Assembly: GCA_027488855.1 (NCBI GenBank)
Contig: JAIYAV010000289.1
Coordinates: forward strand, 1-64,000
From: Saprospiraceae bacterium
Lineage (GTDB): Bacteria; Bacteroidota; Bacteroidia; Chitinophagales; Saprospiraceae
Direction: 5' to 3'
Length of the DNA: 64,000 bases
Each line of letters starts with the position of its first letter. Positions within the stretch are counted from its first letter, which is position 1. Both the position numbers and the translations under genes were made by a program. Below, piece by piece: positions 1 through 64,000 of this stretch. The notes below the pieces were generated by a model. That model worked only from the letters and a program-made list of their open reading frames with translations. It ran no database searches and was not told the origin of the DNA.

Positions 1-55
1 TATTAAGCGCTTCGTAACGGGAGGCCGCTAGGGCCAGAAATTCTTCCTTGCTCAT
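1..55 (-). CDS. 5' fragment of a CDS running off the window edge (MSKEEFLALAASRYEALN...); possibly transposase-like N-terminus
   Basis: Reverse-strand ATG at 53-55 opens an uninterrupted frame to the window edge; too short to identify reliably. Confidence 0.35.
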   Translation of the reverse strand, partial: MSKEEFLALAASRYEALN

Positions 56-111
56 CTTGATTGGATTTGTTCTAAAGATAAGCCTTTTCAAATTGTCTGC
101 GACAATTTGAA

Positions 112-684
112 TTACACCCCATCGAACTCATCATAACAATATTTTTTTAAGCCCTCATCTAAAAGCAATTGACTCGGATTAATACTTTTTTGATTAACAA
201 AAGAATAAGCATCTACACAATTTCTATTTTTATCGTATTCGAAAACATGGTTAATGTTGCCGTCTGTGTCCATTAGGTAAACATTAGAATTCAGTCTTAC
301 ATCTTTGTCGTTATAAAAAACCTCCTTTATATATTTTTTTTCGTTGTTTGTAATCGATTTAGTCTTTCTCTCTAAACCACCGTTTTCATCATATATAAAA
401 AATAGCTGAACTTCGACTTCCTCTATCCTGACAGCAGGAAGAGCTATGTCAAATTGCAATTTAGAATACCGAGACTTATGAAACTCAACTACACTATTGA
501 ATTGGCTCAGGTCATCAATGTAATAATCGATACCAATGAGGTCACCATTTAAATAACTTTCTTTGTAATTTAAGCCAACTTCAGCATTTGAAAAAAAGGC
601 ACAATACCTACTTTCCATCAATGCCTGGGTTTGAGAAATTTCATCCTCTGAATCTGTTTCCCATCCTTTAAAGTATTTTACCAT
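112..684 (-). CDS. hypothetical protein
   Basis: 190-aa ORF, no recognised domain. Confidence 0.55.
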   Translation of the reverse strand: MVKYFKGWETDSEDEISQTQALMESRYCAFFSNAEVGLNYKESYLNGDLIGIDYYIDDLSQFNSVVEFHKSRYSKLQFDIALPAVRIEEVEVQLFFIYDENGGLERKTKSITNNEKKYIKEVFYNDKDVRLNSNVYLMDTDGNINHVFEYDKNRNCVDAYSFVNQKSINPSQLLLDEGLKKYCYDEFDGV

Positions 685-756
685 GGATTCTTTAAATTTT
701 AATTTAGTTTCATATCGAAACTTGATCGTCCACAGTACTGATCAGTTCTAAGGTTC

Positions 757-899
757 AGCGCTTCGCTGGTACAAGTCTCCAGACTTGTACCAATATCAAC
801 ACGTCTTCAGACGTGTGTTTATTCAATGTTTTCGCGTTGCTCGTGCGTCAGAGACGCGAAAATAATGGCACAAGTCTGGAGACTTGTACCAGCGAAGCT
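757..899. repeat. REP-pair/BIME-like inverted repeat; each arm is itself a palindrome (GGTACAAGTCTCCAGACTTGTACC)
   Basis: Arms 757-792 and 866-899 are reverse complements with about 1 mismatch; inner hairpin ACACGTCTTCAGACGTGT. Confidence 0.85.
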
Positions 900-970
900 A
901 CCGCAGCAATTTTGACAAGGGCATTGTCTAAGTGGCTCGCGGTAGCCTAAACTTCTCAACTCCTCAACTT

Positions 971-1741
971 TTATAGAAGTGTCTTAAACTCCTTACTCAC
1001 CTGTTCCCCCGGAAAATAAACCCGTTCCAAAAACAAGCCAGCTGGAGGCGCGGTGTATTTTGCAGGCTCCGGGCTAGGCGCTTCGAGCCATTCTTTAAAT
1101 TTGGCGGGATCCATCCGGCCGGTGCCTACTTCAACCAGGCAGCCCACGACCCGACGCACCATTTTCCACAAAAAATGCGAAGCCACGATGTGTACAATGA
1201 TCATGTCCCCTTTTTCTACCACCTTGAGCTGTTGCAACTCTACTTTGGAGCTTTTTTCGGTCCCTTTTTCATTGGAGAAGGACTTGAAATCGTGAAAACC
1301 CACCAGGTGTGCAGCGGCCTGGTTCATCTTTTCTACGTCCAAGGGGTCTTTGACCCACCACATGAAGTGTTTGCCAAAGGCGTTGCGGCGGCGCGAGATT
1401 TGGTAGATGTAGCTGCGCGCAATGGCGTCGTGGCGGGCATGGAATTTTGGTGACACCGAATCCACGCTGATGACATTGACATCGTGGGGCAGCAGGTCAT
1501 TCAGTTTTTGCCGGATCAAACGCACGGGCATTTTGGAGTTTACGTCCAGGTGCGCCACTTGCCCGAGGGCATGTACACCAGCGTCGGTGCGGCCAGAGCC
1601 ATATACTTCAACCTTTTCGGTTTCAAATACTGTTTGTGCAGCTTTGATCAATAAGCCCTGAATGGAGCGGGCATCTTCCTGGACTTGCCAACCTTTGAAG
1701 CGGCCACCATCGTATTCTAAAGTCAGTTTAAACTTTCCCAT
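971..1741 (-). CDS. truA: tRNA pseudouridine(38-40) synthase TruA
   Basis: LTLEYDGGRFKGWQVQ, GSGRTDAGVHALGQVAH (catalytic Asp motif), VRRVVGCLVEVG. Confidence 0.95.
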   Translation of the reverse strand: MGKFKLTLEYDGGRFKGWQVQEDARSIQGLLIKAAQTVFETEKVEVYGSGRTDAGVHALGQVAHLDVNSKMPVRLIRQKLNDLLPHDVNVISVDSVSPKFHARHDAIARSYIYQISRRRNAFGKHFMWWVKDPLDVEKMNQAAAHLVGFHDFKSFSNEKGTEKSSKVELQQLKVVEKGDMIIVHIVASHFLWKMVRRVVGCLVEVGTGRMDPAKFKEWLEAPSPEPAKYTAPPAGLFLERVYFPGEQVSKEFKTLL

Positions 1742-1793
1742 ACTGCAAAAATGCGGCGGGATTTAGAGGTTTTACAGCATTTAGCGTTTTTTT

Positions 1794-3317
1794 TTACAAA
1801 CAGCTTTTAAAAATGCGCATACCACGTTCCATTTCCTCCTCATTTGCCGATGCAAAACCCAGGCGAGTAACATTCAGATCGGGGGTATAATTGGACGCAT
1901 CGGGGATGTACAAGCCTTTTTGCAGCAGTTTTTCGCGGATTTTGCGCAATGGGAATTCAGGGTCAAACTGCGCCCAGACCGCCATACCGCCCATCGGTTT
2001 TTTAAACTCAACAATGGAGCCTAGTTCTTGGGACAGCATGTCACAAAACAAATTGCGCCGCTGCTGGTAGGTTTTTTGCGCTTTTTTCAGGTGCCGTTTC
2101 ATTTCCCCATCCCGAAAGAGTGTGGCTGTAGCTGCCTCCAGTAAATTGTCACCTTGCCGATCCAGGATGCGGCGCAAGCGGGCCAGGTTTTCGATCACTT
2201 CGCTGGGCGCGGCCACGTAGCCAATGCGCAAGGAGGGGGAAAAGGCTTTGCACAAGGAGCCTACGTACACCACATGCCCGCCCGTATCGGCACCCGCCAG
2301 GGGGAGAATTGGGTTGCTGTTGTAATGAAAATCATAGTCGTAATCATCCTCCAGAATACAAAAGTGGTATTGCTGGGCCAGTTGTAGGAGGCGCAGGCGG
2401 CGCTCGGCGGGCATGGTCACCGTAGTTGGATAGTGATGGTGCGGAGTGACGTAGACGAGGCGTACGGGCTGCTCCTGACACAATTGTTCGATGGCCTGCA
2501 CATCAATGCCGTGCTCATCGACTGGCACATGCAACAATTTAGCCCCTTGGCGCTGAAAAATCAGGTTGGCCGAGCCATAGGATATTTTCCCAACCACAAC
2601 TACGTCCTGCGCCTGAACGAGCAACTGAGCAGTGAGGTAAATGGCCATCGTACTGCCACGGGTGATCAGCACATTGTCCAATTCGATGGGCAGGCCACGG
2701 GTTTCGCGCAAGTATTTGGTCATCTGTGTCCGCAGCGACAACTCGCCCAGGGTATCACCATAAAAGAACAAATTTTTGCGGTAGCCCTGTTGCAGTGCCG
2801 TGCGGTAAGCGCGGTTGAGGGCATCCCAAGGGGCGAGGCGCACGTCGGGGAATCCATCGTCAAAAGCCAGGCTATTGCTGCCGCGCAAAACGGGTTTGCT
2901 CAGGCTTGGGTCGGCGTAAATAGAGAAGCCTGCCTTGACCCGGGGATTGGCGGCAGGATTGGTATTTGGATTGAAGCCCTGCACTTTGATTTCGGGCAGT
3001 TTTTGACTCACAAAAGTCCCCTTAGCCGCCTGGGTTTCGATCCAACCCTGGGCCAATAGTTCATCGTAAGCGGCTACAACCGTTTGCCGATGCACCCCCA
3101 ATACTTCCGCCAAAGCACGAGTCCCCGGCAATTGTGCACCTGCGGGGATGGTGCCTTTGCGGATGTGCTCCGCCAGGCTATTGGAGATTTGGATAAAAAC
3201 GGAGGCTTTAACTCCTTTGTCGATGTGGATGAGGGTAGCAAAGGGCAACATGTTGGTAATGGTCTGTTCGCGCCAAAAATACAAATCTGGACTATTGATT
3301 TTTTGCAATCTGGCCAT
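1794..3317 (-). CDS. MocR/PdxR-type GntR transcriptional regulator with aminotransferase-like domain
   Basis: N-terminal GntR wHTH (LAEHIRKGTIPAGAQLPGTRALAEVLGVHRQTVVAAYDEL) plus fold-type I aminotransferase domain (VVYVGSLCKAFSPSLRIGY). Confidence 0.92.
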   Translation of the reverse strand: MARLQKINSPDLYFWREQTITNMLPFATLIHIDKGVKASVFIQISNSLAEHIRKGTIPAGAQLPGTRALAEVLGVHRQTVVAAYDELLAQGWIETQAAKGTFVSQKLPEIKVQGFNPNTNPAANPRVKAGFSIYADPSLSKPVLRGSNSLAFDDGFPDVRLAPWDALNRAYRTALQQGYRKNLFFYGDTLGELSLRTQMTKYLRETRGLPIELDNVLITRGSTMAIYLTAQLLVQAQDVVVVGKISYGSANLIFQRQGAKLLHVPVDEHGIDVQAIEQLCQEQPVRLVYVTPHHHYPTTVTMPAERRLRLLQLAQQYHFCILEDDYDYDFHYNSNPILPLAGADTGGHVVYVGSLCKAFSPSLRIGYVAAPSEVIENLARLRRILDRQGDNLLEAATATLFRDGEMKRHLKKAQKTYQQRRNLFCDMLSQELGSIVEFKKPMGGMAVWAQFDPEFPLRKIREKLLQKGLYIPDASNYTPDLNVTRLGFASANEEEMERGMRIFKSCL

Positions 3318-3320
3318 TTA

Positions 3321-3340
3321 TAGTAGTCCTTTTTGTACTA
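3321..3340. promoter_or_regulatory. candidate operator: inverted repeat TAGTA-N10-TACTA in the divergent promoter
   Basis: Located between the divergent MocR-like regulator and ABM-family genes. Confidence 0.35.
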
Positions 3341-3357
3341 TTTTTGTTCAAAATGAA

Positions 3358-3714
3358 ATGATCATGGCCTCCAATACCGAAAATCAGCAACCTGCATTAG
3401 CCGATACGCCCAAACCGCCGTATTACGCGGTCATTTTCAGCACCACCCGCACCGAAGGCGACAATGGCTATGGGGAAATGGCAGAAAAAATGGCCCAACT
3501 CGCCGCCACCATGCCGGGATACCTGGGGGCAGAAAGCGCCCGGAATGAAATTGGCATCACCGTGTCCTACTGGAAAGACCTGGAAAGCATCAAAAATTGG
3601 AAATACCAGATGGAGCATGTGGAGGCCCGGGATTTGGGGCGGGAGGTCTGGTACCAGTCGTATCGCTTAAGGATCGCGAAGGTGGAGCGGGATTATGGGT
3701 TTGAGAAGCGGTGA
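3358..3714 (+). CDS. antibiotic biosynthesis monooxygenase (ABM)-like domain protein
   Basis: YYAVIFSTTRTEGDNGYGEMAEKMAQLAATMPGYLGAESARNEIGITVSYWKDLESIKNWK; ATG at 3358 inside ORF 3148-3714. Confidence 0.8.
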   Translation: MIMASNTENQQPALADTPKPPYYAVIFSTTRTEGDNGYGEMAEKMAQLAATMPGYLGAESARNEIGITVSYWKDLESIKNWKYQMEHVEARDLGREVWYQSYRLRIAKVERDYGFEKR

Positions 3715-3758
3715 TGGTCCATGCACGGTCGAGCAAAGCACTGTTTCGCTGCTTTACC

Positions 3759-3783
3759 CCCCGAAGGTCTGAAACCTTCGGGG
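3759..3783. repeat. perfect hairpin CCCCGAAGGT-CTGAA-ACCTTCGGGG
   Basis: 10-bp arms, 5-nt loop. Confidence 0.7.
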
Positions 3784-3883
3784 AGGGGTTCTAGATTTGT
3801 GCATAAATCCTTGATATTTTCTGCTCTACCCCCACACTTTCTCCCCAAAATTTCCTATTCTTGCCTAAGAATCTCAAGCATTT

Positions 3884-4603
3884 ATGGCCAATACAGCCCA
3901 GCGGGCCACTATTTTTGACACGGTTATGGAATTGTTGCTCCTACTGGCTGCGGCAGTCATCCTTGCTTTTGCCTGCCTGATGGGCACCAAAATTGTGCCC
4001 TATTTTAGTTTTAACCCCCTTCAGGATTTTTTGGGTACCAAAACCGATCATGTTTTGGCCAAGCCCCTTTTCCAGGTTTCTTTTTACATCCACATTGCCA
4101 GCAGTTGGGTGGTGATGACTACGGGTGCACTGCAACTCATCCCCGCTTTGTACCGCAATTGGCCCAAATTTCACCGTTGGACGGGGCGGATATATGCTGC
4201 GGTTATTCTGGTACTGGCCTGCCCTTCGGGTTTGGGGCTGGCGATTTATGCCAATGGCGGTTTGGCCGCCAAAGTAGGATTTACGCTGCAATGTATAGTC
4301 TGGTGGTTTTTGACCTTACAAGCCTGGCGTTATGCCCGCCTGGGGCAATGGGAAAAACATGCCAACACAGTACTGCGCAGTCTTGCCGTGACCATTGCCG
4401 CCATGAGTCTGCGCACCGAAAGTTACTTTATGTTTTACTACCTAGGCACCAAACCCATCGAAACTTACCTGACGGTGACCTGGCTTTCCTGGGTAGGCAA
4501 TCTCTTTATCGCCGAAATCTTGATTTTTTTGGGCTGGGGCCCTTATATGATCAAAAGAATGTTCCCCCCATCATCGTTATACCATAAAACTAATGTAAAA
4601 TGA
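3884..4603 (+). CDS. DUF2306-like multi-pass membrane protein
   Basis: Hydrophobic; HIASSWVVMTTGALQLIPALY...FHRWTGRIYA motif. Confidence 0.75.
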   Translation: MANTAQRATIFDTVMELLLLLAAAVILAFACLMGTKIVPYFSFNPLQDFLGTKTDHVLAKPLFQVSFYIHIASSWVVMTTGALQLIPALYRNWPKFHRWTGRIYAAVILVLACPSGLGLAIYANGGLAAKVGFTLQCIVWWFLTLQAWRYARLGQWEKHANTVLRSLAVTIAAMSLRTESYFMFYYLGTKPIETYLTVTWLSWVGNLFIAEILIFLGWGPYMIKRMFPPSSLYHKTNVK

Positions 4604-5472
4604 AAAAACACCTTTCTCAATTGACCTTCTTTGCAGTAGCCTTTGCGCTCTGCTCATTCGGGTTGATGCAGTGCACCCAAAAGGCTGCCCAACAAACCGA
4701 AAAAGAAACCGAACCTACTCCACTGGTAACACACGCTGAAGGGGCTGATACCTTGCGGGATGAGAGCATTACTGAGAGCGAAGTGAAGCCCATCAAGCTG
4801 AAATGGCTCAATTCGGCAGGCATGCACGGATTGTTGGATACGCTGGATTTGTCGAACATCGTGGTGAGCCACAATTGGGCGGAACTGGGCTTTTATGGTG
4901 AAGACCGCTACAAAATCGAGTTCTATTTCTCAGAAGTGACCAAAGACGAAAAAGATCCTTTCCTGTACCACATCGTAGGCAAAAACCTCCACAAGAAGGT
5001 GGTTTCAGCATTCAAAGGCACTTTCCGCATTGATAGTTTGGCACAAGTTTCCGACCCCAACCTCGATACCGAGGAAGTTGGGGACATGGGTGTACAACGC
5101 ATTTATTCTGCCAATGGGAAATTCACCCTGGCCGAAGACAGCCTGAAAAAATACTCTGGTCGTTTTACTGGCAAGATGCAAATGGATTTTGCTTCCTACG
5201 ACAAGGCACCGACCGAAATCTGGTTTTTCTCCGAAACGCCCAACCAGGGCAGTGGCATCCGTTATGATGGCCTATGGACGAGCTACAAAACGGGCAAATC
5301 CAAACCCGTGATCTGGTCAAAAGATATCTTCCGCTTTGCCAACGACATTCTCGAAGAATTCTCCATCGGCGAGCGCGACGTAGAAATCAACGAAAAATAC
5401 CGCAAGCTGGGGTGGGATAACTTTTGGGAAAATGAAGAATGGTGGGCTGAGTCGAAGAAGGTGACGATGTAA
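4600..5472 (+). CDS. putative lipoprotein, hypothetical
   Basis: Signal peptide with lipobox-like LMQC; overlaps the upstream stop (ATGA). Confidence 0.65.
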   Translation: MKKHLSQLTFFAVAFALCSFGLMQCTQKAAQQTEKETEPTPLVTHAEGADTLRDESITESEVKPIKLKWLNSAGMHGLLDTLDLSNIVVSHNWAELGFYGEDRYKIEFYFSEVTKDEKDPFLYHIVGKNLHKKVVSAFKGTFRIDSLAQVSDPNLDTEEVGDMGVQRIYSANGKFTLAEDSLKKYSGRFTGKMQMDFASYDKAPTEIWFFSETPNQGSGIRYDGLWTSYKTGKSKPVIWSKDIFRFANDILEEFSIGERDVEINEKYRKLGWDNFWENEEWWAESKKVTM

Positions 5473-5473
5473 G

Positions 5474-5583
5474 TAGCTATCAGCAGTCAGCAATCAGCTA
5501 TCAGCAGTCAGCCCGAGGCAGCCTCCTTTGGCTGACAGCTGACAGCTGATAGCTCATCGCTGATTGCTGAATGCTCATAGCTA
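5474..5583. repeat. inverted repeat with heptad-periodic arms (AGCTATC AGCAGTC AGCAATC ... / GCTGACA GCTGACA GCTGATA ...)
   Basis: Direct reading; 7-bp period in both arms. Confidence 0.85.
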
Positions 5584-5652
5584 AAAAAACCTAAAATATA
5601 AGGAAGACACTCAGTTTCAAATTCGTAGTTTGCAGCCCAAACTGGCTTCAAA

Positions 5653-7806
5653 ATGAAAAAGAATTGGGTGCTTTATGGAATAGTTATCGCTTTGTTGGTG
5701 TTGCTGGGCTGGTGGGTACTGCATCAAGGGCCGGCACTGGAAGCGCCAAACAATTTCAGTACCCGTGTACAGGATGGGCCCGTGCATTTTTGGGATTCAA
5801 TCTTGGAAGGGATAACCCATCCACTGAGTATTTTTTTGCTACAAATTTTGACCATTTTAAGCATCGCCCGCCTTTTAGGCTGGTTGATTGGCAAAATGGG
5901 GCAACCCAGCGTAGTGGGGGAAATTGTGGCGGGAATTTTGCTTGGCCCTTCTTTATTGGGCTGGCTTGCGCCCGATTTTTCTAGTTTTTTGTTTGCGCCC
6001 AACTCTCTGGGCAATCTCCAACTGATCAGCCAATTAGGCCTTGTGCTTTTTATGTTTACGGTGGGCATGGAACTGGACTTGCGGGTACTGCGCAAATCGG
6101 CATTGGATGTCATTTTTATCAGCCAATCCAGCATCATTGTACCCTATGTAGGCGGGATTGTACTGGCCTGGATCTTGTACCAAACCTATGCTCCGGAAGG
6201 GATAGGCTTTTTGGCTTTTGCCCTGTTTATTGGTATTGCCATGAGCATTACGGCTTTTCCGGTGTTGGCGCGCATTACCCAGGAGCGCGGGTTGAACAAA
6301 ACACCTTTGGGCAGTTTGGCTTTGGCAGCAGCAGCAATCAACGATGTTTTGGCATGGTGTATCCTGGCGGCGATCATTGCCATGGTGCGTACCGGTCCAG
6401 CGAATAGTGCCTTTTTGACGATTGGGCTTTCGGTATTGTATGTGTTGTTTATGCTATACGTGGTTCGGCCCTTATTGGCCAGGGTGGCCAACCGATTTTT
6501 TAGTTATGAAACGATGAACCGCTCGGTGATCGCAGTTATTTTCGCAGTGTTGGTGCTTTCAGCCTTGATCACCGAAATCATTGGCATTCATGCGCTTTTT
6601 GGTGCTTTTTTGGCCGGAGTGATTATTCCCCAAAATGAAGAATTTCGCCACGTGATCATCAATAAAATTGAAGATTTGACGGTGGTGCTTTTGTTGCCGC
6701 TCTTTTTTGTGTTTACGGGCTTGCGTACTCAAATTGGTCTGCTCAATACGCCGGAATTGTGGCAAACTTGTGGCCTGATCATCCTTTTTGCAGTGTTAGG
6801 CAAATTCATTGGCAGCACCATACCCGCGCGGATCAGCGGACAAACTTGGTATGACTCCCTGGCTTTGGGTGCTTTGATGAACACTCGAGGTTTGATGGAG
6901 TTGATTGTGCTTAATATTGGTTTTGACTTGGGTATTTTATCCCCTGAAGTATTTGCTATGATGGTACTGATGGCTTTGGCGACTACGTTTATGACTGGCC
7001 CGGCATTGAATGCTTTGCAATGGTTTCAGCGTAAATTCGGGAGCAAACCCGAGGCTATTCCGGCGCTACCCGAGCAAACCCAACGTACTCCTTTTCGGTT
7101 GTTGATTTCTTTTGGACAACCCAAAGCAGGTGTTCGCCTTTTGCAATTGGCTCAACAGTTGCACATTTTGGGTGAAACCCACGCCTTACATTTTACTCCC
7201 AATGCCGATATTTCCATTCCAGAGGCCGAAATTTTTGAAAAAGAAGGGTTTGAGCCCATTTTAGGCTTGGCCGAAAGGTACCATCTTCCGTTACAAACGC
7301 ATTACAAAGCCAGCAACAATGTGCCCCAGGAAATCATCCAACATGCCAATCGGGGGGCGTATAACTTGATGTTGATCGGAAGTTCCCGGCCACTGTTTTC
7401 GAGTGACGAAACTGGGGGCATGGTGCAAACTTTTTTTGAAAGCATCGATTGTGCCATCGGTGTGTTGATCGACAAAGGGTTCGTTCAAATCAAAAAAGTG
7501 CTGATGGTGTATTACGATGAGCAGGATGTTTATTTGTTGAACCTGCTGCACCAATGTTTTGAGCGGGAGAACATGCCACAATTCAAGGTACTGAGCTATG
7601 CAGAACCAACCGAAATAGCTGCGCCCTACGTGGCAAAGGGCAACTGGGTAGTGCAAGCCAATTTGGAGATGAACACCTTTCGGGAATACGACCTCTTGAT
7701 TTTGAGCCGCAATTTTTGGGAAATCATCAAATTGCAGCGCTACGAGCTGATGGCGTATGCCCCCTCCATCCTGATCCTACACCCAGGCAATGAGACGAAG
7801 GGTTGA
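5653..7806 (+). CDS. cation:proton antiporter (CPA2/Kef-type) with C-terminal universal-stress-like region
   Basis: 12-TM Na+/H+ exchanger-like domain (GEIVAGILLGPSLLG, MNTRGLMELIVLNIG). Confidence 0.9.
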   Translation: MKKNWVLYGIVIALLVLLGWWVLHQGPALEAPNNFSTRVQDGPVHFWDSILEGITHPLSIFLLQILTILSIARLLGWLIGKMGQPSVVGEIVAGILLGPSLLGWLAPDFSSFLFAPNSLGNLQLISQLGLVLFMFTVGMELDLRVLRKSALDVIFISQSSIIVPYVGGIVLAWILYQTYAPEGIGFLAFALFIGIAMSITAFPVLARITQERGLNKTPLGSLALAAAAINDVLAWCILAAIIAMVRTGPANSAFLTIGLSVLYVLFMLYVVRPLLARVANRFFSYETMNRSVIAVIFAVLVLSALITEIIGIHALFGAFLAGVIIPQNEEFRHVIINKIEDLTVVLLLPLFFVFTGLRTQIGLLNTPELWQTCGLIILFAVLGKFIGSTIPARISGQTWYDSLALGALMNTRGLMELIVLNIGFDLGILSPEVFAMMVLMALATTFMTGPALNALQWFQRKFGSKPEAIPALPEQTQRTPFRLLISFGQPKAGVRLLQLAQQLHILGETHALHFTPNADISIPEAEIFEKEGFEPILGLAERYHLPLQTHYKASNNVPQEIIQHANRGAYNLMLIGSSRPLFSSDETGGMVQTFFESIDCAIGVLIDKGFVQIKKVLMVYYDEQDVYLLNLLHQCFERENMPQFKVLSYAEPTEIAAPYVAKGNWVVQANLEMNTFREYDLLILSRNFWEIIKLQRYELMAYAPSILILHPGNETKG

Positions 7807-7877
7807 ATTTTGATTCATGTCCTTCGCTTCTAGAATACAAAAATGTCCAGTGTTGTGGTTTTGTTCCGAAAATCACA

Positions 7878-8444
7878 TCATTGTTTGACTTCCAAACTGC
7901 CATCTACTGCACTAAAGCGGATATTGGAAAAATCCTGATTGGCCGTAAAACCGTGGCTCCGAATGGTATCCTTCGGGGTGCTGACAACCACAAATCGATT
8001 GGTGGAAACCTGTTGATCCCGTTCGTTCCAGGTGAGTTCGGGCGATTCGAGTTTTTTGCCATCCACACTTTTCCATACCACACTGTCCCGCACGAGGGTG
8101 ATGCCTTTGTATTCGTAACGTACAGCGTATTTGGCCGTGAGTGTACCCGCTAATGCGCCGTAAGTGTTGAAAAAATCAACTTTGATGCCTTTGATGAACT
8201 CCTGCCGTGGATCGTCGCTGACCAGGTGGCGCAGCATCACTGGCCCACGAATGCGCACGCGAATCAGAGCGGAGTCGCTGTACAGCATGTCTACGTCTTG
8301 AATCCGTTCAATGGAGACGTCAGTTTTGGAAAAAACTTCGACTGCCTCGTCATTGCCTGTGCAGTTGTACAAGAGCAAGCTGAGAATGCTTAGGAAAAAT
8401 ATGAGTGTGCGCATGAAACTTGAAATATTAGTAATGGATAGCAA
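7878..8444 (-). CDS. lptC: LPS export ABC transporter periplasmic protein LptC
   Basis: Lipobox LYNC; LptC pattern (ADVDFFNTYGALAGTLTAKYAVRYE-like, LTWNERDQQVSTNRFV). Confidence 0.85.
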   Translation of the reverse strand: MLSITNISSFMRTLIFFLSILSLLLYNCTGNDEAVEVFSKTDVSIERIQDVDMLYSDSALIRVRIRGPVMLRHLVSDDPRQEFIKGIKVDFFNTYGALAGTLTAKYAVRYEYKGITLVRDSVVWKSVDGKKLESPELTWNERDQQVSTNRFVVVSTPKDTIRSHGFTANQDFSNIRFSAVDGSLEVKQ

Positions 8445-8470
8445 TATTTTGTAGAGTCGACAAAATAAAC

Positions 8471-8636
8471 ATGTGCGACTTCTTCGAAGTCGTAAAACCT
8501 TAACTCAACTGCGATCATTTTCTACAAATGTGTGACTTCTCCGAAGTCGATCCAATGACTTCGGAGAAGTCACACATTTGTAGTAGAATTTGTAGTAAGT
8601 GATTTAGTTTTTACGACTTCGGAGAAGTCGCACATG
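8471..8636. repeat. nested inverted repeat, REP-pair/BIME-like (GACTTCKYCGAAGTC units)
   Basis: Inner perfect 27-bp arms 8522-8548 / 8557-8583; outer arms 8471-8497 / 8608-8634. Confidence 0.9.
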
Positions 8637-8691
8637 ATTTCGGTTTTAATGCTATGATCGATGTTGGAACAGTTTTGCTGCCCCTATTTGT

Positions 8692-10629
8692 TTATTGTCC
8701 ACCCAAACCCTTCATTTTTTCCACCACCTCCGGCATACCCGGCTTCAATTTTAGCGCAGCCTGATAATCGGATATTGCTCCAGCACCATCGCCTTGCATT
8801 TGTTTGGCTTGCCCGCGGTTGAAAAAATGATAGGGATCCTGCGCATCGAGTGAAATCGCTTTGCTGTAATCGTCTTGAGCAGCAGCGTAATTGCCCGTAA
8901 GCAAATAAGCATAGCCTCTCGCCCCATAATTGGCCGCTTTTTCTAGCAGCGAATTTTTGATCACAAAATTCAGGTCGGTGATCGCCGCCTGTGGGTTTTT
9001 GCCCAAAAGCGCAATCGAACGATTGTAACGTACGCTGACGTTGTTCGAGTCGAGTTTCAGGGCTTCGTTGAACATGCTTACCGCTTTGTCTACCTGCCCT
9101 TGGGTGCCATAGGCATTGCCCAAGCCCTCGTAAATCGATACATTTTGGAAATTATTGCGCAACGCGGCTTCAAAGTCGGCAATGGCCAGATCAATGCGGC
9201 CAGTTTTGCCGTAGTAGTGTCCCCGGATTTTGCGGGGCTCACCCGCGTTGGGATACAGCTTGATCACATTGGTCCAGAGGGTATCGTGGTCTTGCCAAAT
9301 ATCGACCTGCTCACGGGTGCGGAGTATAAAAAAAAGATTGAGCCCAGCAATGACCCCCCATACCACGTATTTGCTGGACGGAATTTTGTGGATCAAGGCA
9401 TCCAAGCCATAACCTAACATGAAAAACAAACCGACATAAGGAAGATAAGTATAGCGATCGGCCATGATCACCGCTCCCACCGAAATAACCTGCAAAACCA
9501 GCGCGATGCTGAACAAATAGAAGCCAAAACCGAAGAGGTAAATTTTGTTTTTGCGGGCATTCCAAAGGCTCCAGGCACCTACGGCCAGGGTGAAAACAAA
9601 GCCCAAGAGATACACTCCACTTTCGTTGCCTTGTTTGACCACATCCAGATTGGGGTAGGGATAAAACGCAGATAGATTGAAAGGCAAAAACAACTTGACG
9701 ATGTACATCATGAAGCCATAACCCGCAAACTTGAGCCGTTGGAAAAAACTAAAGACTTCAAAATCAGCCAGTGCATCGTTTTTTTCAACCATGCCAAATG
9801 CCCCGTAAAAACTACCCCCATCCTGTACATCCAGGGCAATAAGGCCGAACAATACCGCCAAAGCAATGAAAGGAATTTTTTCCAAAATGCTGCCCAAACT
9901 CAACAGTTTACGCCCCTGCCAATAGTCGAGCAAAAAGAGGATCGGCACCAGCGAAACCGCCATCGCCTTCGACAAACAAGACAGCAAAAAAGCAATCAAT
10001 GCCAGGCCCCACCAGAGGCCAATTTTTCCGTTGCCCAAATGTTTCAAATAGGCCAATGCCGCCAGCAAAAAGAAAAACACGTACAACACATCCTTGCGCT
10101 CCGATACCCAGGCTACCGACTCCACGTGCATGGGATGCAGGCCAAAACCCAAGGCTGTCACCAACGCAATCAGCACATTCCGCTTGCTCAATGCAAAAGC
10201 AAAGAAAAAGACCAAAGCCGTATTGATCACGTGAAAAACGACATTGAAACTGATGTACGAACGGGCACTTTCAATGCCAGAATTGGCGGCGTTCCACCAC
10301 AGGGTCGCCATGGTCAGCGGGTGGTAGTTCAGGGACACCACCGAACGCATCAAGGCATTCAGGTTTTCTGAATTGGCTGGATTGAGGTAAGGATTTTCGG
10401 TGACGTAGGTGGGATCGTCCCAGTCGACAAACTGGTTGTCCAAAGCGCGGGAATAGGCAATAAAAACCAAAACTGCCAGCAGGGCTATCCAAAGCCAGGT
10501 CGGCGACTTGGTGCCCTTTTCGATGTTTGAGGTAGAGGCGCGATTAATTGCGTCTTTACCTCCCACCGTTGGTTTGGCCTTGGGTGGATTGGGGTGATTG
10601 GGGACGGGCTTTTTTTTAGGTTTGGACAT
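8692..10629 (-). CDS. TMTC-like multi-pass membrane protein with C-terminal TPR repeats
   Basis: VESVAWVSERKDVLYVFFFLLA motif; C-terminal TPR units (VSIYEGLGNAYGTQGQVDKAVSMFNEALKLD). Confidence 0.85.
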   Translation of the reverse strand: MSKPKKKPVPNHPNPPKAKPTVGGKDAINRASTSNIEKGTKSPTWLWIALLAVLVFIAYSRALDNQFVDWDDPTYVTENPYLNPANSENLNALMRSVVSLNYHPLTMATLWWNAANSGIESARSYISFNVVFHVINTALVFFFAFALSKRNVLIALVTALGFGLHPMHVESVAWVSERKDVLYVFFFLLAALAYLKHLGNGKIGLWWGLALIAFLLSCLSKAMAVSLVPILFLLDYWQGRKLLSLGSILEKIPFIALAVLFGLIALDVQDGGSFYGAFGMVEKNDALADFEVFSFFQRLKFAGYGFMMYIVKLFLPFNLSAFYPYPNLDVVKQGNESGVYLLGFVFTLAVGAWSLWNARKNKIYLFGFGFYLFSIALVLQVISVGAVIMADRYTYLPYVGLFFMLGYGLDALIHKIPSSKYVVWGVIAGLNLFFILRTREQVDIWQDHDTLWTNVIKLYPNAGEPRKIRGHYYGKTGRIDLAIADFEAALRNNFQNVSIYEGLGNAYGTQGQVDKAVSMFNEALKLDSNNVSVRYNRSIALLGKNPQAAITDLNFVIKNSLLEKAANYGARGYAYLLTGNYAAAQDDYSKAISLDAQDPYHFFNRGQAKQMQGDGAGAISDYQAALKLKPGMPEVVEKMKGLGGQ

Positions 10630-10658
10630 GGCAGCTGTTTTGCGCGGTGAAATTACAA

Positions 10659-10788
10659 AGTAAGTGAAAAGTGAAAAATGAAAAATGAAAAATGAAAAAC
10701 TGGTACACCATCAGGATTCCACCTTTTGGTGTTTTTTTCATTTTTCATTTTTCATTTTTCACTTTTCACTTTTCACTTTTCACTTATT
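10659..10788. repeat. heptad-periodic inverted repeat (TGAAAAA)n / (TTTTTCA)n
   Basis: Direct reading of the intergenic region. Confidence 0.9.
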
Positions 10789-11146
10789 TCGTCCACGCCA
10801 AATACCCACCATCCAGATTGTAAATTTTCTTGAAGCCCATTTCTTTCAAAATGTTGGCTGCATTGGCGCTCCGCATGCCTGAGCGACAATACACAGCTAC
10901 TGGTTTTTTTGGATCCAGTTTGGCTGCCATGTTTTTGAACTCAGCATTTTTAACGTCGATGTTTTGGGCTCCTTCAATTTTGCCTTCTCCAAATTCGGAG
11001 GGGGTACGCACATCCACCAATTGTACTTTTTTGGATTGGATGGTTTTTTTGAAGGTAGCCACGTCTTGGGTGATGATGCCGTTGGATTGAGCTTGTAAAC
11101 AAGAAGTTAAACTGATGAGAAGAAACAGCGAAAGTATTGCTTTCAT
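10784..11146 (-). CDS. rhodanese-like domain protein, exported
   Basis: VQLVDVRTPSEFGEGKIEGAQNIDV and active-site loop VYCRSGMRSANAA; signal peptide. Confidence 0.93.
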   Translation of the reverse strand: MKAILSLFLLISLTSCLQAQSNGIITQDVATFKKTIQSKKVQLVDVRTPSEFGEGKIEGAQNIDVKNAEFKNMAAKLDPKKPVAVYCRSGMRSANAANILKEMGFKKIYNLDGGYLAWTK

Positions 11147-11164
11147 GGTGTATTGTTTTTGATG

Positions 11165-11923
11165 TTACAAAAATTCCGGACGGTATTCAAAATGCATGGA
11201 ATCATAATGGTACCACTTGCCCCCCCAGATGAAACCGTGTTTTTCAAATACATCAACAACCTGCTTGGGGATACTGTTTTTGTAGCCCAATTTGGCGTCT
11301 TCGTTGGTGCATTTGCAATCCCATTGCCAGTAGTGGGAGTATTTCACGTTGATGTCGATGGTCATACCAAAACTGTGCATGCTCAGGCGATTGGTACCTT
11401 TGATGACCCGCCAGAGGAAGCTGCCGCCGGGGTTTTCGAGGTATTGCTTCAGCCCGGGTAGTTGATCGAGTTCGGCAGAAATAGCCTCTAGTTTTTTGTC
11501 TACACCATTCACTTTGGTTACCATGATTTTGGTCCCGATGGTTTTGGGTAGCCACACGATTTCTCGCAAGTTAGCACGTACTTCCTCCTGGGTATTGCCG
11601 TACATTTTCATGTAAAAGGGCATAAAACGAATGCGACCGGGGTCGTGATTGACGGGCAGACCATCCTTGCCCGGGAATTTGGAAGGATAATCGTAACGAA
11701 ACTGGTCTTCCAAGTCGGGATGATCGAGCAACTCCTGGAAGCTTTTGTTTTTCTTGCCATCGACATAGCTGAATACGGTGCCGTCTTTCAGCGTGATGCT
11801 GTTGGCGTCGGCTTTGACGATGAAGTCGGGGTAGGCTTTTTGGAGGCGTTGGATGCCTGCGGGGAGCTCGGGTGGGGTGGGTAAGGTCCAGAAAAAGGAG
11901 ATGAGGAGAAAAAGGATTGGCAT
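11165..11923 (-). CDS. M15-family peptidase (D-Ala-D-Ala carboxypeptidase / L-Ala-D-Glu endopeptidase-like)
   Basis: SMHSFGMTIDINV and WYHYDSMHFEYRP zinc motifs; ATG with signal peptide at 11923. Confidence 0.87.
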   Translation of the reverse strand: MPILFLLISFFWTLPTPPELPAGIQRLQKAYPDFIVKADANSITLKDGTVFSYVDGKKNKSFQELLDHPDLEDQFRYDYPSKFPGKDGLPVNHDPGRIRFMPFYMKMYGNTQEEVRANLREIVWLPKTIGTKIMVTKVNGVDKKLEAISAELDQLPGLKQYLENPGGSFLWRVIKGTNRLSMHSFGMTIDINVKYSHYWQWDCKCTNEDAKLGYKNSIPKQVVDVFEKHGFIWGGKWYHYDSMHFEYRPEFL

Positions 11924-12073
11924 GGGTGAATTTTTGGGTAAAAATAGGGGAAAGAGGAATGACTTCGTGTGATTTTGAACACTTTTGATCACAAATAGAG
12001 CCAAAGAGCTCGGTTTTTTCAATTTATTAGCCATATTTACATTGCTGAAATATGAAATAACAACGCAGAAATT

Positions 12074-12910
12074 ATGTCCTTTATAAAAACAACAAGTGGC
12101 GGTAAGCCTCAAGTATTAAAAAACATTGCTTTTTGCACTTTATTGAATGGTGTTCTTCCTGAAGATGATACAGCCATAAGTGAGCTTTTCAATGCATTTG
12201 ACGAACAAATTCGAGCACAAGAAAAAAGTATTTCCAGAGAGGCTTTAAGTAACGTTCATGGTGACTGGTACGAATGGTTATTGGCGATCAGTGCTTGGAA
12301 TTATTCAGCTGGTGATCCGGATGCAAATTTAGCCCTTCTTCTACCAAATGTTACTCAGTTCGATGTATCAACGCTTTATGTAAATCGTTTGAACGAATTG
12401 ATAGATGACCTAAAGAAAAAGGTTAGAGATGTATCAGGTGTTCAGTTGATTACCTCAAATCCTGACTTTGTAATCATTAACCGAGAATTAGTAAATGAGG
12501 TAATTGGAAAAATCGAACCCATTTCTGAAATATCGACAGAGGTGTTGAGCCGATTGGAACATGTTTATTCTCAATTTATCCACAAATGTGATTATGCTCA
12601 AATAGAGGGTTACGTTTCTGTAAAAACCTCCTTGAGACCAGATCGGAGATTACAAATCCCTCATGAAGGGAGCTTAATGAAGGCATTGTATGCTCATTTA
12701 CAAACCAGAGAATGGATCACAAATCCCAAAGGATTGAAATATTATGCTATTGCCAGTAAAATTACGGAACCTGATCGTTCTGCATTAAAGACGGTAGCTA
12801 CACATTCATTGACCACTGTTTTTACTCTGTCACAAGCAGCAGTAGATGACGTATTTGAGGTAAACTCAATTAAGCAAGCTGAGCATGCTTTTTCTTGGAT
12901 TCTAGCTTAG
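12074..12910 (+). CDS. Type IIF-like restriction endonuclease, Cfr10I/Bse634I family (predicted RCCGGY specificity)
   Basis: GDWYEWLLAISAWN, SNPDFVIIN, and SVK-N13-E (SVKTSLRPDRRLQIPHE) matching the Cfr10I catalytic arrangement. Confidence 0.88.
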   Translation: MSFIKTTSGGKPQVLKNIAFCTLLNGVLPEDDTAISELFNAFDEQIRAQEKSISREALSNVHGDWYEWLLAISAWNYSAGDPDANLALLLPNVTQFDVSTLYVNRLNELIDDLKKKVRDVSGVQLITSNPDFVIINRELVNEVIGKIEPISEISTEVLSRLEHVYSQFIHKCDYAQIEGYVSVKTSLRPDRRLQIPHEGSLMKALYAHLQTREWITNPKGLKYYAIASKITEPDRSALKTVATHSLTTVFTLSQAAVDDVFEVNSIKQAEHAFSWILA

Positions 12911-14120
12911 CCGCAATTTGCTTACGAATAGCTAGGCCCAGAGCGCGAGCCAAACCCGGAGGCACTGCATTTCCTATTTGTTTTCCCCCGCTAACTAAGG
13001 TCACTTTGTCACGGCCAGAAGTTTTATATTCCCAATCCAGAGGAAAATCTTGTAGCACGGCCATTTCAATGGTATCAAGTCCTCTATTTTCAAAAGGATG
13101 AATGTACATTCCTTTAGCGGGATTGTATGCTGCAGTCCTAATGGTTACCGATGGCAAATCGGCGATCAGTCGACCAAAAGTATCATTCCCTTGGTGCTTC
13201 CCTGTTTTCCAGCAATTAGGCCTTAGCTCCATGGGTAATACTTTAAAGTTTTTCCCCTGATTAATATAGGTCATTCTGTGTTTAACAACATCAGAAATGT
13301 TCATCACTGCATAGTCGCTACGCTGTTCGTACCCTAAAGGAAGTTTGGCGAATGCTTCTTTTACACTCACCCAATTTTTGGGAAGGGTAGACGGTATTTG
13401 ATCTAATTCTTTAACGAAATTCTTCCATGCCACTTGATCTTTCATGTGTGTAGGAAGTGGGAAGGCAGGAGCTTTAACATCCTTAATGCCAATTAAAATA
13501 AACCTTTCCCTGCGTTGTGGGACTCCATAATTAGCGGCATTAACCAAAGAATAAGCAAGACCGTAGCCTGAACCTTCAAATTGTTCAAACATGTATTGTA
13601 AGACATTGGAATGCTTCGACTGAATGATTCCAGCTACATTTTCAAAGATAAAAGCCTCCGGTTGGATGCCTTTGACCATGCGGACGAACTCTAAGAACAA
13701 ATCTCCGTTTTTTTCGTCTTGCTCACCTTGTTTTTTTCCAATATTACTGAATGGCTGGCAAGGTGCGCCACCTACTACTAGTGCCACTTTACCTTTTTTC
13801 AATCCTGCAAAATCCAATAACTCTTCAACTTCAATTTGGCGGATATCTCCTGGCTCACGGGTGGTAATAGCCCCATCGACCATTTTTGTAGATTTATCAA
13901 ATAGCAACCACTCTGGCCGGTTGTGCCTCAAGGTCATTCTACAATTTAGATCATTTTCCACGCATACCGCAGTTCTAAAACCAGCTTGTTCAAGTCCAAT
14001 GTCCAAACCACCTGCACCAGAAAAAAGACTGACAACGGTATAATCCATTCCATTCAGATTGGCATCATTATCTGAAATTTGAATGTAATTCAAGCCTGTT
14101 TTAAGATTGAGAAACTTCAT
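12870..14120 (-). CDS. C5-cytosine DNA methyltransferase (partner of the Cfr10I-like endonuclease)
   Basis: VVSLFSGAGGLDIGLEQAGF, GGAPCQPFS, FENVAGI, QRRERFILIGI; ORF extends to 14165, likely start 14120 or 14048. Confidence 0.95.
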   Translation of the reverse strand: MKFLNLKTGLNYIQISDNDANLNGMDYTVVSLFSGAGGLDIGLEQAGFRTAVCVENDLNCRMTLRHNRPEWLLFDKSTKMVDGAITTREPGDIRQIEVEELLDFAGLKKGKVALVVGGAPCQPFSNIGKKQGEQDEKNGDLFLEFVRMVKGIQPEAFIFENVAGIIQSKHSNVLQYMFEQFEGSGYGLAYSLVNAANYGVPQRRERFILIGIKDVKAPAFPLPTHMKDQVAWKNFVKELDQIPSTLPKNWVSVKEAFAKLPLGYEQRSDYAVMNISDVVKHRMTYINQGKNFKVLPMELRPNCWKTGKHQGNDTFGRLIADLPSVTIRTAAYNPAKGMYIHPFENRGLDTIEMAVLQDFPLDWEYKTSGRDKVTLVSGGKQIGNAVPPGLARALGLAIRKQIAAKLESKKKHAQLA

Positions 14121-14415
14121 CTTTTTGATCTTTTTTTGTCTTGTAAAGAAATCGTGGTTCCTCAACTAAATCGGCAGATACCTCAGGGCAAAAGGATTTA
14201 CATCCAATTGCGATTAGGCACTGGATTAAAAAAACAGCACTAAAACTACCTCTGGAAATTTTGCTGTCAATACTTGCTTTGGTCTCATCAACACCAATAT
14301 CCTGCAATAGCACAACAAGATGTTCGTGCGTAATGCCGCGCCTAACCAATTCGGATTTTAATAGACGCTTTACTTTATCGTTCCAATCTGGCATTTCCAT
14401 ATTGCGAAAGTACAA
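14101..14415 (-). CDS. DUF6471-like small protein, possible RM regulator
   Basis: WNDKVKRLLKSELVRRGITHEHLVVLLQDIGVDETKASIDSKISRGSFSAVFLIQCLIAIG; 3' end overlaps the MTase start. Confidence 0.75.
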   Translation of the reverse strand: MYFRNMEMPDWNDKVKRLLKSELVRRGITHEHLVVLLQDIGVDETKASIDSKISRGSFSAVFLIQCLIAIGCKSFCPEVSADLVEEPRFLYKTKKDQKDEVSQS

Positions 14416-14457
14416 AAAACCGGCATTTATGCAAATTTATCATCAAAAATAAAATAT

Positions 14458-15183
14458 TCACACTGCATCAAATACCTTATCTTGCCCCCACCGTTCCGAC
14501 AATAGCTTAAAAAACGCAGGCCGATAACTCTGCCCAATCGGAATTTCGTGTTTGCCGATGCTCACCTGATGCCGCTCAACTACATTCAAATGCCGCAGCG
14601 AAATGATGTACGACTTATGGATTTTGCAGAAAAAATCGGGCAGAATTTCTTGCACATCCTGCATGTTTTGCCGACTGAGGATTTTGCGATCCTGGGTGTG
14701 AAAAACCACATAGTTTTCACTTTTTTCCAAAAACAAAACCTCTTCCCAGTTGAGGCGGTAGAGTTTGGGGCCACTTTTGATGAAAATTTCCTGGGCGGAA
14801 GGGTTGTTTTCGATGCTGGCATTGGCACTGACCGGAGCTTCCTTACAACGGCTGCAAGCCTGCAAAAAACGTTCAAAAGTGATCGGTTTGACCAGATAAT
14901 CCAGGGCTTCCAGCTCGTAACTGGCCACGGCGTATTCGGAGTAGGCCGTTGTAAAAATGACCTTGGGCTTGTCGGGCAAGGCGCGGTAAAACTCCACCCC
15001 AGAGATCTGAGGCATGTGAATGTCCAGCAGCAGCAAATCAACGGGATGATTTTGCAAAAAAGCCAGTGCTTCCAGTGGATTGCGGTAAGTACCAACACAT
15101 TTCAGCCAGGGCAAACGGTTGACGTAGTTGCTCAGCAGCTCAATGGCCTTGGGTTCATCGTCGATGATCAGTACTTCTTTCAT
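14458..15183 (-). CDS. LytTR-family response regulator
   Basis: REC domain (LIIDDEPKAIELL...LLLLDIHMPQISG) plus LytTR domain. Confidence 0.95.
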   Translation of the reverse strand: MKEVLIIDDEPKAIELLSNYVNRLPWLKCVGTYRNPLEALAFLQNHPVDLLLLDIHMPQISGVEFYRALPDKPKVIFTTAYSEYAVASYELEALDYLVKPITFERFLQACSRCKEAPVSANASIENNPSAQEIFIKSGPKLYRLNWEEVLFLEKSENYVVFHTQDRKILSRQNMQDVQEILPDFFCKIHKSYIISLRHLNVVERHQVSIGKHEIPIGQSYRPAFFKLLSERWGQDKVFDAV

Positions 15184-16208
15184 TCGTCCAGGCTAAGGCT
15201 AAGGTGGATGGAGAAATAATCTGCTTCGTCCACAATTCGCAGGGTGTGACGATCCGGGTACAGAAGGGCCAGGCGTTTGCGGACGTTTTCCAATCCAATG
15301 CCCTCTTGGTTCATGGAAGTAGACACCTGTTTGGTGTTTTTGGTGTTGAAATACAACATCCGACCTTCCACCGTCACGTCAATTTTGACCATCGACTGCT
15401 TGGTTACATCGATGCCGTGTTTGAGGGCATTTTCCACAAAGGGTATCAAAATAGCTGGGGCAATCATTTTGCCGTCCATCTCGCCTTGGGTATTGAGGCT
15501 GATGATCACATCGTCTTCGTCACTCAGGCGAAGGTGTTGAATTTCAATGAACCCGCCAATCTGCTCAACCTCACGGCGCAAGGGCACTTTTTCAGCATTG
15601 GTTTCATAAGTCAGGTAGCGCATCAAGCCAGCCAGGGAAGCGATGCTTTGCCCCAATTCCTCCTGGTTTTTTTCCACCGCCAGGGCGTACAAACTATTGA
15701 GGATATTGAATAAAAAATGCGGATTGACCTGAGCTTTGAGGAAAGCCAATTCTGTCGCCTGTTTCTCTGCGGCCAGTTTGCGCGTGGTCATTTCCGTTTC
15801 ATACCAGATGCGGGAAAAGCGAATCACCGCCGCGAAGAGCATGACGGAGAGGAACACGAAGAGGTTTTGTAGGTTGGGCAGGTAGTAAAAAAAGTAAAAA
15901 TTGTACCCCAGATCCGCCATAAACTCTGAGAAAACCCAAAACAACATCCAAGAGCGATCCAACAGCCAATGTACCCCAACCAACAAACTAAACAAGCCCC
16001 CATAAGCCAGGTAATTGCGTTGCTTGACCAGGTAACGGGGAATCAAAAAGTAGTTGTTGAAATAAGTGGCGGCCATGAGCAAAGGCATCCGAAACAAACT
16101 GGCCCAGGCGATATTCGAGAACTCGCAATCCATGTTCATCCACAAAATGGTTGTCCACAACCAGATGATGGCCCAAAAAAGGATGTGTTTGGCGATTCTC
16201 TTAATCAT
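15180..16208 (-). CDS. LytS-like sensor histidine kinase (His_kinase PF06580 type)
   Basis: QVNPHFLFNILNSLYAL, PAILIPFVENALKHG; overlaps the response regulator by 4 nt. Confidence 0.95.
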   Translation of the reverse strand: MIKRIAKHILFWAIIWLWTTILWMNMDCEFSNIAWASLFRMPLLMAATYFNNYFLIPRYLVKQRNYLAYGGLFSLLVGVHWLLDRSWMLFWVFSEFMADLGYNFYFFYYLPNLQNLFVFLSVMLFAAVIRFSRIWYETEMTTRKLAAEKQATELAFLKAQVNPHFLFNILNSLYALAVEKNQEELGQSIASLAGLMRYLTYETNAEKVPLRREVEQIGGFIEIQHLRLSDEDDVIISLNTQGEMDGKMIAPAILIPFVENALKHGIDVTKQSMVKIDVTVEGRMLYFNTKNTKQVSTSMNQEGIGLENVRKRLALLYPDRHTLRIVDEADYFSIHLSLSLDE

Positions 16209-16458
16209 GATTCAAAGGTAAGGATTTGGGGCTATACACCGCAATATCTGCAATCAATGTAGGCTTTTTGAAGCCAAAAACGACAAAAATGTGATTCTTG
16301 CCTCAAATCGCTGGAAAAACCAAAATATGGCATTTCAGCCCCCGATCTGAGGGTTTGACCACAAAAAAAATAACGCAAAAAAAATGATTTTAGTTTTGTT
16401 TCAAGAAATCACCTGAATGCCATACCAGCAAGTTTTCATATTCATCCAAACTTCGTAG

Positions 16459-16487
16459 CGCTCCCACTGGGGCGCTTTTTTTTTGCC
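16459..16487 (+). terminator. intrinsic terminator-like hairpin AGCGCTCCCACTGGGGCGCT followed by a T tract
   Basis: GC-rich stem followed by about 9 T; no annotated + strand CDS upstream. Confidence 0.6.
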
Positions 16488-16493
16488 ATAAAA

Positions 16494-16689
16494 CATGAGT
16501 CCCAAATTTCTTAGAACACAACTAAAGCGACATTTTTATTATCACAGAGGAAAAAAATAGAGGACACAGAGGACACAAAGTGAAGCGTTGTCAACGTCTA
16601 ACTTTGTGTCCTCTGTGTCCTCTATTTTTTCCTTTGTGCTACAAAAATGTCGCTTTGGAATTATTCTGAAAATTCGAGATGACTCATGA
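16494..16689. repeat. large inverted repeat with CATGAGTC...GACTCATG outer ends and a GAGGACACA (9-bp) periodic interior
   Basis: Inner arms 16524 to about 16580 and about 16610 to 16656; outer ends ACATGAGTCCCAAATTT / AAATTCGAGATGACTCATG. Confidence 0.85.
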
Positions 16690-16711
16690 CTGCCCGCTTA
16701 AAGACTAGCTT

Positions 16712-18586
16712 TTATGAAGATCGGTATGCAATCGAGTGGTAGTTTTTGCTGTGTGGCCCCAGGAATACCCGGGCGTAAATCCGCATAATTGCCAAGCCAT
16801 CAATGATAAAACTCAGCGCCACAAAAGAGGCCAAAACCACCTGATTTTCGTGGATATGGCTAAAAATGAGATCCTCTCCGATAAAAGTAGGGGTGATTGG
16901 AAAGCCCGACAAGGCCAAACAACACACAAAAAACAGAAATGCCGCCACTGGATGTTCATAAACATGGCCATAAAAACGATCCATGTTAACAGTTTCCCGT
17001 TTTTTGAGCCAGTTCAGAATAATCCAACCTCCCACCCCTGCAAGCACCACGCCGCTGAGGTAAATATAGATTTCTAAAAAATCGAACTGCTCATTGTAAG
17101 AAGCAGCCAAAGCTATCCAGAAATGATTCATGATGACCAATACCCAACTTAGTCGGGCATGGAGGCGCTCAGAAAAAGCTTTTAACACCATAATCAATCC
17201 AAAAAAGCCGAAAGTTACTGGCAAATAAGCATGAGCAGTGGGTGAAATTAAACCTTCTGCGAAATGCAAAAAGTACAAGCCAATGAGGTAAGTAGGGATG
17301 AAAAACCAAAACAGGAGGGTGAGATTGAGAAAGTCCATTTTTTTACCCAATTGTTTCAATGGATTCCACAAATACTGGTACATGAATGCATCCAGATTCC
17401 ATTCCTTGATGCACAAAATGTACAGGGCGTATTCCGTTTTATTGGACAACAACTTGCCCTCCATCGACTTTTGCCGGGGGATAAATTTGTAAAACTGTTC
17501 TTTGATCAAATAACTCACGATGGAGGGTGAAACCAGCAGTTGGTAAGTGCGCAAAAACGCATTTCCGGCAAAGTGAACCAGCGCCAAAATGTGAAAACCT
17601 GCCGCCACTTCGATAAAAATCAGACCAATCTGGGCAATCGAAGCATAAGCCAACTGGCTTTTTACTGAAGATTGTACCCTGGCAACTCCAATGGCAATTA
17701 TGGTGGTGGACAAACCCAAAAGGGCAATCATGATGCGCACTGAAAGCTGATGCTCCCAAAAAGGGAAGGTGCGCAGCAACAGGAATACCCCCAAATGCAC
17801 CGACAAGGAGCCGTAAAAAATAGCACTGGAGGGCGTCGGCCCTTCCATGGCCCGTGGCAACCAAGAGGAAAAGGGCAACTGCGCCGATTTAGCCGCCGCA
17901 GAGATCAAAATCATCAGTGAAATGAATACCCCAATCCAGCTATGGGAGCTCAACTGATCACTAACCAGTTGAAAGTTGTCCAACTTTTCAAAGGTGATGC
18001 TTTCATGCCACAGGTGATGACTCATCCACATGGCCAGGATCAAGCCCACGTCGCCAATGCGGTAAATGGAAAAGATTTTCACCGCATTTTTCACTGGCAA
18101 ATAGCGGTCGCGGTAAAACGCAATCAATAAAAAAGAGGCAATCCCCAGTATTTCCCAACCTATAAACAAGGTTTCGAGATTGCCCGAGAAAATGGCAATG
18201 TTGTAACCTATATAGAAAAAAAGAATGGTGTTGAAATAGCGTTTGTAGCCTCTCTCGCGGTGCAGGTAATAACGGCTGTAAACGGTCACCAAAAAGGTTA
18301 AAAACGCCCCGGTAAGCAAATACACCGCAGTGATTTTATCGAACATCAGGGTGAAATCAAACTTGTAATGGTCGGTTTGTAGCAGGGTGATTTCTTTGGT
18401 TGTTTGCAACTTATGGTCTCCCAACAACCAAAAGATGGTGAATCCAAACGCAAACAACTCGTGTAAACCAATTGTGAGGAAGGCAATCCAGGACATGGTG
18501 TCTTCCTTCTTGTCTGGCACCAACAAACTGATGCCATAACCCAACAAGGGCAAGAGAATAAATATTGGCAATAATTGATCCATCAT
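16712..18586 (-). CDS. dabB: NuoL-like proton-conducting subunit DabB of the DAB inorganic carbon uptake system
   Basis: NuoL/MrpA-like family; directly adjacent to a DUF2309/DabA gene. Confidence 0.85.
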   Translation of the reverse strand: MMDQLLPIFILLPLLGYGISLLVPDKKEDTMSWIAFLTIGLHELFAFGFTIFWLLGDHKLQTTKEITLLQTDHYKFDFTLMFDKITAVYLLTGAFLTFLVTVYSRYYLHRERGYKRYFNTILFFYIGYNIAIFSGNLETLFIGWEILGIASFLLIAFYRDRYLPVKNAVKIFSIYRIGDVGLILAMWMSHHLWHESITFEKLDNFQLVSDQLSSHSWIGVFISLMILISAAAKSAQLPFSSWLPRAMEGPTPSSAIFYGSLSVHLGVFLLLRTFPFWEHQLSVRIMIALLGLSTTIIAIGVARVQSSVKSQLAYASIAQIGLIFIEVAAGFHILALVHFAGNAFLRTYQLLVSPSIVSYLIKEQFYKFIPRQKSMEGKLLSNKTEYALYILCIKEWNLDAFMYQYLWNPLKQLGKKMDFLNLTLLFWFFIPTYLIGLYFLHFAEGLISPTAHAYLPVTFGFFGLIMVLKAFSERLHARLSWVLVIMNHFWIALAASYNEQFDFLEIYIYLSGVVLAGVGGWIILNWLKKRETVNMDRFYGHVYEHPVAAFLFFVCCLALSGFPITPTFIGEDLIFSHIHENQVVLASFVALSFIIDGLAIMRIYARVFLGPHSKNYHSIAYRSS

Positions 18587-18587
18587 C

Positions 18588-21098
18588 TTAGTTTTCGGCG
18601 ATTAGATAAACCGGGAAATTCTCCGCGTGGGTTTCAAAAAGCGGCACCATGTTGTCAACAGTTTCCAGGGTCTTGTTGAGTGGCTCGTAGGGCACATATT
18701 TCCCATCTTTAAAGCGGGACATGGCTTTGGTTTCCGGGTGGACCACCACCAAATTCACCCATTCGTTGATGAACCACTCAAAGGTAGCAGCCGATCGTTG
18801 AATGCTGGTCAACACCACCTCGGGATAGTGTTCCACAATGATGAGCAGCCGCAAAGGGTCGTGTACTTCCGTCATTTGGGTGGGCAAACCTGGCCGCAAA
18901 TCCCCGTCGATCCCATTGGCTACACCAAATAGGCCCATTACGTTGTGTGGCAATTTGGAACCTGCCCCCAATTTTTGGTCATCTACCCGCGAGAAATAAT
19001 ACTCCAGGTTGATCCCGCCACATACCGGAGCGGCAGCATTCAGGATATTGGACAAATATTTGCCCTCAGGGTCAATTTGGTAATCGTAAGAATTGAGGAA
19101 GGAGCGGCGATCCAGAAACAAGCCGCGCGACAAATGCCTGCGCCCAACAATACAAAGGGCATTGGTGGCGTGGTTGAGTTCCGGGCGGGGCTCGAACAAG
19201 GATACCGAGCGCAACAACACCTTATCGTGTACTTTTAATGGTGTCTTGCTGGTATCAATGTAGTCAAAACGCCGGGATCTTTCCTTGGCATTGGAATCCA
19301 GAGCATTTTCAAAGATGACCTCGTTTTGGGTATGGCGCTCGAAATTGCTGGGCGAAAGGTCGTATTCGTCGTAAAAAACGATTTCATCCCGAGTAGTGTC
19401 GTGCAAACCACCTACAAATTGGGTCTCCCTGGGAATGTGCAAGCCACGCTCGGCCAGTTGAGCCCGTACCTCGAGGTGGTTGGCCATGTAGCTGAACACC
19501 CGTGCATTGACCGAACCCGCCCGACCACTACAAGCACCACAATCGTAAGCAGCGTAGTAGGGGTTGTTGAGGCTACTGGCACCGTGCCCGACGATGTAGA
19601 TCAGCGATGCAAAATCCTTGACCATACCAATGCTTCGCAACACGGCTTCGACCCGGTTCACCATTTCTTCTACCGTGTACCCCACTTGCAAGCCCTGATG
19701 TTTTTCGGGATGCTCACCACACTCGATGGTGAGTTTGGAGTACTTGTCCATGTGCTTCAGTGAAGAAGCCGTGGCCGGACTCATGGAGGGCCGGAAAATG
19801 TTCCAGAACAACTTTAAGGCTGCCCAAAAGCCCAAGGTTTGGGAAACCAGCCAGCCTCCAAGTGAGGAGTGGCTATGCTTATTGAAATACAGGTCGCGCT
19901 CCAAGCGGCTGCTGGATTCTTCCTCCCGAATCAGGTACTTGGGATTGACAGGAGCGGGGCAGGATTTGGTCAAAAACTTCCCGCCTTGTGGCTGAAAATA
20001 AAACTCGACCCCAAAAAAACCGGGCGTACCAAAAGTTTCACAATTCGGATCCATCGCTTCCAGGTAGCGGCGCAGTGAACATTCCCGGTCGTCGATGCAA
20101 AAGACGGCTTGAAAGCTCTTGTCCTTGATGACTTTGTGGCTGACCTGTTCCAACTGAATCCCCGCCAGAACCTGATCGAAATAACTCCATTCAAAAGCTT
20201 CCTGCCAAATGCTGAGCACTTCGTTTTGTTCAGAGTAAGGGATTTTGTCAAAAAGTGGCTGGGGGCGTTCTGTGAGTTTGCTGCCCAAGGGTTGCCAATC
20301 TTTTCCCTGCACAAAATCCATGGTATCAATTTCCAGCAACAATTCAAACACAATCAAGTCGTGTAAGCTGATCTTGCGGGTATCTAGCAGGGTTTGTGGT
20401 TGGTCTTCTACGGTTGAAATCATGCCCGACCAGCCTTGGTGGGCAAATTGTTGATCAAACAGGTATTGTTCAAACAAGGATTCATCCCCGACCAGGATAT
20501 GCAACAAATCAGTGATTTCGCACTTGGACCCCAGAAGCAATTCTTTGGCCCGTTTGCGGCGAAAAATGCTCACTTTGCTGTGCCGCTCCATGCGCCGGAT
20601 GGCTGATAAAAACCCTTTTTCGTTCACCGGAAATGGCCAGATGGAAATGCCTTGATCCATAAAGCTGCACAAGAGGCGGAATAAAAATGGATGCACCAGC
20701 GAATCCATGTCCAGATTGTAGACCCGCTTCCAGTGGTCGCGCAACTCCCCAATCCGAGGGTCGAATTCTTTGAGGTAATCGTTTTTGGTCAATTTCTGGA
20801 ACCACTCAGCGTGTTGCGCTTGCCCTTTGCGCTCCACAATCACCTTGTCCAATACCTGGCGATTGATGCGGCCCTTCTCGAACAAATCGCGAAACTCCTG
20901 CAGCGAAAGACTGACTTTATATCCAAAGATTGTGGCTGCTTTTTGGGTGCCTTCTTCAAACTTGAGGTGCTGGAAGGCGTGTAAGGTATTGTGGTGTACA
21001 AAGTCTTTCAGCGGAGCTTGAGCTGGAAGATAGTGTTTGAGCTCGTGTACAACTTGATGTGCATCAAACCCCTTCTGCAATTCAATTGGTTGACTCAT
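18588..21098 (-). CDS. dabA: DUF2309 / DabA inorganic carbon transporter subunit (beta-CA-like site)
   Basis: VFCIDDRECSLRRYLE (Cys/Asp) and VGHGASSLNNPYYAAYDCGACSG (His/Cys) match DabA zinc-site motifs; ATG at 21098. Confidence 0.92.
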   Translation of the reverse strand: MSQPIELQKGFDAHQVVHELKHYLPAQAPLKDFVHHNTLHAFQHLKFEEGTQKAATIFGYKVSLSLQEFRDLFEKGRINRQVLDKVIVERKGQAQHAEWFQKLTKNDYLKEFDPRIGELRDHWKRVYNLDMDSLVHPFLFRLLCSFMDQGISIWPFPVNEKGFLSAIRRMERHSKVSIFRRKRAKELLLGSKCEITDLLHILVGDESLFEQYLFDQQFAHQGWSGMISTVEDQPQTLLDTRKISLHDLIVFELLLEIDTMDFVQGKDWQPLGSKLTERPQPLFDKIPYSEQNEVLSIWQEAFEWSYFDQVLAGIQLEQVSHKVIKDKSFQAVFCIDDRECSLRRYLEAMDPNCETFGTPGFFGVEFYFQPQGGKFLTKSCPAPVNPKYLIREEESSSRLERDLYFNKHSHSSLGGWLVSQTLGFWAALKLFWNIFRPSMSPATASSLKHMDKYSKLTIECGEHPEKHQGLQVGYTVEEMVNRVEAVLRSIGMVKDFASLIYIVGHGASSLNNPYYAAYDCGACSGRAGSVNARVFSYMANHLEVRAQLAERGLHIPRETQFVGGLHDTTRDEIVFYDEYDLSPSNFERHTQNEVIFENALDSNAKERSRRFDYIDTSKTPLKVHDKVLLRSVSLFEPRPELNHATNALCIVGRRHLSRGLFLDRRSFLNSYDYQIDPEGKYLSNILNAAAPVCGGINLEYYFSRVDDQKLGAGSKLPHNVMGLFGVANGIDGDLRPGLPTQMTEVHDPLRLLIIVEHYPEVVLTSIQRSAATFEWFINEWVNLVVVHPETKAMSRFKDGKYVPYEPLNKTLETVDNMVPLFETHAENFPVYLIAEN

Positions 21099-21347
21099 CG
21101 CGGATGATTTTCTTAAAGTAGTTGTGGTGCTATCTGTCGGGTCAAAGGGCAGAAGCACTGCTCTTAGTGTTGATCCGAAACAAAGGTATTGGTCTAAAAC
21201 CGCAGGAGACAAATTTGAAGTGTGGAAAAAGGGTCGAAGCGGGCAAATTCGGGGGGCGAAGTTGGGGGAGGGGACAATACAAATCTCGCATACCTCACCT
21301 TTACTATTGCGTTACCCCAATCTTTTGCCAATACCGTTTAACTAGAG

Positions 21348-21645
21348 ACATGAGTCACAATCAAATGGTCTTCTTCTCGAAGCAACAACACTAATCATCT
21401 CAAATTTTCCAGAAAAACATAAAGCGACACGATATTTAAGCACAAAGGACACCAAGGCAGCACAAAGGACACCAAGGCGAGACGTTGACAAAGTGCGATA
21501 AACCCGAGTTCTGGTTTCTATTCTCCCACATTATGGGCAGAAAGCCCTGTCAACGTCATATCTTTGTGTCCCTTGTGCTGCCTTGGTGTCCTTTGTGCTA
21601 ATTTTTTTGTTTGTGATACTTATTTGTAAACTCGGGATGACGAAC
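21348..21645. repeat. inverted repeat element related to that at 16494-16689
   Basis: Arms 21435-21489 / 21549-21603 (CACAAAGGACACCAAGGCAG..., GTTGAC/GTCAACGTC core); outer ACATGAGTCAC ... CTCGGGATGAC. Confidence 0.8.
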
Positions 21646-21677
21646 TGTTTACGAAATCTCCCTGCCAGCCGTAACCC

Positions 21678-23507
21678 CTAATTCATCGAAAACACCTTCT
21701 CCTTCCTTTCCCCAATCTGTTGCCGCCACATCGCATAATACAGCCCCTTTTCGGCCAGCAGTTCCTCATGAGACCCCGTTTCCACGATGTCCCCTTTTTC
21801 CAGCACGAAGATGCGATCCGCATGCAGGATTGTGCTGAGCCTATGGGCGATGAGCAAGGTAATCTGGCGGCCTTCAGCGCTGATTTCCCGGATGGTGTCG
21901 GTGATTTCCTCCTCGGTCAGGGAGTCGAGGGCTGAGGTGGCTTCGTCGAATAGCAGGAGTTTGGGGATACGCAGCAAGGCCCGGGCAATCGAGATGCGCT
22001 GTTTTTCACCGCCAGAGAGTTTGAGACCACCTTCACCGATGGTGGTATCGAGGCCCTTTTCGGCACGAGCCAGCAGGGTATTGCAAGAGGCTTTGGTGAG
22101 TGCCGATTGTAGGTCGGCTTCAGTGGCGCTGGGATTCACGAAGAGCAGGTTTTCCCGGATGGTGCCGGAGAAGAGCTGCGTGTCTTGGGTGACGAAACCA
22201 ATTTGGCGGCGCAGGTCATCGAAGTGGATGGATTTTTCGTCGAGGCCGTTGTAAAGGATGCTACCGTTTTGTGGGCGGTACAAACCGACGAGGAGTTTCA
22301 TCAGGGTAGTTTTGCCGCTGCCACTTGGGCCGACAAAGGCGATGGTTTCGCCAGTTTTTACCTGAAAACTGATGTCGTTGAGGGCATTTTGCTGCGCCGA
22401 TTGGTGGCGGAAGCCCACGTGCTGGAATTCCAGCGTTTCGATGTCACCCAGGTGCTTGGGATTGGCGGGCTCGGCCTCGGGCTGTTTTTGCATCAGGTTT
22501 TCAAAATTGTTGAGCGAAGCCTCGGCTTCCCGATAACTGAGGATGATGTTGCCAATTTCCTGCAAAGGGCCGAAGATGAAAAAGGAAAAAATCTGCATGG
22601 TCACAATTTCCCCCGGTGCCAATTGGCCCTTGTACACCAGCCACATGAGCATGAACAGGATGAGCTGCCGCAGGGTGTTGACAAAGGTGCCCTGCACGAA
22701 GCTGATGCTGCGGATGCGCTTCACCTTGGTGAGTTCCAGCTTGAGGATGCTGAAGGTGTTTTTGTTGAGTCGCTCGACCTCTTGTTTGGTCAGACCGAGG
22801 CTTTTCATCAGCTCGATGTTGCGCAGCGACTCAGTGGTAGCCCCAGCCAGTGAGGTGGTCTGTTTGACAATGATCTTCTGGATGGCCTTCACTTTTTTGC
22901 TCAGCAGGTTGGACACCCAGGTGAGTAAAAAAATGCCACCGAAGTAGATTGCGGGCAAACTCCAGTGCTTGTTGAATGCATACAGCGCCACAAATACGAT
23001 GCCCACGATGACGGGAAACAACACGTTGATGAAGGTGGAAATGAACTTCTCCGTGTCGGTGCGCACCTTTTGGAGGATGCCCAACGTTTCGCCGCTGCGC
23101 TGCTCTTCAAACTCCTGGTAAGGCAGTTTCATGGCATGCTGTAAGCCATCTGTGAAGATGGTGGCCCCGAATTTTTGGGTGATGAGGTTGAGAAAATAAT
23201 CCTGAAATGCCTTGGCAATGCGGCTGATCATGGCCACCGAAATGGAGCCGATGAGCAACCACATGAGGCCATATACCATCACATTTTTCCCGGCCTGGTC
23301 GGTGATGTTCTCGTTGATGAAGAGGAAGCGCTGCCAGTTGAACGCGCCGGGCGGTGTGGACGAGACCTGGTGGTTGGATGCCAGGGTGACCAACTTCCCA
23401 AAGATGATGGGTTCAATCAGCGAAAACCCGATGTTGATGGCGGCCAGGAACAGTACCAATAGGACGAGCCAACGATAGGGGGCGAAGTAGCGGAAAAGTA
23501 GTTTCAT
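21678..23507 (-). CDS. ABC exporter (fused permease/ATPase, MsbA-like)
   Basis: Walker A FVGPSGSGKTTLMKLL, signature LSGGEKQRISIARALL, Walker B LLLFDEATSALD; ATG at 23507. Confidence 0.95.
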   Translation of the reverse strand: MKLLFRYFAPYRWLVLLVLFLAAINIGFSLIEPIIFGKLVTLASNHQVSSTPPGAFNWQRFLFINENITDQAGKNVMVYGLMWLLIGSISVAMISRIAKAFQDYFLNLITQKFGATIFTDGLQHAMKLPYQEFEEQRSGETLGILQKVRTDTEKFISTFINVLFPVIVGIVFVALYAFNKHWSLPAIYFGGIFLLTWVSNLLSKKVKAIQKIIVKQTTSLAGATTESLRNIELMKSLGLTKQEVERLNKNTFSILKLELTKVKRIRSISFVQGTFVNTLRQLILFMLMWLVYKGQLAPGEIVTMQIFSFFIFGPLQEIGNIILSYREAEASLNNFENLMQKQPEAEPANPKHLGDIETLEFQHVGFRHQSAQQNALNDISFQVKTGETIAFVGPSGSGKTTLMKLLVGLYRPQNGSILYNGLDEKSIHFDDLRRQIGFVTQDTQLFSGTIRENLLFVNPSATEADLQSALTKASCNTLLARAEKGLDTTIGEGGLKLSGGEKQRISIARALLRIPKLLLFDEATSALDSLTEEEITDTIREISAEGRQITLLIAHRLSTILHADRIFVLEKGDIVETGSHEELLAEKGLYYAMWRQQIGERKEKVFSMN

Positions 23508-23622
23508 ATTGGTGGTGATGCGCCTGAATTTTGGCAAGGCTGCCGGCACTCAGGGAGGTGTTCAAGTTGGTGAAAAGAAGATAAACACTTTATTCGTTGC
23601 TCTGGTTTCAAGTGGGAGGGTT

Positions 23623-24330
23623 AAGGGTTTTATTTATTGCTTTGGTGGCTTCAGCTTTTTAAGGTCATTCTCCAACTCTTGCAGGTTTTGCTCTTTGCTG
23701 GCTGATGGCCCAAAGCAACTTGTTTTGAACCACTTTAAAAAATTCGATGGTCTTCTCGTCTTTGGGGTCGTAGTCGATGCTGGTGGTGTAGATGTCTTTG
23801 ATTTTCTGGTAAAAAAAGCGCTCCGAGAGGCGGATTTCGCGAATGCGTTCTTGCAGTTCGCTGAAGTAATTCATCGAAGTACCTGACTTGAAGCGCTCGT
23901 CATTCAAGGTAAAACCTTTGATGATGTACTCTTTGAGCCGCTGGGTAGCCCAAATGCGGAACTGGGTACCTTGAGGGGATTTTACGCGGTAGCCGACGGA
24001 GATGATGACATCGAGGTTGTAGTATTTCACCTCTTTTTCTTGGGTTTTACCTTCAATCGCACCGTGCTGAGTGGTGTGTCGGAATTTCCGACATACCACG
24101 TCTTCAACCAATTCACCTTCACTGAATACATTGGAAATGTGTTCGGTTATCGTACTGCGTCCTTTGCCAAACAGTGTAGCCATCTGCTCTTGCGTAAGCC
24201 ATACTGTTTCATTCTCTAGCCGCACATCGATTTTGATGTGGCCGTTTTGGTTTTGATAGATGAGGATTTCGCTGGTGTTCATTTGGTATGCTTGCTTTAA
24301 AGCTTTTCGATTTAGATGTCTTTTAATCAA
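23623..24330 (-). pseudogene. RhuM family protein, truncated and frameshifted
   Basis: RhuM N-terminus (ENETVWLTQEQMATLFGKGRSTITEHISNVF) ends abruptly at VVQNKLLWAISQ; a separate frame downstream gives SKEQNLQELENDLKKLKPPKQ*. Confidence 0.65.
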
Positions 24331-24450
24331 AGATAAGATGTTTTAAGGAATGAGTAGGGATAATTTTTTGTGTTGGAATTAGAGGAGATAGTTCATTACA
24401 CTTTTCAATTTTGACTTTTGCAGAAATAGGCTTATTTTTGTTTAAAATGT

Positions 24451-24675
24451 ATGACGATGGACAGTATTGTAAGTGATCCCGAAATTTTGGGCGGTACTCC
24501 TATTTTTAAGGGTACAAGGGTACCGGTTAAAACGTTATTTGATTACTTGATAAGTGGAGTAAGCAACTTACAAGATTTTTTGGAAGACTATCCCTCGGTC
24601 AATCCTGAAGATGCTAAACAGGTGATTGAAGCTTTAGGGGCACAACTGATGGACTTCCAAAGACTTGCTGCATGA
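24451..24675 (+). CDS. DUF433 domain protein (antitoxin-like)
   Basis: DPEILGGTPIFKGTRVPVKTLFDYLISG. Confidence 0.92.
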   Translation: MTMDSIVSDPEILGGTPIFKGTRVPVKTLFDYLISGVSNLQDFLEDYPSVNPEDAKQVIEALGAQLMDFQRLAA

Positions 24676-25071
24676 AATTGTATTTGGATGAAAACCTTTC
24701 TCCCAGGTTTAGACATCAATTTGACGCTCAACTTTTCCAGGTTTTTACCTATCAATTTATGGGATGGCAGGGCAAAAAAAAATGGAGCGTTACTTTCTTT
24801 ACTGGTCGAAAATAATTTTCGGGGCATCATCACCTCCGATCAATTGATGTACACCGACAGACAATTGCGCCAATACCAACTGCACTTTTTGCTGATTCAA
24901 TCAGCTTTTGATACACCAACTGCCCGAATCCCACTTTTTGAATTGTTAAACGTATTTCTGATTGAGCAGTATTCCGTTTTTGACAAAGCGCAGTGCTCAA
25001 AAACGATCATTACGGATGGTGTTGTGGATAAAGATGTCGCAAGAGGGGTGCATTTGTTGTGGATGGATTGA
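24672..25071 (+). pseudogene. DUF5615 (PIN-like) toxin gene, frameshifted at an A9 tract (24774-24782)
   Basis: ATGA overlap with the DUF433 gene; MKLYLDENLSPRFRHQFDAQLFQVFTYQFMGWQGK then a +1 change into KKNGALLSLLVENNFRGIITSD; total length 400 nt = 3n+1. Confidence 0.75.
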
Positions 25072-25083
25072 GTTTTATCTTTT

Positions 25084-25596
25084 TTAAGCTTCCTTCAAAG
25101 CCCTTTCCAAGACATTGAGATTGCCAATATATTCTTCTCGATATTCCCAATTTTCTGCCAATTCAGCCCAATTTTTTTGTCGGTCAATTGCCAATTGGAT
25201 AAGGGGTTTATTGCTTTTATCAATTTTACCCTCGTCAATCAATTGCCCAAATCCTGTTGCAATTACAGAAATGTCAACGGTGAAAATGTATTGTTGATCA
25301 TTAAATTCGTCATCTTCAAGTTGTTCTTTGATTAAATTTCTGTCAAGGATTTTCTCATTGTAATCGGAAATATTCATTTCTCCAACACTTTCGATTGTCC
25401 ATTTTATACATTCATAAGTTGGCAAATTGGGGTTTGCTTTTTTCCAATCTCTAAATTCTGACAAAGCCATGTCTCCTTCGTCAGAACCAAAGGGAGCGAG
25501 TTCGTCTATACAATCCCAAAAGAACTCTTCTGGGATTAATTCAATAGCTCTTTTATGAGCGTGGTCTTTGTCAATTCCGTAAATTTCTTCTTCCAT
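25084..25596 (-). CDS. hypothetical protein
   Basis: 170-aa acidic ORF, no recognised family. Confidence 0.6.
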   Translation of the reverse strand: MEEEIYGIDKDHAHKRAIELIPEEFFWDCIDELAPFGSDEGDMALSEFRDWKKANPNLPTYECIKWTIESVGEMNISDYNEKILDRNLIKEQLEDDEFNDQQYIFTVDISVIATGFGQLIDEGKIDKSNKPLIQLAIDRQKNWAELAENWEYREEYIGNLNVLERALKEA

Positions 25597-25687
25597 TTTT
25601 TCTTAATTGGTTATTGCATCAAGCAACAGTGATTTTTATAGGGATAAACTCAATTGTATGATTCCTACAAAAATAAGTGAACTAGCC

Positions 25688-25777
25688 ACGCCCCGCAATT
25701 TTTTCTCCCCACAAAAAAAATGCCAGCCGAACTCCCGCTCAACTGGCACCCTCAATTCATATCTAAACTCAAAAATC
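25688..25777 (-). repeat. inverted copy of the pckG 3' flanking region (about 90 bp, includes terminator hairpin)
   Basis: Reverse complement nearly identical to 51174-51262. Confidence 0.9.
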
Positions 25778-26136
25778 TTCTATCTCCCCGCTAATTCAAG
25801 TCTTACCATCAGCCTTTAAGACGCAACGCTGGTTCAACGTCTTCAGACGCACAATCATGCACGATGTTAAACGGCTACGACAAGTCTTTTGATGGATAGG
25901 GCCAGTTTTTAAAGATTAAAGAACTCATTTTCTATTGCTTACACACGTCTGGATACGTGCAGATAATGATATAAGTCTGGAGCGTGTACCAGCGAAAGCG
26001 CGGTGTTTTTGGTTGGAGTTGGAAGACTTGGCCTGGCAAAAGGAATCCAATAATAAATTGATTACTTTGGCAGCATTAAAACCAATTATTGAGTAGACTG
26101 GAGAGGCGTTCATTCGCAAAGCACGCTTAATTTTTC

Positions 26137-26973
26137 ATGCAAAAAAACGAACTTCATCTTATCCACGGAACCATCTCCTACCACCCTTACGGAAATGGCC
26201 CTCACCTCTGGCTCGCCTTCCACGGCTTCGCCCAGGATGGGGGTGTTTTTGCTGCTCTAGTCCCATATTTACCCAAAGATGTCTGTTTGATTGCTCTAGA
26301 TTTACCTTGGCATGGCGCTTCTGATTGGAAAAAGAACAGTTTTTCCATCACTGACATACAAGAAGCTATTGAGTTGTTATTGGCCGAAAAACAGCAGGTA
26401 AAGTACAGCCTTGTTGGTTTTAGTTTCGGGGCTCGGCTTGCATTGGCCCTTTCCAGCACGGAAGCCCAACGTTGGGAAGGTTTGGTTTTGTTGGCACCCG
26501 ATGGCTTGCCGCGCCTTGGTTGGTATGCTTTTTTTGATCACTTGCCGTTAGTCCTCAAAAAACAAGTGGTTCGTTGGTTCGATCGGTCTGAGCTGTTGCT
26601 GGAGTGGGCGAACAAACTGTATGAATGGAAATACTTGGATGCTTTCAGTGTGAAATTTGTGCGTCAGCACCTACAAACGGAAGCTAATCGGAAACGTTTA
26701 AAAGGTATTTGGCTTTCCGCCGCCGCGTTTCCCACCTTAAAGTCAAGCTGTTCTTTTTTGTCTAAAACGTCCCATCAAACATTGCAGCTCATTACTGGGG
26801 AACGCGACGCTGTCATCCCGCCCGCTTCGTTTGCCTATCTGGCACAACAAATTCCTACCCTGCAATGGACAAAAATTGCCGAAGCAGGGCACGATTTGTT
26901 TCATACCGCTGTTTTGCCCCAATGGGTACCAGATTTATTCAAGGATTCGCACGCGGATACCCATCCAGAGTGA
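26137..26973 (+). CDS. alpha/beta hydrolase
   Basis: LAFHGFAQDGGVF, nucleophile elbow VGFSFGARLAL, C-terminal AGHDLFH. Confidence 0.9.
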   Translation: MQKNELHLIHGTISYHPYGNGPHLWLAFHGFAQDGGVFAALVPYLPKDVCLIALDLPWHGASDWKKNSFSITDIQEAIELLLAEKQQVKYSLVGFSFGARLALALSSTEAQRWEGLVLLAPDGLPRLGWYAFFDHLPLVLKKQVVRWFDRSELLLEWANKLYEWKYLDAFSVKFVRQHLQTEANRKRLKGIWLSAAAFPTLKSSCSFLSKTSHQTLQLITGERDAVIPPASFAYLAQQIPTLQWTKIAEAGHDLFHTAVLPQWVPDLFKDSHADTHPE

Positions 26974-28389
26974 TAGGGTATTGATGCGGTCGCGACTAGG
27001 TCCAAATCCATCCGAAAAATGGCCGAGTGAATGTTGGTAGGTTGGTTGAGCAAACAGGCTCCAGCGGTCGCTCATGAAATGTTCTACGCCCAAGCCAAGG
27101 TTGCCAGTGATGTAGCCATTTTCTTTCACCGAGCCACCTTCCAGGATTCCACCCGAAGTGTTGTCGAAGGGAACATCCCGCATCTCTGGCTTTAATGGGC
27201 CAGGCTTGGAGGAGGTGGTCGTAATGAAATAGGATGTGGAAGCAGCAACCTGCAAGGAACCTCCAATTACGGCATACAAGCGAGAGCGTTTGTGCAAAAA
27301 GAAATTGTATCGAGCGTGGAAAGGAATGTTGAGGATGTCGAGGGCAACCTGATTGAAAGAAGCTGCCGTATAACCTTGGTCTAAGCTTCCCTGGTATTTC
27401 ACGATTTGGCGGGGGTTGTAAGGCTTTGCCGCATAAATCAAACCTGTACCCAACTCCCAACGGCCTCTTTCTGCCGAAAAAAGAATCCCACCACCATAGC
27501 CTAGCGCATAACGGCTGAACTCCTTAGTGCGGGTCTCTTCATTGGCGGGGGTAATGATTTGGTTGTAATCCGAGCCACCAAACATGGCCGCACTCAAGAG
27601 GGTCTTTTTGCGGAATGGTTTCAGGGTATTGGCTTCAAAAATATTCAAGCGGCGCTCCAACACAGCATTGGATCGCTGTTGGGCCAAAGGGGTCAATTGA
27701 TTGCCAAACACGTAGTAATTGGACATGGCCTCGGCCTGCTTTGGATCTTCAAGTTCTAGCTTTTGAGCTTCCAGCTCAGGTGTTTTCCCTGCCAGGGTTG
27801 GATTGGCAGACTCCAGCGTGGAGAGCACTTGGTGATTGTGGTGAGATATAATTTCAACCTCTGGTGCGTTGTAGGAAAATACCTGGTCGTGACTTCTGTT
27901 GTCCTGATGACGGTTACGGCCTTCGCTCAAGTTATTTTTAGGTGCCGTTGAGGCAGGGTGTTTCGTGGTTGTGGGTGAATTCAAACGGCCCGCAATTGCC
28001 TGTTGTTGAGGAGCAGCCTTTTGATCAGGAAAAGAAGGTTTGTTTTCTGGATTGGCTAGTGGCAATTGTACAAAAAGCAATAAGACCAGCGTAAAGACCA
28101 AAACTTCGCCAAACTTGGAGCCCAGGATAAGGTTGCGCATGTACAAAGCCTCCTCCATCCGACGACGCAAAAGCGCCCAATGCCGGGGTGCTGCCCCCAC
28201 ATTGAAATGCCGCATTTGTTGAAGTACTTCCCGATCAAAAGCCGTTTCAGCGGCATTCACGGGCTCCAGTTCTTCATCAAAAGACATGGCTTCCTGCATC
28301 CGTTGCCAATGGTCGGCACGGAACTCCGGATTCAGGTTCTCCAGTTTTTCACGAATGAGTCGGTCAAATTGCGGCTGCTCCATTTTCAT
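26935..28389 (-). CDS. putative anti-sigma-like N-terminus / TM / outer-membrane beta-barrel-like C-terminus
   Basis: Single TM (VLVFTLVLLLFVQLPL) then barrel-like C-terminal region; overlaps the sigma factor gene by 26 nt. Confidence 0.65.
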   Translation of the reverse strand: MKMEQPQFDRLIREKLENLNPEFRADHWQRMQEAMSFDEELEPVNAAETAFDREVLQQMRHFNVGAAPRHWALLRRRMEEALYMRNLILGSKFGEVLVFTLVLLLFVQLPLANPENKPSFPDQKAAPQQQAIAGRLNSPTTTKHPASTAPKNNLSEGRNRHQDNRSHDQVFSYNAPEVEIISHHNHQVLSTLESANPTLAGKTPELEAQKLELEDPKQAEAMSNYYVFGNQLTPLAQQRSNAVLERRLNIFEANTLKPFRKKTLLSAAMFGGSDYNQIITPANEETRTKEFSRYALGYGGGILFSAERGRWELGTGLIYAAKPYNPRQIVKYQGSLDQGYTAASFNQVALDILNIPFHARYNFFLHKRSRLYAVIGGSLQVAASTSYFITTTSSKPGPLKPEMRDVPFDNTSGGILEGGSVKENGYITGNLGLGVEHFMSDRWSLFAQPTYQHSLGHFSDGFGPSRDRINTLSLWMGIRVRILE

Positions 28390-28960
28390 CGTAGTTGCGA
28401 GACATCAACATCTCTTTCAATTTGAGGCGCGCCTTCACCAGGTTAGACCGGGAGGTGCTTTCGGTAATGTTCAGAAGGTCGGCAATTTCCTTGTGGGAGT
28501 AACCTTCCAGGATGTACAGGTTGAAAACGGTTCGGTATGCAGGGGTGAGTTGTTGGATGGCTTCCAGGATTTCCTGTTGGCTGCACATGCTCACGGCATC
28601 GGCGTCTTCTACGCTCAGTTGCACGGCCTGATCGATATCCTCCGTACGGCGACGGATGCTTTTGCGGTAAAAATCAATGGCCGTATTGACCATGATGCGC
28701 CGCATCCACGCCGTGATTGAAGTACCTGGCTGAAATTTGTTGACATTTTTAAAGACCTTGATGAAGCCTTCGTGTAAAATGTCGAGGGCATCTTCTTCTC
28801 CGTTTGAATAGCGGAGGCAAACGCCCATCATTTTACCGTAGTACTGCTCATACAAAGCTTGTTGTGCCCAACGCTCTCGCCGTACACAGGCTTGTATCAA
28901 GTCGTCTTCCCCATAGTTGGCAGGCCATGCTATTTCCATAGACCACGAAAATTTATCCAA
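28364..28960 (-). CDS. ECF RNA polymerase sigma factor
   Basis: EDALDILHEGFIKVFKNVNKF (region 2) and IYILEGYSHKEIADLLNITESTSRSNLVKARLKLKE (region 4). Confidence 0.95.
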   Translation of the reverse strand: MDKFSWSMEIAWPANYGEDDLIQACVRRERWAQQALYEQYYGKMMGVCLRYSNGEEDALDILHEGFIKVFKNVNKFQPGTSITAWMRRIMVNTAIDFYRKSIRRRTEDIDQAVQLSVEDADAVSMCSQQEILEAIQQLTPAYRTVFNLYILEGYSHKEIADLLNITESTSRSNLVKARLKLKEMLMSRNYDENGAAAI

Positions 28961-29078
28961 GCTACGAAGATTATTTCACACCACCAATAGCCTCCTCAAA
29001 TTGGTCGGTAAATCGACAATTGGGAAACGTATCGGGATTCCAAAATGCTGCTTGGTTCATCCTGATTTAGTGGTAAAA

Positions 29079-29122
29079 CGACAAACGGCACCCTCTTTGT
29101 GCAAAGAGCGTGCCGTTTGTCG
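29079..29122. terminator. long perfect-stem hairpin CGACAAACGGCA...TGCCGTTTGTCG
   Basis: Direct reading; lies downstream of the minus-strand transporter/MetS pair. Confidence 0.6.
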
Positions 29123-29139
29123 AGTACGAAGATGATTAC

Positions 29140-29259
29140 TTAGTCCTCCTCCTCGTGTTGGGGTGATGGCGTAGTCAGTACTTTGTAACAATAGTACGCA
29201 GTGAACGCCGTCACCGTAATATTTGCGCCAAGGTACATAATCAATGCTGACGTATTCAT
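29140..29259 (-). CDS. 39-aa MetS-like small subunit (methionine/alanine importer small subunit family)
   Basis: MNTSALIMYLGANITVTAFTAYYCYKVLTTPSPQHEEED*; 20 nt downstream of an SNF transporter; absent from the ORF track. Confidence 0.75.
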   Translation of the reverse strand: MNTSALIMYLGANITVTAFTAYYCYKVLTTPSPQHEEED

Positions 29260-29279
29260 GGTGCTTATTTTTTAGAGGA

Positions 29280-30863
29280 TTAATGCGTGAATCTACCTTC
29301 ACGCATGCGCTTGCGGTAGGCCACGTATACCACCGACGCAACACCGACCCAAATGGCCAAAAGCCCAATGCGTGCGGTATTTTGATACAAAATCGTTTTT
29401 TTCAGGTGGTCAATCACCGCAGGGTCAGTAGCCTCAGCAATTTGAGCATGCAAACCCGTGTTCATGATTTTGTCCCAGTTGGCAGGCATACTCGAAAACA
29501 ATACCCAACCCAGGATGACTGGAGTCACGTATTGAATGATGTACCTGAAAATAATCGGCACTTTAATGTCGGCACCCCGGGTAATTTCTGCCCAGCCTTT
29601 TTTCATGCCAAAAATCCAAGCAAAAAGGATGATTTCGACAAAAGCAAAAATAACCAGCGATACCGTACCGGCCCAGTGGTCGTATTCGTCAAATACGCCA
29701 TAGTTGAAGTAGAGAACGGTTGGTAGACCCAATACGGCAACCGTAGCCCCAAATGCCCAGGCTGCATGCGGTCTTTTCCAGCCAAATTCATCCTGCATAA
29801 AGGCCATACAGGGAGTACCCATAGCCAAGGATGAAGTAATCCCGGCAAAGAACAACAAACCAAACCACATCACACTGGCCGCAATGGCCAGGGAGGGACC
29901 CCACTGTTGGAACAAAAAAGGCAGGGTACGGAAACCCAGGCCCCAACTGTCACCTTTAGCCACCAAGTCGAGCATACCTTCCACCCCGAAATACCCAACA
30001 CTGATTGGGATGACGATGCCTGTTCCCAAACAGATTGCTGCAAACAAACTCAGTGAGCCAGCACTCATGGCATTGAGGGCTACATCATCGTTGGATCGGA
30101 GGTAAGCGGAGTAACATTGAATGCTACCTATACCTACCGATAGGGTGAAAAAAACCTGAGCAGCTGCAGCTAGCCAGACCTTGGGCGACCAAATGGTGGA
30201 AAAATTGAGCGACCAGAGGTGATTTAGCCCATCGGTACCTGCATACAAGACATTGCTTGAACCTGGTTGCAAAGTCAGTCCACGAATGGCCAGGATGATG
30301 CCGAACAAAAACAACAATGGTATACTAATTTTGGCAACTTGTTCAATTCCTTTCAATCCACGTGATAAAATCCAGGTGTTGAGCACCAAACAGATGATCC
30401 AGAAAATGATCGGCTGGTTGTCACTTAAACTGGTGTAATTGGTAAAGAAATTGGCCACTTCGTCACGGGTTTGCCCATTGAAGGTTCCCGCTACCGAATG
30501 CCAGATGTAGCCTAAAGTCCAACTTTCCAGGTAACAATAATAGGCTGCTACAGCCAGGTTGGTAAAAATGCCAAATGCCCCGAGGTATTTCCAAAAACCA
30601 TATTTCGACATGGAATCAAGGATGAAAGGCGCACTGTGGTGGCCGTATTTGCCGCCAAATCGCCCCATTGCCCATTCCACATAAAGCAGTGGAATACCCA
30701 TCAACAAAAAACAGACGAGATAGGGAATGATGAAGGAACCTCCTCCATTTTGGATGGCTTGGACTGGGAAGCGCAAAAAACTCCCCAAACCTACCGAGTT
30801 GCCGACCATGGCTAGTATCAGGCCAACTCGGGAGCTCCAGCCTTCGGTATTGCTACTACTCAT
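29280..30863 (-). CDS. sodium-dependent (SNF/NSS) transporter
   Basis: WSSRVGLILAMVGNSVGLGSFLRFPVQAIQNGGGSFIIPY. Confidence 0.95.
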   Translation of the reverse strand: MSSSNTEGWSSRVGLILAMVGNSVGLGSFLRFPVQAIQNGGGSFIIPYLVCFLLMGIPLLYVEWAMGRFGGKYGHHSAPFILDSMSKYGFWKYLGAFGIFTNLAVAAYYCYLESWTLGYIWHSVAGTFNGQTRDEVANFFTNYTSLSDNQPIIFWIICLVLNTWILSRGLKGIEQVAKISIPLLFLFGIILAIRGLTLQPGSSNVLYAGTDGLNHLWSLNFSTIWSPKVWLAAAAQVFFTLSVGIGSIQCYSAYLRSNDDVALNAMSAGSLSLFAAICLGTGIVIPISVGYFGVEGMLDLVAKGDSWGLGFRTLPFLFQQWGPSLAIAASVMWFGLLFFAGITSSLAMGTPCMAFMQDEFGWKRPHAAWAFGATVAVLGLPTVLYFNYGVFDEYDHWAGTVSLVIFAFVEIILFAWIFGMKKGWAEITRGADIKVPIIFRYIIQYVTPVILGWVLFSSMPANWDKIMNTGLHAQIAEATDPAVIDHLKKTILYQNTARIGLLAIWVGVASVVYVAYRKRMREGRFTH

Positions 30864-30898
30864 GCCATTGTGAAGGTTAAGAAAAGAATGAACTAAAT

Positions 30899-31432
30899 TT
30901 AAAACTTATTCCGCCACATCATACTCTCTACCGGTTTTTCTGTCCGTTGATTGTATTTGGCATCGGTTTTGAGGTTGTAGTAACGTTCAATTTCTCCCTC
31001 CACGGCAAAATAAATGAGCTGCCCGATGGGCATTCCAAAGTATACTCGCACGGGTTGGGTACACGAAATTTCGAGGGTCCAGGTATTGCAAAAACCCACA
31101 TCACCCTTGCCTGCGGTGGCGTGAATGTCGATGCCCAAACGGCCCACGCTGGATTTGCCTTCCAAGAAAGGGACGGCATTGTGGGTTTCGGTGTATTCTT
31201 CGGTTACGCCCAGGTACAAAATGCCAGGGTGAAGTACAAAACCCGCCTCAGGTATTTCGAAGTGTTCTATTTCGTTGTGTTTGCGGGCATCCAGGACTTG
31301 GTCTTTGTACGTGGCCAGCCATTTGCCCAGGTGCACATCGTAGGAATTGGTGCCCAAACAGTCGCGGCTAAAAGGTTCAATGACGATTTTTTTTGCCTCA
31401 ATTGACTCCAAAATCTTCTTGTCCGAAAAAAT
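30899..31432 (-). CDS. dcd: dCTP deaminase
   Basis: EGKSSVGRLGIDIHATAGKGDVGFCNTWTLEIS; internal ATG (MIFSDKKILESI) is the likely start. Confidence 0.93.
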   Translation of the reverse strand: MFSDKKILESIEAKKIVIEPFSRDCLGTNSYDVHLGKWLATYKDQVLDARKHNEIEHFEIPEAGFVLHPGILYLGVTEEYTETHNAVPFLEGKSSVGRLGIDIHATAGKGDVGFCNTWTLEISCTQPVRVYFGMPIGQLIYFAVEGEIERYYNLKTDAKYNQRTEKPVESMMWRNKF

Positions 31433-31498
31433 CATGTGTTCGAGTGGTTTTCTTTGAAACAGTTCTTTTCTGAGGGTAAGGTACAAAATTAAATTTTA

Positions 31499-32410
31499 CT
31501 ACACACTTCGCCACAACATGATGCTGCGGTCGTCACTGGCGGAAACCAGCAGATCGTCATGTGTTGACCAAAATAAGGCATTGACAGAGTTGACGTGGCA
31601 ATGATCCCGAATCGTGTTCAACACTTTGGTCAACTTAAAACTTTCAGCATCCCAGATTTTGATGGTTCGGTCGCGGCTGGCGGTGGCAAACAAGGTGCCT
31701 GATGGGTTAAAAACAATGTCATTGATGGTAAAAAGGTGGGCCGCTTGTGAACTGAGCAAATCCAGGTTCTCCGCATCCCAAACGTTGAGCAGGGCATCCC
31801 GACCACCACTGACGAGGTAGCGGCCATCGGGGCTGTATTGCACACAAAAAACCGAATGGTTGTGCGCCTTGGGGATGCTGGCCTTGATTTGAAAGGTATG
31901 GACATCCACGAGGTAGATGCTATGGTCGCTGGCCCCTACTGCAATCTCCTGGCGGATGGGGCAGTAGGCCAAGCCACGCAGGCTTTGGTGGCTGAGTTGA
32001 ATGCTCTCCAGGGTGCGGGCACTGTGGATGTCCCAACGCGTCAGGATGCCATCACCCCCTGCCGTAAACACCTGATCGCCTAGGCGCAGGATGCGGTAAA
32101 CACCCTTGCGGTGGTGCGCGATGTTTTTGGTTCGCTCAGGTTCACTCAAGTCCACCCAATGCACTCCCCCATTCATGTTGCCGACCACCACTTGATTGAG
32201 GTCAGGCAAATGTAGAAGGGAAAAGATTTGGGTCTCCACTTTGGCGATCAGCTTGCCCAATTCGGGTGCTTCCAAGTCCCAACGCACCACCCAACCCTCG
32301 CCTGCTCCGGAAAGGAAAAAACGGGAATCATCCGTGGGACTCAGGGCGAATACCGCAGCATTGTGGCCGGTGAGTACAGCGTGGCGTTGAAGCGTTGTGG
32401 AAGAACTCAT
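31499..32410 (-). CDS. WD40 repeat protein
   Basis: Repeated GH/WD blocks (HNHSVFCVQYSPDGRYLVSGGRDALLNVWD; FNPSGTLFATASRDRTIKIWD). Confidence 0.93.
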   Translation of the reverse strand: MSSSTTLQRHAVLTGHNAAVFALSPTDDSRFFLSGAGEGWVVRWDLEAPELGKLIAKVETQIFSLLHLPDLNQVVVGNMNGGVHWVDLSEPERTKNIAHHRKGVYRILRLGDQVFTAGGDGILTRWDIHSARTLESIQLSHQSLRGLAYCPIRQEIAVGASDHSIYLVDVHTFQIKASIPKAHNHSVFCVQYSPDGRYLVSGGRDALLNVWDAENLDLLSSQAAHLFTINDIVFNPSGTLFATASRDRTIKIWDAESFKLTKVLNTIRDHCHVNSVNALFWSTHDDLLVSASDDRSIMLWRSV

Positions 32411-32488
32411 ATTTTTCTTGGCTTTGATGCACTTTTTTGACAAAAAATAATGGTAGAAAGTTTAGTTATTTGCAATAATTAGCGCTTA

Positions 32489-32649
32489 CGACCAGCGGCA
32501 GCGCCGCAAAACGTCTGTAGATTTAAGGCATGAGACCAGCGTAAAGGTGCAGCGCACCGAAACATTTCGCTGTTATTGTTCCGGTGCGCACCTCCATGCC
32601 GGATTTTTGCCATTTCCCTACAGACGTTTTGCGGCGCTGCCGCTGGTCG
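32489..32649. repeat. inverted repeat with perfect 32-bp arms, 97-bp interior, REP-pair-like
   Basis: CGACCAGCGGCAGCGCCGCAAAACGTCTGTAG at 32489-32520 and its reverse complement at 32618-32649. Confidence 0.92.
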
Positions 32650-32680
32650 ATGAGCTCAAATATATGCAGATAGACCAGAA

Positions 32681-33316
32681 ATGCCAATCGTCACTCAACA
32701 TCAAGATCAGAGTACCTATGCCATCTGGCGCATTGAAGAATCCGAAGCATGGTTTTTGGAACAGTTGCAACTCAGTGCCGCTGAGCAGGCGCAGCTGGAA
32801 GTGATCAAAGGTTGGCGTAGGATGGAGTGGTTGGCCGTTCGCCAGCTCGTTTCAGCATTGATTCCAGGGAAAGAAAGGTCAATCCTGGTCAAGGATGAAT
32901 ACGGCAAGCCACATTTGCACAACAGCCCGCTAGAGGTCTCCATCAGCCATTCCCATCAGTTGGCAGCGGCGATGGTGGGAGAAAAAGTGCTGGGGATTGA
33001 CATTCAACAAATTGTCGAAAAAATCGGGCGGCTGGCACCCCGTTTTTTAAGTCCACGCGAAATGGCGTTTATCCATCCCGCCGAACACCGCATTGCCCAG
33101 CTGCACGTTTGTTGGTGCGCGAAGGAGGCGCTGTACAAGGCTTATGGAAAACGGGAAATCGATTTTTGCGAGCACCTGCTGCTTGATGCTTTTACGTATC
33201 AAATCGAAGGTGGCTCCTTTCAAGGTCGGGTCATCAAGGACGAATTCGAGGCCGCTTTTACCTTACAGTACAGTGTCTTTGAAGATTGTATGTTGGTGAC
33301 GGCCATTATTCTATAA
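32681..33316 (+). CDS. 4'-phosphopantetheinyl transferase superfamily protein
   Basis: VSISHSHQLAAAMVGEKVLGIDIQ and CWCAKEALYKAYGK. Confidence 0.92.
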   Translation: MPIVTQHQDQSTYAIWRIEESEAWFLEQLQLSAAEQAQLEVIKGWRRMEWLAVRQLVSALIPGKERSILVKDEYGKPHLHNSPLEVSISHSHQLAAAMVGEKVLGIDIQQIVEKIGRLAPRFLSPREMAFIHPAEHRIAQLHVCWCAKEALYKAYGKREIDFCEHLLLDAFTYQIEGGSFQGRVIKDEFEAAFTLQYSVFEDCMLVTAIIL

Positions 33317-33322
33317 GTACCA

Positions 33323-34135
33323 TCACACCAATTCCTCTTCCCAATCGCCATCTTCCAATTGTAAATTGGCCAATTCATGCATGACGATGGATACGGTTAC
33401 TGCGGTGACCAAAGTACCTACAACCGGGCCGATGAAGGGCACTATAAAACAAATCCTCAAGACCATGCCTGCGGCCAGGGCAATACCCGGAAAACGCAGC
33501 GAATATTTAAAACTTTCCTTAATTTTTAGGCCAAACATCTCATTGTAGTTGTCCAAAATAAGGACTCCCATAAAGAAACAATGGATAAAAAACAAGATGG
33601 GTTCTTTGAACCAGCTTACTACCGGGATACCTTTAATAATAGGTTCAATAATGCCTACTACCACACCTTCGATGGCCATACAAATGCCCCCCAATACGGC
33701 GATGCGAATTTGGGCTTTGATGAAATCGTTGAAGCGAGGTTCCCGCATTTTGTCTTTTAATAAAATGTCGACTGCGCGGTGACAAACGTGGAAAATAAAA
33801 ATTTCGAGCAGGATCAAGATGCCGTAGCGGAATCCTTCGTCGGTGAAAAACTCCCATTGGCTTTTGACCAGATTGTCCACGAAATTATCCATCGAACTCA
33901 TCAGCGCCATTACATTAGAAGTATCTACCGCGTTCATGGACTCAAAAACATTCCCCAGGGTTTGGAGTCCGGCAATAATGCCCACCAGGATCAAAATTTT
34001 GTTCACCCAACCATAGCGCAAGAAGCCTTCCCACAGTCGGTTTTTGCGGAAAAAGCGAATGGCCTCTGGAATGGAGTGCAGGGTGTACAAGAATTGATTG
34101 AAATGCTCTTTCAGGTAGGTACGCAAGTTTGACAT
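33323..34135 (-). CDS. hypothetical multi-pass membrane protein
   Basis: Several predicted TM helices; no family recognised. Confidence 0.6.
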   Translation of the reverse strand: MSNLRTYLKEHFNQFLYTLHSIPEAIRFFRKNRLWEGFLRYGWVNKILILVGIIAGLQTLGNVFESMNAVDTSNVMALMSSMDNFVDNLVKSQWEFFTDEGFRYGILILLEIFIFHVCHRAVDILLKDKMREPRFNDFIKAQIRIAVLGGICMAIEGVVVGIIEPIIKGIPVVSWFKEPILFFIHCFFMGVLILDNYNEMFGLKIKESFKYSLRFPGIALAAGMVLRICFIVPFIGPVVGTLVTAVTVSIVMHELANLQLEDGDWEEELV

Positions 34136-34431
34136 GGTATGGTACTTGATTAATCGTTCGGGATAAGTGTTCCTCAAGATAGCGAACAAAACACCTTTGA
34201 TCTCTGCAAATTCCGATCAGTTCGGGTATTTTTTGGATCAAAGTATGTTTCCATTGCAAAAAGACGAGATAAAACGCTGTTTGGTTACGATTGATGCACC
34301 TACTCTTGAATCGTAGCGCTTTTTTCAGCGTATCCTTTTTCCACCAGGTTTAAGATTTTTTCTTGCTGACCTAGGTTTTTCATCATTGTTGCTATCTTGT
34401 AAGCTGAAACCAAATTACAGAACTGTACGAG

Positions 34432-35838
34432 ATGGAACAAACAAACACCAAAACCGCTTCCCCACAAATGACCCTGAGGGAGCAATTGCCAGTATGGATT
34501 GTTGTCGGCGTAGCCTTGTTTATCAATTTTCTGGCCTACGGCTTGCATATTTTACCCGATGTGGTAGCTACCATTGCCCGTTGGGTTGGCCTGGCTGGAC
34601 TGGCTTATTTATCCTACCGCCGAGGCAGCATCACCACCTGGATATTGTTTGCGTTGATATTCGGTGCTGAAGTTGGCCATACCCTTCCTGGGGGCGCCGA
34701 ATGGTACAATGTAATGAGCAAAGTGTTCATTAAATTGATCAAAACCATTGTCGCGCCTTTGATCTTTGGTACCCTGCTGGTGGGCATTGCCGGGCATTCC
34801 GACATGAAAGCGGTAGGCCGCATGGGGCTAAAAGCCATCATTTATTTTGAAATTGTGACCACCATTGCCCTGATAATCGGGTTGGCAGCGATCAACATCA
34901 CTAAAGCAGGCGAAAACCTGCCACCCATGCCCACAACCGAAACGCTCCCGGAGGTGCGCAAACCCATGACTGGTCCGGAGATCGTTTTGCATACTTTTCC
35001 AGAGAACCTCATCAAATCGGTTGCCGAGGGCGAAATCCTGCAAATCGTTGTCTTTTGTTTGATTTTTGCTTTTGCGATGACGCAAGTTACTCCAGAACGC
35101 CGTCGTCCTTTCTTGACCTTTGCGGAGAGTTTGTCGGAGATCATGTTCAAATTCACCAACATCGTCATGTACTTTGCGCCTTTTGGCGTGGGTGGGGCAA
35201 TTGCCTACACCGTGGCCAAACTAGGCTTGGGCGTTTTTGCCAATTTGGGGCTCTTGTTGCTTACTTTATATGGTGCATTGATCGTATTTGTGCTAGGGGT
35301 ACTGCTCCCCGCTGCATTGATTTTCCGTATCCCGATTCGGCGATTTTGGAAATATGCCAGCGAACCCGTCACCATCGCTTTTGCTACAACCAGCTCGGAG
35401 GCGGCACTGCCCAAAGCCTTGGAAAATATGGAGAAAATGGGGGTTTCCCGTCGGGTTGTTTCCTTCGTTTTGCCTACGGGGCTGAGTTTTAATCTCGATG
35501 GTTCTACGTTGTATCTGTCCCTCGCCGCCATTTTTGTGGCACAGGCGGGTAAAATTGAAATGCCCATCGGAGCTCAAATCACGATGTTGCTCACGCTCAT
35601 GCTGACTACCAAGGGGATTGCTGGGGTGTCGCGTGCATCTTTGGTGATTCTTACCGGAACTGCTGCTTCATTTGGTTTGCCAGATTGGCCCATTGCCGCC
35701 ATCCTGGGTATCGATGCATTGATGGACATGGGGCGCACTGCTACCAACACACTGGGCAACTGCTTGGCTACGGCCATTGTGGGCCAGTGGGAAGGAGAGA
35801 CGAATTTTGTAGATGAAGAAATAGTTGCGAAGGTTTAG
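34432..35838 (+). CDS. dicarboxylate/amino acid:cation symporter (DAACS/GltP family)
   Basis: FVLPTGLSFNLDGSTLYLSLAAIFVAQ, MGRTATNTLGNCLAT. Confidence 0.95.
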   Translation: MEQTNTKTASPQMTLREQLPVWIVVGVALFINFLAYGLHILPDVVATIARWVGLAGLAYLSYRRGSITTWILFALIFGAEVGHTLPGGAEWYNVMSKVFIKLIKTIVAPLIFGTLLVGIAGHSDMKAVGRMGLKAIIYFEIVTTIALIIGLAAINITKAGENLPPMPTTETLPEVRKPMTGPEIVLHTFPENLIKSVAEGEILQIVVFCLIFAFAMTQVTPERRRPFLTFAESLSEIMFKFTNIVMYFAPFGVGGAIAYTVAKLGLGVFANLGLLLLTLYGALIVFVLGVLLPAALIFRIPIRRFWKYASEPVTIAFATTSSEAALPKALENMEKMGVSRRVVSFVLPTGLSFNLDGSTLYLSLAAIFVAQAGKIEMPIGAQITMLLTLMLTTKGIAGVSRASLVILTGTAASFGLPDWPIAAILGIDALMDMGRTATNTLGNCLATAIVGQWEGETNFVDEEIVAKV

Positions 35839-36138
35839 GGAGGTTGAGTAACATGAGTCATACCGAATTTTTGAAAAGTCAAAATCGGGAATACACCTAA
35901 TCGCGGAGCGATTGAATTTAGAATAGCCCCGGTCGTCCGGGGTAAATAATTTGGTCAAATTGGCGGCAACCACGGCAGTGGTTGAACTCAATTGAGCAAA
36001 AAGTTCAACCGCATCCGCGGTTGCGGAACCTTTTGCTACCAAAATTACCCCGGACGACCGGGGCTATTCTAAATTCAACCGCATCCGCGGTTTGTTATCC
36101 CAAAAAAATCGGGATGACTCATGTTACTCAACCTTCCT
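35837..36138. repeat. composite inverted repeat: outer GTTGAGTAACATGAGTCATMCCGAATTTTT arms, inner perfect 32-bp arms (GAATTTAGAATAGCCCCGGTCGTCCGGGGTAA)
   Basis: Outer 35837-35872 / 36104-36138; inner 35914-35945 / 36045-36076. Confidence 0.92.
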
Positions 36139-36163
36139 CAACCTCCATAAACCATATGTACCA

Positions 36164-36934
36164 ATGAAAATCCTGATCGTAGAAGACGAGCCCAAGACCG
36201 CCCAGGACTTGAGCGAAACCCTCCAGGAAATCGATTCTTCCATTACCATTCTGGGCATTACCGACTCGATTGAAGGTACGCTCAATTTTTTGGCTTACCC
36301 GCCTGCACCAGATCTCATCTTTTTAGACATCCAGTTGGCCGATGGCCTGAGTTTTGATATTTTTAAGGAGACAACTATACTTTGTCCGGTGGTGTTTTGC
36401 ACTGCTTATGACGAATACGCGCTTCAGGCCTTTCAAACCAATGGGGTAGCCTATGTACTCAAACCTTTCAGTACCGCAGATGTCCGTTTGGCCCTGGACA
36501 AAGTAAAATCACTGGCGAGTTTTTATCGTTCGGAGGCTCCGGATTTGCGCGCCTTTGCCGAAGCAATGGATACTTTGCACAGCAGCGGGGGGCTCAAAAG
36601 TAATTTTTTGGTATCCTTTAGAGGCAGCTTCATCCCCATTCCCACCAAAGAAATCGCCTTGTTTTACATTTTGGGTGAAGATGTTTGTCTGCAAACCTTC
36701 AAAGGCAATACTTACCTGGTACCACATTCACTCGAAGAAATTGAACGTATGGTCGGCCACCAACAATTCTACCGAGCCAATCGCCAGCACCTCATTAATT
36801 TTGAACTGATTGAATCTATTGAGCAGGATTTTGCCCGCAAGTTGAAAATCAAACCCAAAGTCAAATGCCACGATCAAATCACAGTGAGCAAGGCAAAGGC
36901 CAGTGAGTTTTTGCAATGGATGAATACGAGGTGA
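36164..36934 (+). CDS. LytTR-family response regulator
   Basis: MKILIVEDEPKTAQDLSE, REC plus LytTR domains. Confidence 0.94.
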   Translation: MKILIVEDEPKTAQDLSETLQEIDSSITILGITDSIEGTLNFLAYPPAPDLIFLDIQLADGLSFDIFKETTILCPVVFCTAYDEYALQAFQTNGVAYVLKPFSTADVRLALDKVKSLASFYRSEAPDLRAFAEAMDTLHSSGGLKSNFLVSFRGSFIPIPTKEIALFYILGEDVCLQTFKGNTYLVPHSLEEIERMVGHQQFYRANRQHLINFELIESIEQDFARKLKIKPKVKCHDQITVSKAKASEFLQWMNTR

Positions 36935-36937
36935 AAA

Positions 36938-37020
36938 TGAAAAATGAAAAACTAAAAATGAAAACCACTAACATGTGTTTCATTTTTCATTTTTCATTTT
37001 TCATTTTTCATTTTTCATTT
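36938..37020. repeat. heptad-periodic inverted repeat (TGAAAAA)n / (TTTTTCA)n between convergent RR and HK genes
   Basis: Direct reading; overlaps the 3' end of the kinase gene. Confidence 0.9.
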
Positions 37021-38021
37021 AAAATCGGTAGCCACACTTCAAAGTATTTTTCTCCCTTCAAAACTTTCACTTCACGATTTCCAAGGAGTTGGTAGCGTTG
37101 TCGGATGTTCTCCAGGCCAAGGCCAGTATGGTGCTCAACCGTACGTTTGGGTTGGAGGTTGTTGCGGATGATGATATTGGCATCGTCATTATAGATTTCA
37201 ACCAGCAGCGCTTTCCCTACCCCAATCATGTTGTGTTTTATCGCATTTTCAATGAGGAGTTGGAAGGTATTGGGAGGGGTGTAACTCTCATACACTTCTG
37301 GCGACAGAGATACTTCCAGTTTAAAATTGTCTTCAAAGCGGGCGTGAATCAAACTGGCGTAGGAGCGGGCAATCGACAGATCTTCACGCAAGGACACTTT
37401 TTCCTTCTGGTTGTTTTGCAGCAAATAGCGGTACACATCGGCCAACTGAACAATGAAGTCCTGGGCAGTGGGGTTACTGCCCTTTACCAGCGTTTTTAAG
37501 GTATTGAGTGCATTGAATAAAAAATGCGGATTGACTTGTTGGCGCAACAGATCCATTTGCGCCTTGGCACTCATTTCCATCAGTTGCGCATTTTTTACTT
37601 GTACTTGCTGGATTTGGTATACTGAGCGCACCGCGTAAAAGAGGATTTGTAAAATGATGTTGATGAGGATGCCCCGGAAAATGAAAAAGACCAGTGGTGC
37701 CTTTTCTTCTTTGATCGTCTCATGAACGATTATTTCGACGACTAAAACCAAAGAGACGCCTACAAAAAGGCTAATGGCACTTTGGACAAATAGCCTTAGT
37801 GCTTCAGATTTGAAAGAGTTGCGGAATTGCTCTTCGCGTCGATCCAGCGCAAAGTTGAATTGCCAGATCAAAATCGAATAAGTACAAAGCACCAAAAAGT
37901 CGATGGATGCTTGCAGTACGTCCTTGTATTCTCCATCAACCGCCCGGTTCAACATGAAGAAAAAGGTAATGGCCAGGGTAGCCCAAATGGCAATTTTTCG
38001 AAAGTAGCGTTGAAAAACCAA
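37008..38021 (-). CDS. LytS-like sensor histidine kinase
   Basis: QQVNPHFLFNALNTLKTL, TFQLLIENAIKHN. Confidence 0.94.
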   Translation of the reverse strand: MVFQRYFRKIAIWATLAITFFFMLNRAVDGEYKDVLQASIDFLVLCTYSILIWQFNFALDRREEQFRNSFKSEALRLFVQSAISLFVGVSLVLVVEIIVHETIKEEKAPLVFFIFRGILINIILQILFYAVRSVYQIQQVQVKNAQLMEMSAKAQMDLLRQQVNPHFLFNALNTLKTLVKGSNPTAQDFIVQLADVYRYLLQNNQKEKVSLREDLSIARSYASLIHARFEDNFKLEVSLSPEVYESYTPPNTFQLLIENAIKHNMIGVGKALLVEIYNDDANIIIRNNLQPKRTVEHHTGLGLENIRQRYQLLGNREVKVLKGEKYFEVWLPILNEK

Positions 38022-38189
38022 TTCCCGATTTTTTTCTCAAAAGTAATCAAAAATAGCAGATGCAAGTCTTCCCTCTTGGGGTCAGTTGCCGCAAAACGGG
38101 CCGAAGCTCCCCCCAAGCGGGCAAAGTCGCCGCTGAAATGCCAGCCACATTCAAGAGATTTGCCTTGCTGATTGAGTAAAAAACCAAGC

Positions 38190-40169
38190 ATGACAAATCA
38201 ATCCATTTTACTAGGTTCCATGTTGCTGTCTCCACTGCTATTTCTGCTGCGGGGGCAACCGCGTTACTGGGCTGCCATACTGCTGCACCTGACGGTGATC
38301 GTAGCAAGTTCCAGCGCGGCCATAAGCGTATTTCAGGGGCAAGCCTGGGGGGTCGATACAGGTATTTACCTGCTGGGTGTACCCATTCGATTGGAATTGG
38401 ATGCGCTGAGTGCCTTTTTTGTAATGGTCATCAACCTCACCATGTTGACAGGTGCCTGGTATTCCGGGGGCTACCTCAAACCTTACGAATCCAGCAAAAG
38501 TGCCATTGAGTTGTCTTTTCACCGCTTTACTTATCTCTGGTTGCACCTGGCGATGATTGTGGTCGTTATGGTGCCGCAGGGAACGCCATTTTTATTTGCC
38601 TGGGAACTCATGACTTTGACTGCCTTTATCCTGGTCGCTTTTGAATGGGAAAAACCCGAATCGGTACATGCGGCGCTCAATTACCTGGTACAAATGCACG
38701 TTGGCTTTGTCTTTATCCTGATCGGCTTGTTTTTGATCCAATACCAGGGCGGGGGCAGTTTTAGTTTCAGCGGATTGGCAAAGACACAAATGCCAGTGCA
38801 GGCTTTTTTACTGCTTTTGGTTGGTTTTGCTTTTAAAGCCGGGTTTATGCCTTTCCACACCTGGTTGCCACACGCCCACCCTGCGGCACCTTCCCATGTA
38901 TCAGGGGTGATGTCGGGCGTCATCATCAAAATGGGGATTTACGGCATTTTGCGCTGTGTGATCTATTTGCCCAAGGAACATTGGATGACCATGGGTGCAA
39001 CCATTCTGATTGTATCGATCATCTCTGGCGTGATGGGTGTGATTTATGCGATCATGCAACACGACGTAAAAAAACTTCTGGCCTACCATAGTATTGAAAA
39101 CATTGGCATCATCGGCATCGGCATTGGGCTGGGCATGATGGGGTATGCACTGGGGCATCCGGTATTGGCAACTTTGGCTTTTGCCGGGGGCATTTTGCAC
39201 ATCCTGAACCATTCCTTGTTCAAATCACTGCTGTTTTACTCCGCAGGTTCGGTGTATCAACAAACCCATACCCGCTATGTGGAAAAACTGGGCGGTTTGA
39301 TCAAAAAAATGCCGTATACCGCATTCTTATTCTTGCTAGGCGCCCTGGCCATTTGTGGTTTGCCTCCTTTTAATGGTTTTATCTCCGAGTTTTTGATCTA
39401 CTACGGGGCTTTTAGCCACATTGGTGCAGGCGACATGAACGAGGCCTTGATCCTGCTGACTTGTATCCTGAGTTTGGCCTTGATTGGGGGCTTGGCTATT
39501 TTTTGCTTCACCAAGGTATTCAGTATCGTATTTCTGGGCTCAAGTCGCAGCTCTGCAACAACGGGAGCCCAGGAAGTAAGCCTGAGCATGTTGTTGCCAC
39601 AAGGTTTGATTGGTTTGGTCATTTTGGCGATTGGTTTGGTGCCTGGTTTCTTTGTACACTACATTGAGCAGGTGGCAGGGCTTTATCTTCCAGATGCCAG
39701 TTTGCCACATGCTTATTTGGATACGCTGCGCTATGTAGGCATTGCTTCGGGGATTTTCATCCTTCTGCTGGTTGTCCTGATTTTGTTGCGGAGCATCCAA
39801 CAGCGGCGGGTAGAAGTGGCTTATGGCCCAACCTGGGGTTGTGGTTACACGGGGGCTGATCCTGCATTACACCAATATACGGCTACCTCTTATGCCGATA
39901 ATTTTGTCCAATTGGCGGAACCTATTTTGGGCGTAGAAACCCACTATACCCCTTTTGCTGAAACGGAAATTTTCCCTCATACCCACCATTTTGAACGGCA
40001 TCAGCACGATCCAATGGAGGCCAATTTGGTGGAAAAACCGGGCAATGCCCTCTTGTACTACCTGCAAAAATCCGCTGTATTTCAATCCGGCAAATTGCAA
40101 CACTACCTCTGGTACGGATTGCTCTTTCTGATGGTGGTAGGCGCGATGTCTTACCTCAAGATACTTTAA
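38190..40169 (+). CDS. HyfB-like (NuoL/antiporter-like) membrane subunit of a Hyf-type complex
   Basis: FAWELMTLTAF, PFHTWLPHAHPAAPSHVSGVMSGVIIKMGIYGILR. Confidence 0.92.
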   Translation: MTNQSILLGSMLLSPLLFLLRGQPRYWAAILLHLTVIVASSSAAISVFQGQAWGVDTGIYLLGVPIRLELDALSAFFVMVINLTMLTGAWYSGGYLKPYESSKSAIELSFHRFTYLWLHLAMIVVVMVPQGTPFLFAWELMTLTAFILVAFEWEKPESVHAALNYLVQMHVGFVFILIGLFLIQYQGGGSFSFSGLAKTQMPVQAFLLLLVGFAFKAGFMPFHTWLPHAHPAAPSHVSGVMSGVIIKMGIYGILRCVIYLPKEHWMTMGATILIVSIISGVMGVIYAIMQHDVKKLLAYHSIENIGIIGIGIGLGMMGYALGHPVLATLAFAGGILHILNHSLFKSLLFYSAGSVYQQTHTRYVEKLGGLIKKMPYTAFLFLLGALAICGLPPFNGFISEFLIYYGAFSHIGAGDMNEALILLTCILSLALIGGLAIFCFTKVFSIVFLGSSRSSATTGAQEVSLSMLLPQGLIGLVILAIGLVPGFFVHYIEQVAGLYLPDASLPHAYLDTLRYVGIASGIFILLLVVLILLRSIQQRRVEVAYGPTWGCGYTGADPALHQYTATSYADNFVQLAEPILGVETHYTPFAETEIFPHTHHFERHQHDPMEANLVEKPGNALLYYLQKSAVFQSGKLQHYLWYGLLFLMVVGAMSYLKIL

Positions 40170-40197
40170 CCCTTTTGATGACCCAAAAGAAAGAAAA

Positions 40198-41109
40198 ATG
40201 TCAATTCTACTCTACTTACTTTATACCTGCTGCGCCCTATTGATTCCGGGGGTAATTGCCATCACCAAGGCCAAGCTTAGTGGTCGCAAAGGGCCTGGAT
40301 TGTGGCAGCCGATCTACGATATTTTGCGCCTTTTGAGCAAGGGTAGCGTATACAGTACAACTACTAGTTATTTGTTTCAATATGCTCCCCTGGTGAATTT
40401 TGCAGCGACTTTATTGGCCTTGGCCTTTATCCCGCTGGGAGACATTCCTGGCCTAATGCATTTTCAGGGCGACTTCGTCTTTTTTGCCTACCTACTGGGT
40501 TTAGGTAAGTTTTTGTTGATCCTGAATGCCATGGATACAGGCAGTGGTTTTGAAGGCATGGGTGCCAATCGTGAAGCGCTGTATTCTATGTTGGTTGAAC
40601 CAGCCTTTTTTATCGTCATGGGCTCAATGGCTTTGCTGAGTGGACACAATTCTTTTGTCGACATTTTTAGTCAATTTCAGGATACCAGTCAATACGCCAT
40701 TTTATTGGGTTTTCTGGGCGCCTACATCCTGGGACAAATTGCCATGGTGGAAAACAGTCGCCTCCCAGTGGACGATCCACGGACGCACCTGGAGTTGACG
40801 ATGGTTCACGAAGTAATGGTACTCGACAATAGTGGTTTTGATTTTGGAATCATCATGATCACCAATAGCCTCAAGTTTGGCATTTATGCTGGACTACTGG
40901 CCAATTTGATGGTGCCAATATGGTTGCCACTGGGTTTTCGGCTGGGTTTTGCCCTTTTGATTTCCTTGTTGTTTGGGGTGATGGTGGGCTTATTGGAGTC
41001 CTTTCGGGCACGCAACAAAATGGCGCGTAACCCCCAATTCATCCTCACGCTGTCGGCGGTTTCCTTGCTGTTCTTTTTTACCGTAATGATCATCGCCAAC
41101 CGGATTTAA
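40198..41109 (+). CDS. HyfC-like (NuoH-like) membrane subunit
   Basis: GRKGPGLWQPIYDILRLLSKG, GANREALYS, ENSRLPVDDPRTHLELTMVHE. Confidence 0.94.
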   Translation: MSILLYLLYTCCALLIPGVIAITKAKLSGRKGPGLWQPIYDILRLLSKGSVYSTTTSYLFQYAPLVNFAATLLALAFIPLGDIPGLMHFQGDFVFFAYLLGLGKFLLILNAMDTGSGFEGMGANREALYSMLVEPAFFIVMGSMALLSGHNSFVDIFSQFQDTSQYAILLGFLGAYILGQIAMVENSRLPVDDPRTHLELTMVHEVMVLDNSGFDFGIIMITNSLKFGIYAGLLANLMVPIWLPLGFRLGFALLISLLFGVMVGLLESFRARNKMARNPQFILTLSAVSLLFFFTVMIIANRI

Positions 41110-41132
41110 TCACCCTAAATAAACACAGACCT

Positions 41133-41762
41133 ATGCTTTTGCTACTGGCTTTTGGACTCACTTTGGTTTATATGGGGATTGCCGACCGGGTACGGCGGCT
41201 AATCGACATGTTGATTTTGCAGGGTGTATTGTTGTTTGGGATGGCCATTGTGCAGTTGCACCATATTGAAGTACTCAATTTGGTCTTCATTCTGCTGGAA
41301 ACCCTGGTGGTAAAAGCGGTGGTATTGCCACTTTTTTTGCTGCGGGTAAAAAAGAAAAACGAAATATCCCGGGTCAGCACCACTGCGGTATCGGGCTTTA
41401 GTAAAGGGTTGTGGATGGCAGTCATCATTGCTTTCAGCTTTACCGCCGGGCATTTGTTGCACGAGTCTTCGGATGCCATTCAGGCCAAGTATTTTTCGGT
41501 AGGCATTGCAGCCATTCTTACAGGCATCATGCTGATTGTCAAACACGACAAGGTGTTGACTCACTTGATGGGTTACCTGGTGCTGGAAAATGGAATATTC
41601 TTACTTACGCTGGCGGTGGGCGGCGAAATGCCAATCATTGTCAACGGGGCAATTTTGCTGGATATCGTACTGGCGGTGTTGGTGCTAGGTTTGATCATCA
41701 ACCGCTTGAGTACCAATTTTGGTGGTACAGCCTTGAGCCATCTTTCTGAATTGAAGGATTGA
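41133..41762 (+). CDS. HyfE-like (NuoK-like) membrane subunit
   Basis: GYLVLENGIFLLTLAVGGEMPIIVNGAILLDIVLAVLVLGLIINRL. Confidence 0.88.
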   Translation: MLLLLAFGLTLVYMGIADRVRRLIDMLILQGVLLFGMAIVQLHHIEVLNLVFILLETLVVKAVVLPLFLLRVKKKNEISRVSTTAVSGFSKGLWMAVIIAFSFTAGHLLHESSDAIQAKYFSVGIAAILTGIMLIVKHDKVLTHLMGYLVLENGIFLLTLAVGGEMPIIVNGAILLDIVLAVLVLGLIINRLSTNFGGTALSHLSELKD

Positions 41763-41918
41763 TTGAGTGGAGGGAATTTCATTCTGTCGACTCAATCAAG
41801 AGCTTAATTGGGGTTTTCGGGCGTTGGAGAGAAGCGCCCGAACTATGGGTTGGGGGAACTCGATTCCCCCACCTTTTAAAAAGAACAAGCATGTTTATTT
41901 TTAAGAACAAGCATATTT
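41759..41918 (+). promoter_or_regulatory. three consecutive hairpins plus a 16-bp direct repeat between hyfE-like and hyfF-like genes
   Basis: TTGATTGAGT/ACTCAATCAA, TTCGGGCG/CGCCCGAA, TGGGGGAA/TTCCCCCA; AAGAACAAGCATRTTT at 41881 and 41903. Confidence 0.65.
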
Positions 41919-41944
41919 AACCACGAGTCAAAAACGGCCATGTT

Positions 41945-43375
41945 ATGATTGCACTGTATTTATTCATCGCTTTGTGCTGTAGTGCCCTGGCTTTTGGGGT
42001 AAAACAACGCTGGGCAAGCGTACTGGCTGTATTGGCTTTTTTGAGCACTCAGTTGGGGCTCAATTATTACGCCTGGGAGCATCTCAACCAGAACGATTCT
42101 ATCTATTTTAGTTTCGATGCATTGGGTTTTATTTTTACTTCGGTATTGAGTATCATTAGTTTGCCCGTTTTTTACAACAGCTATCGCATGCTGGAGCACC
42201 AAACGGGGGAATGGCCAGACAAAAGAAAGGCCAGTCTTTACACCGCTGCCCTGATTGTACTCGTTGCCGTATTGACTTCCGTTTATTTTGCCGATAACTA
42301 TGGCATTTTGTGGGTGCTGATAGAAGTTTCAACCATTGCGCTGGCGGCACTGATCTATTTCTACCGCACCAAACTGGCCTTGGAGGCTACCTGGAAATAC
42401 ATTTTCCTCAGTTCTATAGGGATTTCACTGGTCTTGATCAGCCTTTTGTTTTTAAATGTAGCCATGCACCGCGACTCGGGTGCAAGTTTGCACATCAGCG
42501 CAGTGCTGCAAAATGCCAAAAACCTGGATCCCCTTTGGTTGAAAGTAGCTTTTGCCTTGATGGTAACCGGGTTGAGCACCAAGATGGGGGTTTTTCCCTT
42601 TCATACGGTGGGTATCGATGCCACGATGGTGGCCCCCCATCCGGTCAATGTACTCATGTCGACTGCCCTCAAAAATGCAGGTTTCGTTGCCGTATTTCGC
42701 CTGTATCAGGCAGTCATGCAAACATCGATTGCCGATTGGGCCAGTCATGTATTGTTGCTGGTCGGATTAATTTCTATTGCCCTCGCTGCGACCCAAACTC
42801 AACGTACCCAAAACCTCAATCGGATGTTGGGCTACTCGGGCTTGGAGCACGTAGGATTGGCCTTGGTGGCACTCTCTTTAGGGCCTATCGGGTTTTATGC
42901 GGCGGTTTTCCACCTCGTGTTGCACTCCTTCGCTAAGGCGGGCCTTTTCCTACAAATGGGGCAAGTCAACCAGATTTACGATCACCACTTTCCTGAAAAA
43001 AATGCGGCCTATTTCCATAGCAACCCCATTGGGTCTTTGGTAGTCTTGTTGGGGTATATCGGGATAATGGCACTGCCACCTTCCGGTTTGTTCAGTACAG
43101 AGTTGATGATTTTTTCTCAACTCGCTGCGCAAAAACAGTGGTGGGTACTGGTTTTAGTCCTCTTCTTGATGACCATTGTGCTCTTGACGCTGGGGCGACA
43201 GGTGATGAACATGCTCTACGGGATCAAAGCCCAAATCAAAACGGATGTGGCAGTGGTCAAGGTAGACGCACTGGAAATAATTGCCCAAGTCACCATACTG
43301 GGATTGATGATTTATATCGGATTCAATCCTCCGATTTTTTTGGTTGACCTTTTGAATCAAGCTTGCGTACGCTAA
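41945..43375 (+). CDS. HyfF-like (NuoN/L-like) membrane subunit
   Basis: LWVLIEVSTIALAALIYFYRT, VAPHPVNVLMSTALKNAGFVAVFRLYQ, MLGYSGLEHVGL. Confidence 0.92.
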   Translation: MIALYLFIALCCSALAFGVKQRWASVLAVLAFLSTQLGLNYYAWEHLNQNDSIYFSFDALGFIFTSVLSIISLPVFYNSYRMLEHQTGEWPDKRKASLYTAALIVLVAVLTSVYFADNYGILWVLIEVSTIALAALIYFYRTKLALEATWKYIFLSSIGISLVLISLLFLNVAMHRDSGASLHISAVLQNAKNLDPLWLKVAFALMVTGLSTKMGVFPFHTVGIDATMVAPHPVNVLMSTALKNAGFVAVFRLYQAVMQTSIADWASHVLLLVGLISIALAATQTQRTQNLNRMLGYSGLEHVGLALVALSLGPIGFYAAVFHLVLHSFAKAGLFLQMGQVNQIYDHHFPEKNAAYFHSNPIGSLVVLLGYIGIMALPPSGLFSTELMIFSQLAAQKQWWVLVLVLFLMTIVLLTLGRQVMNMLYGIKAQIKTDVAVVKVDALEIIAQVTILGLMIYIGFNPPIFLVDLLNQACVR

Positions 43376-43386
43376 ACATCGGATCT

Positions 43387-44925
43387 ATGGTACTGACAAC
43401 AGACAAAAAAAGCATCAGCATACACAACACGGAAGCCGTTTCGATAGCGGAGATTCCGGTGTTGGCTTACGCCGACTTCAAAGCACAGGTTTTAACATGG
43501 TTGCATTTTGAAAAATGTCATTGTGTAGCCTATTTCGCCTATCCATTTGCAGGCGGATTAAAATTCATCGCTGCGATTGCCGATGATTCCAATGCGCAGG
43601 TTTATTTGCTTTCACATGAGCAAATGGGGACTCAGGCCATCGAGTTGGACGCCCTTAGTGCTTCGGCAATGCCGATGCACATTTACGAGCGAGAAATTGC
43701 CGAAAACTATGGGGTCGTTTTTAACAACCATCCCTGGCCCAAGCCGGTGCGCTTTGCGTTCAACCGCTTCAACCAGGAGATGCAAGTCAACGACTATCCC
43801 TTTTATAAAATTGAGAGTGATCAACTCCACGAAGTAGGGGTTGGGCCTATTCACGCCGGCGTAATTGAACCGGGGCATTTCCGGTTTTTGTGCAATGGTG
43901 AGACGGTGTTGCACCTCGAAATTCAGTTGGGCTGGCAGCACCGTGGGGTGGAGCAATTGTATTTGGATAAAAAAACGCTATTGCAGCGCGCCATTCTTTC
44001 TGAAAACATTGCTGGTGATACGGCAGTAGGACACGCTACTGCATCTGCCTTGCTTACTGAAAGCCTAACGGGTGCCAATACTCAAAATACCATGCTCGAT
44101 ATTGAGCGAACCATTGCCCTGGAATGGGAACGCATCGCCATGGGCATTTTTGATTTGTCGAACCTCAATGTCGGGATTGCTTACCAATTGGCCAATTCAG
44201 TGTTTGGGGCACTGCGGACACCAGTCATCAATTTTTTCCAATCCTGGTGTGGCAACCGTTTTGGTAAAAGCCTGATCCGCCCGGGAGGCACCCATTATCC
44301 GCTGACCGATGAATTGGTCGCAAAAATGGTGGCCATCATGGATGATTTTGAGACCCGTTTTGATGCCATGGCCGAAAAAACTTTCCATTTGCCCTCTGTA
44401 CTGAACCGTTTTGACGGCATTGGCAAAGTGACCAAAAAACAAATGACACTGATCGGTGCAGTTGGCCAAGCGGCAAAGGCGGCAGGGCTCATTCGGGATA
44501 CCCGCTATACCCACCCGGTAATGGCCTACGAAACCCTCAAAGTATTGCCCGAAATGCAAAACAGCGGGGATGTATTGGCGCGTTTCACCCTACGCAGACT
44601 GGAGATCAAACAATCCATCAGGATGATTCGCCACTTGTTGGACATGCGGCAATACGTGGATCAGGAGTCTGGTTCGCCATTGAAACAAAGTGAATACAGC
44701 ATGAAACCCAATGCCTTCAGTTTGGCACTAGTAGAAGGCTGGAGGGGCGAAATCTGCCATTGCGCGATCACTGATGAAAATGGGAATTTGCAACATTACA
44801 AGGTCAAGGATCCTTCCTTCCACAATTGGTTGGCACTGGCACTGAGCTTGCGGAATCTGGAAATTTCCGATTTCCCCATCAACAACAAGAGTTATAATTT
44901 ATCCTACTGTGGATTTGATTTGTAA
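43387..44925 (+). CDS. HyfG-like (fused NuoC-NuoD-like) large subunit lacking Ni-ligand cysteines
   Basis: LGWQHRGVEQLY; L1 position reads ENIAGDTAVGH and L2 position DPSFHN (no Cys). Confidence 0.9.
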   Translation: MVLTTDKKSISIHNTEAVSIAEIPVLAYADFKAQVLTWLHFEKCHCVAYFAYPFAGGLKFIAAIADDSNAQVYLLSHEQMGTQAIELDALSASAMPMHIYEREIAENYGVVFNNHPWPKPVRFAFNRFNQEMQVNDYPFYKIESDQLHEVGVGPIHAGVIEPGHFRFLCNGETVLHLEIQLGWQHRGVEQLYLDKKTLLQRAILSENIAGDTAVGHATASALLTESLTGANTQNTMLDIERTIALEWERIAMGIFDLSNLNVGIAYQLANSVFGALRTPVINFFQSWCGNRFGKSLIRPGGTHYPLTDELVAKMVAIMDDFETRFDAMAEKTFHLPSVLNRFDGIGKVTKKQMTLIGAVGQAAKAAGLIRDTRYTHPVMAYETLKVLPEMQNSGDVLARFTLRRLEIKQSIRMIRHLLDMRQYVDQESGSPLKQSEYSMKPNAFSLALVEGWRGEICHCAITDENGNLQHYKVKDPSFHNWLALALSLRNLEISDFPINNKSYNLSYCGFDL

Positions 44926-44958
44926 GCCCAACCCAAAACTGGAAAAACAGGAAAAAAC

Positions 44959-45720
44959 ATGATCATTGAAGAAATAAACATCCTGCGCCAACATGGCTGG
45001 CAATACATTCCGGATCCACTAAAGGCCGAAGTACCGGCACCTTTTCGAGGCCGTCCGGAGATACAAGTGGGCATGAGTTTGGACATTCAGCAAGAATTGT
45101 TCGATTTGTGCCCCGTGGAAGCGATAGGGATGAATCCCCTGTCGATTGATTTGGGTAAATGTTACTTCTGTGGCGAATGTGCGATGGCGCACCCACAAGC
45201 CATTCGTTTTACCAGTGACCATCGGCTGGCCAGCAATGTTCGCCAACGGCTCATTGTAGCAGCGGGCGATACCCGTGGAATAGAACTGGATCCTGACAAA
45301 ATCCGCAAAGAGATTACCGCTATGTTCGGCCGTTCGCTCAAGTTGCGCCAGATTTCTGCCGCCGGAGAGAACAGCCACGAAGCAGAACTAAACGCCTGTG
45401 GCAATGTCAACTTTGACATGGGCCGTTATGGCATCGAATTTGTGGCTTCGCCACGCCATGCGGATGGCATCGTAATCACGGGCCCCATTTCGCAAAACAT
45501 GGCCGAAGCTACCGAGATATGCTACGAAGCAGTACCCGACCCAAAAATTGTCGTACTCGTTGGCTCTGACGCCATTAGTGGCGGCATCTTTGCGGGGAGT
45601 GGTGCCTTGAATCGCAGCTTTTTGGACAAGGTATCTATCGATCTTTACGTACCAGGGAATCCCCCGCATCCCTTAACCTTCATCAATGGCATTTTGGCGT
45701 TGAGCCGGAGCAGGTCATAA
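44959..45720 (+). CDS. HyfH-HyfI-like fusion (ferredoxin-like plus NuoB-like) with substituted cluster ligands
   Basis: LGKCYFCGECAMAHP; FVASPRHADGIVITGPISQNMAEA; VGSDAISGG; VPGNPPHP. Confidence 0.9.
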   Translation: MIIEEINILRQHGWQYIPDPLKAEVPAPFRGRPEIQVGMSLDIQQELFDLCPVEAIGMNPLSIDLGKCYFCGECAMAHPQAIRFTSDHRLASNVRQRLIVAAGDTRGIELDPDKIRKEITAMFGRSLKLRQISAAGENSHEAELNACGNVNFDMGRYGIEFVASPRHADGIVITGPISQNMAEATEICYEAVPDPKIVVLVGSDAISGGIFAGSGALNRSFLDKVSIDLYVPGNPPHPLTFINGILALSRSRS

Positions 45721-45880
45721 CCTGTTTCTGCTCAACATAATAAAACCCAGCATCTGGATTTGACCTTTTGCTGATTCGCCCAATTAAGAACAACTGGTTA
45801 CCCATCCACTGCGCAGGAATCTCTCCCTGTTGCGGCGAGGAGACTGTTTTTTCAAAAAAGGACTCAAACAAATATTCATT

Positions 45881-47503
45881 ATGGAACAACAAACCATTAT
45901 TCGCCCAAAAACTGGTTGGGCTGGATTCAAAGAAAACTGGTCAAAAGACCTGTTATCGGGATTTTTGGTGTCCCTGATTGCGTTACCACTGAGTTTAGGT
46001 ATCGCCGGAGCAAGTAACTTCCCTCCCATCATGGGTGTTATGACAGCCATAGTGGGCGGTATAGTTGTCGCTTTTTTTGCAGGCTCTGAATTGACCATTA
46101 AAGGCCCGGCTGCCGGGTTGATCGTTATTGTTGCTGGTGCCGTTGAAGAGCTTGGCAAAGGAGACAATGACCTCGGCTGGAAACTGGCACTAGGTGTAGT
46201 GGTTGTAGCAGGGGCCATTCAGGTGTTGTTTGGCATCTTTAAGGTAGCTAAACTGGCCGACTTTTTCCCACTTTCAGCGGTTCACGGGATGTTGGCTGCC
46301 ATTGGCATCATCATCATGTCCAAACAAATTCACCTGGCGGTAGGTATTTCTCCTGCTGAATTGAAGGGCAAGGAACCACTGGAACTCTTGGCTATGGTAC
46401 CCAATAGTTTATACCACATGGAGTACCACGTTGCCATCATCGGCCTAGTCAGTTTGGTGATCCTGTTTGGCTGGCAATTCATCAAAGTGAAAGCTTTGAA
46501 AAAATTTCCACCTGCTCTATTGGTTTTGATTGCAGGGGTGTTGATGGGCTTGTATTTCAATTTGTCGGCCCCTAGTTATGCCGACATCAAACCATTGGTG
46601 AATCCCGGCGATTTCAAATTGGCTTTTAATGCCAGTTTTGCCGGATTGAGCAGCGATTTGTTGCCGATTTTCCTGAAATACGTCCTGATGTTTACCCTGG
46701 TAGGTAGCCTTGAGTCTTTGTTGACGGGTAAAGCGATCGACCTGCTCGATCCGTACCAACGGAAGGCCAACTTGAGCAAAGACCTTACCGCAGTAGGGAT
46801 TGGCAACATGGTAGCTGGCTTTTTGGGAGGCTTACCAATGATTTCGGAGGTTGCGCGTAGTTCCGCCAATATCAGCAACGGTGGGCGGACCCGGTGGGCT
46901 AATTTGTTTCAGGGCGTATCACTTTTGGTATTTGTAGTGGTACTGACTCCACTGATTAAAATGGTGCCTGTCGCTTCCCTGGCAGCAATGCTGATCTTTG
47001 TGGGCTTCCGTTTGGCTGCTCCAAAAGAATTTGTACATGTATACCACATTGGCAAAGAACAGTTACTCATTTTTATTGTAACCGTTATTGCAACCATATC
47101 AACGGATTTATTGATTGGTGTAGGCACAGGAATCTTACTCAAATTGATCCTGCAATTGATTTCTGGAGTACCCCTTCGTTACATTTTCCGTCAGCCCATC
47201 AAAATGTCCATTTCTGAAGAGGAATACCTCCTGGAAGTGAGTGGTGCTGCGACCTTCAGCAATTTGCTCAATATCAAAAAACATTTGGATAAAGTGCCTG
47301 CTGGCTCCAATGTGCGCATCGATTTGGAAAAATCTCGTTATGTAGACCACACCGTGCTCGAAAACTTGCACAACTACAAACGCGAGCACGAGTTGGGGGG
47401 CGGTAATTTTCAGGTGACGGGTATTGAAGGGCACAAACCGCTGTCTGATCACCCATTGGCAGCACGTCGGAGCAAGAACGACGACATGATTCAGCGCTCT
47501 TAA
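45881..47503 (+). CDS. SulP-family inorganic anion transporter with STAS domain
   Basis: LSGFLVSLIALPLSLGIAGASNFPPIMGVMTAIVGGIVVAFFAGSELTIKGPAAGL; C-terminal STAS region. Confidence 0.95.
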   Translation: MEQQTIIRPKTGWAGFKENWSKDLLSGFLVSLIALPLSLGIAGASNFPPIMGVMTAIVGGIVVAFFAGSELTIKGPAAGLIVIVAGAVEELGKGDNDLGWKLALGVVVVAGAIQVLFGIFKVAKLADFFPLSAVHGMLAAIGIIIMSKQIHLAVGISPAELKGKEPLELLAMVPNSLYHMEYHVAIIGLVSLVILFGWQFIKVKALKKFPPALLVLIAGVLMGLYFNLSAPSYADIKPLVNPGDFKLAFNASFAGLSSDLLPIFLKYVLMFTLVGSLESLLTGKAIDLLDPYQRKANLSKDLTAVGIGNMVAGFLGGLPMISEVARSSANISNGGRTRWANLFQGVSLLVFVVVLTPLIKMVPVASLAAMLIFVGFRLAAPKEFVHVYHIGKEQLLIFIVTVIATISTDLLIGVGTGILLKLILQLISGVPLRYIFRQPIKMSISEEEYLLEVSGAATFSNLLNIKKHLDKVPAGSNVRIDLEKSRYVDHTVLENLHNYKREHELGGGNFQVTGIEGHKPLSDHPLAARRSKNDDMIQRS

Positions 47504-47604
47504 TCTTTGCTTATTTACCGATTTAGAAGGAAGTCCTTCAAAGCGTTTCATACCATTCTTTTTTAAATCTGTTTATTTGTAAAATTGTCTTTTCATATTG
47601 GTCA

Positions 47605-47629
47605 GGGTCGGCGTATCAAACGCCGACCC
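47605..47629. repeat. perfect hairpin GGGTCGGCGT-ATCAA-ACGCCGACCC
   Basis: 10-bp arms, in the leader of the DUF2490 gene. Confidence 0.7.
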
Positions 47630-47654
47630 ACTTTGCACCCAAAAAAATCACTCC

Positions 47655-48389
47655 GTGAAAAAATTCGTTTTGATTACCTTATCGGTCTTCCTGGCCTACT
47701 GGGCTGCTGCTCAAGGCGGAAGAATAATTGCCCCCTCAGGTCACGCGTGGTACATGGAAAATGGCACCATCAAACTCAGTGAAAAATGGCTGCTGTTTCA
47801 TGACGTACAATTTCGGCGAGCCGATATTTTACCCGAAGCCCAACAGTTGTTGCTTCGTGCTGGCATTGGATACAACCTCTCCAAGTCCATCCAAATCATG
47901 GGAGGATATTGTTTTGTACAAACCTATCCTTATGGCGATTATCCGGTGAAACATGAGTTTCCAGAAAATCGAATCTGGGAGCAATTGATCATCAGAGCAC
48001 CCATCGGACGGGCTACTTTAATCAATCGTTACCGACTGGAACAGCGCTATCTTGGCAGTAGTGCAACTGGGAGCCTCGCCAATCCTCGTTTTGAAAACCG
48101 GATGCGCTACTTCGGACGGATGAACATGCCTTTGCAAAAGGGAGATGATTATAAATTATATGGCTTCGCATACGATGAGATTTTTATCAATTTCGGCAAA
48201 AACGTGGGCGTGAACATCTATGACCAAAACCGTATTGCCGCCGGTTTGGGCTGGAAGCTCGATAAAAAACTCAGCCTGGAATTGGGTTATATGAACCAGA
48301 TGGTGCAACAACGCGCCCTGCAGCCCAACGGAAAATCAGTAATAGAAAACAACCATACCTTGATTGCTTCCCTGGTGAGTAATTTTTAG
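47655..48389 (+). CDS. DUF2490-like outer membrane protein
   Basis: GTG start with signal peptide VKKFVLITLSVFLAYWAAAQG; ENRIWEQLIIRAPIGRATLINRYRLEQRY. Confidence 0.82.
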   Translation: MKKFVLITLSVFLAYWAAAQGGRIIAPSGHAWYMENGTIKLSEKWLLFHDVQFRRADILPEAQQLLLRAGIGYNLSKSIQIMGGYCFVQTYPYGDYPVKHEFPENRIWEQLIIRAPIGRATLINRYRLEQRYLGSSATGSLANPRFENRMRYFGRMNMPLQKGDDYKLYGFAYDEIFINFGKNVGVNIYDQNRIAAGLGWKLDKKLSLELGYMNQMVQQRALQPNGKSVIENNHTLIASLVSNF

Positions 48390-48572
48390 TGGCTTTAAAA
48401 AACATTGACAAGATTTATTTTTTTAATTGACAATCATCATCTTTCCCGACCCGGGCATGGCCGATCTTGCCCTTGATTTCACGCAAAACCTTTACTTTCT
48501 TGGTTTTTTTCCAAAAATAATGGCAGTTTTGCCTTTGTTAATTCAAATTCAAAACAGAAAAAAAAAAAAAAC

Positions 48573-49145
48573 ATCACATCAGTACTGACATGGATATTGT
48601 TGGTAGCCGTTGGTTACCTATTTTTTGCCCATTTCAGCAACCCTGCATCAGGTACAAAGGAAAAAACAGAAACAACGGTAAAGGAGGATACGCCCAAAAT
48701 CGTATACGTCAACGGCGACAGTCTGCTGAATAAATTTACGACTTTTCAGGATGAACTGAAAGCGCTGGAAACCCGAAGCAAAGGTATGGAAAGCACTTTG
48801 GCCAGCCGTGGTCGTTCGTTGCAACAGGAGATGATCGCCGCAGAACAAAAGGCACAATCCGGTCAATGGGCACCAGCGCAAATCCAGAAGGAGCAACAGC
48901 GCCTCATGCAAAAGCAACAAAGTTTGGTTGCCCAGCAAGAGAGCATGTCGAAACAACTCCTGGACGAGCGCCAAAAATTGCAAGAAAATCTGGAAAAGCG
49001 GGTAAAAGAACTGCTCACCGCCATCCGCAAGGAAAAAGGGTATGATTTTATTTTGAATTACGGTCCAGGCACCGGGGTGTTGATGGTCAATGATAGCCTC
49101 GACATCACGAAAGAGGTGTTGGAAAAATTGAACGCCAAACAGTAG
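48573..49145 (+). CDS. OmpH/Skp-like periplasmic chaperone; start codon uncertain
   Basis: IVYVNGDSLLNKFTTFQDELKALE, coiled-coil, KGYDFILNYG; no in-frame ATG, A14 tract just upstream. Confidence 0.8.
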   Translation: MTSVLTWILLVAVGYLFFAHFSNPASGTKEKTETTVKEDTPKIVYVNGDSLLNKFTTFQDELKALETRSKGMESTLASRGRSLQQEMIAAEQKAQSGQWAPAQIQKEQQRLMQKQQSLVAQQESMSKQLLDERQKLQENLEKRVKELLTAIRKEKGYDFILNYGPGTGVLMVNDSLDITKEVLEKLNAKQ

Positions 49146-49260
49146 GGACAACCCTACGTGGTTGTCCCTATTGTGGGCGACCACATAGGGTCGCCCCTGC
49201 ATACGTGGTTGTCCCTGCCGTGGGCGACCACGTAGGGTCGCCCCAACAAGGGTCGCCCCT
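49144..49260. repeat. two tandem ~47-bp units, each carrying GGGACAACC/GGTTGTCCC and GGGCGACC/GGTCGCCC hairpins
   Basis: Direct reading, unit phase at 49155 and 49202. Confidence 0.88.
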
Positions 49261-49308
49261 CCTGGACCGTCATGACCCAATATTTTCTAACCCAAAATAG
49301 GCATTGAC

Positions 49309-51171
49309 ATGATCCAGGAAGACGTATCAACCACGAAAAACCCATACACTGGTTCCTTCAAGGAACTCAAGCGCTGGCTCGAAAAAACGATCGAGCTTTG
49401 CCAACCAGACGCGGTACACCTCTGCGATGGATCGGAAGCCGAGTACAACGCCACAACCGAAAAACTAGTCGAAAAAGGTACTTTCATTCGCCTCAATCCC
49501 GAAAAATGGCCCAATAGTTTCGCTTGTTTTAGCGATCCCAGCGACGTGGCCCGGGTAGAAGACCGCACCTACATTTGTAGCATCAACCGTTCGGATGCAG
49601 GCCCTACCAACAACTGGGTGGAGCCCAAACAAATGAAAAAGACTCTGGAACCGCTACTCAAAGGGTGCATGCAGGGCCGAACGATGTACATCATTCCCTT
49701 CTGCATGGGGCCATTGGGTTCCGAATTGTCCCGCTATGGCGTCCAGATTACCGACTCTGAATACGTAGTGGCCAACATGCGCATCATGACCCGCATGGGT
49801 ACTCCCGCGCTAAAGCTCATCGAAGCAAAAGAAGATTACGTCAAATGTTTGCATACCGCAGGGGCACCGTTGGCAGCTGGCCAAGCCGATACTTCCTGGC
49901 CCTGCAACCCTACGGTGAAATACATTGTACACTACCCCGAAGAACGTTCGATTGTATCTTATGGAAGTGGCTACGGGGGCAACGCACTACTGGGCAAAAA
50001 ATGTTTTGCCTTGCGCATCGCTTCGTCGATTGGGCGTACCGAGCACTGGTTGGCCGAGCACATGCTCATCCTGGGTGCGGAATCACCTGAAGGCGAAAAG
50101 ACCTACGTGGCCGCTGCGTTCCCTAGTGCTTGTGGAAAAACCAACTTTGCCATGATGATTCCACCGGATGCCATGGAAGGCTGGAAAATCACGACAGTAG
50201 GGGACGATATTGCCTGGATTCACCGGGGTGAAGGGGGCCGACTCTACGCCATCAACCCCGAAGCGGGTTACTTCGGTGTAGCACCGGGCACTAACTTCAA
50301 AACCAACCCCAACGCCATGGCGGCGCTTTCCAAAAATACCATTTTCACCAATGTGGGTGTTACGCCCGATGGCGACATCTGGTGGGAAGGCATGAGCAAA
50401 ACGCCACCCACCAACCTGATCGACTGGCGCAAACAACCCTGGGATCCAAGCAGTGGCAAACCTTGTGCGCATCCCAATTCGCGTTTCACCGCCCCCTCTG
50501 GCCAAAACCCGGCCATCGACAGTGAGTGGGACAACCCCGAAGGTGTACCCATTGGTGCATTCATTTTCGGCGGGCGCCGCAGTACCACCGTTCCGCTGGT
50601 GGTGCAATCCTTCAACTGGAATTTTGGGGTTTACCTCGCTGCCACCATGGGCTCAGAAATGACCGCTGCCGCTTTTGGCGAAATTGGCAAGGTGCGCCGC
50701 GACCCATACGCCATGTTGCCCTTCCTGGGTTACCACCTGGGCGATTATTTCAACCATTGGCTGGATTATGGCCGCGACTTGCCGAACGCACCCCGGATTT
50801 TTGGGGTCAACTGGTTCCGCAAAGACGAAAATGGCGACTTCATTTGGCCCGGCTTTGGCGAGAACATGCGGGTGCTGAAATGGGTCATCGACCGCGTCAA
50901 AGGGCGCGCTTCAGCAGTGGAAAGCCCCATCGGCTGGATGCCCCGCTACCAGGATCTGGATTGGGAAGGACTCACCGACTTTACCCAGGAGGACTTTGAC
51001 AAGATCATGTCCATCGACCGCGAAGCCTGGAAAAAAGAGGTCATCAACCACGAAGAATTGTTCGCTACTGCCTATGATAAACTGCCGAAAGAATTCCTGT
51101 TCATGCGGGAATTGTTGCTCTCGGCACTCTGGAGGTCCCCTGAGAAATGGGGATTGGCGGAAGAAAGATAG
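49309..51171 (+). CDS. pckG: phosphoenolpyruvate carboxykinase (GTP)
   Basis: GTP-type P-loop region [26 protein letters not shown], 620 aa. Confidence 0.95.
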
Positions 51172-51173
51172 GA

Positions 51174-51262
51174 ATTTTTGAGTTTAGATATGAATTGAGG
51201 GTGCCAGCTGAGCGGGAGTTCGGCTGGCATTTTTTTGTGGGGGAGAAAAAATTGCGGGGCGT
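51174..51262 (+). repeat. pckG 3' flanking repeat, second copy inverted at 25688-25777
   Basis: GAATTTTTGAGTTTAGATATGAATTGAGGGTGCCAG...GTGGGGGAGAAAAAATTGCGGGGCGT shared. Confidence 0.9.
51202..51236 (+). terminator. intrinsic terminator of pckG (TGCCAGC...GCTGGCATTTTTTT)
   Basis: Stem plus T tract directly after the pckG stop. Confidence 0.8.
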
Positions 51263-51369
51263 TGGGTTTTTACTTCATTGCAAAATGATCACTTGTTCTT
51301 TTTGCCCCTTATCCAAAGGGGATAGACATTGCAGGTGACCCTTTTTACAGCGGAGAAGAATAAAAACGA

Positions 51370-51412
51370 CCGACGCCAGTTAAGTCCCTACGTTCACCCC
51401 AACTGGCGTCGG
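51370..51412. terminator. hairpin CCGACGCCAGTT...AACTGGCGTCGG
   Basis: Located just 3' of the minus-strand C1 peptidase gene. Confidence 0.7.
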
Positions 51413-51420
51413 TTTATTTT

Positions 51421-53031
51421 TTACTTCTTATCCACTTCCACTACAACGCCCACAACCGCGCCACTATCCTTCACATCGGCCTCAAAAGCGATGGTATTCC
51501 CCGCTTTAAAGCTGGTGGTCCGCATCCGTTTGTTGCCCAAGGCAGCTTTGAGTTGCTCGGCATAGGTACTGCCAGAAGCCCCCTCGATTTCCTCGTTTAG
51601 GGCCTCATAGTCTAGTTCAGTTTTGCTGATCACGATAGCGATGTAATCCCTTTGTCCCTTGGCGTCTGGTACCATCGAATGGTCTTTAGGAAACAGGCGA
51701 GTACCTACGATGCCACAGTACGGATCATGTTGCTCTGTGTAAGGAAACAAGACATAGCTGGAGCCATCCGTTTCCTGACCAAAGATGTACACGTAACAAT
51801 CTACCGAGTTGGCGATCAGGGCTTTGAATTTTTGCCCCTTGCTAAGGGAGCTATTGGTGCGGAATACGATGTCGCTCACTTGTTTGACGGGGATCACAGC
51901 TTGTTTGTCGTTGTCGTATAAACCAAATTCTACGGCCAGTTTGCCCGGATTTACCTGTTTGTCTTGCGCCGAGCCCATGGGGTACAAACCATACGCCTCC
52001 TTGGTGAAATACTCAAAATCTTCGTAACTCATCCAGAAGATTCCCTGATCACCCCAGTCTTCCCCCCAGGAGTTCATGATTTGGAAAGCGCCTCCTTCAA
52101 AATCGTCGTTGTAGCCAATGACGCACATGGCATGGCCACCAAAACCGCCCATGTTGTAGTCGCGTTGGGTAGGCTGCCATACTTTACGGCCGATCATGTT
52201 GCTCATGAAGGTTCCGCCCACCATCATCCCGATGACGACAGGAGCCCCTTGAGCCAGGTTTTGCTTGATGGCTTCGATGTCGGGTGCTTGTTCTTCTGCA
52301 CTTACGGTGAGGCGGTTGTAACCTTTGATGCGGTACTTTTGGGCTTCGCGAATGTCGGTTTTGTCGGGGTAATTTTCGCACGTGGATTCGTCGTAGCCAA
52401 AAGCCTGGAAAGGCATGGCCCCGTTTTGGGACATCGACTTCATGGCTTCGATCATGTAGGCACCCTGGCAGTCGTCCAGGTGGATCTGGTTGTAGAGGTA
52501 GGCAGGACTAAACACCACTTGATTGGGGTTGCGCCCAGTCGCCCGAGCTTCCAAAATGCTGCGTGCGGCATAAGCACTGGCCCAACCTACACAGGAACCT
52601 TGACCACCTTGATGCATCCGGCGAGGAGCGAAAGGCAACAAACTGACTTTGCTCGGCAGGCGATTCAACTGCCCGTTTTGTCCATAGGACAGGGCTTCAA
52701 ATACCTGTGCTTTGTCAAAACGTTCGGGGCTCAGGGAAGCACCTAGTGAAAACTGCACTGGAGCATTTTCGTCTTCAATTTCTTCATACGCGCTAGGATC
52801 ACCGCTGCCACCGCTGAGCATTTCCTGCCCACCCAGGAGAAAGTACCACACACCTCCCACTAGGAGAAGGGGAATCAGGAGTTTGGGACGTTTGATCAAA
52901 AATAAAATGGCCAGAGGCAAAAGCTGAATCAACCAGCCCATTCCGCCGCCGCCGCCTCGATTGTTGTTGTTTGGATTTGGGTTTTGTCTTCCCCCACCTT
53001 TGGGGTCATCTTCTTCCATTCTGATTGGCAT
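51421..53031 (-). CDS. C1-family (papain-like) cysteine peptidase with N-terminal TM and DUF4384-like C-terminus
   Basis: GGQGSCVGWASAYAARSI, GGHAMCVIGYND, NSWGEDWGDQGIFWM. Confidence 0.9.
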   Translation of the reverse strand: MPIRMEEDDPKGGGRQNPNPNNNNRGGGGGMGWLIQLLPLAILFLIKRPKLLIPLLLVGGVWYFLLGGQEMLSGGSGDPSAYEEIEDENAPVQFSLGASLSPERFDKAQVFEALSYGQNGQLNRLPSKVSLLPFAPRRMHQGGQGSCVGWASAYAARSILEARATGRNPNQVVFSPAYLYNQIHLDDCQGAYMIEAMKSMSQNGAMPFQAFGYDESTCENYPDKTDIREAQKYRIKGYNRLTVSAEEQAPDIEAIKQNLAQGAPVVIGMMVGGTFMSNMIGRKVWQPTQRDYNMGGFGGHAMCVIGYNDDFEGGAFQIMNSWGEDWGDQGIFWMSYEDFEYFTKEAYGLYPMGSAQDKQVNPGKLAVEFGLYDNDKQAVIPVKQVSDIVFRTNSSLSKGQKFKALIANSVDCYVYIFGQETDGSSYVLFPYTEQHDPYCGIVGTRLFPKDHSMVPDAKGQRDYIAIVISKTELDYEALNEEIEGASGSTYAEQLKAALGNKRMRTTSFKAGNTIAFEADVKDSGAVVGVVVEVDKK

Positions 53032-53224
53032 GGTTCAATGGTTTTTTGGTTAAAAAAGCACTTCTAATTTAATGGCTGAAATTATAAAAAAAAATTCCCC
53101 TTGCGTGTAACCTTTTCGCCGTGGATTCGTAAAAGTGTATCAGGAACGGAACCGAAATAAGGGTCCCCGCTTTGAATCGGTTCTTTTTTGAATTGTCTTT
53201 GCTTATGAAACACTGAAACACACC

Positions 53225-53524
53225 ATGAACACTAGCATTAAAAACCGCTTTTTCGCCCAGGGTGAAAAAGTCAGTAAGGCCATTGGTATTTTGGAACTAC
53301 TCTGTCAGCCAGAAACCTCGGCCATTTTGGATTGTTTGCGTGAATGGCCCGAAGCGGCCTGGGTAGATTTGCTGATCCACACACAATTGGACGCAGATTT
53401 TCTTAACGATCACCTCAAGCTGATGCAAGAAGCAGGCTTGATTCAAAATCAAATGGATGGTTACAACTCTACATTTAGTGTCAGCCGGAATAAACTGAGA
53501 AAAGTTTCGGCTTTGGTTCGATAA
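53225..53524 (+). CDS. small winged-helix (ArsR-like) regulator
   Basis: Helix-turn-wing pattern LLIHTQLDADFLNDHLKLMQEAGLIQNQMDGYNSTFSVS. Confidence 0.65.
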   Translation: MNTSIKNRFFAQGEKVSKAIGILELLCQPETSAILDCLREWPEAAWVDLLIHTQLDADFLNDHLKLMQEAGLIQNQMDGYNSTFSVSRNKLRKVSALVR

Positions 53525-53633
53525 GCCATTAAAAATAAAGCCCCTATATCCAATGCTATTTTGGGTATAGGGGCTGATTTATTGTGCTACCCGAAGGTCC
53601 GTCCTTTGAGTAGGGTAATTTTTTTTCCCAAAC

Positions 53634-54152
53634 CTAATGGGTATCGTTGTTTTCCAAATTGATACCCCCGTAAAAATCCGTTTGTTTGTCTAGTCTCGCC
53701 TTCACGATGTATGCCATTTGCCCTACGTGGTAAGAAAAGTGCTCTACAACATGGATGAGGATGCTCAGCCCTGTTTCATCAAAACCTTGCACCACAATGG
53801 GGCGCTCCAAATCTTCCGGCTTCAAGCGATCGAGCACTTCATCAATCTCGCTCATTACATCCCGAACCTTTTGGATCAGTTCAGCCCGGGAAATAGGCCC
53901 TCGTTCATCAAACTCAGTCTGTCTGCGCCGTTGATCGAGTGCTCCACCCAAACCAGCCAGAATCCACTGCCGGGCATTGCCACAAAGGTGCAAAACCAGA
54001 TTGCCGACGCTATTGGAATTTTCATTGGGGCGCCACCAGATGTCGGCTTCGCTGAGTTCATTCAAGCAACGTTCTAGCCGTACTTGAGATTCCTCAAAAA
54101 GGCGGCGTTTTATTTCAGTGGTAAACAGTTTGAGAAAGGATTGGTCCAGCAT
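53634..54152 (-). CDS. DinB/DUF1572-like protein
   Basis: NSNSVGNLVLHLCGNARQWI, VVEHFSYHVGQMAYIVK (His triad). Confidence 0.87.
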   Translation of the reverse strand: MLDQSFLKLFTTEIKRRLFEESQVRLERCLNELSEADIWWRPNENSNSVGNLVLHLCGNARQWILAGLGGALDQRRRQTEFDERGPISRAELIQKVRDVMSEIDEVLDRLKPEDLERPIVVQGFDETGLSILIHVVEHFSYHVGQMAYIVKARLDKQTDFYGGINLENNDTH

Positions 54153-54168
54153 GCTAAATCATTATTTG

Positions 54169-54251
54169 AATGACGAATAACCCTAATGACGAATGACGAA
54201 TTTTAGGTTACCTCCAAATTCGTCATTCGTCACTCGAAAAATTCGTCATTC
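54169..54251. repeat. heptad-periodic inverted repeat (AATGACG)n / (CGTCATT)n
   Basis: Direct reading between the DinB-like and fabG genes. Confidence 0.88.
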
Positions 54252-54254
54252 CTC

Positions 54255-55001
54255 TTAGGTATGCAACGCACCACAAACCGAAATCGTTTGCCCCGACACA
54301 TAGGTAGACAAATCCGAGCCCAGGAACACACAAAGGTCGGCTACTTCATTCGCTTTGCCAAAACGTTTGAGCGGGATGTTCGCCAGGTAAGCATCTCTGG
54401 TTTTTTCATCCAGTGCCTCGGTCATATCCGTTTCGATGAAACCAGGTGCTACGGTATTGCAACGGATGGCGCGAGAACCCATTTCTTTGGCCAGTGACTT
54501 GCTAAAACCGATGATCCCGGCTTTTGAAGCGGCGTAGTTGGCCTGGCCAGCATTGCCCGTGATGCCCACGATGGAGCCCATATTGATGATGGAACCTCCT
54601 CCGGCCTTCATCATCGGGCGTAGTGCGAATTTGGAAAGGTTGAACACCGATTTGAGGTTGGTCGTAATCACCTTATCCCATTGTTCTTCCGTCATGCGGA
54701 GCATGAGGGTATCCTGGGTAATCCCGGCATTGTTGACCAGAATGTCCAGTTTGCCGAAATCGGCCACAACTGAATTGATCAGTGCTTCTGCTTCCGCAAA
54801 GTTGCCTGCGTCAGAGGCATAAGCTTTGGCTTTTACGCCGAGTGCTTCCAGTTCAGCGACGATGGCTTCGGCCTGAGCAGCCGAAGAACGATAGGTAAAG
54901 GCAACATGTGCACCCTGTTCCGCAAATCTTTTCACAATGGCCGCTCCAATTCCACGGGAACCCCCGGTTACCAGAGCGACTTTGTCCTGCAATAGTTTCA
55001 T
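54255..55001 (-). CDS. fabG: 3-oxoacyl-[ACP] reductase
   Basis: VTGGSRGIGAAIVKRFAEQG, LVNNAGITQDTLMLRMTEEQWDKVI, YAASKAG; ATG at 55001. Confidence 0.95.
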   Translation of the reverse strand: MKLLQDKVALVTGGSRGIGAAIVKRFAEQGAHVAFTYRSSAAQAEAIVAELEALGVKAKAYASDAGNFAEAEALINSVVADFGKLDILVNNAGITQDTLMLRMTEEQWDKVITTNLKSVFNLSKFALRPMMKAGGGSIINMGSIVGITGNAGQANYAASKAGIIGFSKSLAKEMGSRAIRCNTVAPGFIETDMTEALDEKTRDAYLANIPLKRFGKANEVADLCVFLGSDLSTYVSGQTISVCGALHT

Positions 55002-55127
55002 CAGGCCTTGGTTTTTTGTTTTGTGGATGTAAAGGTAAGGAACGGAGTGGAATTTTCGCCCTATAAACAAATAGGGATGTACAACTACTGCACATCCCTA
55101 TTTTAGGATCGATTTAAACCGGATCGA

Positions 55128-55562
55128 TTATACTAGAACCAAAATGTAGAGCAATAGCCCTACCGCAAATCCGATCCAGGCACTCTTAATGGTGCTTCTT
55201 TCTCCCTGAAAAGCAACATAAGTAATCAATACACCAATGATACTCAGCAACAGCCCAAGTAGAAAGCCGAGGATGTTATTGGTACTCACTGCGGGTTTTT
55301 CGGGATGTTTTTCCGCTTTGGTGGCTTTACTTTTGAGCACTTTGATGGCCAGCTTTTGCTTCCAGGTTAGGTCGTGGCCGATTTTTGCTTCAATTTCTTT
55401 AACCGAAAGGTTTCTTAAATCGTCGATGCCCAGTTTGGCCTCTACACTTACGTTTGCTGCTGCCGCATCATTTGCCGCAGGCAAATTTGAAATCCCAGCG
55501 TAACTGTTGCATGCCAATAAAAGGCACAGCCCTAGGAATAGGGAAGTGAAGAATTTTTTCAT
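55128..55562 (-). CDS. hypothetical exported/membrane protein with two C-terminal TM helices
   Basis: Signal peptide plus hydrophobic C-terminus. Confidence 0.6.
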   Translation of the reverse strand: MKKFFTSLFLGLCLLLACNSYAGISNLPAANDAAAANVSVEAKLGIDDLRNLSVKEIEAKIGHDLTWKQKLAIKVLKSKATKAEKHPEKPAVSTNNILGFLLGLLLSIIGVLITYVAFQGERSTIKSAWIGFAVGLLLYILVLV

Positions 55563-55668
55563 TGTAGAATGTATTTGGTTTTGAGAATCAGAAAATTAAT
55601 CTATCAATTTAGTCATTAATTGGCTAGAAAGCAAGCTTTAACTTTTATTCAAAAATATCCGACTCTCC

Positions 55669-55857
55669 TTAGGAGGCTTTTTTTATTTTTAATCCAGCAT
55701 AAATAATTACCCCTCCCAGACTTAACATGAACAACTTCCCCCATAGGTATCCTCTTCCATAGGTGGATAACTTGGAATAATCCGGCAAGTATTGTACGAT
55801 TGAAATTAGAGTAGCGATGACTAGAACTGCGCCTATAACCAATAAAATATATTTCAT
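55669..55857 (-). CDS. small two-TM membrane protein
   Basis: MKYILLVIGAVLVIATLISIVQYLPDYSKLSTYGRGYLWGKLFMLSLGGVIIYAGLKIKKAS. Confidence 0.6.
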   Translation of the reverse strand: MKYILLVIGAVLVIATLISIVQYLPDYSKLSTYGRGYLWGKLFMLSLGGVIIYAGLKIKKAS

Positions 55858-55933
55858 CTTATTGCTTGTCAAGTTTATCAACAAATCTAATGAAGGGGGA
55901 GTAACCCTAAAGCACTTCCCCTCCAAAGTCCAA

Positions 55934-56227
55934 TTATTTCTTCACAATGGTAGTTGTGGGCGTGTATATCCCAAAAGTAATTGCATTAATCAAACCATCA
56001 AGGAAAGTATGAGTAATGGTTACTTCATAATCTTCTGCCCCACCAGCCATTTCTTTAGGGTTAGAAATGTTTAAGGGGGCTAATCCATAAATTAAATAGT
56101 GGTTCATTTTTTTGACTTCTACTCCTGTTTGAGCTCCTTTACCTACAACATGAGTGTAGGTGAAACAAGAAGTCATTAGCAATGATAATCCACAGACCAA
56201 GATTAGGTTGGAAGTTAATTTTTTCAT
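55934..56227 (-). CDS. Bor-like lipoprotein
   Basis: Lipobox MTSC; GGAEDYEVTITHTFLDGLINAITFGIYTPTTTIV resembles the lambda Bor C-terminus. Confidence 0.75.
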   Translation of the reverse strand: MKKLTSNLILVCGLSLLMTSCFTYTHVVGKGAQTGVEVKKMNHYLIYGLAPLNISNPKEMAGGAEDYEVTITHTFLDGLINAITFGIYTPTTTIVKK

Positions 56228-56412
56228 CGTAATACAATTTTTAAATTTCACCAAATATAACACGCCGATTCAGTTTTTTTACAAATGAGTTTTGAAAACC
56301 CTGATTTTATTCATGGAATTTGGCCAAAACGATTTGCCCGAAACTTCTCTCGGTGAGATGGTAAAGGTAGCAGTAAAATAAAAAACAAGATAAATTTGGC
56401 TAAAAAAAATAT

Positions 56413-59256
56413 CTACTTCAATTTTTCTTTCAAATACTGCCCAGTGAACGATCCCAAAACTTGGGTAAGTCCCTCCGGCACTCCCTGATACACCAAACTT
56501 CCCCCACCTTTGCCACCATCCGGCCCCAAATCAATCACCCAATCTGCGGATTTGATCACTTCCAGGTTGTGCTCTACCACAATCACTGTATGCCCTTTTT
56601 CCACCAGTGCATTGAGTGCATCCAACAACTTGCGGATGTCGTGAAAATGCAAACCCGTAGTAGGCTCATCAAAAATGAAAAGTACGTGTTGGTTGGAATG
56701 CTCTTGCGTTAAAAAAGAGGCCAGCTTTACCCTTTGCGCTTCACCACCGGACAAGGTACTGGAGGATTGGCCCATGTGTACGTACCCTAGGCCCACGTCT
56801 TGAAGGGGTTTGATTTTGGAAATGATGTCCTTGTGCCCGGCAAAAAACTCCATGGCCTCGTCGATGCTCATTTCCAGGATTTCGTGGATATTTTTGCCTT
56901 TGTATTCGACCTCTAGCACTTCGGGTTTGAACCGTTTGCCGTGGCAGACGTCACACTCCAGGCGCACATCGGCCAGGAATTGCATTTCGATGATTTGTTC
57001 ACCTTCACCTTTACAAGCATCGCAGCGACCACCATCTACATTGAAAGAAAAATGTTTAGGTTTGAAGCCCCGAATTTTGGACAATTGTTGGTTGGTAAAC
57101 AAGTCTCGGATGGCATCGTAAGCCTTGACATAGGTTACAGGGTTGGAGCGGGAAGATTTGCCGATCGGGCTTTGGTTCACCATTTCCACTGCCTTGATTT
57201 TTTGGAACGGCCCTTCGATGGCGGAATGCAAACCGGGTGCCTTGGGCGTAGCTTCACCCAATTCTTTTTTAAGGGCGGGGAAAAGGATTTGTTTCACCAA
57301 AGTGGTTTTGCCTGAGCCCGATACTCCACTCACCGCTGTCATGGCATGAAGGGGAAAGGCTACATCAATATTGCGCAGGTTGTTTTCTCGGGCGCCTTTT
57401 ACCCAAATGAAATCGCTGGACTTGCGGCGGAATTCGGGCACAGGAATCTCCATGGTGCCATTCATGTATAAGGTAGTCAGGCTGGTGGCTGCATCCGTAT
57501 AAATGTCGGCATACGGTCCGGCGAAAACCACTTCACCGCCGTGAATACCCGCAGCAGGGCCAATGTCGATGAGGTAATCGGCATTTTTGATCAGGTCTTC
57601 TTCGTGTTCCACCACGATGACGGTATTGCCCAGGTCGCGCAAGGATTTGAGCACCTTGACCAAACGATCGGTATCACGGGGATGCAGGCCCACACTGGGC
57701 TCATCCAGGATGTACATCGAGCTGGTTAGGTTGCTCCCCAGCAGGCGGGTGAGGTTGATGCGTTGGGTTTCACCTCCGCTGAGCGTTGCCGAAACCCGGT
57801 TGAGATTGAGGTAACCAAGCCCCAGGTCGCACATGAACTGTAAGCGGGAGGTGATTTCCTGAATCAAGCGGTTGGCCACTTTTTGATCAAACTCGCTCAG
57901 GTCAACGCTTTGGAAGAAGGGCAATAACTCATCTACTGGCTCATCGATCAATTCATGGATGCCCCGATTGGCCACTTTGACGTAGCGGGCTTCCTTGCGT
58001 AGGCGCGAACCCTCGCAGGTGGGGCATTGGGTGCGCCCACGGTAACGCGCCAGCATGACCCGGTTTTGGACTTTGTAGGATTTTTCTTCCAATTCCTTAA
58101 AAAAGGCATGGATGCCGCCAAAGCTGGCCGTGCCTTTCCAGAGCATGTTGCGTTGTTCCTTAGTCAAATCCTGATAAGGCGTATGTACCGGAAAATTGTA
58201 TTTGTGCGCATGTTCCAACACTTCCTCCAACCAAAGTCCCAGTTTTTCCCCTTTCCAGCAGGCAATCGCTCCTTCGTACACAGAAAGTCCCTTGTTGGGC
58301 ACGACTTTGTTTTCATCGATCCCCATCACCATGCTAAATCCTTCACAACTGGGGCAGGCACCAAAGGGGTTGTTGAAGTTGAACAATTGAGGGGTGGGCT
58401 CCACAAAACTCAGTCCATCCAGTTCAAAACGGTTGTTGAAGCCTTTCATGGCCTCGATACCTACTACATCCACCCAGCATTCGCCTTCACTTTCATAAAA
58501 AGCGGTTTGAATGGAGTCGGCAATCCGCCGGACGTTGTCTTCTTCACTGCTTACCGCAAAACGGTCGATCAGGATATACAGGGTATCTTCGGGAATCTCT
58601 TCAATCTTTAACTTCAGGATAGCGTCTTTGCTGTCTAAAAAATCCTGAATGTCCATCAACTCGCCTTGATTGCGCAAACGGGTATAGCCTTTTTGCAGCA
58701 ACAGGCTGAGTTCGCGCTCCAACAAACGGTCTTTGTATTTATAAGGTAGCGGGATGAACAATTGCACCCGGGTACCTTCGGGAAAAGTATGGATGTAATC
58801 GTTGACATCCGCCACTTCATGTTTTTTGACCACTTGGCCGGAAATAGGGGAGTAGGTTTTGCCCAAACGAGCATAAAACAGGCGCAGGTAATCGTACAAC
58901 TCGGTGAGGGTACCCACCGTGGAGCGGGCATTGCTGGTACTGACTTTTTGTTCGATGGCAATGGCGGGGCAAATGCCTTTGATGTAATCAATTTCCGGTT
59001 TTTTCATCCGCCCCAAAAACTGCCGGGCGTAGGAAGATAGACTTTCCACATACCGCCGCTGCCCTTCAGCGTACAAAGTATCCATGGTAATGGAGGACTT
59101 ACCCGAGCCTGATACCCCCGTAACCACGACAAACTGGTTCTTGGGAATGTTTAAGTCGATGTTTTTCAGGTTGTTTCCCCGGGCGCCTTTGATGTAGATC
59201 CAATTGTCGGCGTCGGGGGTAGGGAGGATGGTTTCCGTGGTAGCCTGCTGTTTCAT
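56413..59256 (-). CDS. uvrA: excinuclease ABC subunit A
   Basis: GARGNNLKNIDLNIPKNQFVVVTGVSGSGKSS, zinc-finger cysteines, LSGGEAQRVKLASFL. Confidence 0.97.
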   Translation of the reverse strand: MKQQATTETILPTPDADNWIYIKGARGNNLKNIDLNIPKNQFVVVTGVSGSGKSSITMDTLYAEGQRRYVESLSSYARQFLGRMKKPEIDYIKGICPAIAIEQKVSTSNARSTVGTLTELYDYLRLFYARLGKTYSPISGQVVKKHEVADVNDYIHTFPEGTRVQLFIPLPYKYKDRLLERELSLLLQKGYTRLRNQGELMDIQDFLDSKDAILKLKIEEIPEDTLYILIDRFAVSSEEDNVRRIADSIQTAFYESEGECWVDVVGIEAMKGFNNRFELDGLSFVEPTPQLFNFNNPFGACPSCEGFSMVMGIDENKVVPNKGLSVYEGAIACWKGEKLGLWLEEVLEHAHKYNFPVHTPYQDLTKEQRNMLWKGTASFGGIHAFFKELEEKSYKVQNRVMLARYRGRTQCPTCEGSRLRKEARYVKVANRGIHELIDEPVDELLPFFQSVDLSEFDQKVANRLIQEITSRLQFMCDLGLGYLNLNRVSATLSGGETQRINLTRLLGSNLTSSMYILDEPSVGLHPRDTDRLVKVLKSLRDLGNTVIVVEHEEDLIKNADYLIDIGPAAGIHGGEVVFAGPYADIYTDAATSLTTLYMNGTMEIPVPEFRRKSSDFIWVKGARENNLRNIDVAFPLHAMTAVSGVSGSGKTTLVKQILFPALKKELGEATPKAPGLHSAIEGPFQKIKAVEMVNQSPIGKSSRSNPVTYVKAYDAIRDLFTNQQLSKIRGFKPKHFSFNVDGGRCDACKGEGEQIIEMQFLADVRLECDVCHGKRFKPEVLEVEYKGKNIHEILEMSIDEAMEFFAGHKDIISKIKPLQDVGLGYVHMGQSSSTLSGGEAQRVKLASFLTQEHSNQHVLFIFDEPTTGLHFHDIRKLLDALNALVEKGHTVIVVEHNLEVIKSADWVIDLGPDGGKGGGSLVYQGVPEGLTQVLGSFTGQYLKEKLK

Positions 59257-59414
59257 AAGGTATCATGGTGGTTATAAAGTGCAAGATACAAAAGGTTGAT
59301 GAAGGGGAAATAAAAACAGACAAAAAGTCACAAAAAGTTTTAAAATTAACAAAATCTTGGCTCTCTCACTTTTTTATGGAGTATGTAAAAATAAATAACA
59401 TGAAATTTGGAATT

Positions 59415-59428
59415 GTGTGTGTGTGTGT
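59415..59428. repeat. (GT)7 microsatellite
   Basis: Direct reading. Confidence 0.9.
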
Positions 59429-59546
59429 ATATATTTGTAGTGTAATCGATATTATAATTGCCTTTTTCCAATTCATTGTTAGAGAATTGGTAGCCAATTT
59501 TTTTGAAAGTATTTTACAACATATTTTATAACCAAAATTCAATCTT

Positions 59547-59795
59547 ATGTTCCTTCCTTTAATTTCGTTGAGTTTAATTACTCTTTTCAATCCGACTACT
59601 GTCGATCAATCAAAACTGTCAGCCAATCCAGATTTGGTCAGAGTAACCTGCACAATTACTATAGTTGACCCAAACACTGGAAGTGGGATTTCAGTCTCCG
59701 CCTCAGCAGGTGGGATATTTACAAGTGCGGAAAAAGCAGCGGAAAAAGCTTGTGAGAGAGCTAACGAAGCTGCCGAGGCTCTAATGAAAGAATAA
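59547..59795 (+). CDS. small exported protein, unknown function
   Basis: 82 aa, N-terminal hydrophobic segment, Ala/Glu-rich C-terminus. Confidence 0.45.
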   Translation: MFLPLISLSLITLFNPTTVDQSKLSANPDLVRVTCTITIVDPNTGSGISVSASAGGIFTSAEKAAEKACERANEAAEALMKE

Positions 59796-59985
59796 CATTT
59801 ACGAGCTTAGAATTCTATGCGTGAATGACAAAATTGGGGTAACGCGATGTTTTAGACGCACAGCAGTGCGTCTAAAATCCGAAATCGTACCTTGGTCTTC
59901 AAGGCTCCAATTTTGTTATGCACTCCAATTTCTACGCTATAGGATTCTCAAAATTATTTAAATAAATAGGTATCTATCTCACTAT

Positions 59986-60140
59986 GGAACGGGTTCAAAA
60001 TAAAGTAACAAAATTGAGTCGGCTATTTTTTGATTTGGCAAGGCGCGAGGAAGGCGCATAGTGAACTATGCAACTGAGGAGCAACGCAGCAAAACCAAAA
60101 AGAGTCCAGTCAAATTGTTACTTTATTCTGAAACCGTTCC
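59986..60140. repeat. 155-bp long-hairpin element (GGAACGGGTTCAAAATAAAGTAACAA...TTGTTACTTTATTCTGAAACCGTTCC) with inner CATAGT/ACTATG hairpin
   Basis: Imperfect terminal inverted repeats spanning most of the element. Confidence 0.85.
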
Positions 60141-60252
60141 TATATCAGAAAAGTGCATTCAAACTTATGAATTATGCCTTGTTTCTTTGGTATTCATAAA
60201 GTTCAAATTCAACAAACCTGATACGGTGAGGCATACGTCAAAAACCTAACTT

Positions 60253-60993
60253 ATGTGCAAATTAATCTTTTTAGTATGTAGCATTTTATTTTTCAGCCAG
60301 AATGTAAATGCTCAACATTACGAAATCACCTACGATGAACAAGTAAATAATCCTGCGGGTGCATGGTCTGCTGAAAGTAAATTGTATATCGATACGAAAG
60401 AAAGTTATTATTATAAGCAAAAGACAAATTTCAAACAAAATGGTACATCTCAGGTACTTGAAAGAAAGAACAGCGTTGTTCCTGTTTTTAGGAAAAATTT
60501 TTCTAGAAAAGAGATTTTATACTCTCAGTCAATAGCTAACCAAACCTTTTTTATCAAAGAATCCATTCCACTTCAACAATGGGAATTGCTAAAAGAAACA
60601 AAGAAAATTGGTACCTATCAATGCAAAAAGGCCAAAACTAATTTTAGAGGTAGAGAGTATACTGCTTGGTTCACGGAGGAATTGCCTATTATTGGAGGCC
60701 CATGGAAATTTGATGGCTTATCCGGTGTTATTCTTGAGGTTGCATCAAGTGATGGTTTTTTTACCATTAAATCAAGATCCATTTCTTATAAGCAGGATGC
60801 ACTCCCTAACCCTCCTATTGAGATTAAAGAGGAGATTGCCATCACATGGGAGTCATATTGTGATAAATACAAAGAGTCGGTTAAAAAATGGGAAAAAGCA
60901 ATGGCTGCTAAAGCCGAGCCTGGAGATGAAATCCAAATGACTATTTCGACAATCGAAGATATGGGCATACAAGGAGGAAAAGTTTCAAAATAA
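60253..60993 (+). CDS. GLPGLI family protein
   Basis: Signal peptide; ITYDEQV..., WFTEELPIIGGPWKFDGLSGVILEV. Confidence 0.88.
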   Translation: MCKLIFLVCSILFFSQNVNAQHYEITYDEQVNNPAGAWSAESKLYIDTKESYYYKQKTNFKQNGTSQVLERKNSVVPVFRKNFSRKEILYSQSIANQTFFIKESIPLQQWELLKETKKIGTYQCKKAKTNFRGREYTAWFTEELPIIGGPWKFDGLSGVILEVASSDGFFTIKSRSISYKQDALPNPPIEIKEEIAITWESYCDKYKESVKKWEKAMAAKAEPGDEIQMTISTIEDMGIQGGKVSK

Positions 60994-60999
60994 CCCTTC

Positions 61000-63621
61000 A
61001 TGAAAGGCATCTTTTTTGTTTTTGTGGTTCTTTTCTCGTCAATGGCAATTTATGGTCAAAATATAAAGGGTTTTGTACGTGATAGCGTCCAAAATCCGAT
61101 CAGTGATTGTACCATTCTTGCTATTGACCCTGTAACTGGAGATGTGCTGCAATTCACCGTTCCTGACGATAAGGGAGCCTATTCTTTTACATTAAATGTC
61201 CCAAATCTTGCAACTGTTCAACTTCGGTGTCAAGGTTTGATTTATCAAACTGTAAATATTGACCTCAAGCTAAATGAGGAAAAAAGACTGTACATACAGC
61301 ATTTTACCCTCAAAAAAAAGCCTTTACAACTAGAAGAAGTCGTCATCATCTCGCAAAAACCCAAAATTGTCATCAACAATGACACCGTTTCCTTTGATGC
61401 AACCAAATTTGCCCAAGAGCAAGACGTCAAAGTGATCGATCTGCTCAAACGCCTGCCTGGCATTGAGGTCAATGATAAAAGTGGGCAGGTCAGTTATAAG
61501 GGCAAACCAATTGAAACTTTGTTGATCGATGGCGACGACCTTTTTGGCAGCGGCTATTCCGTTGGGGTGCGTAACATCCCGATCAAGATCATTGACAAAG
61601 TGGAGGCCATCGAGGATTACCACTCCAACCAGCTGTCCAAAGGATTACAGCGATCAGATAAAGTGGTACTCAACCTAAAACTCAAAAAAAATACTCCGGC
61701 ACTCACCGGAGAGCTGGGTGCCGGTGCAGGGCCCGGACACTACATCGGCAAAGCAGATTTAATCCTGCTGAATGGTGCACACAAAGGTTTCGGTGTCGGG
61801 TTGGCCAACAACACTTCCATCAATGAAACCCCTTTTAACGAGGCTACCTATCGTGCCGAAAACAACGAGGAACTCGCCCATTATTCATTTGACCCTCTGG
61901 AAAGCAGTACGGTACCGAATGCACCCGGATTTGAACGGAGTTACAACAATCAACTCGTTTTTGGCCAATACAACCACCTGCTTAAGTTGGGCAAAAACAC
62001 CAGCTTGCGGGCAAATTTGGCACTTTTTGAAGACAGAGACCAATTCAGCATCAATTCGGAAAACCAGTTCTCCATCAACGGAATAGCCAATTTTAGTCAA
62101 TCCAATGCCCAGAGTGGACAGCTTAAACCCAAGCATAAATTTCTTTCCCTGGCGTTTAAAACTCAACTTTCAGATAGCGCAAACTTAACTTACGATGCCC
62201 GCTTGGTAGATCGCTCTTTGTACGCCCAACAGGATAACTTGCAAAATGAGCGCGCCGCTTTTTCCTCCACCCTCGATCAGCGCAAGCATTTTCTTCAGCA
62301 CAAAATAGCATTCGCCAAACGCCTGTCAGCGAGTAGCCTTTTCACCTTACAAGCTTATCAGGCTGCGGATCGATCTACTGGGAATTTTGAGGTGCGCAAC
62401 GGAGTGTCCTTTTTACAACCCTTGGAGCTATTCTCCGATGCACAATCCAACAACCAGCGCAATTCATTAAAACTGTCAGCCAATTGGTTGCAAAAAATCA
62501 AAAAAGGAGATATACAATTGCTTTTTAGCCAGGAAGATCAAAAAGAAAAGTTTGACTTCACCCAAGTTCAGACACCCTATTTGTTCAATTACCGCAAGAA
62601 CTGGTCTCAGGCCAAATCGATCATCAATTTTACGGGTTTAAACACACTAAAAATCAGAGGCCAATTTGATGGCAATTATTTGGAGCAAAACCTGGAGCAT
62701 CCTTATGAAAGCTCCTCCTCATCGCAGCACGATCTGTACTTAAATGCAAGCTTATTGCTGGAATGGAAACTTTCCAAAAACAGCAAACTAAGTTTTACCA
62801 CTGCAAAACAGGCTACACCGCTTGCTCCTCAGTACTTGCACCGTGCCAGAATCTTACTCGACAGCCGCACGGCACAAAGCAATCAACCTAGTTTGGACTT
62901 GCAACATTCCTGGAGCAATTCACTGCAGTTCACGCACCACAATTTTTTTACCCAAAACAGCCAAAATTTCAGCCTGGGTTATCAAGAAAGCCGCAACACC
63001 TTGTTTAGCAGCCAGGAAATTGATTCACTCTTCACCATCTTCACTTTTTATCAATTGCCATTGACACGCCGCTCGCTTACTTTCAATGCAAGCCAATCAA
63101 TTTTAATCAATCCGCTTAGCAATCTACTCAGCGTGGGTTTCAACTCTAAAATGGATTGGTACTACAACCAATTGAACAACGGCCCAATTGCTGAAATCTT
63201 TTCCATACAAAATTCCTGCTCGGTCGCTTTGAGCAGTGCATTCAAAGGGCTGTTCAATTATCGGGTGAATACGAATTTGATCTTTAATCAGGCCAAACAG
63301 GGAGAATTACCTGCTTATAAAATGCAAATGGTCATTGCGGAGGTAGTCACTCATTTCAAAATAACTAAAAACACGTCTTTGAGATGGACCTTAAATGCCA
63401 TCTTGCCCGAAGAGATCGAAAACTTGAACAACCAACTTTTTTTTGATTGCCAAGTTCAGCACCGAATCCCCAAACGAAGACTGGAGCTATTCTTGATGGC
63501 GCGTAATATTTTTAACCGGTCAGAATTCTTGCAGATCAAAACAACGGAGTTTTCTCGTTCCGTCATAGCAACCAGCCTCTTTGAACCATTTGCAGTACTT
63601 GGAATCAGCTTGTCGCTGTGA
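61000..63621 (+). CDS. TonB-dependent receptor-like outer membrane protein with carboxypeptidase-like N-terminal domain
   Basis: IKGFVRDSVQNPISDCTILA; VIDLLKRLPGIEVNDKSGQVSYKGKPIETLLIDGDDLFG plug region. Confidence 0.9.
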   Translation: MKGIFFVFVVLFSSMAIYGQNIKGFVRDSVQNPISDCTILAIDPVTGDVLQFTVPDDKGAYSFTLNVPNLATVQLRCQGLIYQTVNIDLKLNEEKRLYIQHFTLKKKPLQLEEVVIISQKPKIVINNDTVSFDATKFAQEQDVKVIDLLKRLPGIEVNDKSGQVSYKGKPIETLLIDGDDLFGSGYSVGVRNIPIKIIDKVEAIEDYHSNQLSKGLQRSDKVVLNLKLKKNTPALTGELGAGAGPGHYIGKADLILLNGAHKGFGVGLANNTSINETPFNEATYRAENNEELAHYSFDPLESSTVPNAPGFERSYNNQLVFGQYNHLLKLGKNTSLRANLALFEDRDQFSINSENQFSINGIANFSQSNAQSGQLKPKHKFLSLAFKTQLSDSANLTYDARLVDRSLYAQQDNLQNERAAFSSTLDQRKHFLQHKIAFAKRLSASSLFTLQAYQAADRSTGNFEVRNGVSFLQPLELFSDAQSNNQRNSLKLSANWLQKIKKGDIQLLFSQEDQKEKFDFTQVQTPYLFNYRKNWSQAKSIINFTGLNTLKIRGQFDGNYLEQNLEHPYESSSSSQHDLYLNASLLLEWKLSKNSKLSFTTAKQATPLAPQYLHRARILLDSRTAQSNQPSLDLQHSWSNSLQFTHHNFFTQNSQNFSLGYQESRNTLFSSQEIDSLFTIFTFYQLPLTRRSLTFNASQSILINPLSNLLSVGFNSKMDWYYNQLNNGPIAEIFSIQNSCSVALSSAFKGLFNYRVNTNLIFNQAKQGELPAYKMQMVIAEVVTHFKITKNTSLRWTLNAILPEEIENLNNQLFFDCQVQHRIPKRRLELFLMARNIFNRSEFLQIKTTEFSRSVIATSLFEPFAVLGISLSL

Positions 63622-63713
63622 ACTCGGGCTAGGGGAAACCCTAAAAAACCGTTAATCTTTGGTTAATTTAAAAAAAAATCCCCTAAACTGTTTTTTCATT
63701 AAATTATTGCGTT

Positions 63714-63721
63714 TATCTTTG
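63714..63721 (+). promoter_or_regulatory. candidate Bacteroidota -7 promoter box TATCTTTG (TAnnTTTG)
   Basis: Upstream of the sigma factor gene; -33 box weak. Confidence 0.35.
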
Positions 63722-63844
63722 ACTCATTATCAATTTTTCTTCCAATACTTTATTACTTCACTAAAACGTAGGCGCATATAAGCTGAAACTTCTACACTAA
63801 AAGTTTTTAACCGATTTGATCCCATTGCTTTAACCTATTTAGTT

Positions 63845-64000
63845 ATGCAAGTTACTCAGCTTAACGATCAGCAGCTCATCGCCTGCTACCTGGAAGGAAA
63901 CGAAAGAGCGTTCGAAGAATTGCTCAACCGTCACCAACAAAAAATTTATACCTCTATTTATTTATTTGTCAAGGAGCAAAGCCTTGCTGAAGACATCTTT
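63845..64000 (+). CDS. ECF sigma factor, N-terminal fragment at window edge
   Basis: MQVTQLNDQQLIACYLEGNERAFEELLNRHQQKIYTSIYLFVKEQSLAEDIF. Confidence 0.88.
   Translation, partial: MQVTQLNDQQLIACYLEGNERAFEELLNRHQQKIYTSIYLFVKEQSLAEDIF

Follow-up and report, generated by a model that had tools for sequence, protein, structure and literature searches.

An Ehr complex from a Bacteroidia clade that lacks the Ni ligands of the large subunit and the proximal-cluster ligands of the small subunit

We analyzed a 64,000-nucleotide stretch of DNA from a Saprospiraceae bacterium (contig JAIYAV010000289.1), hereafter the window, and found that its six-gene cluster at 38172-45720 is an energy-converting-hydrogenase-related (Ehr) complex of a Bacteroidia branch. 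The large subunit has no Ni ligands, and the small subunit has lost the cysteines of the proximal (N2-type) [4Fe-4S] cluster. In terms of the open-access literature, Ehr without CxxC motifs is known, and the loss of the proximal ligands is apparently undescribed. Judging from sequence, the best reading, to which we assign a probability of about 0.5, is that the complex is a redox-disconnected member of the complex I family that would translocate ions.

Results

The cluster encodes an Ehr complex

The cluster has a HyfB-C-E-F-G-I architecture, and all six reading frames are open. The genes are as follows.

38172-40169, + strand: HyfB/NuoL-M-like antiporter subunit (665 aa; E145, K222, K253, K300, H347, K351 and E406 kept)
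40198-41109, + strand: HyfC/NuoH-like membrane subunit (303 aa; E134, D192, E199 and R272 kept)
41133-41762, + strand: HyfE-like membrane subunit (209 aa; E152 and D177 kept)
41945-43375, + strand: HyfF/NuoM-N-like antiporter subunit (476 aa; E127, K151, K213 and E386 kept)
43363-44925, + strand: HyfG/EhrL-like large subunit (520 aa from TTG; NuoC-like and NuoD-like parts)
44959-45720, + strand: HyfI/EhrS-like small subunit with a fused N-terminal ferredoxin domain (253 aa)

As in Ehr, a group 4-related large subunit without CxxC motifs is encoded together with small, NuoH-like, HyfE-like and antiporter-like subunits. The marks of a group 4 [NiFe] hydrogenase, namely the L1 and L2 CxxC motifs, HypD in the genome and a proximal [4Fe-4S] cluster, were not found. 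The NADH module NuoEFG was likewise absent from the cluster and its flanks, and the canonical NuoD- and NuoB-type genes of the genome lie on another contig (C250). Many Bacteroidia Ehr clusters (eleven loci) carry two tandem HyfB copies; the window has one. Ehr large subunits without CxxC motifs have been reported (PMC6349859, PMC10284858, PMC10432482, PMC7304191, PMC4378227). Because the cluster is Ehr, the loss of the Ni ligands from the large subunit alone is already known.

The large subunit has no Ni ligands

The product of 43363-44925, for which ATG at 43387 is an alternative start, matched PF00346 (NuoC-NuoD type, HyfG/HycE-like), and its closest solved relative was HycE of formate hydrogenlyase (7z0s_E, E 5.8e-68). 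The same chain was the best PDB match (TM 0.84) of a model of the single subunit (pLDDT 89.5). Three motifs bear on the Ni site.

44002-44034, + strand: L1 position, ENIAGDTAVGH (both Cys replaced, by Ala and Thr; His kept)
44809-44826, + strand: DPSFHN, a conserved Ehr motif that by alignment lies upstream of L2 and is not L2
44896-44922, + strand: true L2 position, NLSYCGFDL (Ser and Gly in place of the two Cys)

An earlier note on this DNA, made from the sequence alone, had stated that the HyfG-like protein contains no Ni-binding cysteines, and alignment with E. coli HyfG confirmed that 0 of the 4 Ni ligands is present. At L1, where ENIAGDTAVGH aligned to RVCGICGFAH, the coordinates and replacements given in the note were exact. 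The note was also right that both L2 cysteines are lost, but it had placed L2 at DPSFHN, which stands opposite AATYAN of E. coli HyfG and TPSFAH of NuoCD. Instead, SLDPCYSCTDR of E. coli HyfG pairs with the C-terminal SYNLSYCGFDL, in which the first Cys is Ser and the second is Gly; the one Cys present here is one position off the ligand column. Canonical CxxC pairs elsewhere in the protein, which the note had named as contrary evidence, were not found; the 520 residues contain CxC pairs only. The HypD maturation protein was not found in the 8.4 Mb genome, and this, with the missing ligands, supports the view that the protein cannot be a NiFe hydrogenase as written.

Among the 86 tabulated large subunits, the second L1 position was never Cys (0/86), the first L1 Cys survived in 9, and DPSx(H/N)N was near-universal, indicating that the Cys loss is not due to chance. 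No Ehr large subunit in the sample has the Ni ligand set. The note had also proposed to look in the cavity for the quinone-site His and Tyr of NuoD. The result was negative: His38 and Tyr87 (Thermus numbering) are absent from the large subunit, and the aligned residues are Ile and Gly.

The small subunit has lost the proximal-cluster ligands

The more unusual feature lies in the small subunit, which the earlier note did not mention. This protein joins a ferredoxin domain to a NuoB-like domain, and its single-subunit model (pLDDT 94.4) superposed on MbhJ (6cfw_J) with an rmsd of 1.7 over 126 columns. Its ligand positions are as follows.

45109-45180, + strand: ligands C51, C68, C71 and C74 of the retained [4Fe-4S] site (kept in 87/87 distinct small subunits)
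45367-45378, + strand: proximal-cluster positions 1 and 2, E137 and H140 for Cys
45568-45570, + strand: proximal-cluster position 3, D204 for Cys
45658-45660, + strand: proximal-cluster position 4, N234 for Cys

In the 87 distinct small subunits, the proximal ligands were all four Cys in 38, lost in 48 and partial in one. No more than one of the four Cys, often that of position 2, remains at a lost site. The combination Asp-Cys-Asp-Asn occurred in 31 of the 48 lost cases, and the window has Glu/His/Asp/Asn. Position 2 varied among Cys, Asn, Ala, Val, Tyr, His and Asp, and position 4 was Ala in Alistipes-type members. The partial case is an Opitutaceae small subunit with Cys-Ala-Cys-Trp (L105:11481-12251), in which two of the four ligands were lost independently. 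A separate phylum sample of 396 genomes yielded 14 further Ehr, all outside the window's class; 13 had all four proximal Cys and one had Asp-Cys-Asp-Asn. The four Cys are kept in nearly all sampled Ehr small subunits outside the Bacteroidia clade. A retained proximal cluster does not form part of the published Ehr definition in those parts of the literature that were available. No description of a small subunit without proximal ligands was found in the open-access literature, which does not include the founding Ehr papers; within this literature, the loss is apparently undescribed.

The replacements are conserved and polar (Asp 49/52, Asp or Glu 51/52, Asn 43/52) rather than those of random decay, and the neighboring ferredoxin cluster is strictly kept. 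Both features would suit the main rival reading, in which the complex is still a redox enzyme, the Asp/Cys/Asp/Asn site holds a different metal center (mononuclear iron, zinc or an unusual cluster) and electrons reach the HyfG cavity. However, position 2 varies freely, position 4 can be Ala as noted above, and the window itself departs from the common constellation. In addition, the terminal site is gone and no redox partner recurs. We consider a redox enzyme of this kind unlikely.

The loss is a single change on the trees

The Ehr cluster is patchy in Bacteroidia: it was found in 10 other genomes of the 247 in the class and in one other of the 199 in the window's order, and in none of the window's genus or family. 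Ehr at 37-42% large-subunit identity also occurs in Desulfobacterota, Planctomycetota, Spirochaetes, Ignavibacteria, Gastranaerophilales and others; this wide relative set consists of the best 80 matches, which favors the window's relatives.

Two maximum-likelihood trees were built in quick mode for both subunits after removal of the ligand columns. The lost state was one change on both trees, and the lost clade had SH-aLRT values of 95 and 97. Ehr of G179 (a genome of the window's class) and G526, with all four Cys, was placed just outside the lost clade, and E. coli HyfI also has all four proximal Cys, indicating that the direction of change was loss. Lost-type Ehr from G453 (L143; another class) and L037 (labelled Phycisphaerae) fell inside the lost clade, suggesting horizontal transfer or binning error.

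The large and small Ehr subunits were unlinked at L033/L126 (genome G179) and L062/L120 (genome G441); L062 is a lone HyfG between peroxiredoxin and rimP. Loss of the small subunit from some genomes was considered and rejected, as HyfI was present elsewhere in each genome tested. That is, where HyfI does not lie beside HyfG it is found at another locus, suggesting that the small subunit is still needed.

The antiporter-channel residues are kept and the large and small subunits are constrained

The charged ion-channel residues expected of an Mrp-like antiporter are intact. Within the lost clade, the antiporter Glu, Lys and His residues of HyfB and HyfF and residues E134, E199 and R272 of HyfC are invariant; D192 of HyfC and the HyfE residues E152 and D177 show little or no variation. 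In HyfC, all sampled Ehr have His at the position of NuoH E218 and Asp at that of E228, and most members of the lost clade have Lys/Arg at that of E216. When lost and kept complexes were scanned for differing residues, three of the four ligand positions came up and few others (HyfB 0, HyfC 0, HyfF 3, HyfE 1, HyfG 4 and HyfI 1 more). The change hardly extends beyond the cluster site.

In close pairs within the lost clade where dS was measurable, dN/dS was approximately 0.04-0.11 for both subunits; the large- and small-subunit genes are under strong purifying selection. A decaying remnant of a hydrogenase operon might be suspected from the loss of both catalytic sites, the patchy distribution in the class and the unlinked HyfG and HyfI of some genomes. 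However, the six open frames, the low dN/dS, the conserved substitutions, the invariant membrane residues and the presence of HyfI elsewhere in each tested genome without HyfI beside HyfG contradict decay, and we find this explanation hardly credible.

Flanking genes do not reveal a recurrent partner

A transporter gene follows the cluster directly.

45830-47503, + strand: SulP-family anion transporter, directly downstream of Ehr and possibly co-transcribed

The SulP gene and then a gene for a DUF2490 protein follow the operon (45830-48389). Elsewhere, a SulP ortholog directly adjacent to Ehr was found only in L034, the sister of the window on the tree; a degenerate beta-carbonic-anhydrase-like gene (Pro_CA E 1.1e-4) comes after it there. 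L091 and L100 have a less similar SulP, separated from Ehr by several genes. Given this distribution, the idea that SulP is a core component of Ehr was rejected. DabB (Proton_antipo_M) and DabA (PF10070, E 4.8e-224), an inorganic-carbon uptake pair, are encoded on the minus strand at 16715-21212, 17 kb upstream of Ehr. A functional link between DAB and Ehr was rejected: DabA was present in 2 of 11 Ehr-bearing genomes versus 55 of 236 other genomes of the class (Fisher p = 1.0). A LytTR regulator and a histidine kinase adjoin DabA/DabB (14461-16208). Another LytTR response regulator and histidine kinase precede the Ehr operon (36092-38021), and a similar pair lies beside the L086 Ehr cluster (E 9e-45 and 2.8e-32).

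The SulP gene of the window and L034, the carbonic-anhydrase-like gene of the latter and the DabA/DabB pair could indicate vectorial chemistry without redox, in which a polar HyfG cavity would handle CO2/bicarbonate and couple it to protons, as in DAB or NDH-1MS. However, no SulP homologue was found beside the other sampled Bacteroidia Ehr clusters, DabA is not associated with Ehr in the class, and no Zn-binding constellation was recognized. The carbon-uptake link is weak, and we regard CO2/bicarbonate chemistry as very improbable.

Among 105 flanking proteins, no recurrent electron donor or partner was found, the commonest Pfam domains occurring in 4, and neither formate dehydrogenase nor NuoEF was recurrent. 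These results also bear on a conventional Ehr, in the role suggested for other Ehr: an oxidoreductase linked to formate or ferredoxin. The gene content and membrane arm are those of Ehr with intact proximal clusters, and Geobacter Ehr rises on formate (PMC7894505). However, the relay is broken at the proximal cluster in the lost clade, and the neighbors that such a role would lead one to look for do not recur. We consider a conventional role quite improbable for this clade.

Discussion

In the related hydrogenases and complex I, the ferredoxin cluster hands electrons to the proximal cluster, which passes them on to the NiFe site or quinone; in the known geometry of complex I, the distance that remains without the proximal cluster is too great for effective electron tunnelling. 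In the lost clade, with neither the last relay nor the terminal site left, electrons would be unable to reach the old active-site cavity. With both lost, a redox-independent ion translocator appears to be the most likely function. Such a complex may be, for instance, a cation/proton antiporter or a gated proton conductor that, like Mrp, uses ion gradients as its driving force. HyfG and HyfI would then act as a cap with a structural or regulatory role, and the [4Fe-4S] cluster that remains may be a structural element or sense redox state. The interface may be held together by the Asp/Cys/Asp/Asn constellation, acting as a polar or a metal site. A tentative scenario, which we place slightly short of even odds, is that once the NiFe site had been lost, a single step severed the whole lost clade from electron transfer, and that its complexes nevertheless still translocate ions.

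Several observations stand against a redox-free complex. The main counterpoint is the strict retention of the four ferredoxin-cluster Cys, which would not be expected without a redox role. The rest of the lost-clade complex hardly differs from Ehr with a proximal cluster, for which the literature proposes redox coupling (PMC6349859), and complex I-type channels normally require a driving reaction. The changes in the NuoH E-channel of HyfC (E218 to His, E228 to Asp and E216 to Lys/Arg) also count against it.

If a redox-disconnected ion translocator is the correct reading, the lost clade would be a natural example of a complex I-type membrane arm and Q-module running without redox chemistry. 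For complex I, it has long been asked how redox chemistry in the Q-module can power ion pumping at a distance of tens of angstroms. The lost clade kept the pump and the Q-module fold and dropped the last relay, whereas close sisters kept the relay. This amounts to a natural separation-of-function experiment, in which one and the same complex, with its proximal cluster or lacking it, could be compared in transport assays and structures.

Comparison with known systems

The complex resembles the Ehr complexes reportedly described by Coppi (2005) and Marreiros et al. (2013), and said to include Geobacter GSU0739-0745, in its gene set, the absence of CxxC from the large subunit, the small subunit and the Mrp-like membrane subunits. 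Unlike the window's clade, nearly all Ehr outside the Bacteroidia clade keep the four proximal Cys. Formate hydrogenlyase and hydrogenase-4 (HycE, HyfG; PDB 7z0s) provide the best sequence and fold match and share the fused NuoC-NuoD architecture. However, the window's complex has neither their Ni ligands nor their proximal cluster, and its ferredoxin domain, reduced to one cluster site, forms a fusion with the small subunit. Respiratory complex I (NuoB/NuoD/NuoH/NuoL-N) has a homologous Q-module and membrane arm with conserved antiporter Lys/Glu, whereas the window's complex has no N-module and no N2 cluster, and has Ile/Gly in place of NuoD His38/Tyr87. Mrp cation/proton antiporters share the NuoL/M-like subunits and are not known to have NuoH-, NuoD- or NuoB-like subunits. 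Mrp antiporters offer a precedent for gradient-driven transport without redox chemistry (PMC7419157, PMC9568556).

Follow-up and report, generated by a model that had tools for sequence, protein, structure and literature searches.

A putative Ehr-type complex, found mainly in Bacteroidota, lacking the ligands of the proximal [4Fe-4S] cluster

The hyf-type operon and its HyfI-like subunit

The window, a 64,000-nucleotide stretch of a Saprospiraceae contig, harbors an operon with the gene order HyfB-C-E-F-G-(H)I (38172-45720), followed by the gene of a SulP transporter. The features, with the scores of the models they match, are the following:

38172-40169, forward strand: HyfB-like antiporter subunit (PF00361, 174.8 bits)
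40198-41109, forward strand: HyfC/NuoH-like subunit (PF00146, 102.1 bits)
41133-41762, forward strand: HyfE-like membrane subunit (NF008556, 40.5 bits, below the model cut-off of 136)
41945-43375, forward strand: HyfF-like antiporter subunit (Proton_antipo_M, 131.4 bits)
43363-44925, forward strand: HyfG/HycE-like (NuoC-NuoD) large subunit (PF00346, 110.5 bits; alignment with HycE of formate hydrogenlyase, 7z0s_E)
44959-45720, forward strand: HyfH-like ferredoxin domain fused to a NuoB/HyfI-like subunit, 253 residues (PF01058 and a NuoI-like match)
45109-45180, forward strand: stretch with C51, C68, C71 and C74, the only [4Fe-4S] site kept in the ferredoxin domain (motif)
45367-45369, forward strand: E137, at the first Cys of the proximal cluster
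45376-45378, forward strand: H140, at the second Cys
45568-45570, forward strand: D204, at the third Cys
45658-45660, forward strand: N234, at the fourth Cys
45830-47503, forward strand: SulP anion transporter (PF00916, 224.6 bits; nearest solved structure 6ki1)

The 253-residue subunit is composed of two domains. The ferredoxin-like domain gives a NuoI-like match at residues 60-100, and the NuoB/HyfI-like domain matches PF01058 at residues 141-248 (72.2 bits, gathering cut-off 27). An AlphaFold2 model of the subunit (pLDDT 89.7, pTM 0.89) has its best Foldseek matches in formate hydrogenlyase (7z0s_G) and in MbhJ of MBH (6cfw_J), with a TM-score of 0.81 on the latter, and a predicted model of a relative that retains the four ligand Cys (L060) shows the same elements. 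The score above cut-off and the NuoB fold place the product in the Oxidored_q6 superfamily (PF01058).

The translation of this reading frame includes RQISAAGENSHEAELNACGNVNFDMGRYGIEFVASPRHADG, then VLVGSDAISGG, then LYVPGNPPHP. An earlier note, made from the letters of this DNA, had claimed that the four ligands of the proximal [4Fe-4S] cluster are replaced in these segments by Glu, His, Asp and Asn at 45367, 45376, 45568 and 45658. The claim is borne out to the base, the codons of E137, H140, D204 and N234 starting exactly there. In a computed alignment with MbhJ (6cfw_J, E 1.2e-22), the best sequence match among solved structures, these residues pair with the Cys of the GSCNGC, GAC and PGC motifs. 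The multiple alignment agrees, the same columns reading Cys-Cys-Cys-Cys in the four-Cys relatives. A sequencing or assembly error is ruled out because the same four residues recur in L003, a separate MAG contig of 96% identity, and because the dN/dS between the window and L003 is 0.03-0.09 in HyfB, C, E, F and I (HyfG lying outside this set of five genes). These dN/dS values also rule out a pseudogene.

The large subunit is devoid of [NiFe] ligands. The RVCGIC motif of HycE reads NIAGDT, and the C-terminal motif reads SYCGFDL. Both [NiFe] motifs are absent from the large subunit of every aligned homologue.

Other genes of the window include two LytS/LytR-like kinase-regulator pairs, at 36092-36934 (forward) with 37008-38021 (reverse), and at 14458-15183 with 15180-16208 (both reverse); the kinase at 37008-38021 matches PF06580, and the others are judged by eye. 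By eye as well, 12870-14165 (reverse) resembles a DNA cytosine-5 methyltransferase, for which the adjacent ORF 12074-12910 may be a restriction partner.

Distribution and origin of the ligand loss

Two homologue scans gave 97 loci (numbered L) with a HyfI-type gene. With the window included, 62 sequences carry Asn at ligand position four and form the DxDN set; 33 close four-Cys relatives serve for comparison. Within the DxDN set, position 137 is Asp in 94% (otherwise Glu, Ala or Ser), position 140 is Cys in 73% (otherwise Ala, Asn, Thr, His or Asp), position 204 is Asp in 94% (otherwise Ala or Glu), and position 234 is Asn in 100%. Parsimony gives 3, at least 11, 3 and 0 changes within the clade, respectively, position 140 being the fast-changing one. 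Only the window and L003 have E137; H140 occurs in the window, L003 and L006. On these counts, Glu and His are a local variant, and Asp and Asn the signature of the clade. Conservation of the full Glu/His/Asp/Asn set, which the earlier note had proposed to look for in an alignment of homologues, is thus seen for D204 and N234 and not for E137 and H140. Members with D-A-A-N, A-D-D-N and S-D-D-N also exist, the first retaining one acidic residue. Fifteen further genomes of the same class, which may partly be of the same species as the earlier loci, gave 14 D-x-D-N sequences (one of them, L116, being D-S-D-N with Ser at 140) and one four-Cys sequence.

The family is patchily distributed (16 of 388 Bacteroidia genomes). 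Titles of the carrier records name Chitinophagales, Cytophagales, Bacteroidales and Flavobacteriales, with single MAGs of Spirochaetia and Marinimicrobia.

The Cys of the nearby NACGN motif (C147), which had been named as a possible true ligand that would overturn the earlier claim, is rejected as a ligand substitute because it forms a column of its own, separate from those of the four ligand Cys, and is found beside all four of them in 70% of the four-Cys relatives. It is present in 97% of the DxDN clade.

With the four ligand columns removed, a large- and small-subunit tree unites all 62 DxDN sequences in one clade (SH-aLRT 92, hence not above 95) nested in a paraphyletic four-Cys set, the nearest four-Cys sisters being L056, L059, L060 and L085. 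The loss of all four proximal ligands is real and old in the lineage of the window. A Rickettsiales MAG homologue (L071:4265-5047), a single long-branch sequence, reads N-D-S-D at the ligand positions, which looks like a second, separate loss.

The search for other changes on the loss branch took the residues shared by 90% or more of the clade and set them against the six four-Cys sequences nearest to it, or fewer where a subunit was missing. Eleven of 646 conserved positions in HyfB, C, E, F, G and I differ from all sisters, and three of the eleven are ligand sites, in a comparison devised after the ligand change had been seen and with thresholds (90%, absent from all sisters) of the author's choice. 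The separating residues are D137, D204, N234 and A182 in HyfI, Q188 and I464 in HyfG, F179 in HyfE, H78 and G316 in HyfF, and F187 and L332 in HyfB. Position 140, still Cys in most of the clade, is not among them. Few differences are to be expected since the stem branch of the clade is short (0.043); the point that stands out is the three of eleven at ligand sites.

The 646-position scan showed no newly fixed Cys in any of the six subunits, and no newly fixed Cys, His, Asp or Glu in HyfG, on which grounds compensating ligands supplied by another subunit are rejected. The only newly fixed His or Cys is H78 of HyfF, present in 94% of the clade; the sisters have Gln, Tyr or Asn, and the window itself has Asn (codon 42176-42178). 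As HyfF is a membrane antiporter subunit, H78 is presumably no ligand of the vacated site. At position 261 of HyfG (window codon 44143-44145), all other aligned clade members have His, the window having Gly and L003 Cys.

The remainder of the complex is retained. The ferredoxin domain keeps C51, C68, C71 and C74 in 100% of the 62 DxDN and 33 four-Cys sequences, with zero changes within the clade; by motif order they presumably bind the equivalent of cluster N6b, the N6a-type Cys being missing. In both classes, E145, K222, K253, K351 and E406 of HyfB are invariant, as are E56, E152 and D177 of HyfE, and E127, K213 and K331 of HyfF. The charged cytoplasmic loop of HyfC is likewise intact, R188, D192, D193, H197, E199, E205 and D210 being invariant in both. 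E386 of HyfF (window 43100-43102), a channel charge, is Glu in every clade member, most four-Cys relatives having Lys instead. Taken with the dN/dS values, these alignments indicate that the complex is preserved under strong purifying selection, with hardly any other consistent changes at the loss branch. In the operons of L005, L009, L030, L038 and L047, two HyfB-like genes stand in tandem, the window having one.

Genomic neighbours and possible roles

SulP lies downstream of HyfI in the window, in L003, L004, L005 and L080, and in the four-Cys sisters L056, L059, L060 and L085, and the SulP tree matches the Hyf tree except for an uncertain placement of L080. Most of the DxDN clade has no adjoining SulP. 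The nearest solved structure was deposited as a "low affinity sulfate transporter", which we take to be BicA. A carbonic anhydrase-family gene directly follows SulP in L080 (10763-11290; 43.9 bits, cut-off 25.7) and, with a score below cut-off, in L004 (8183-8740). Besides SulP, the recurrent neighbours are, in four-Cys relatives, regulators with HTH and PTS EIIA domains; neighbour clustering around the homologue loci revealed no conserved oxidoreductase partner gene.

Some 17 kb from its hyf/SulP operon, the window has a pair of genes for CO2/bicarbonate uptake, DabA (18588-21212, reverse; PF10070, 746.9 bits) and a DabB-like antiporter subunit (16712-18586, reverse; by eye and position). A link to DabA-type inorganic-carbon uptake was rejected, DabA showing no enrichment in carrier genomes (3 of 16, against 10 of 40).

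Taken together, these features are probably best explained by an energy-converting-hydrogenase-related (Ehr) complex that lost its proximal cluster once and acts as a redox-decoupled ion translocator. The loss would date from an ancestor of the clade, whose members are mainly Bacteroidota, with an Asp-x-Asp-Asn pattern taking the place of the four Cys (Glu-His-Asp-Asn in the window). No electrons would then pass through a proximal cluster to the pocket of the large subunit, and the complex would dispense with this transfer and act as a cation/proton translocator, its peripheral arm being perhaps structural or regulatory. Ion movement without redox chemistry at the pocket appears most likely because the ferredoxin cluster has no relay once the proximal cluster is gone; the remaining cluster could serve as a structural element or a redox sensor. 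The term ion translocator is drawn from homology since, to our knowledge, no member of the DxDN clade has a known activity.

In the lineage of the window, the complex probably works with the adjacent SulP, a partnership made plausible by co-inheritance, for example by providing a Na+ or H+ gradient for the uptake of bicarbonate or another anion. This last part is the weakest of the proposal. Bicarbonate as the substrate, suggested by SulP and its carbonic anhydrase neighbours, is a guess, and it cannot be the general role because SulP is absent beside most of the clade.

A tenable though doubtful variant holds that the whole clade lacks an electron relay and that the peripheral arm drives or gates ion transport, either through a non-redox reaction in the pocket, such as bicarbonate/CO2 chemistry beside SulP, or through pure ion coupling. 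Redox decoupling has against it the invariant ferredoxin cluster, which is not easily accounted for without electron movement. This cluster, together with a large subunit nearly the same as in the four-Cys sisters, which may still be redox enzymes, speaks for continued electron transfer from the ferredoxin-type cluster to an acceptor (quinone, flavin or other) bound in or near the empty pocket. However, the lack of a conserved neighbouring oxidoreductase gene makes such transfer unlikely, as does a distance known from complex I, where the gap between N6b and the quinone, without N2, exceeds the usual limit for fast tunnelling.

The earlier note had suggested that the site may hold a different metal or none, and the second half of this suggestion is the better supported. 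A conserved replacement metal is disfavoured because positions 137, 140 and 204 vary. A vacated pocket binding Zn, Fe, Mn, Ca or Mg through its acidic residues, its Asn and, in the lineage of the window, its His, and thereby forming a new redox or hydrolytic site, would fit the single residue types that prevail at 137, 204 and 234 after the loss of Cys, as well as the co-occurrence, in the window, L003 and L006, of H140, D204 and the nearby C147 with Glu or Asp at 137. It fits poorly with the repeated changes at position 140, with the D-A-A-N, A-D-D-N and S-D-D-N members, and with the lack of any newly fixed ligand-type residue in HyfG, and is regarded as quite unlikely; within the small E/D-H-D-N lineage (window, L003 and L006), a metal site of its own stays conceivable.

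That a modified iron-sulfur cluster is still bound through D137, C140, D204 and C147 is very unlikely. Some proteins are known to ligate [4Fe-4S] clusters through Asp, and C140 and C147 are both frequent in the clade; however, the window lacks C140, as do several other members, C147 is missing in L083, L084, L113, L115 and L116 and otherwise commonly occurs beside intact cluster ligands in the four-Cys relatives, and Asn is a poor ligand. Finally, the patchy distribution could be expected of a relic operon drifting after loss of function, but the low dN/dS in five operon genes, the retention of all subunits and charged residues, and the spread of the clade over several orders make decay barely credible.

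Comparison with complex I and related systems

A long-standing question on complex I concerns the coupling between electron transfer at cluster N2 and ion channels far away from it. The DxDN clade is a natural experiment in this respect: the cluster ligands are gone, six subunits show very few further consistent changes, and the complex is under selection. Should it still move ions, redox chemistry at the N2-type site is dispensable for conformational coupling in the superfamily; should it move none, the peripheral arm has been re-used. The close four-Cys sister complexes offer a ready-made control.

The operon combines NuoB, NuoD, NuoH and antiporter-like subunits, and neither of the two [NiFe]-binding CxxC motifs is present in the large subunit. 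As part of the explanation favoured above, the complex is thus probably a member of the Ehr group of the complex I superfamily, without the ligands of the proximal cluster. Marreiros 2013 and Coppi 2005 are said to be the defining papers of the group. Its members usually possess the proximal ligands, although we know of no formal requirement for them. Ehr complexes without [NiFe] ligands have been described, their function being stated or implied to be unknown (PMC10284858; PMC7304191; PMC6349859). The window complex resembles Ehr complexes in its Hyf/Ech-type subunit set, in a large subunit without [NiFe] Cys and in its antiporter-like membrane subunits; it differs in additionally lacking the proximal [4Fe-4S] ligands, which its four-Cys sisters have. 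The open-access literature searched yielded no description of an Ehr complex, or of any other complex I-type member, without these ligands, which does not establish priority.

Among group 4 [NiFe] hydrogenases (Hyf/Hyc/MBH), E. coli formate hydrogenlyase and hydrogenase 4 (HycG, HyfI; 7z0s) share their fold and subunit types with the window complex. The latter, however, has no [NiFe] site, no proximal cluster and a single ferredoxin cluster, and its operon has neither a formate dehydrogenase gene nor one of the HycB/HyfA type. MBH (6cfw) retains both its [NiFe] and proximal-cluster Cys, in contrast to the window complex. Maturation genes are lacking as well: HypD is absent from the genome of the window and from 15 of the 17 genomes with the family, a count that includes the four-Cys carrier G570. 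Nor does the hyf operon of the window encode the carbonic anhydrase-type hydrating subunit of inorganic-carbon pumps of the DAB or NDH-1MS type.

NuoB and NuoD of respiratory complex I are homologous to the window subunits, and the NuoH-like loop is kept. NuoB, however, retains the N2 ligands, whereas the window subunit has lost these Cys and scores 86.8 bits against a PRK06411 cut-off of 116; an ordinary NuoB is encoded separately in the same genome. The window complex is not an Mrp because Mrp has no NuoB/NuoD arm. Under the redox-decoupled reading, it would nonetheless work like the Mrp cation/proton antiporters, its antiporter-type subunits likewise moving ions without redox chemistry.
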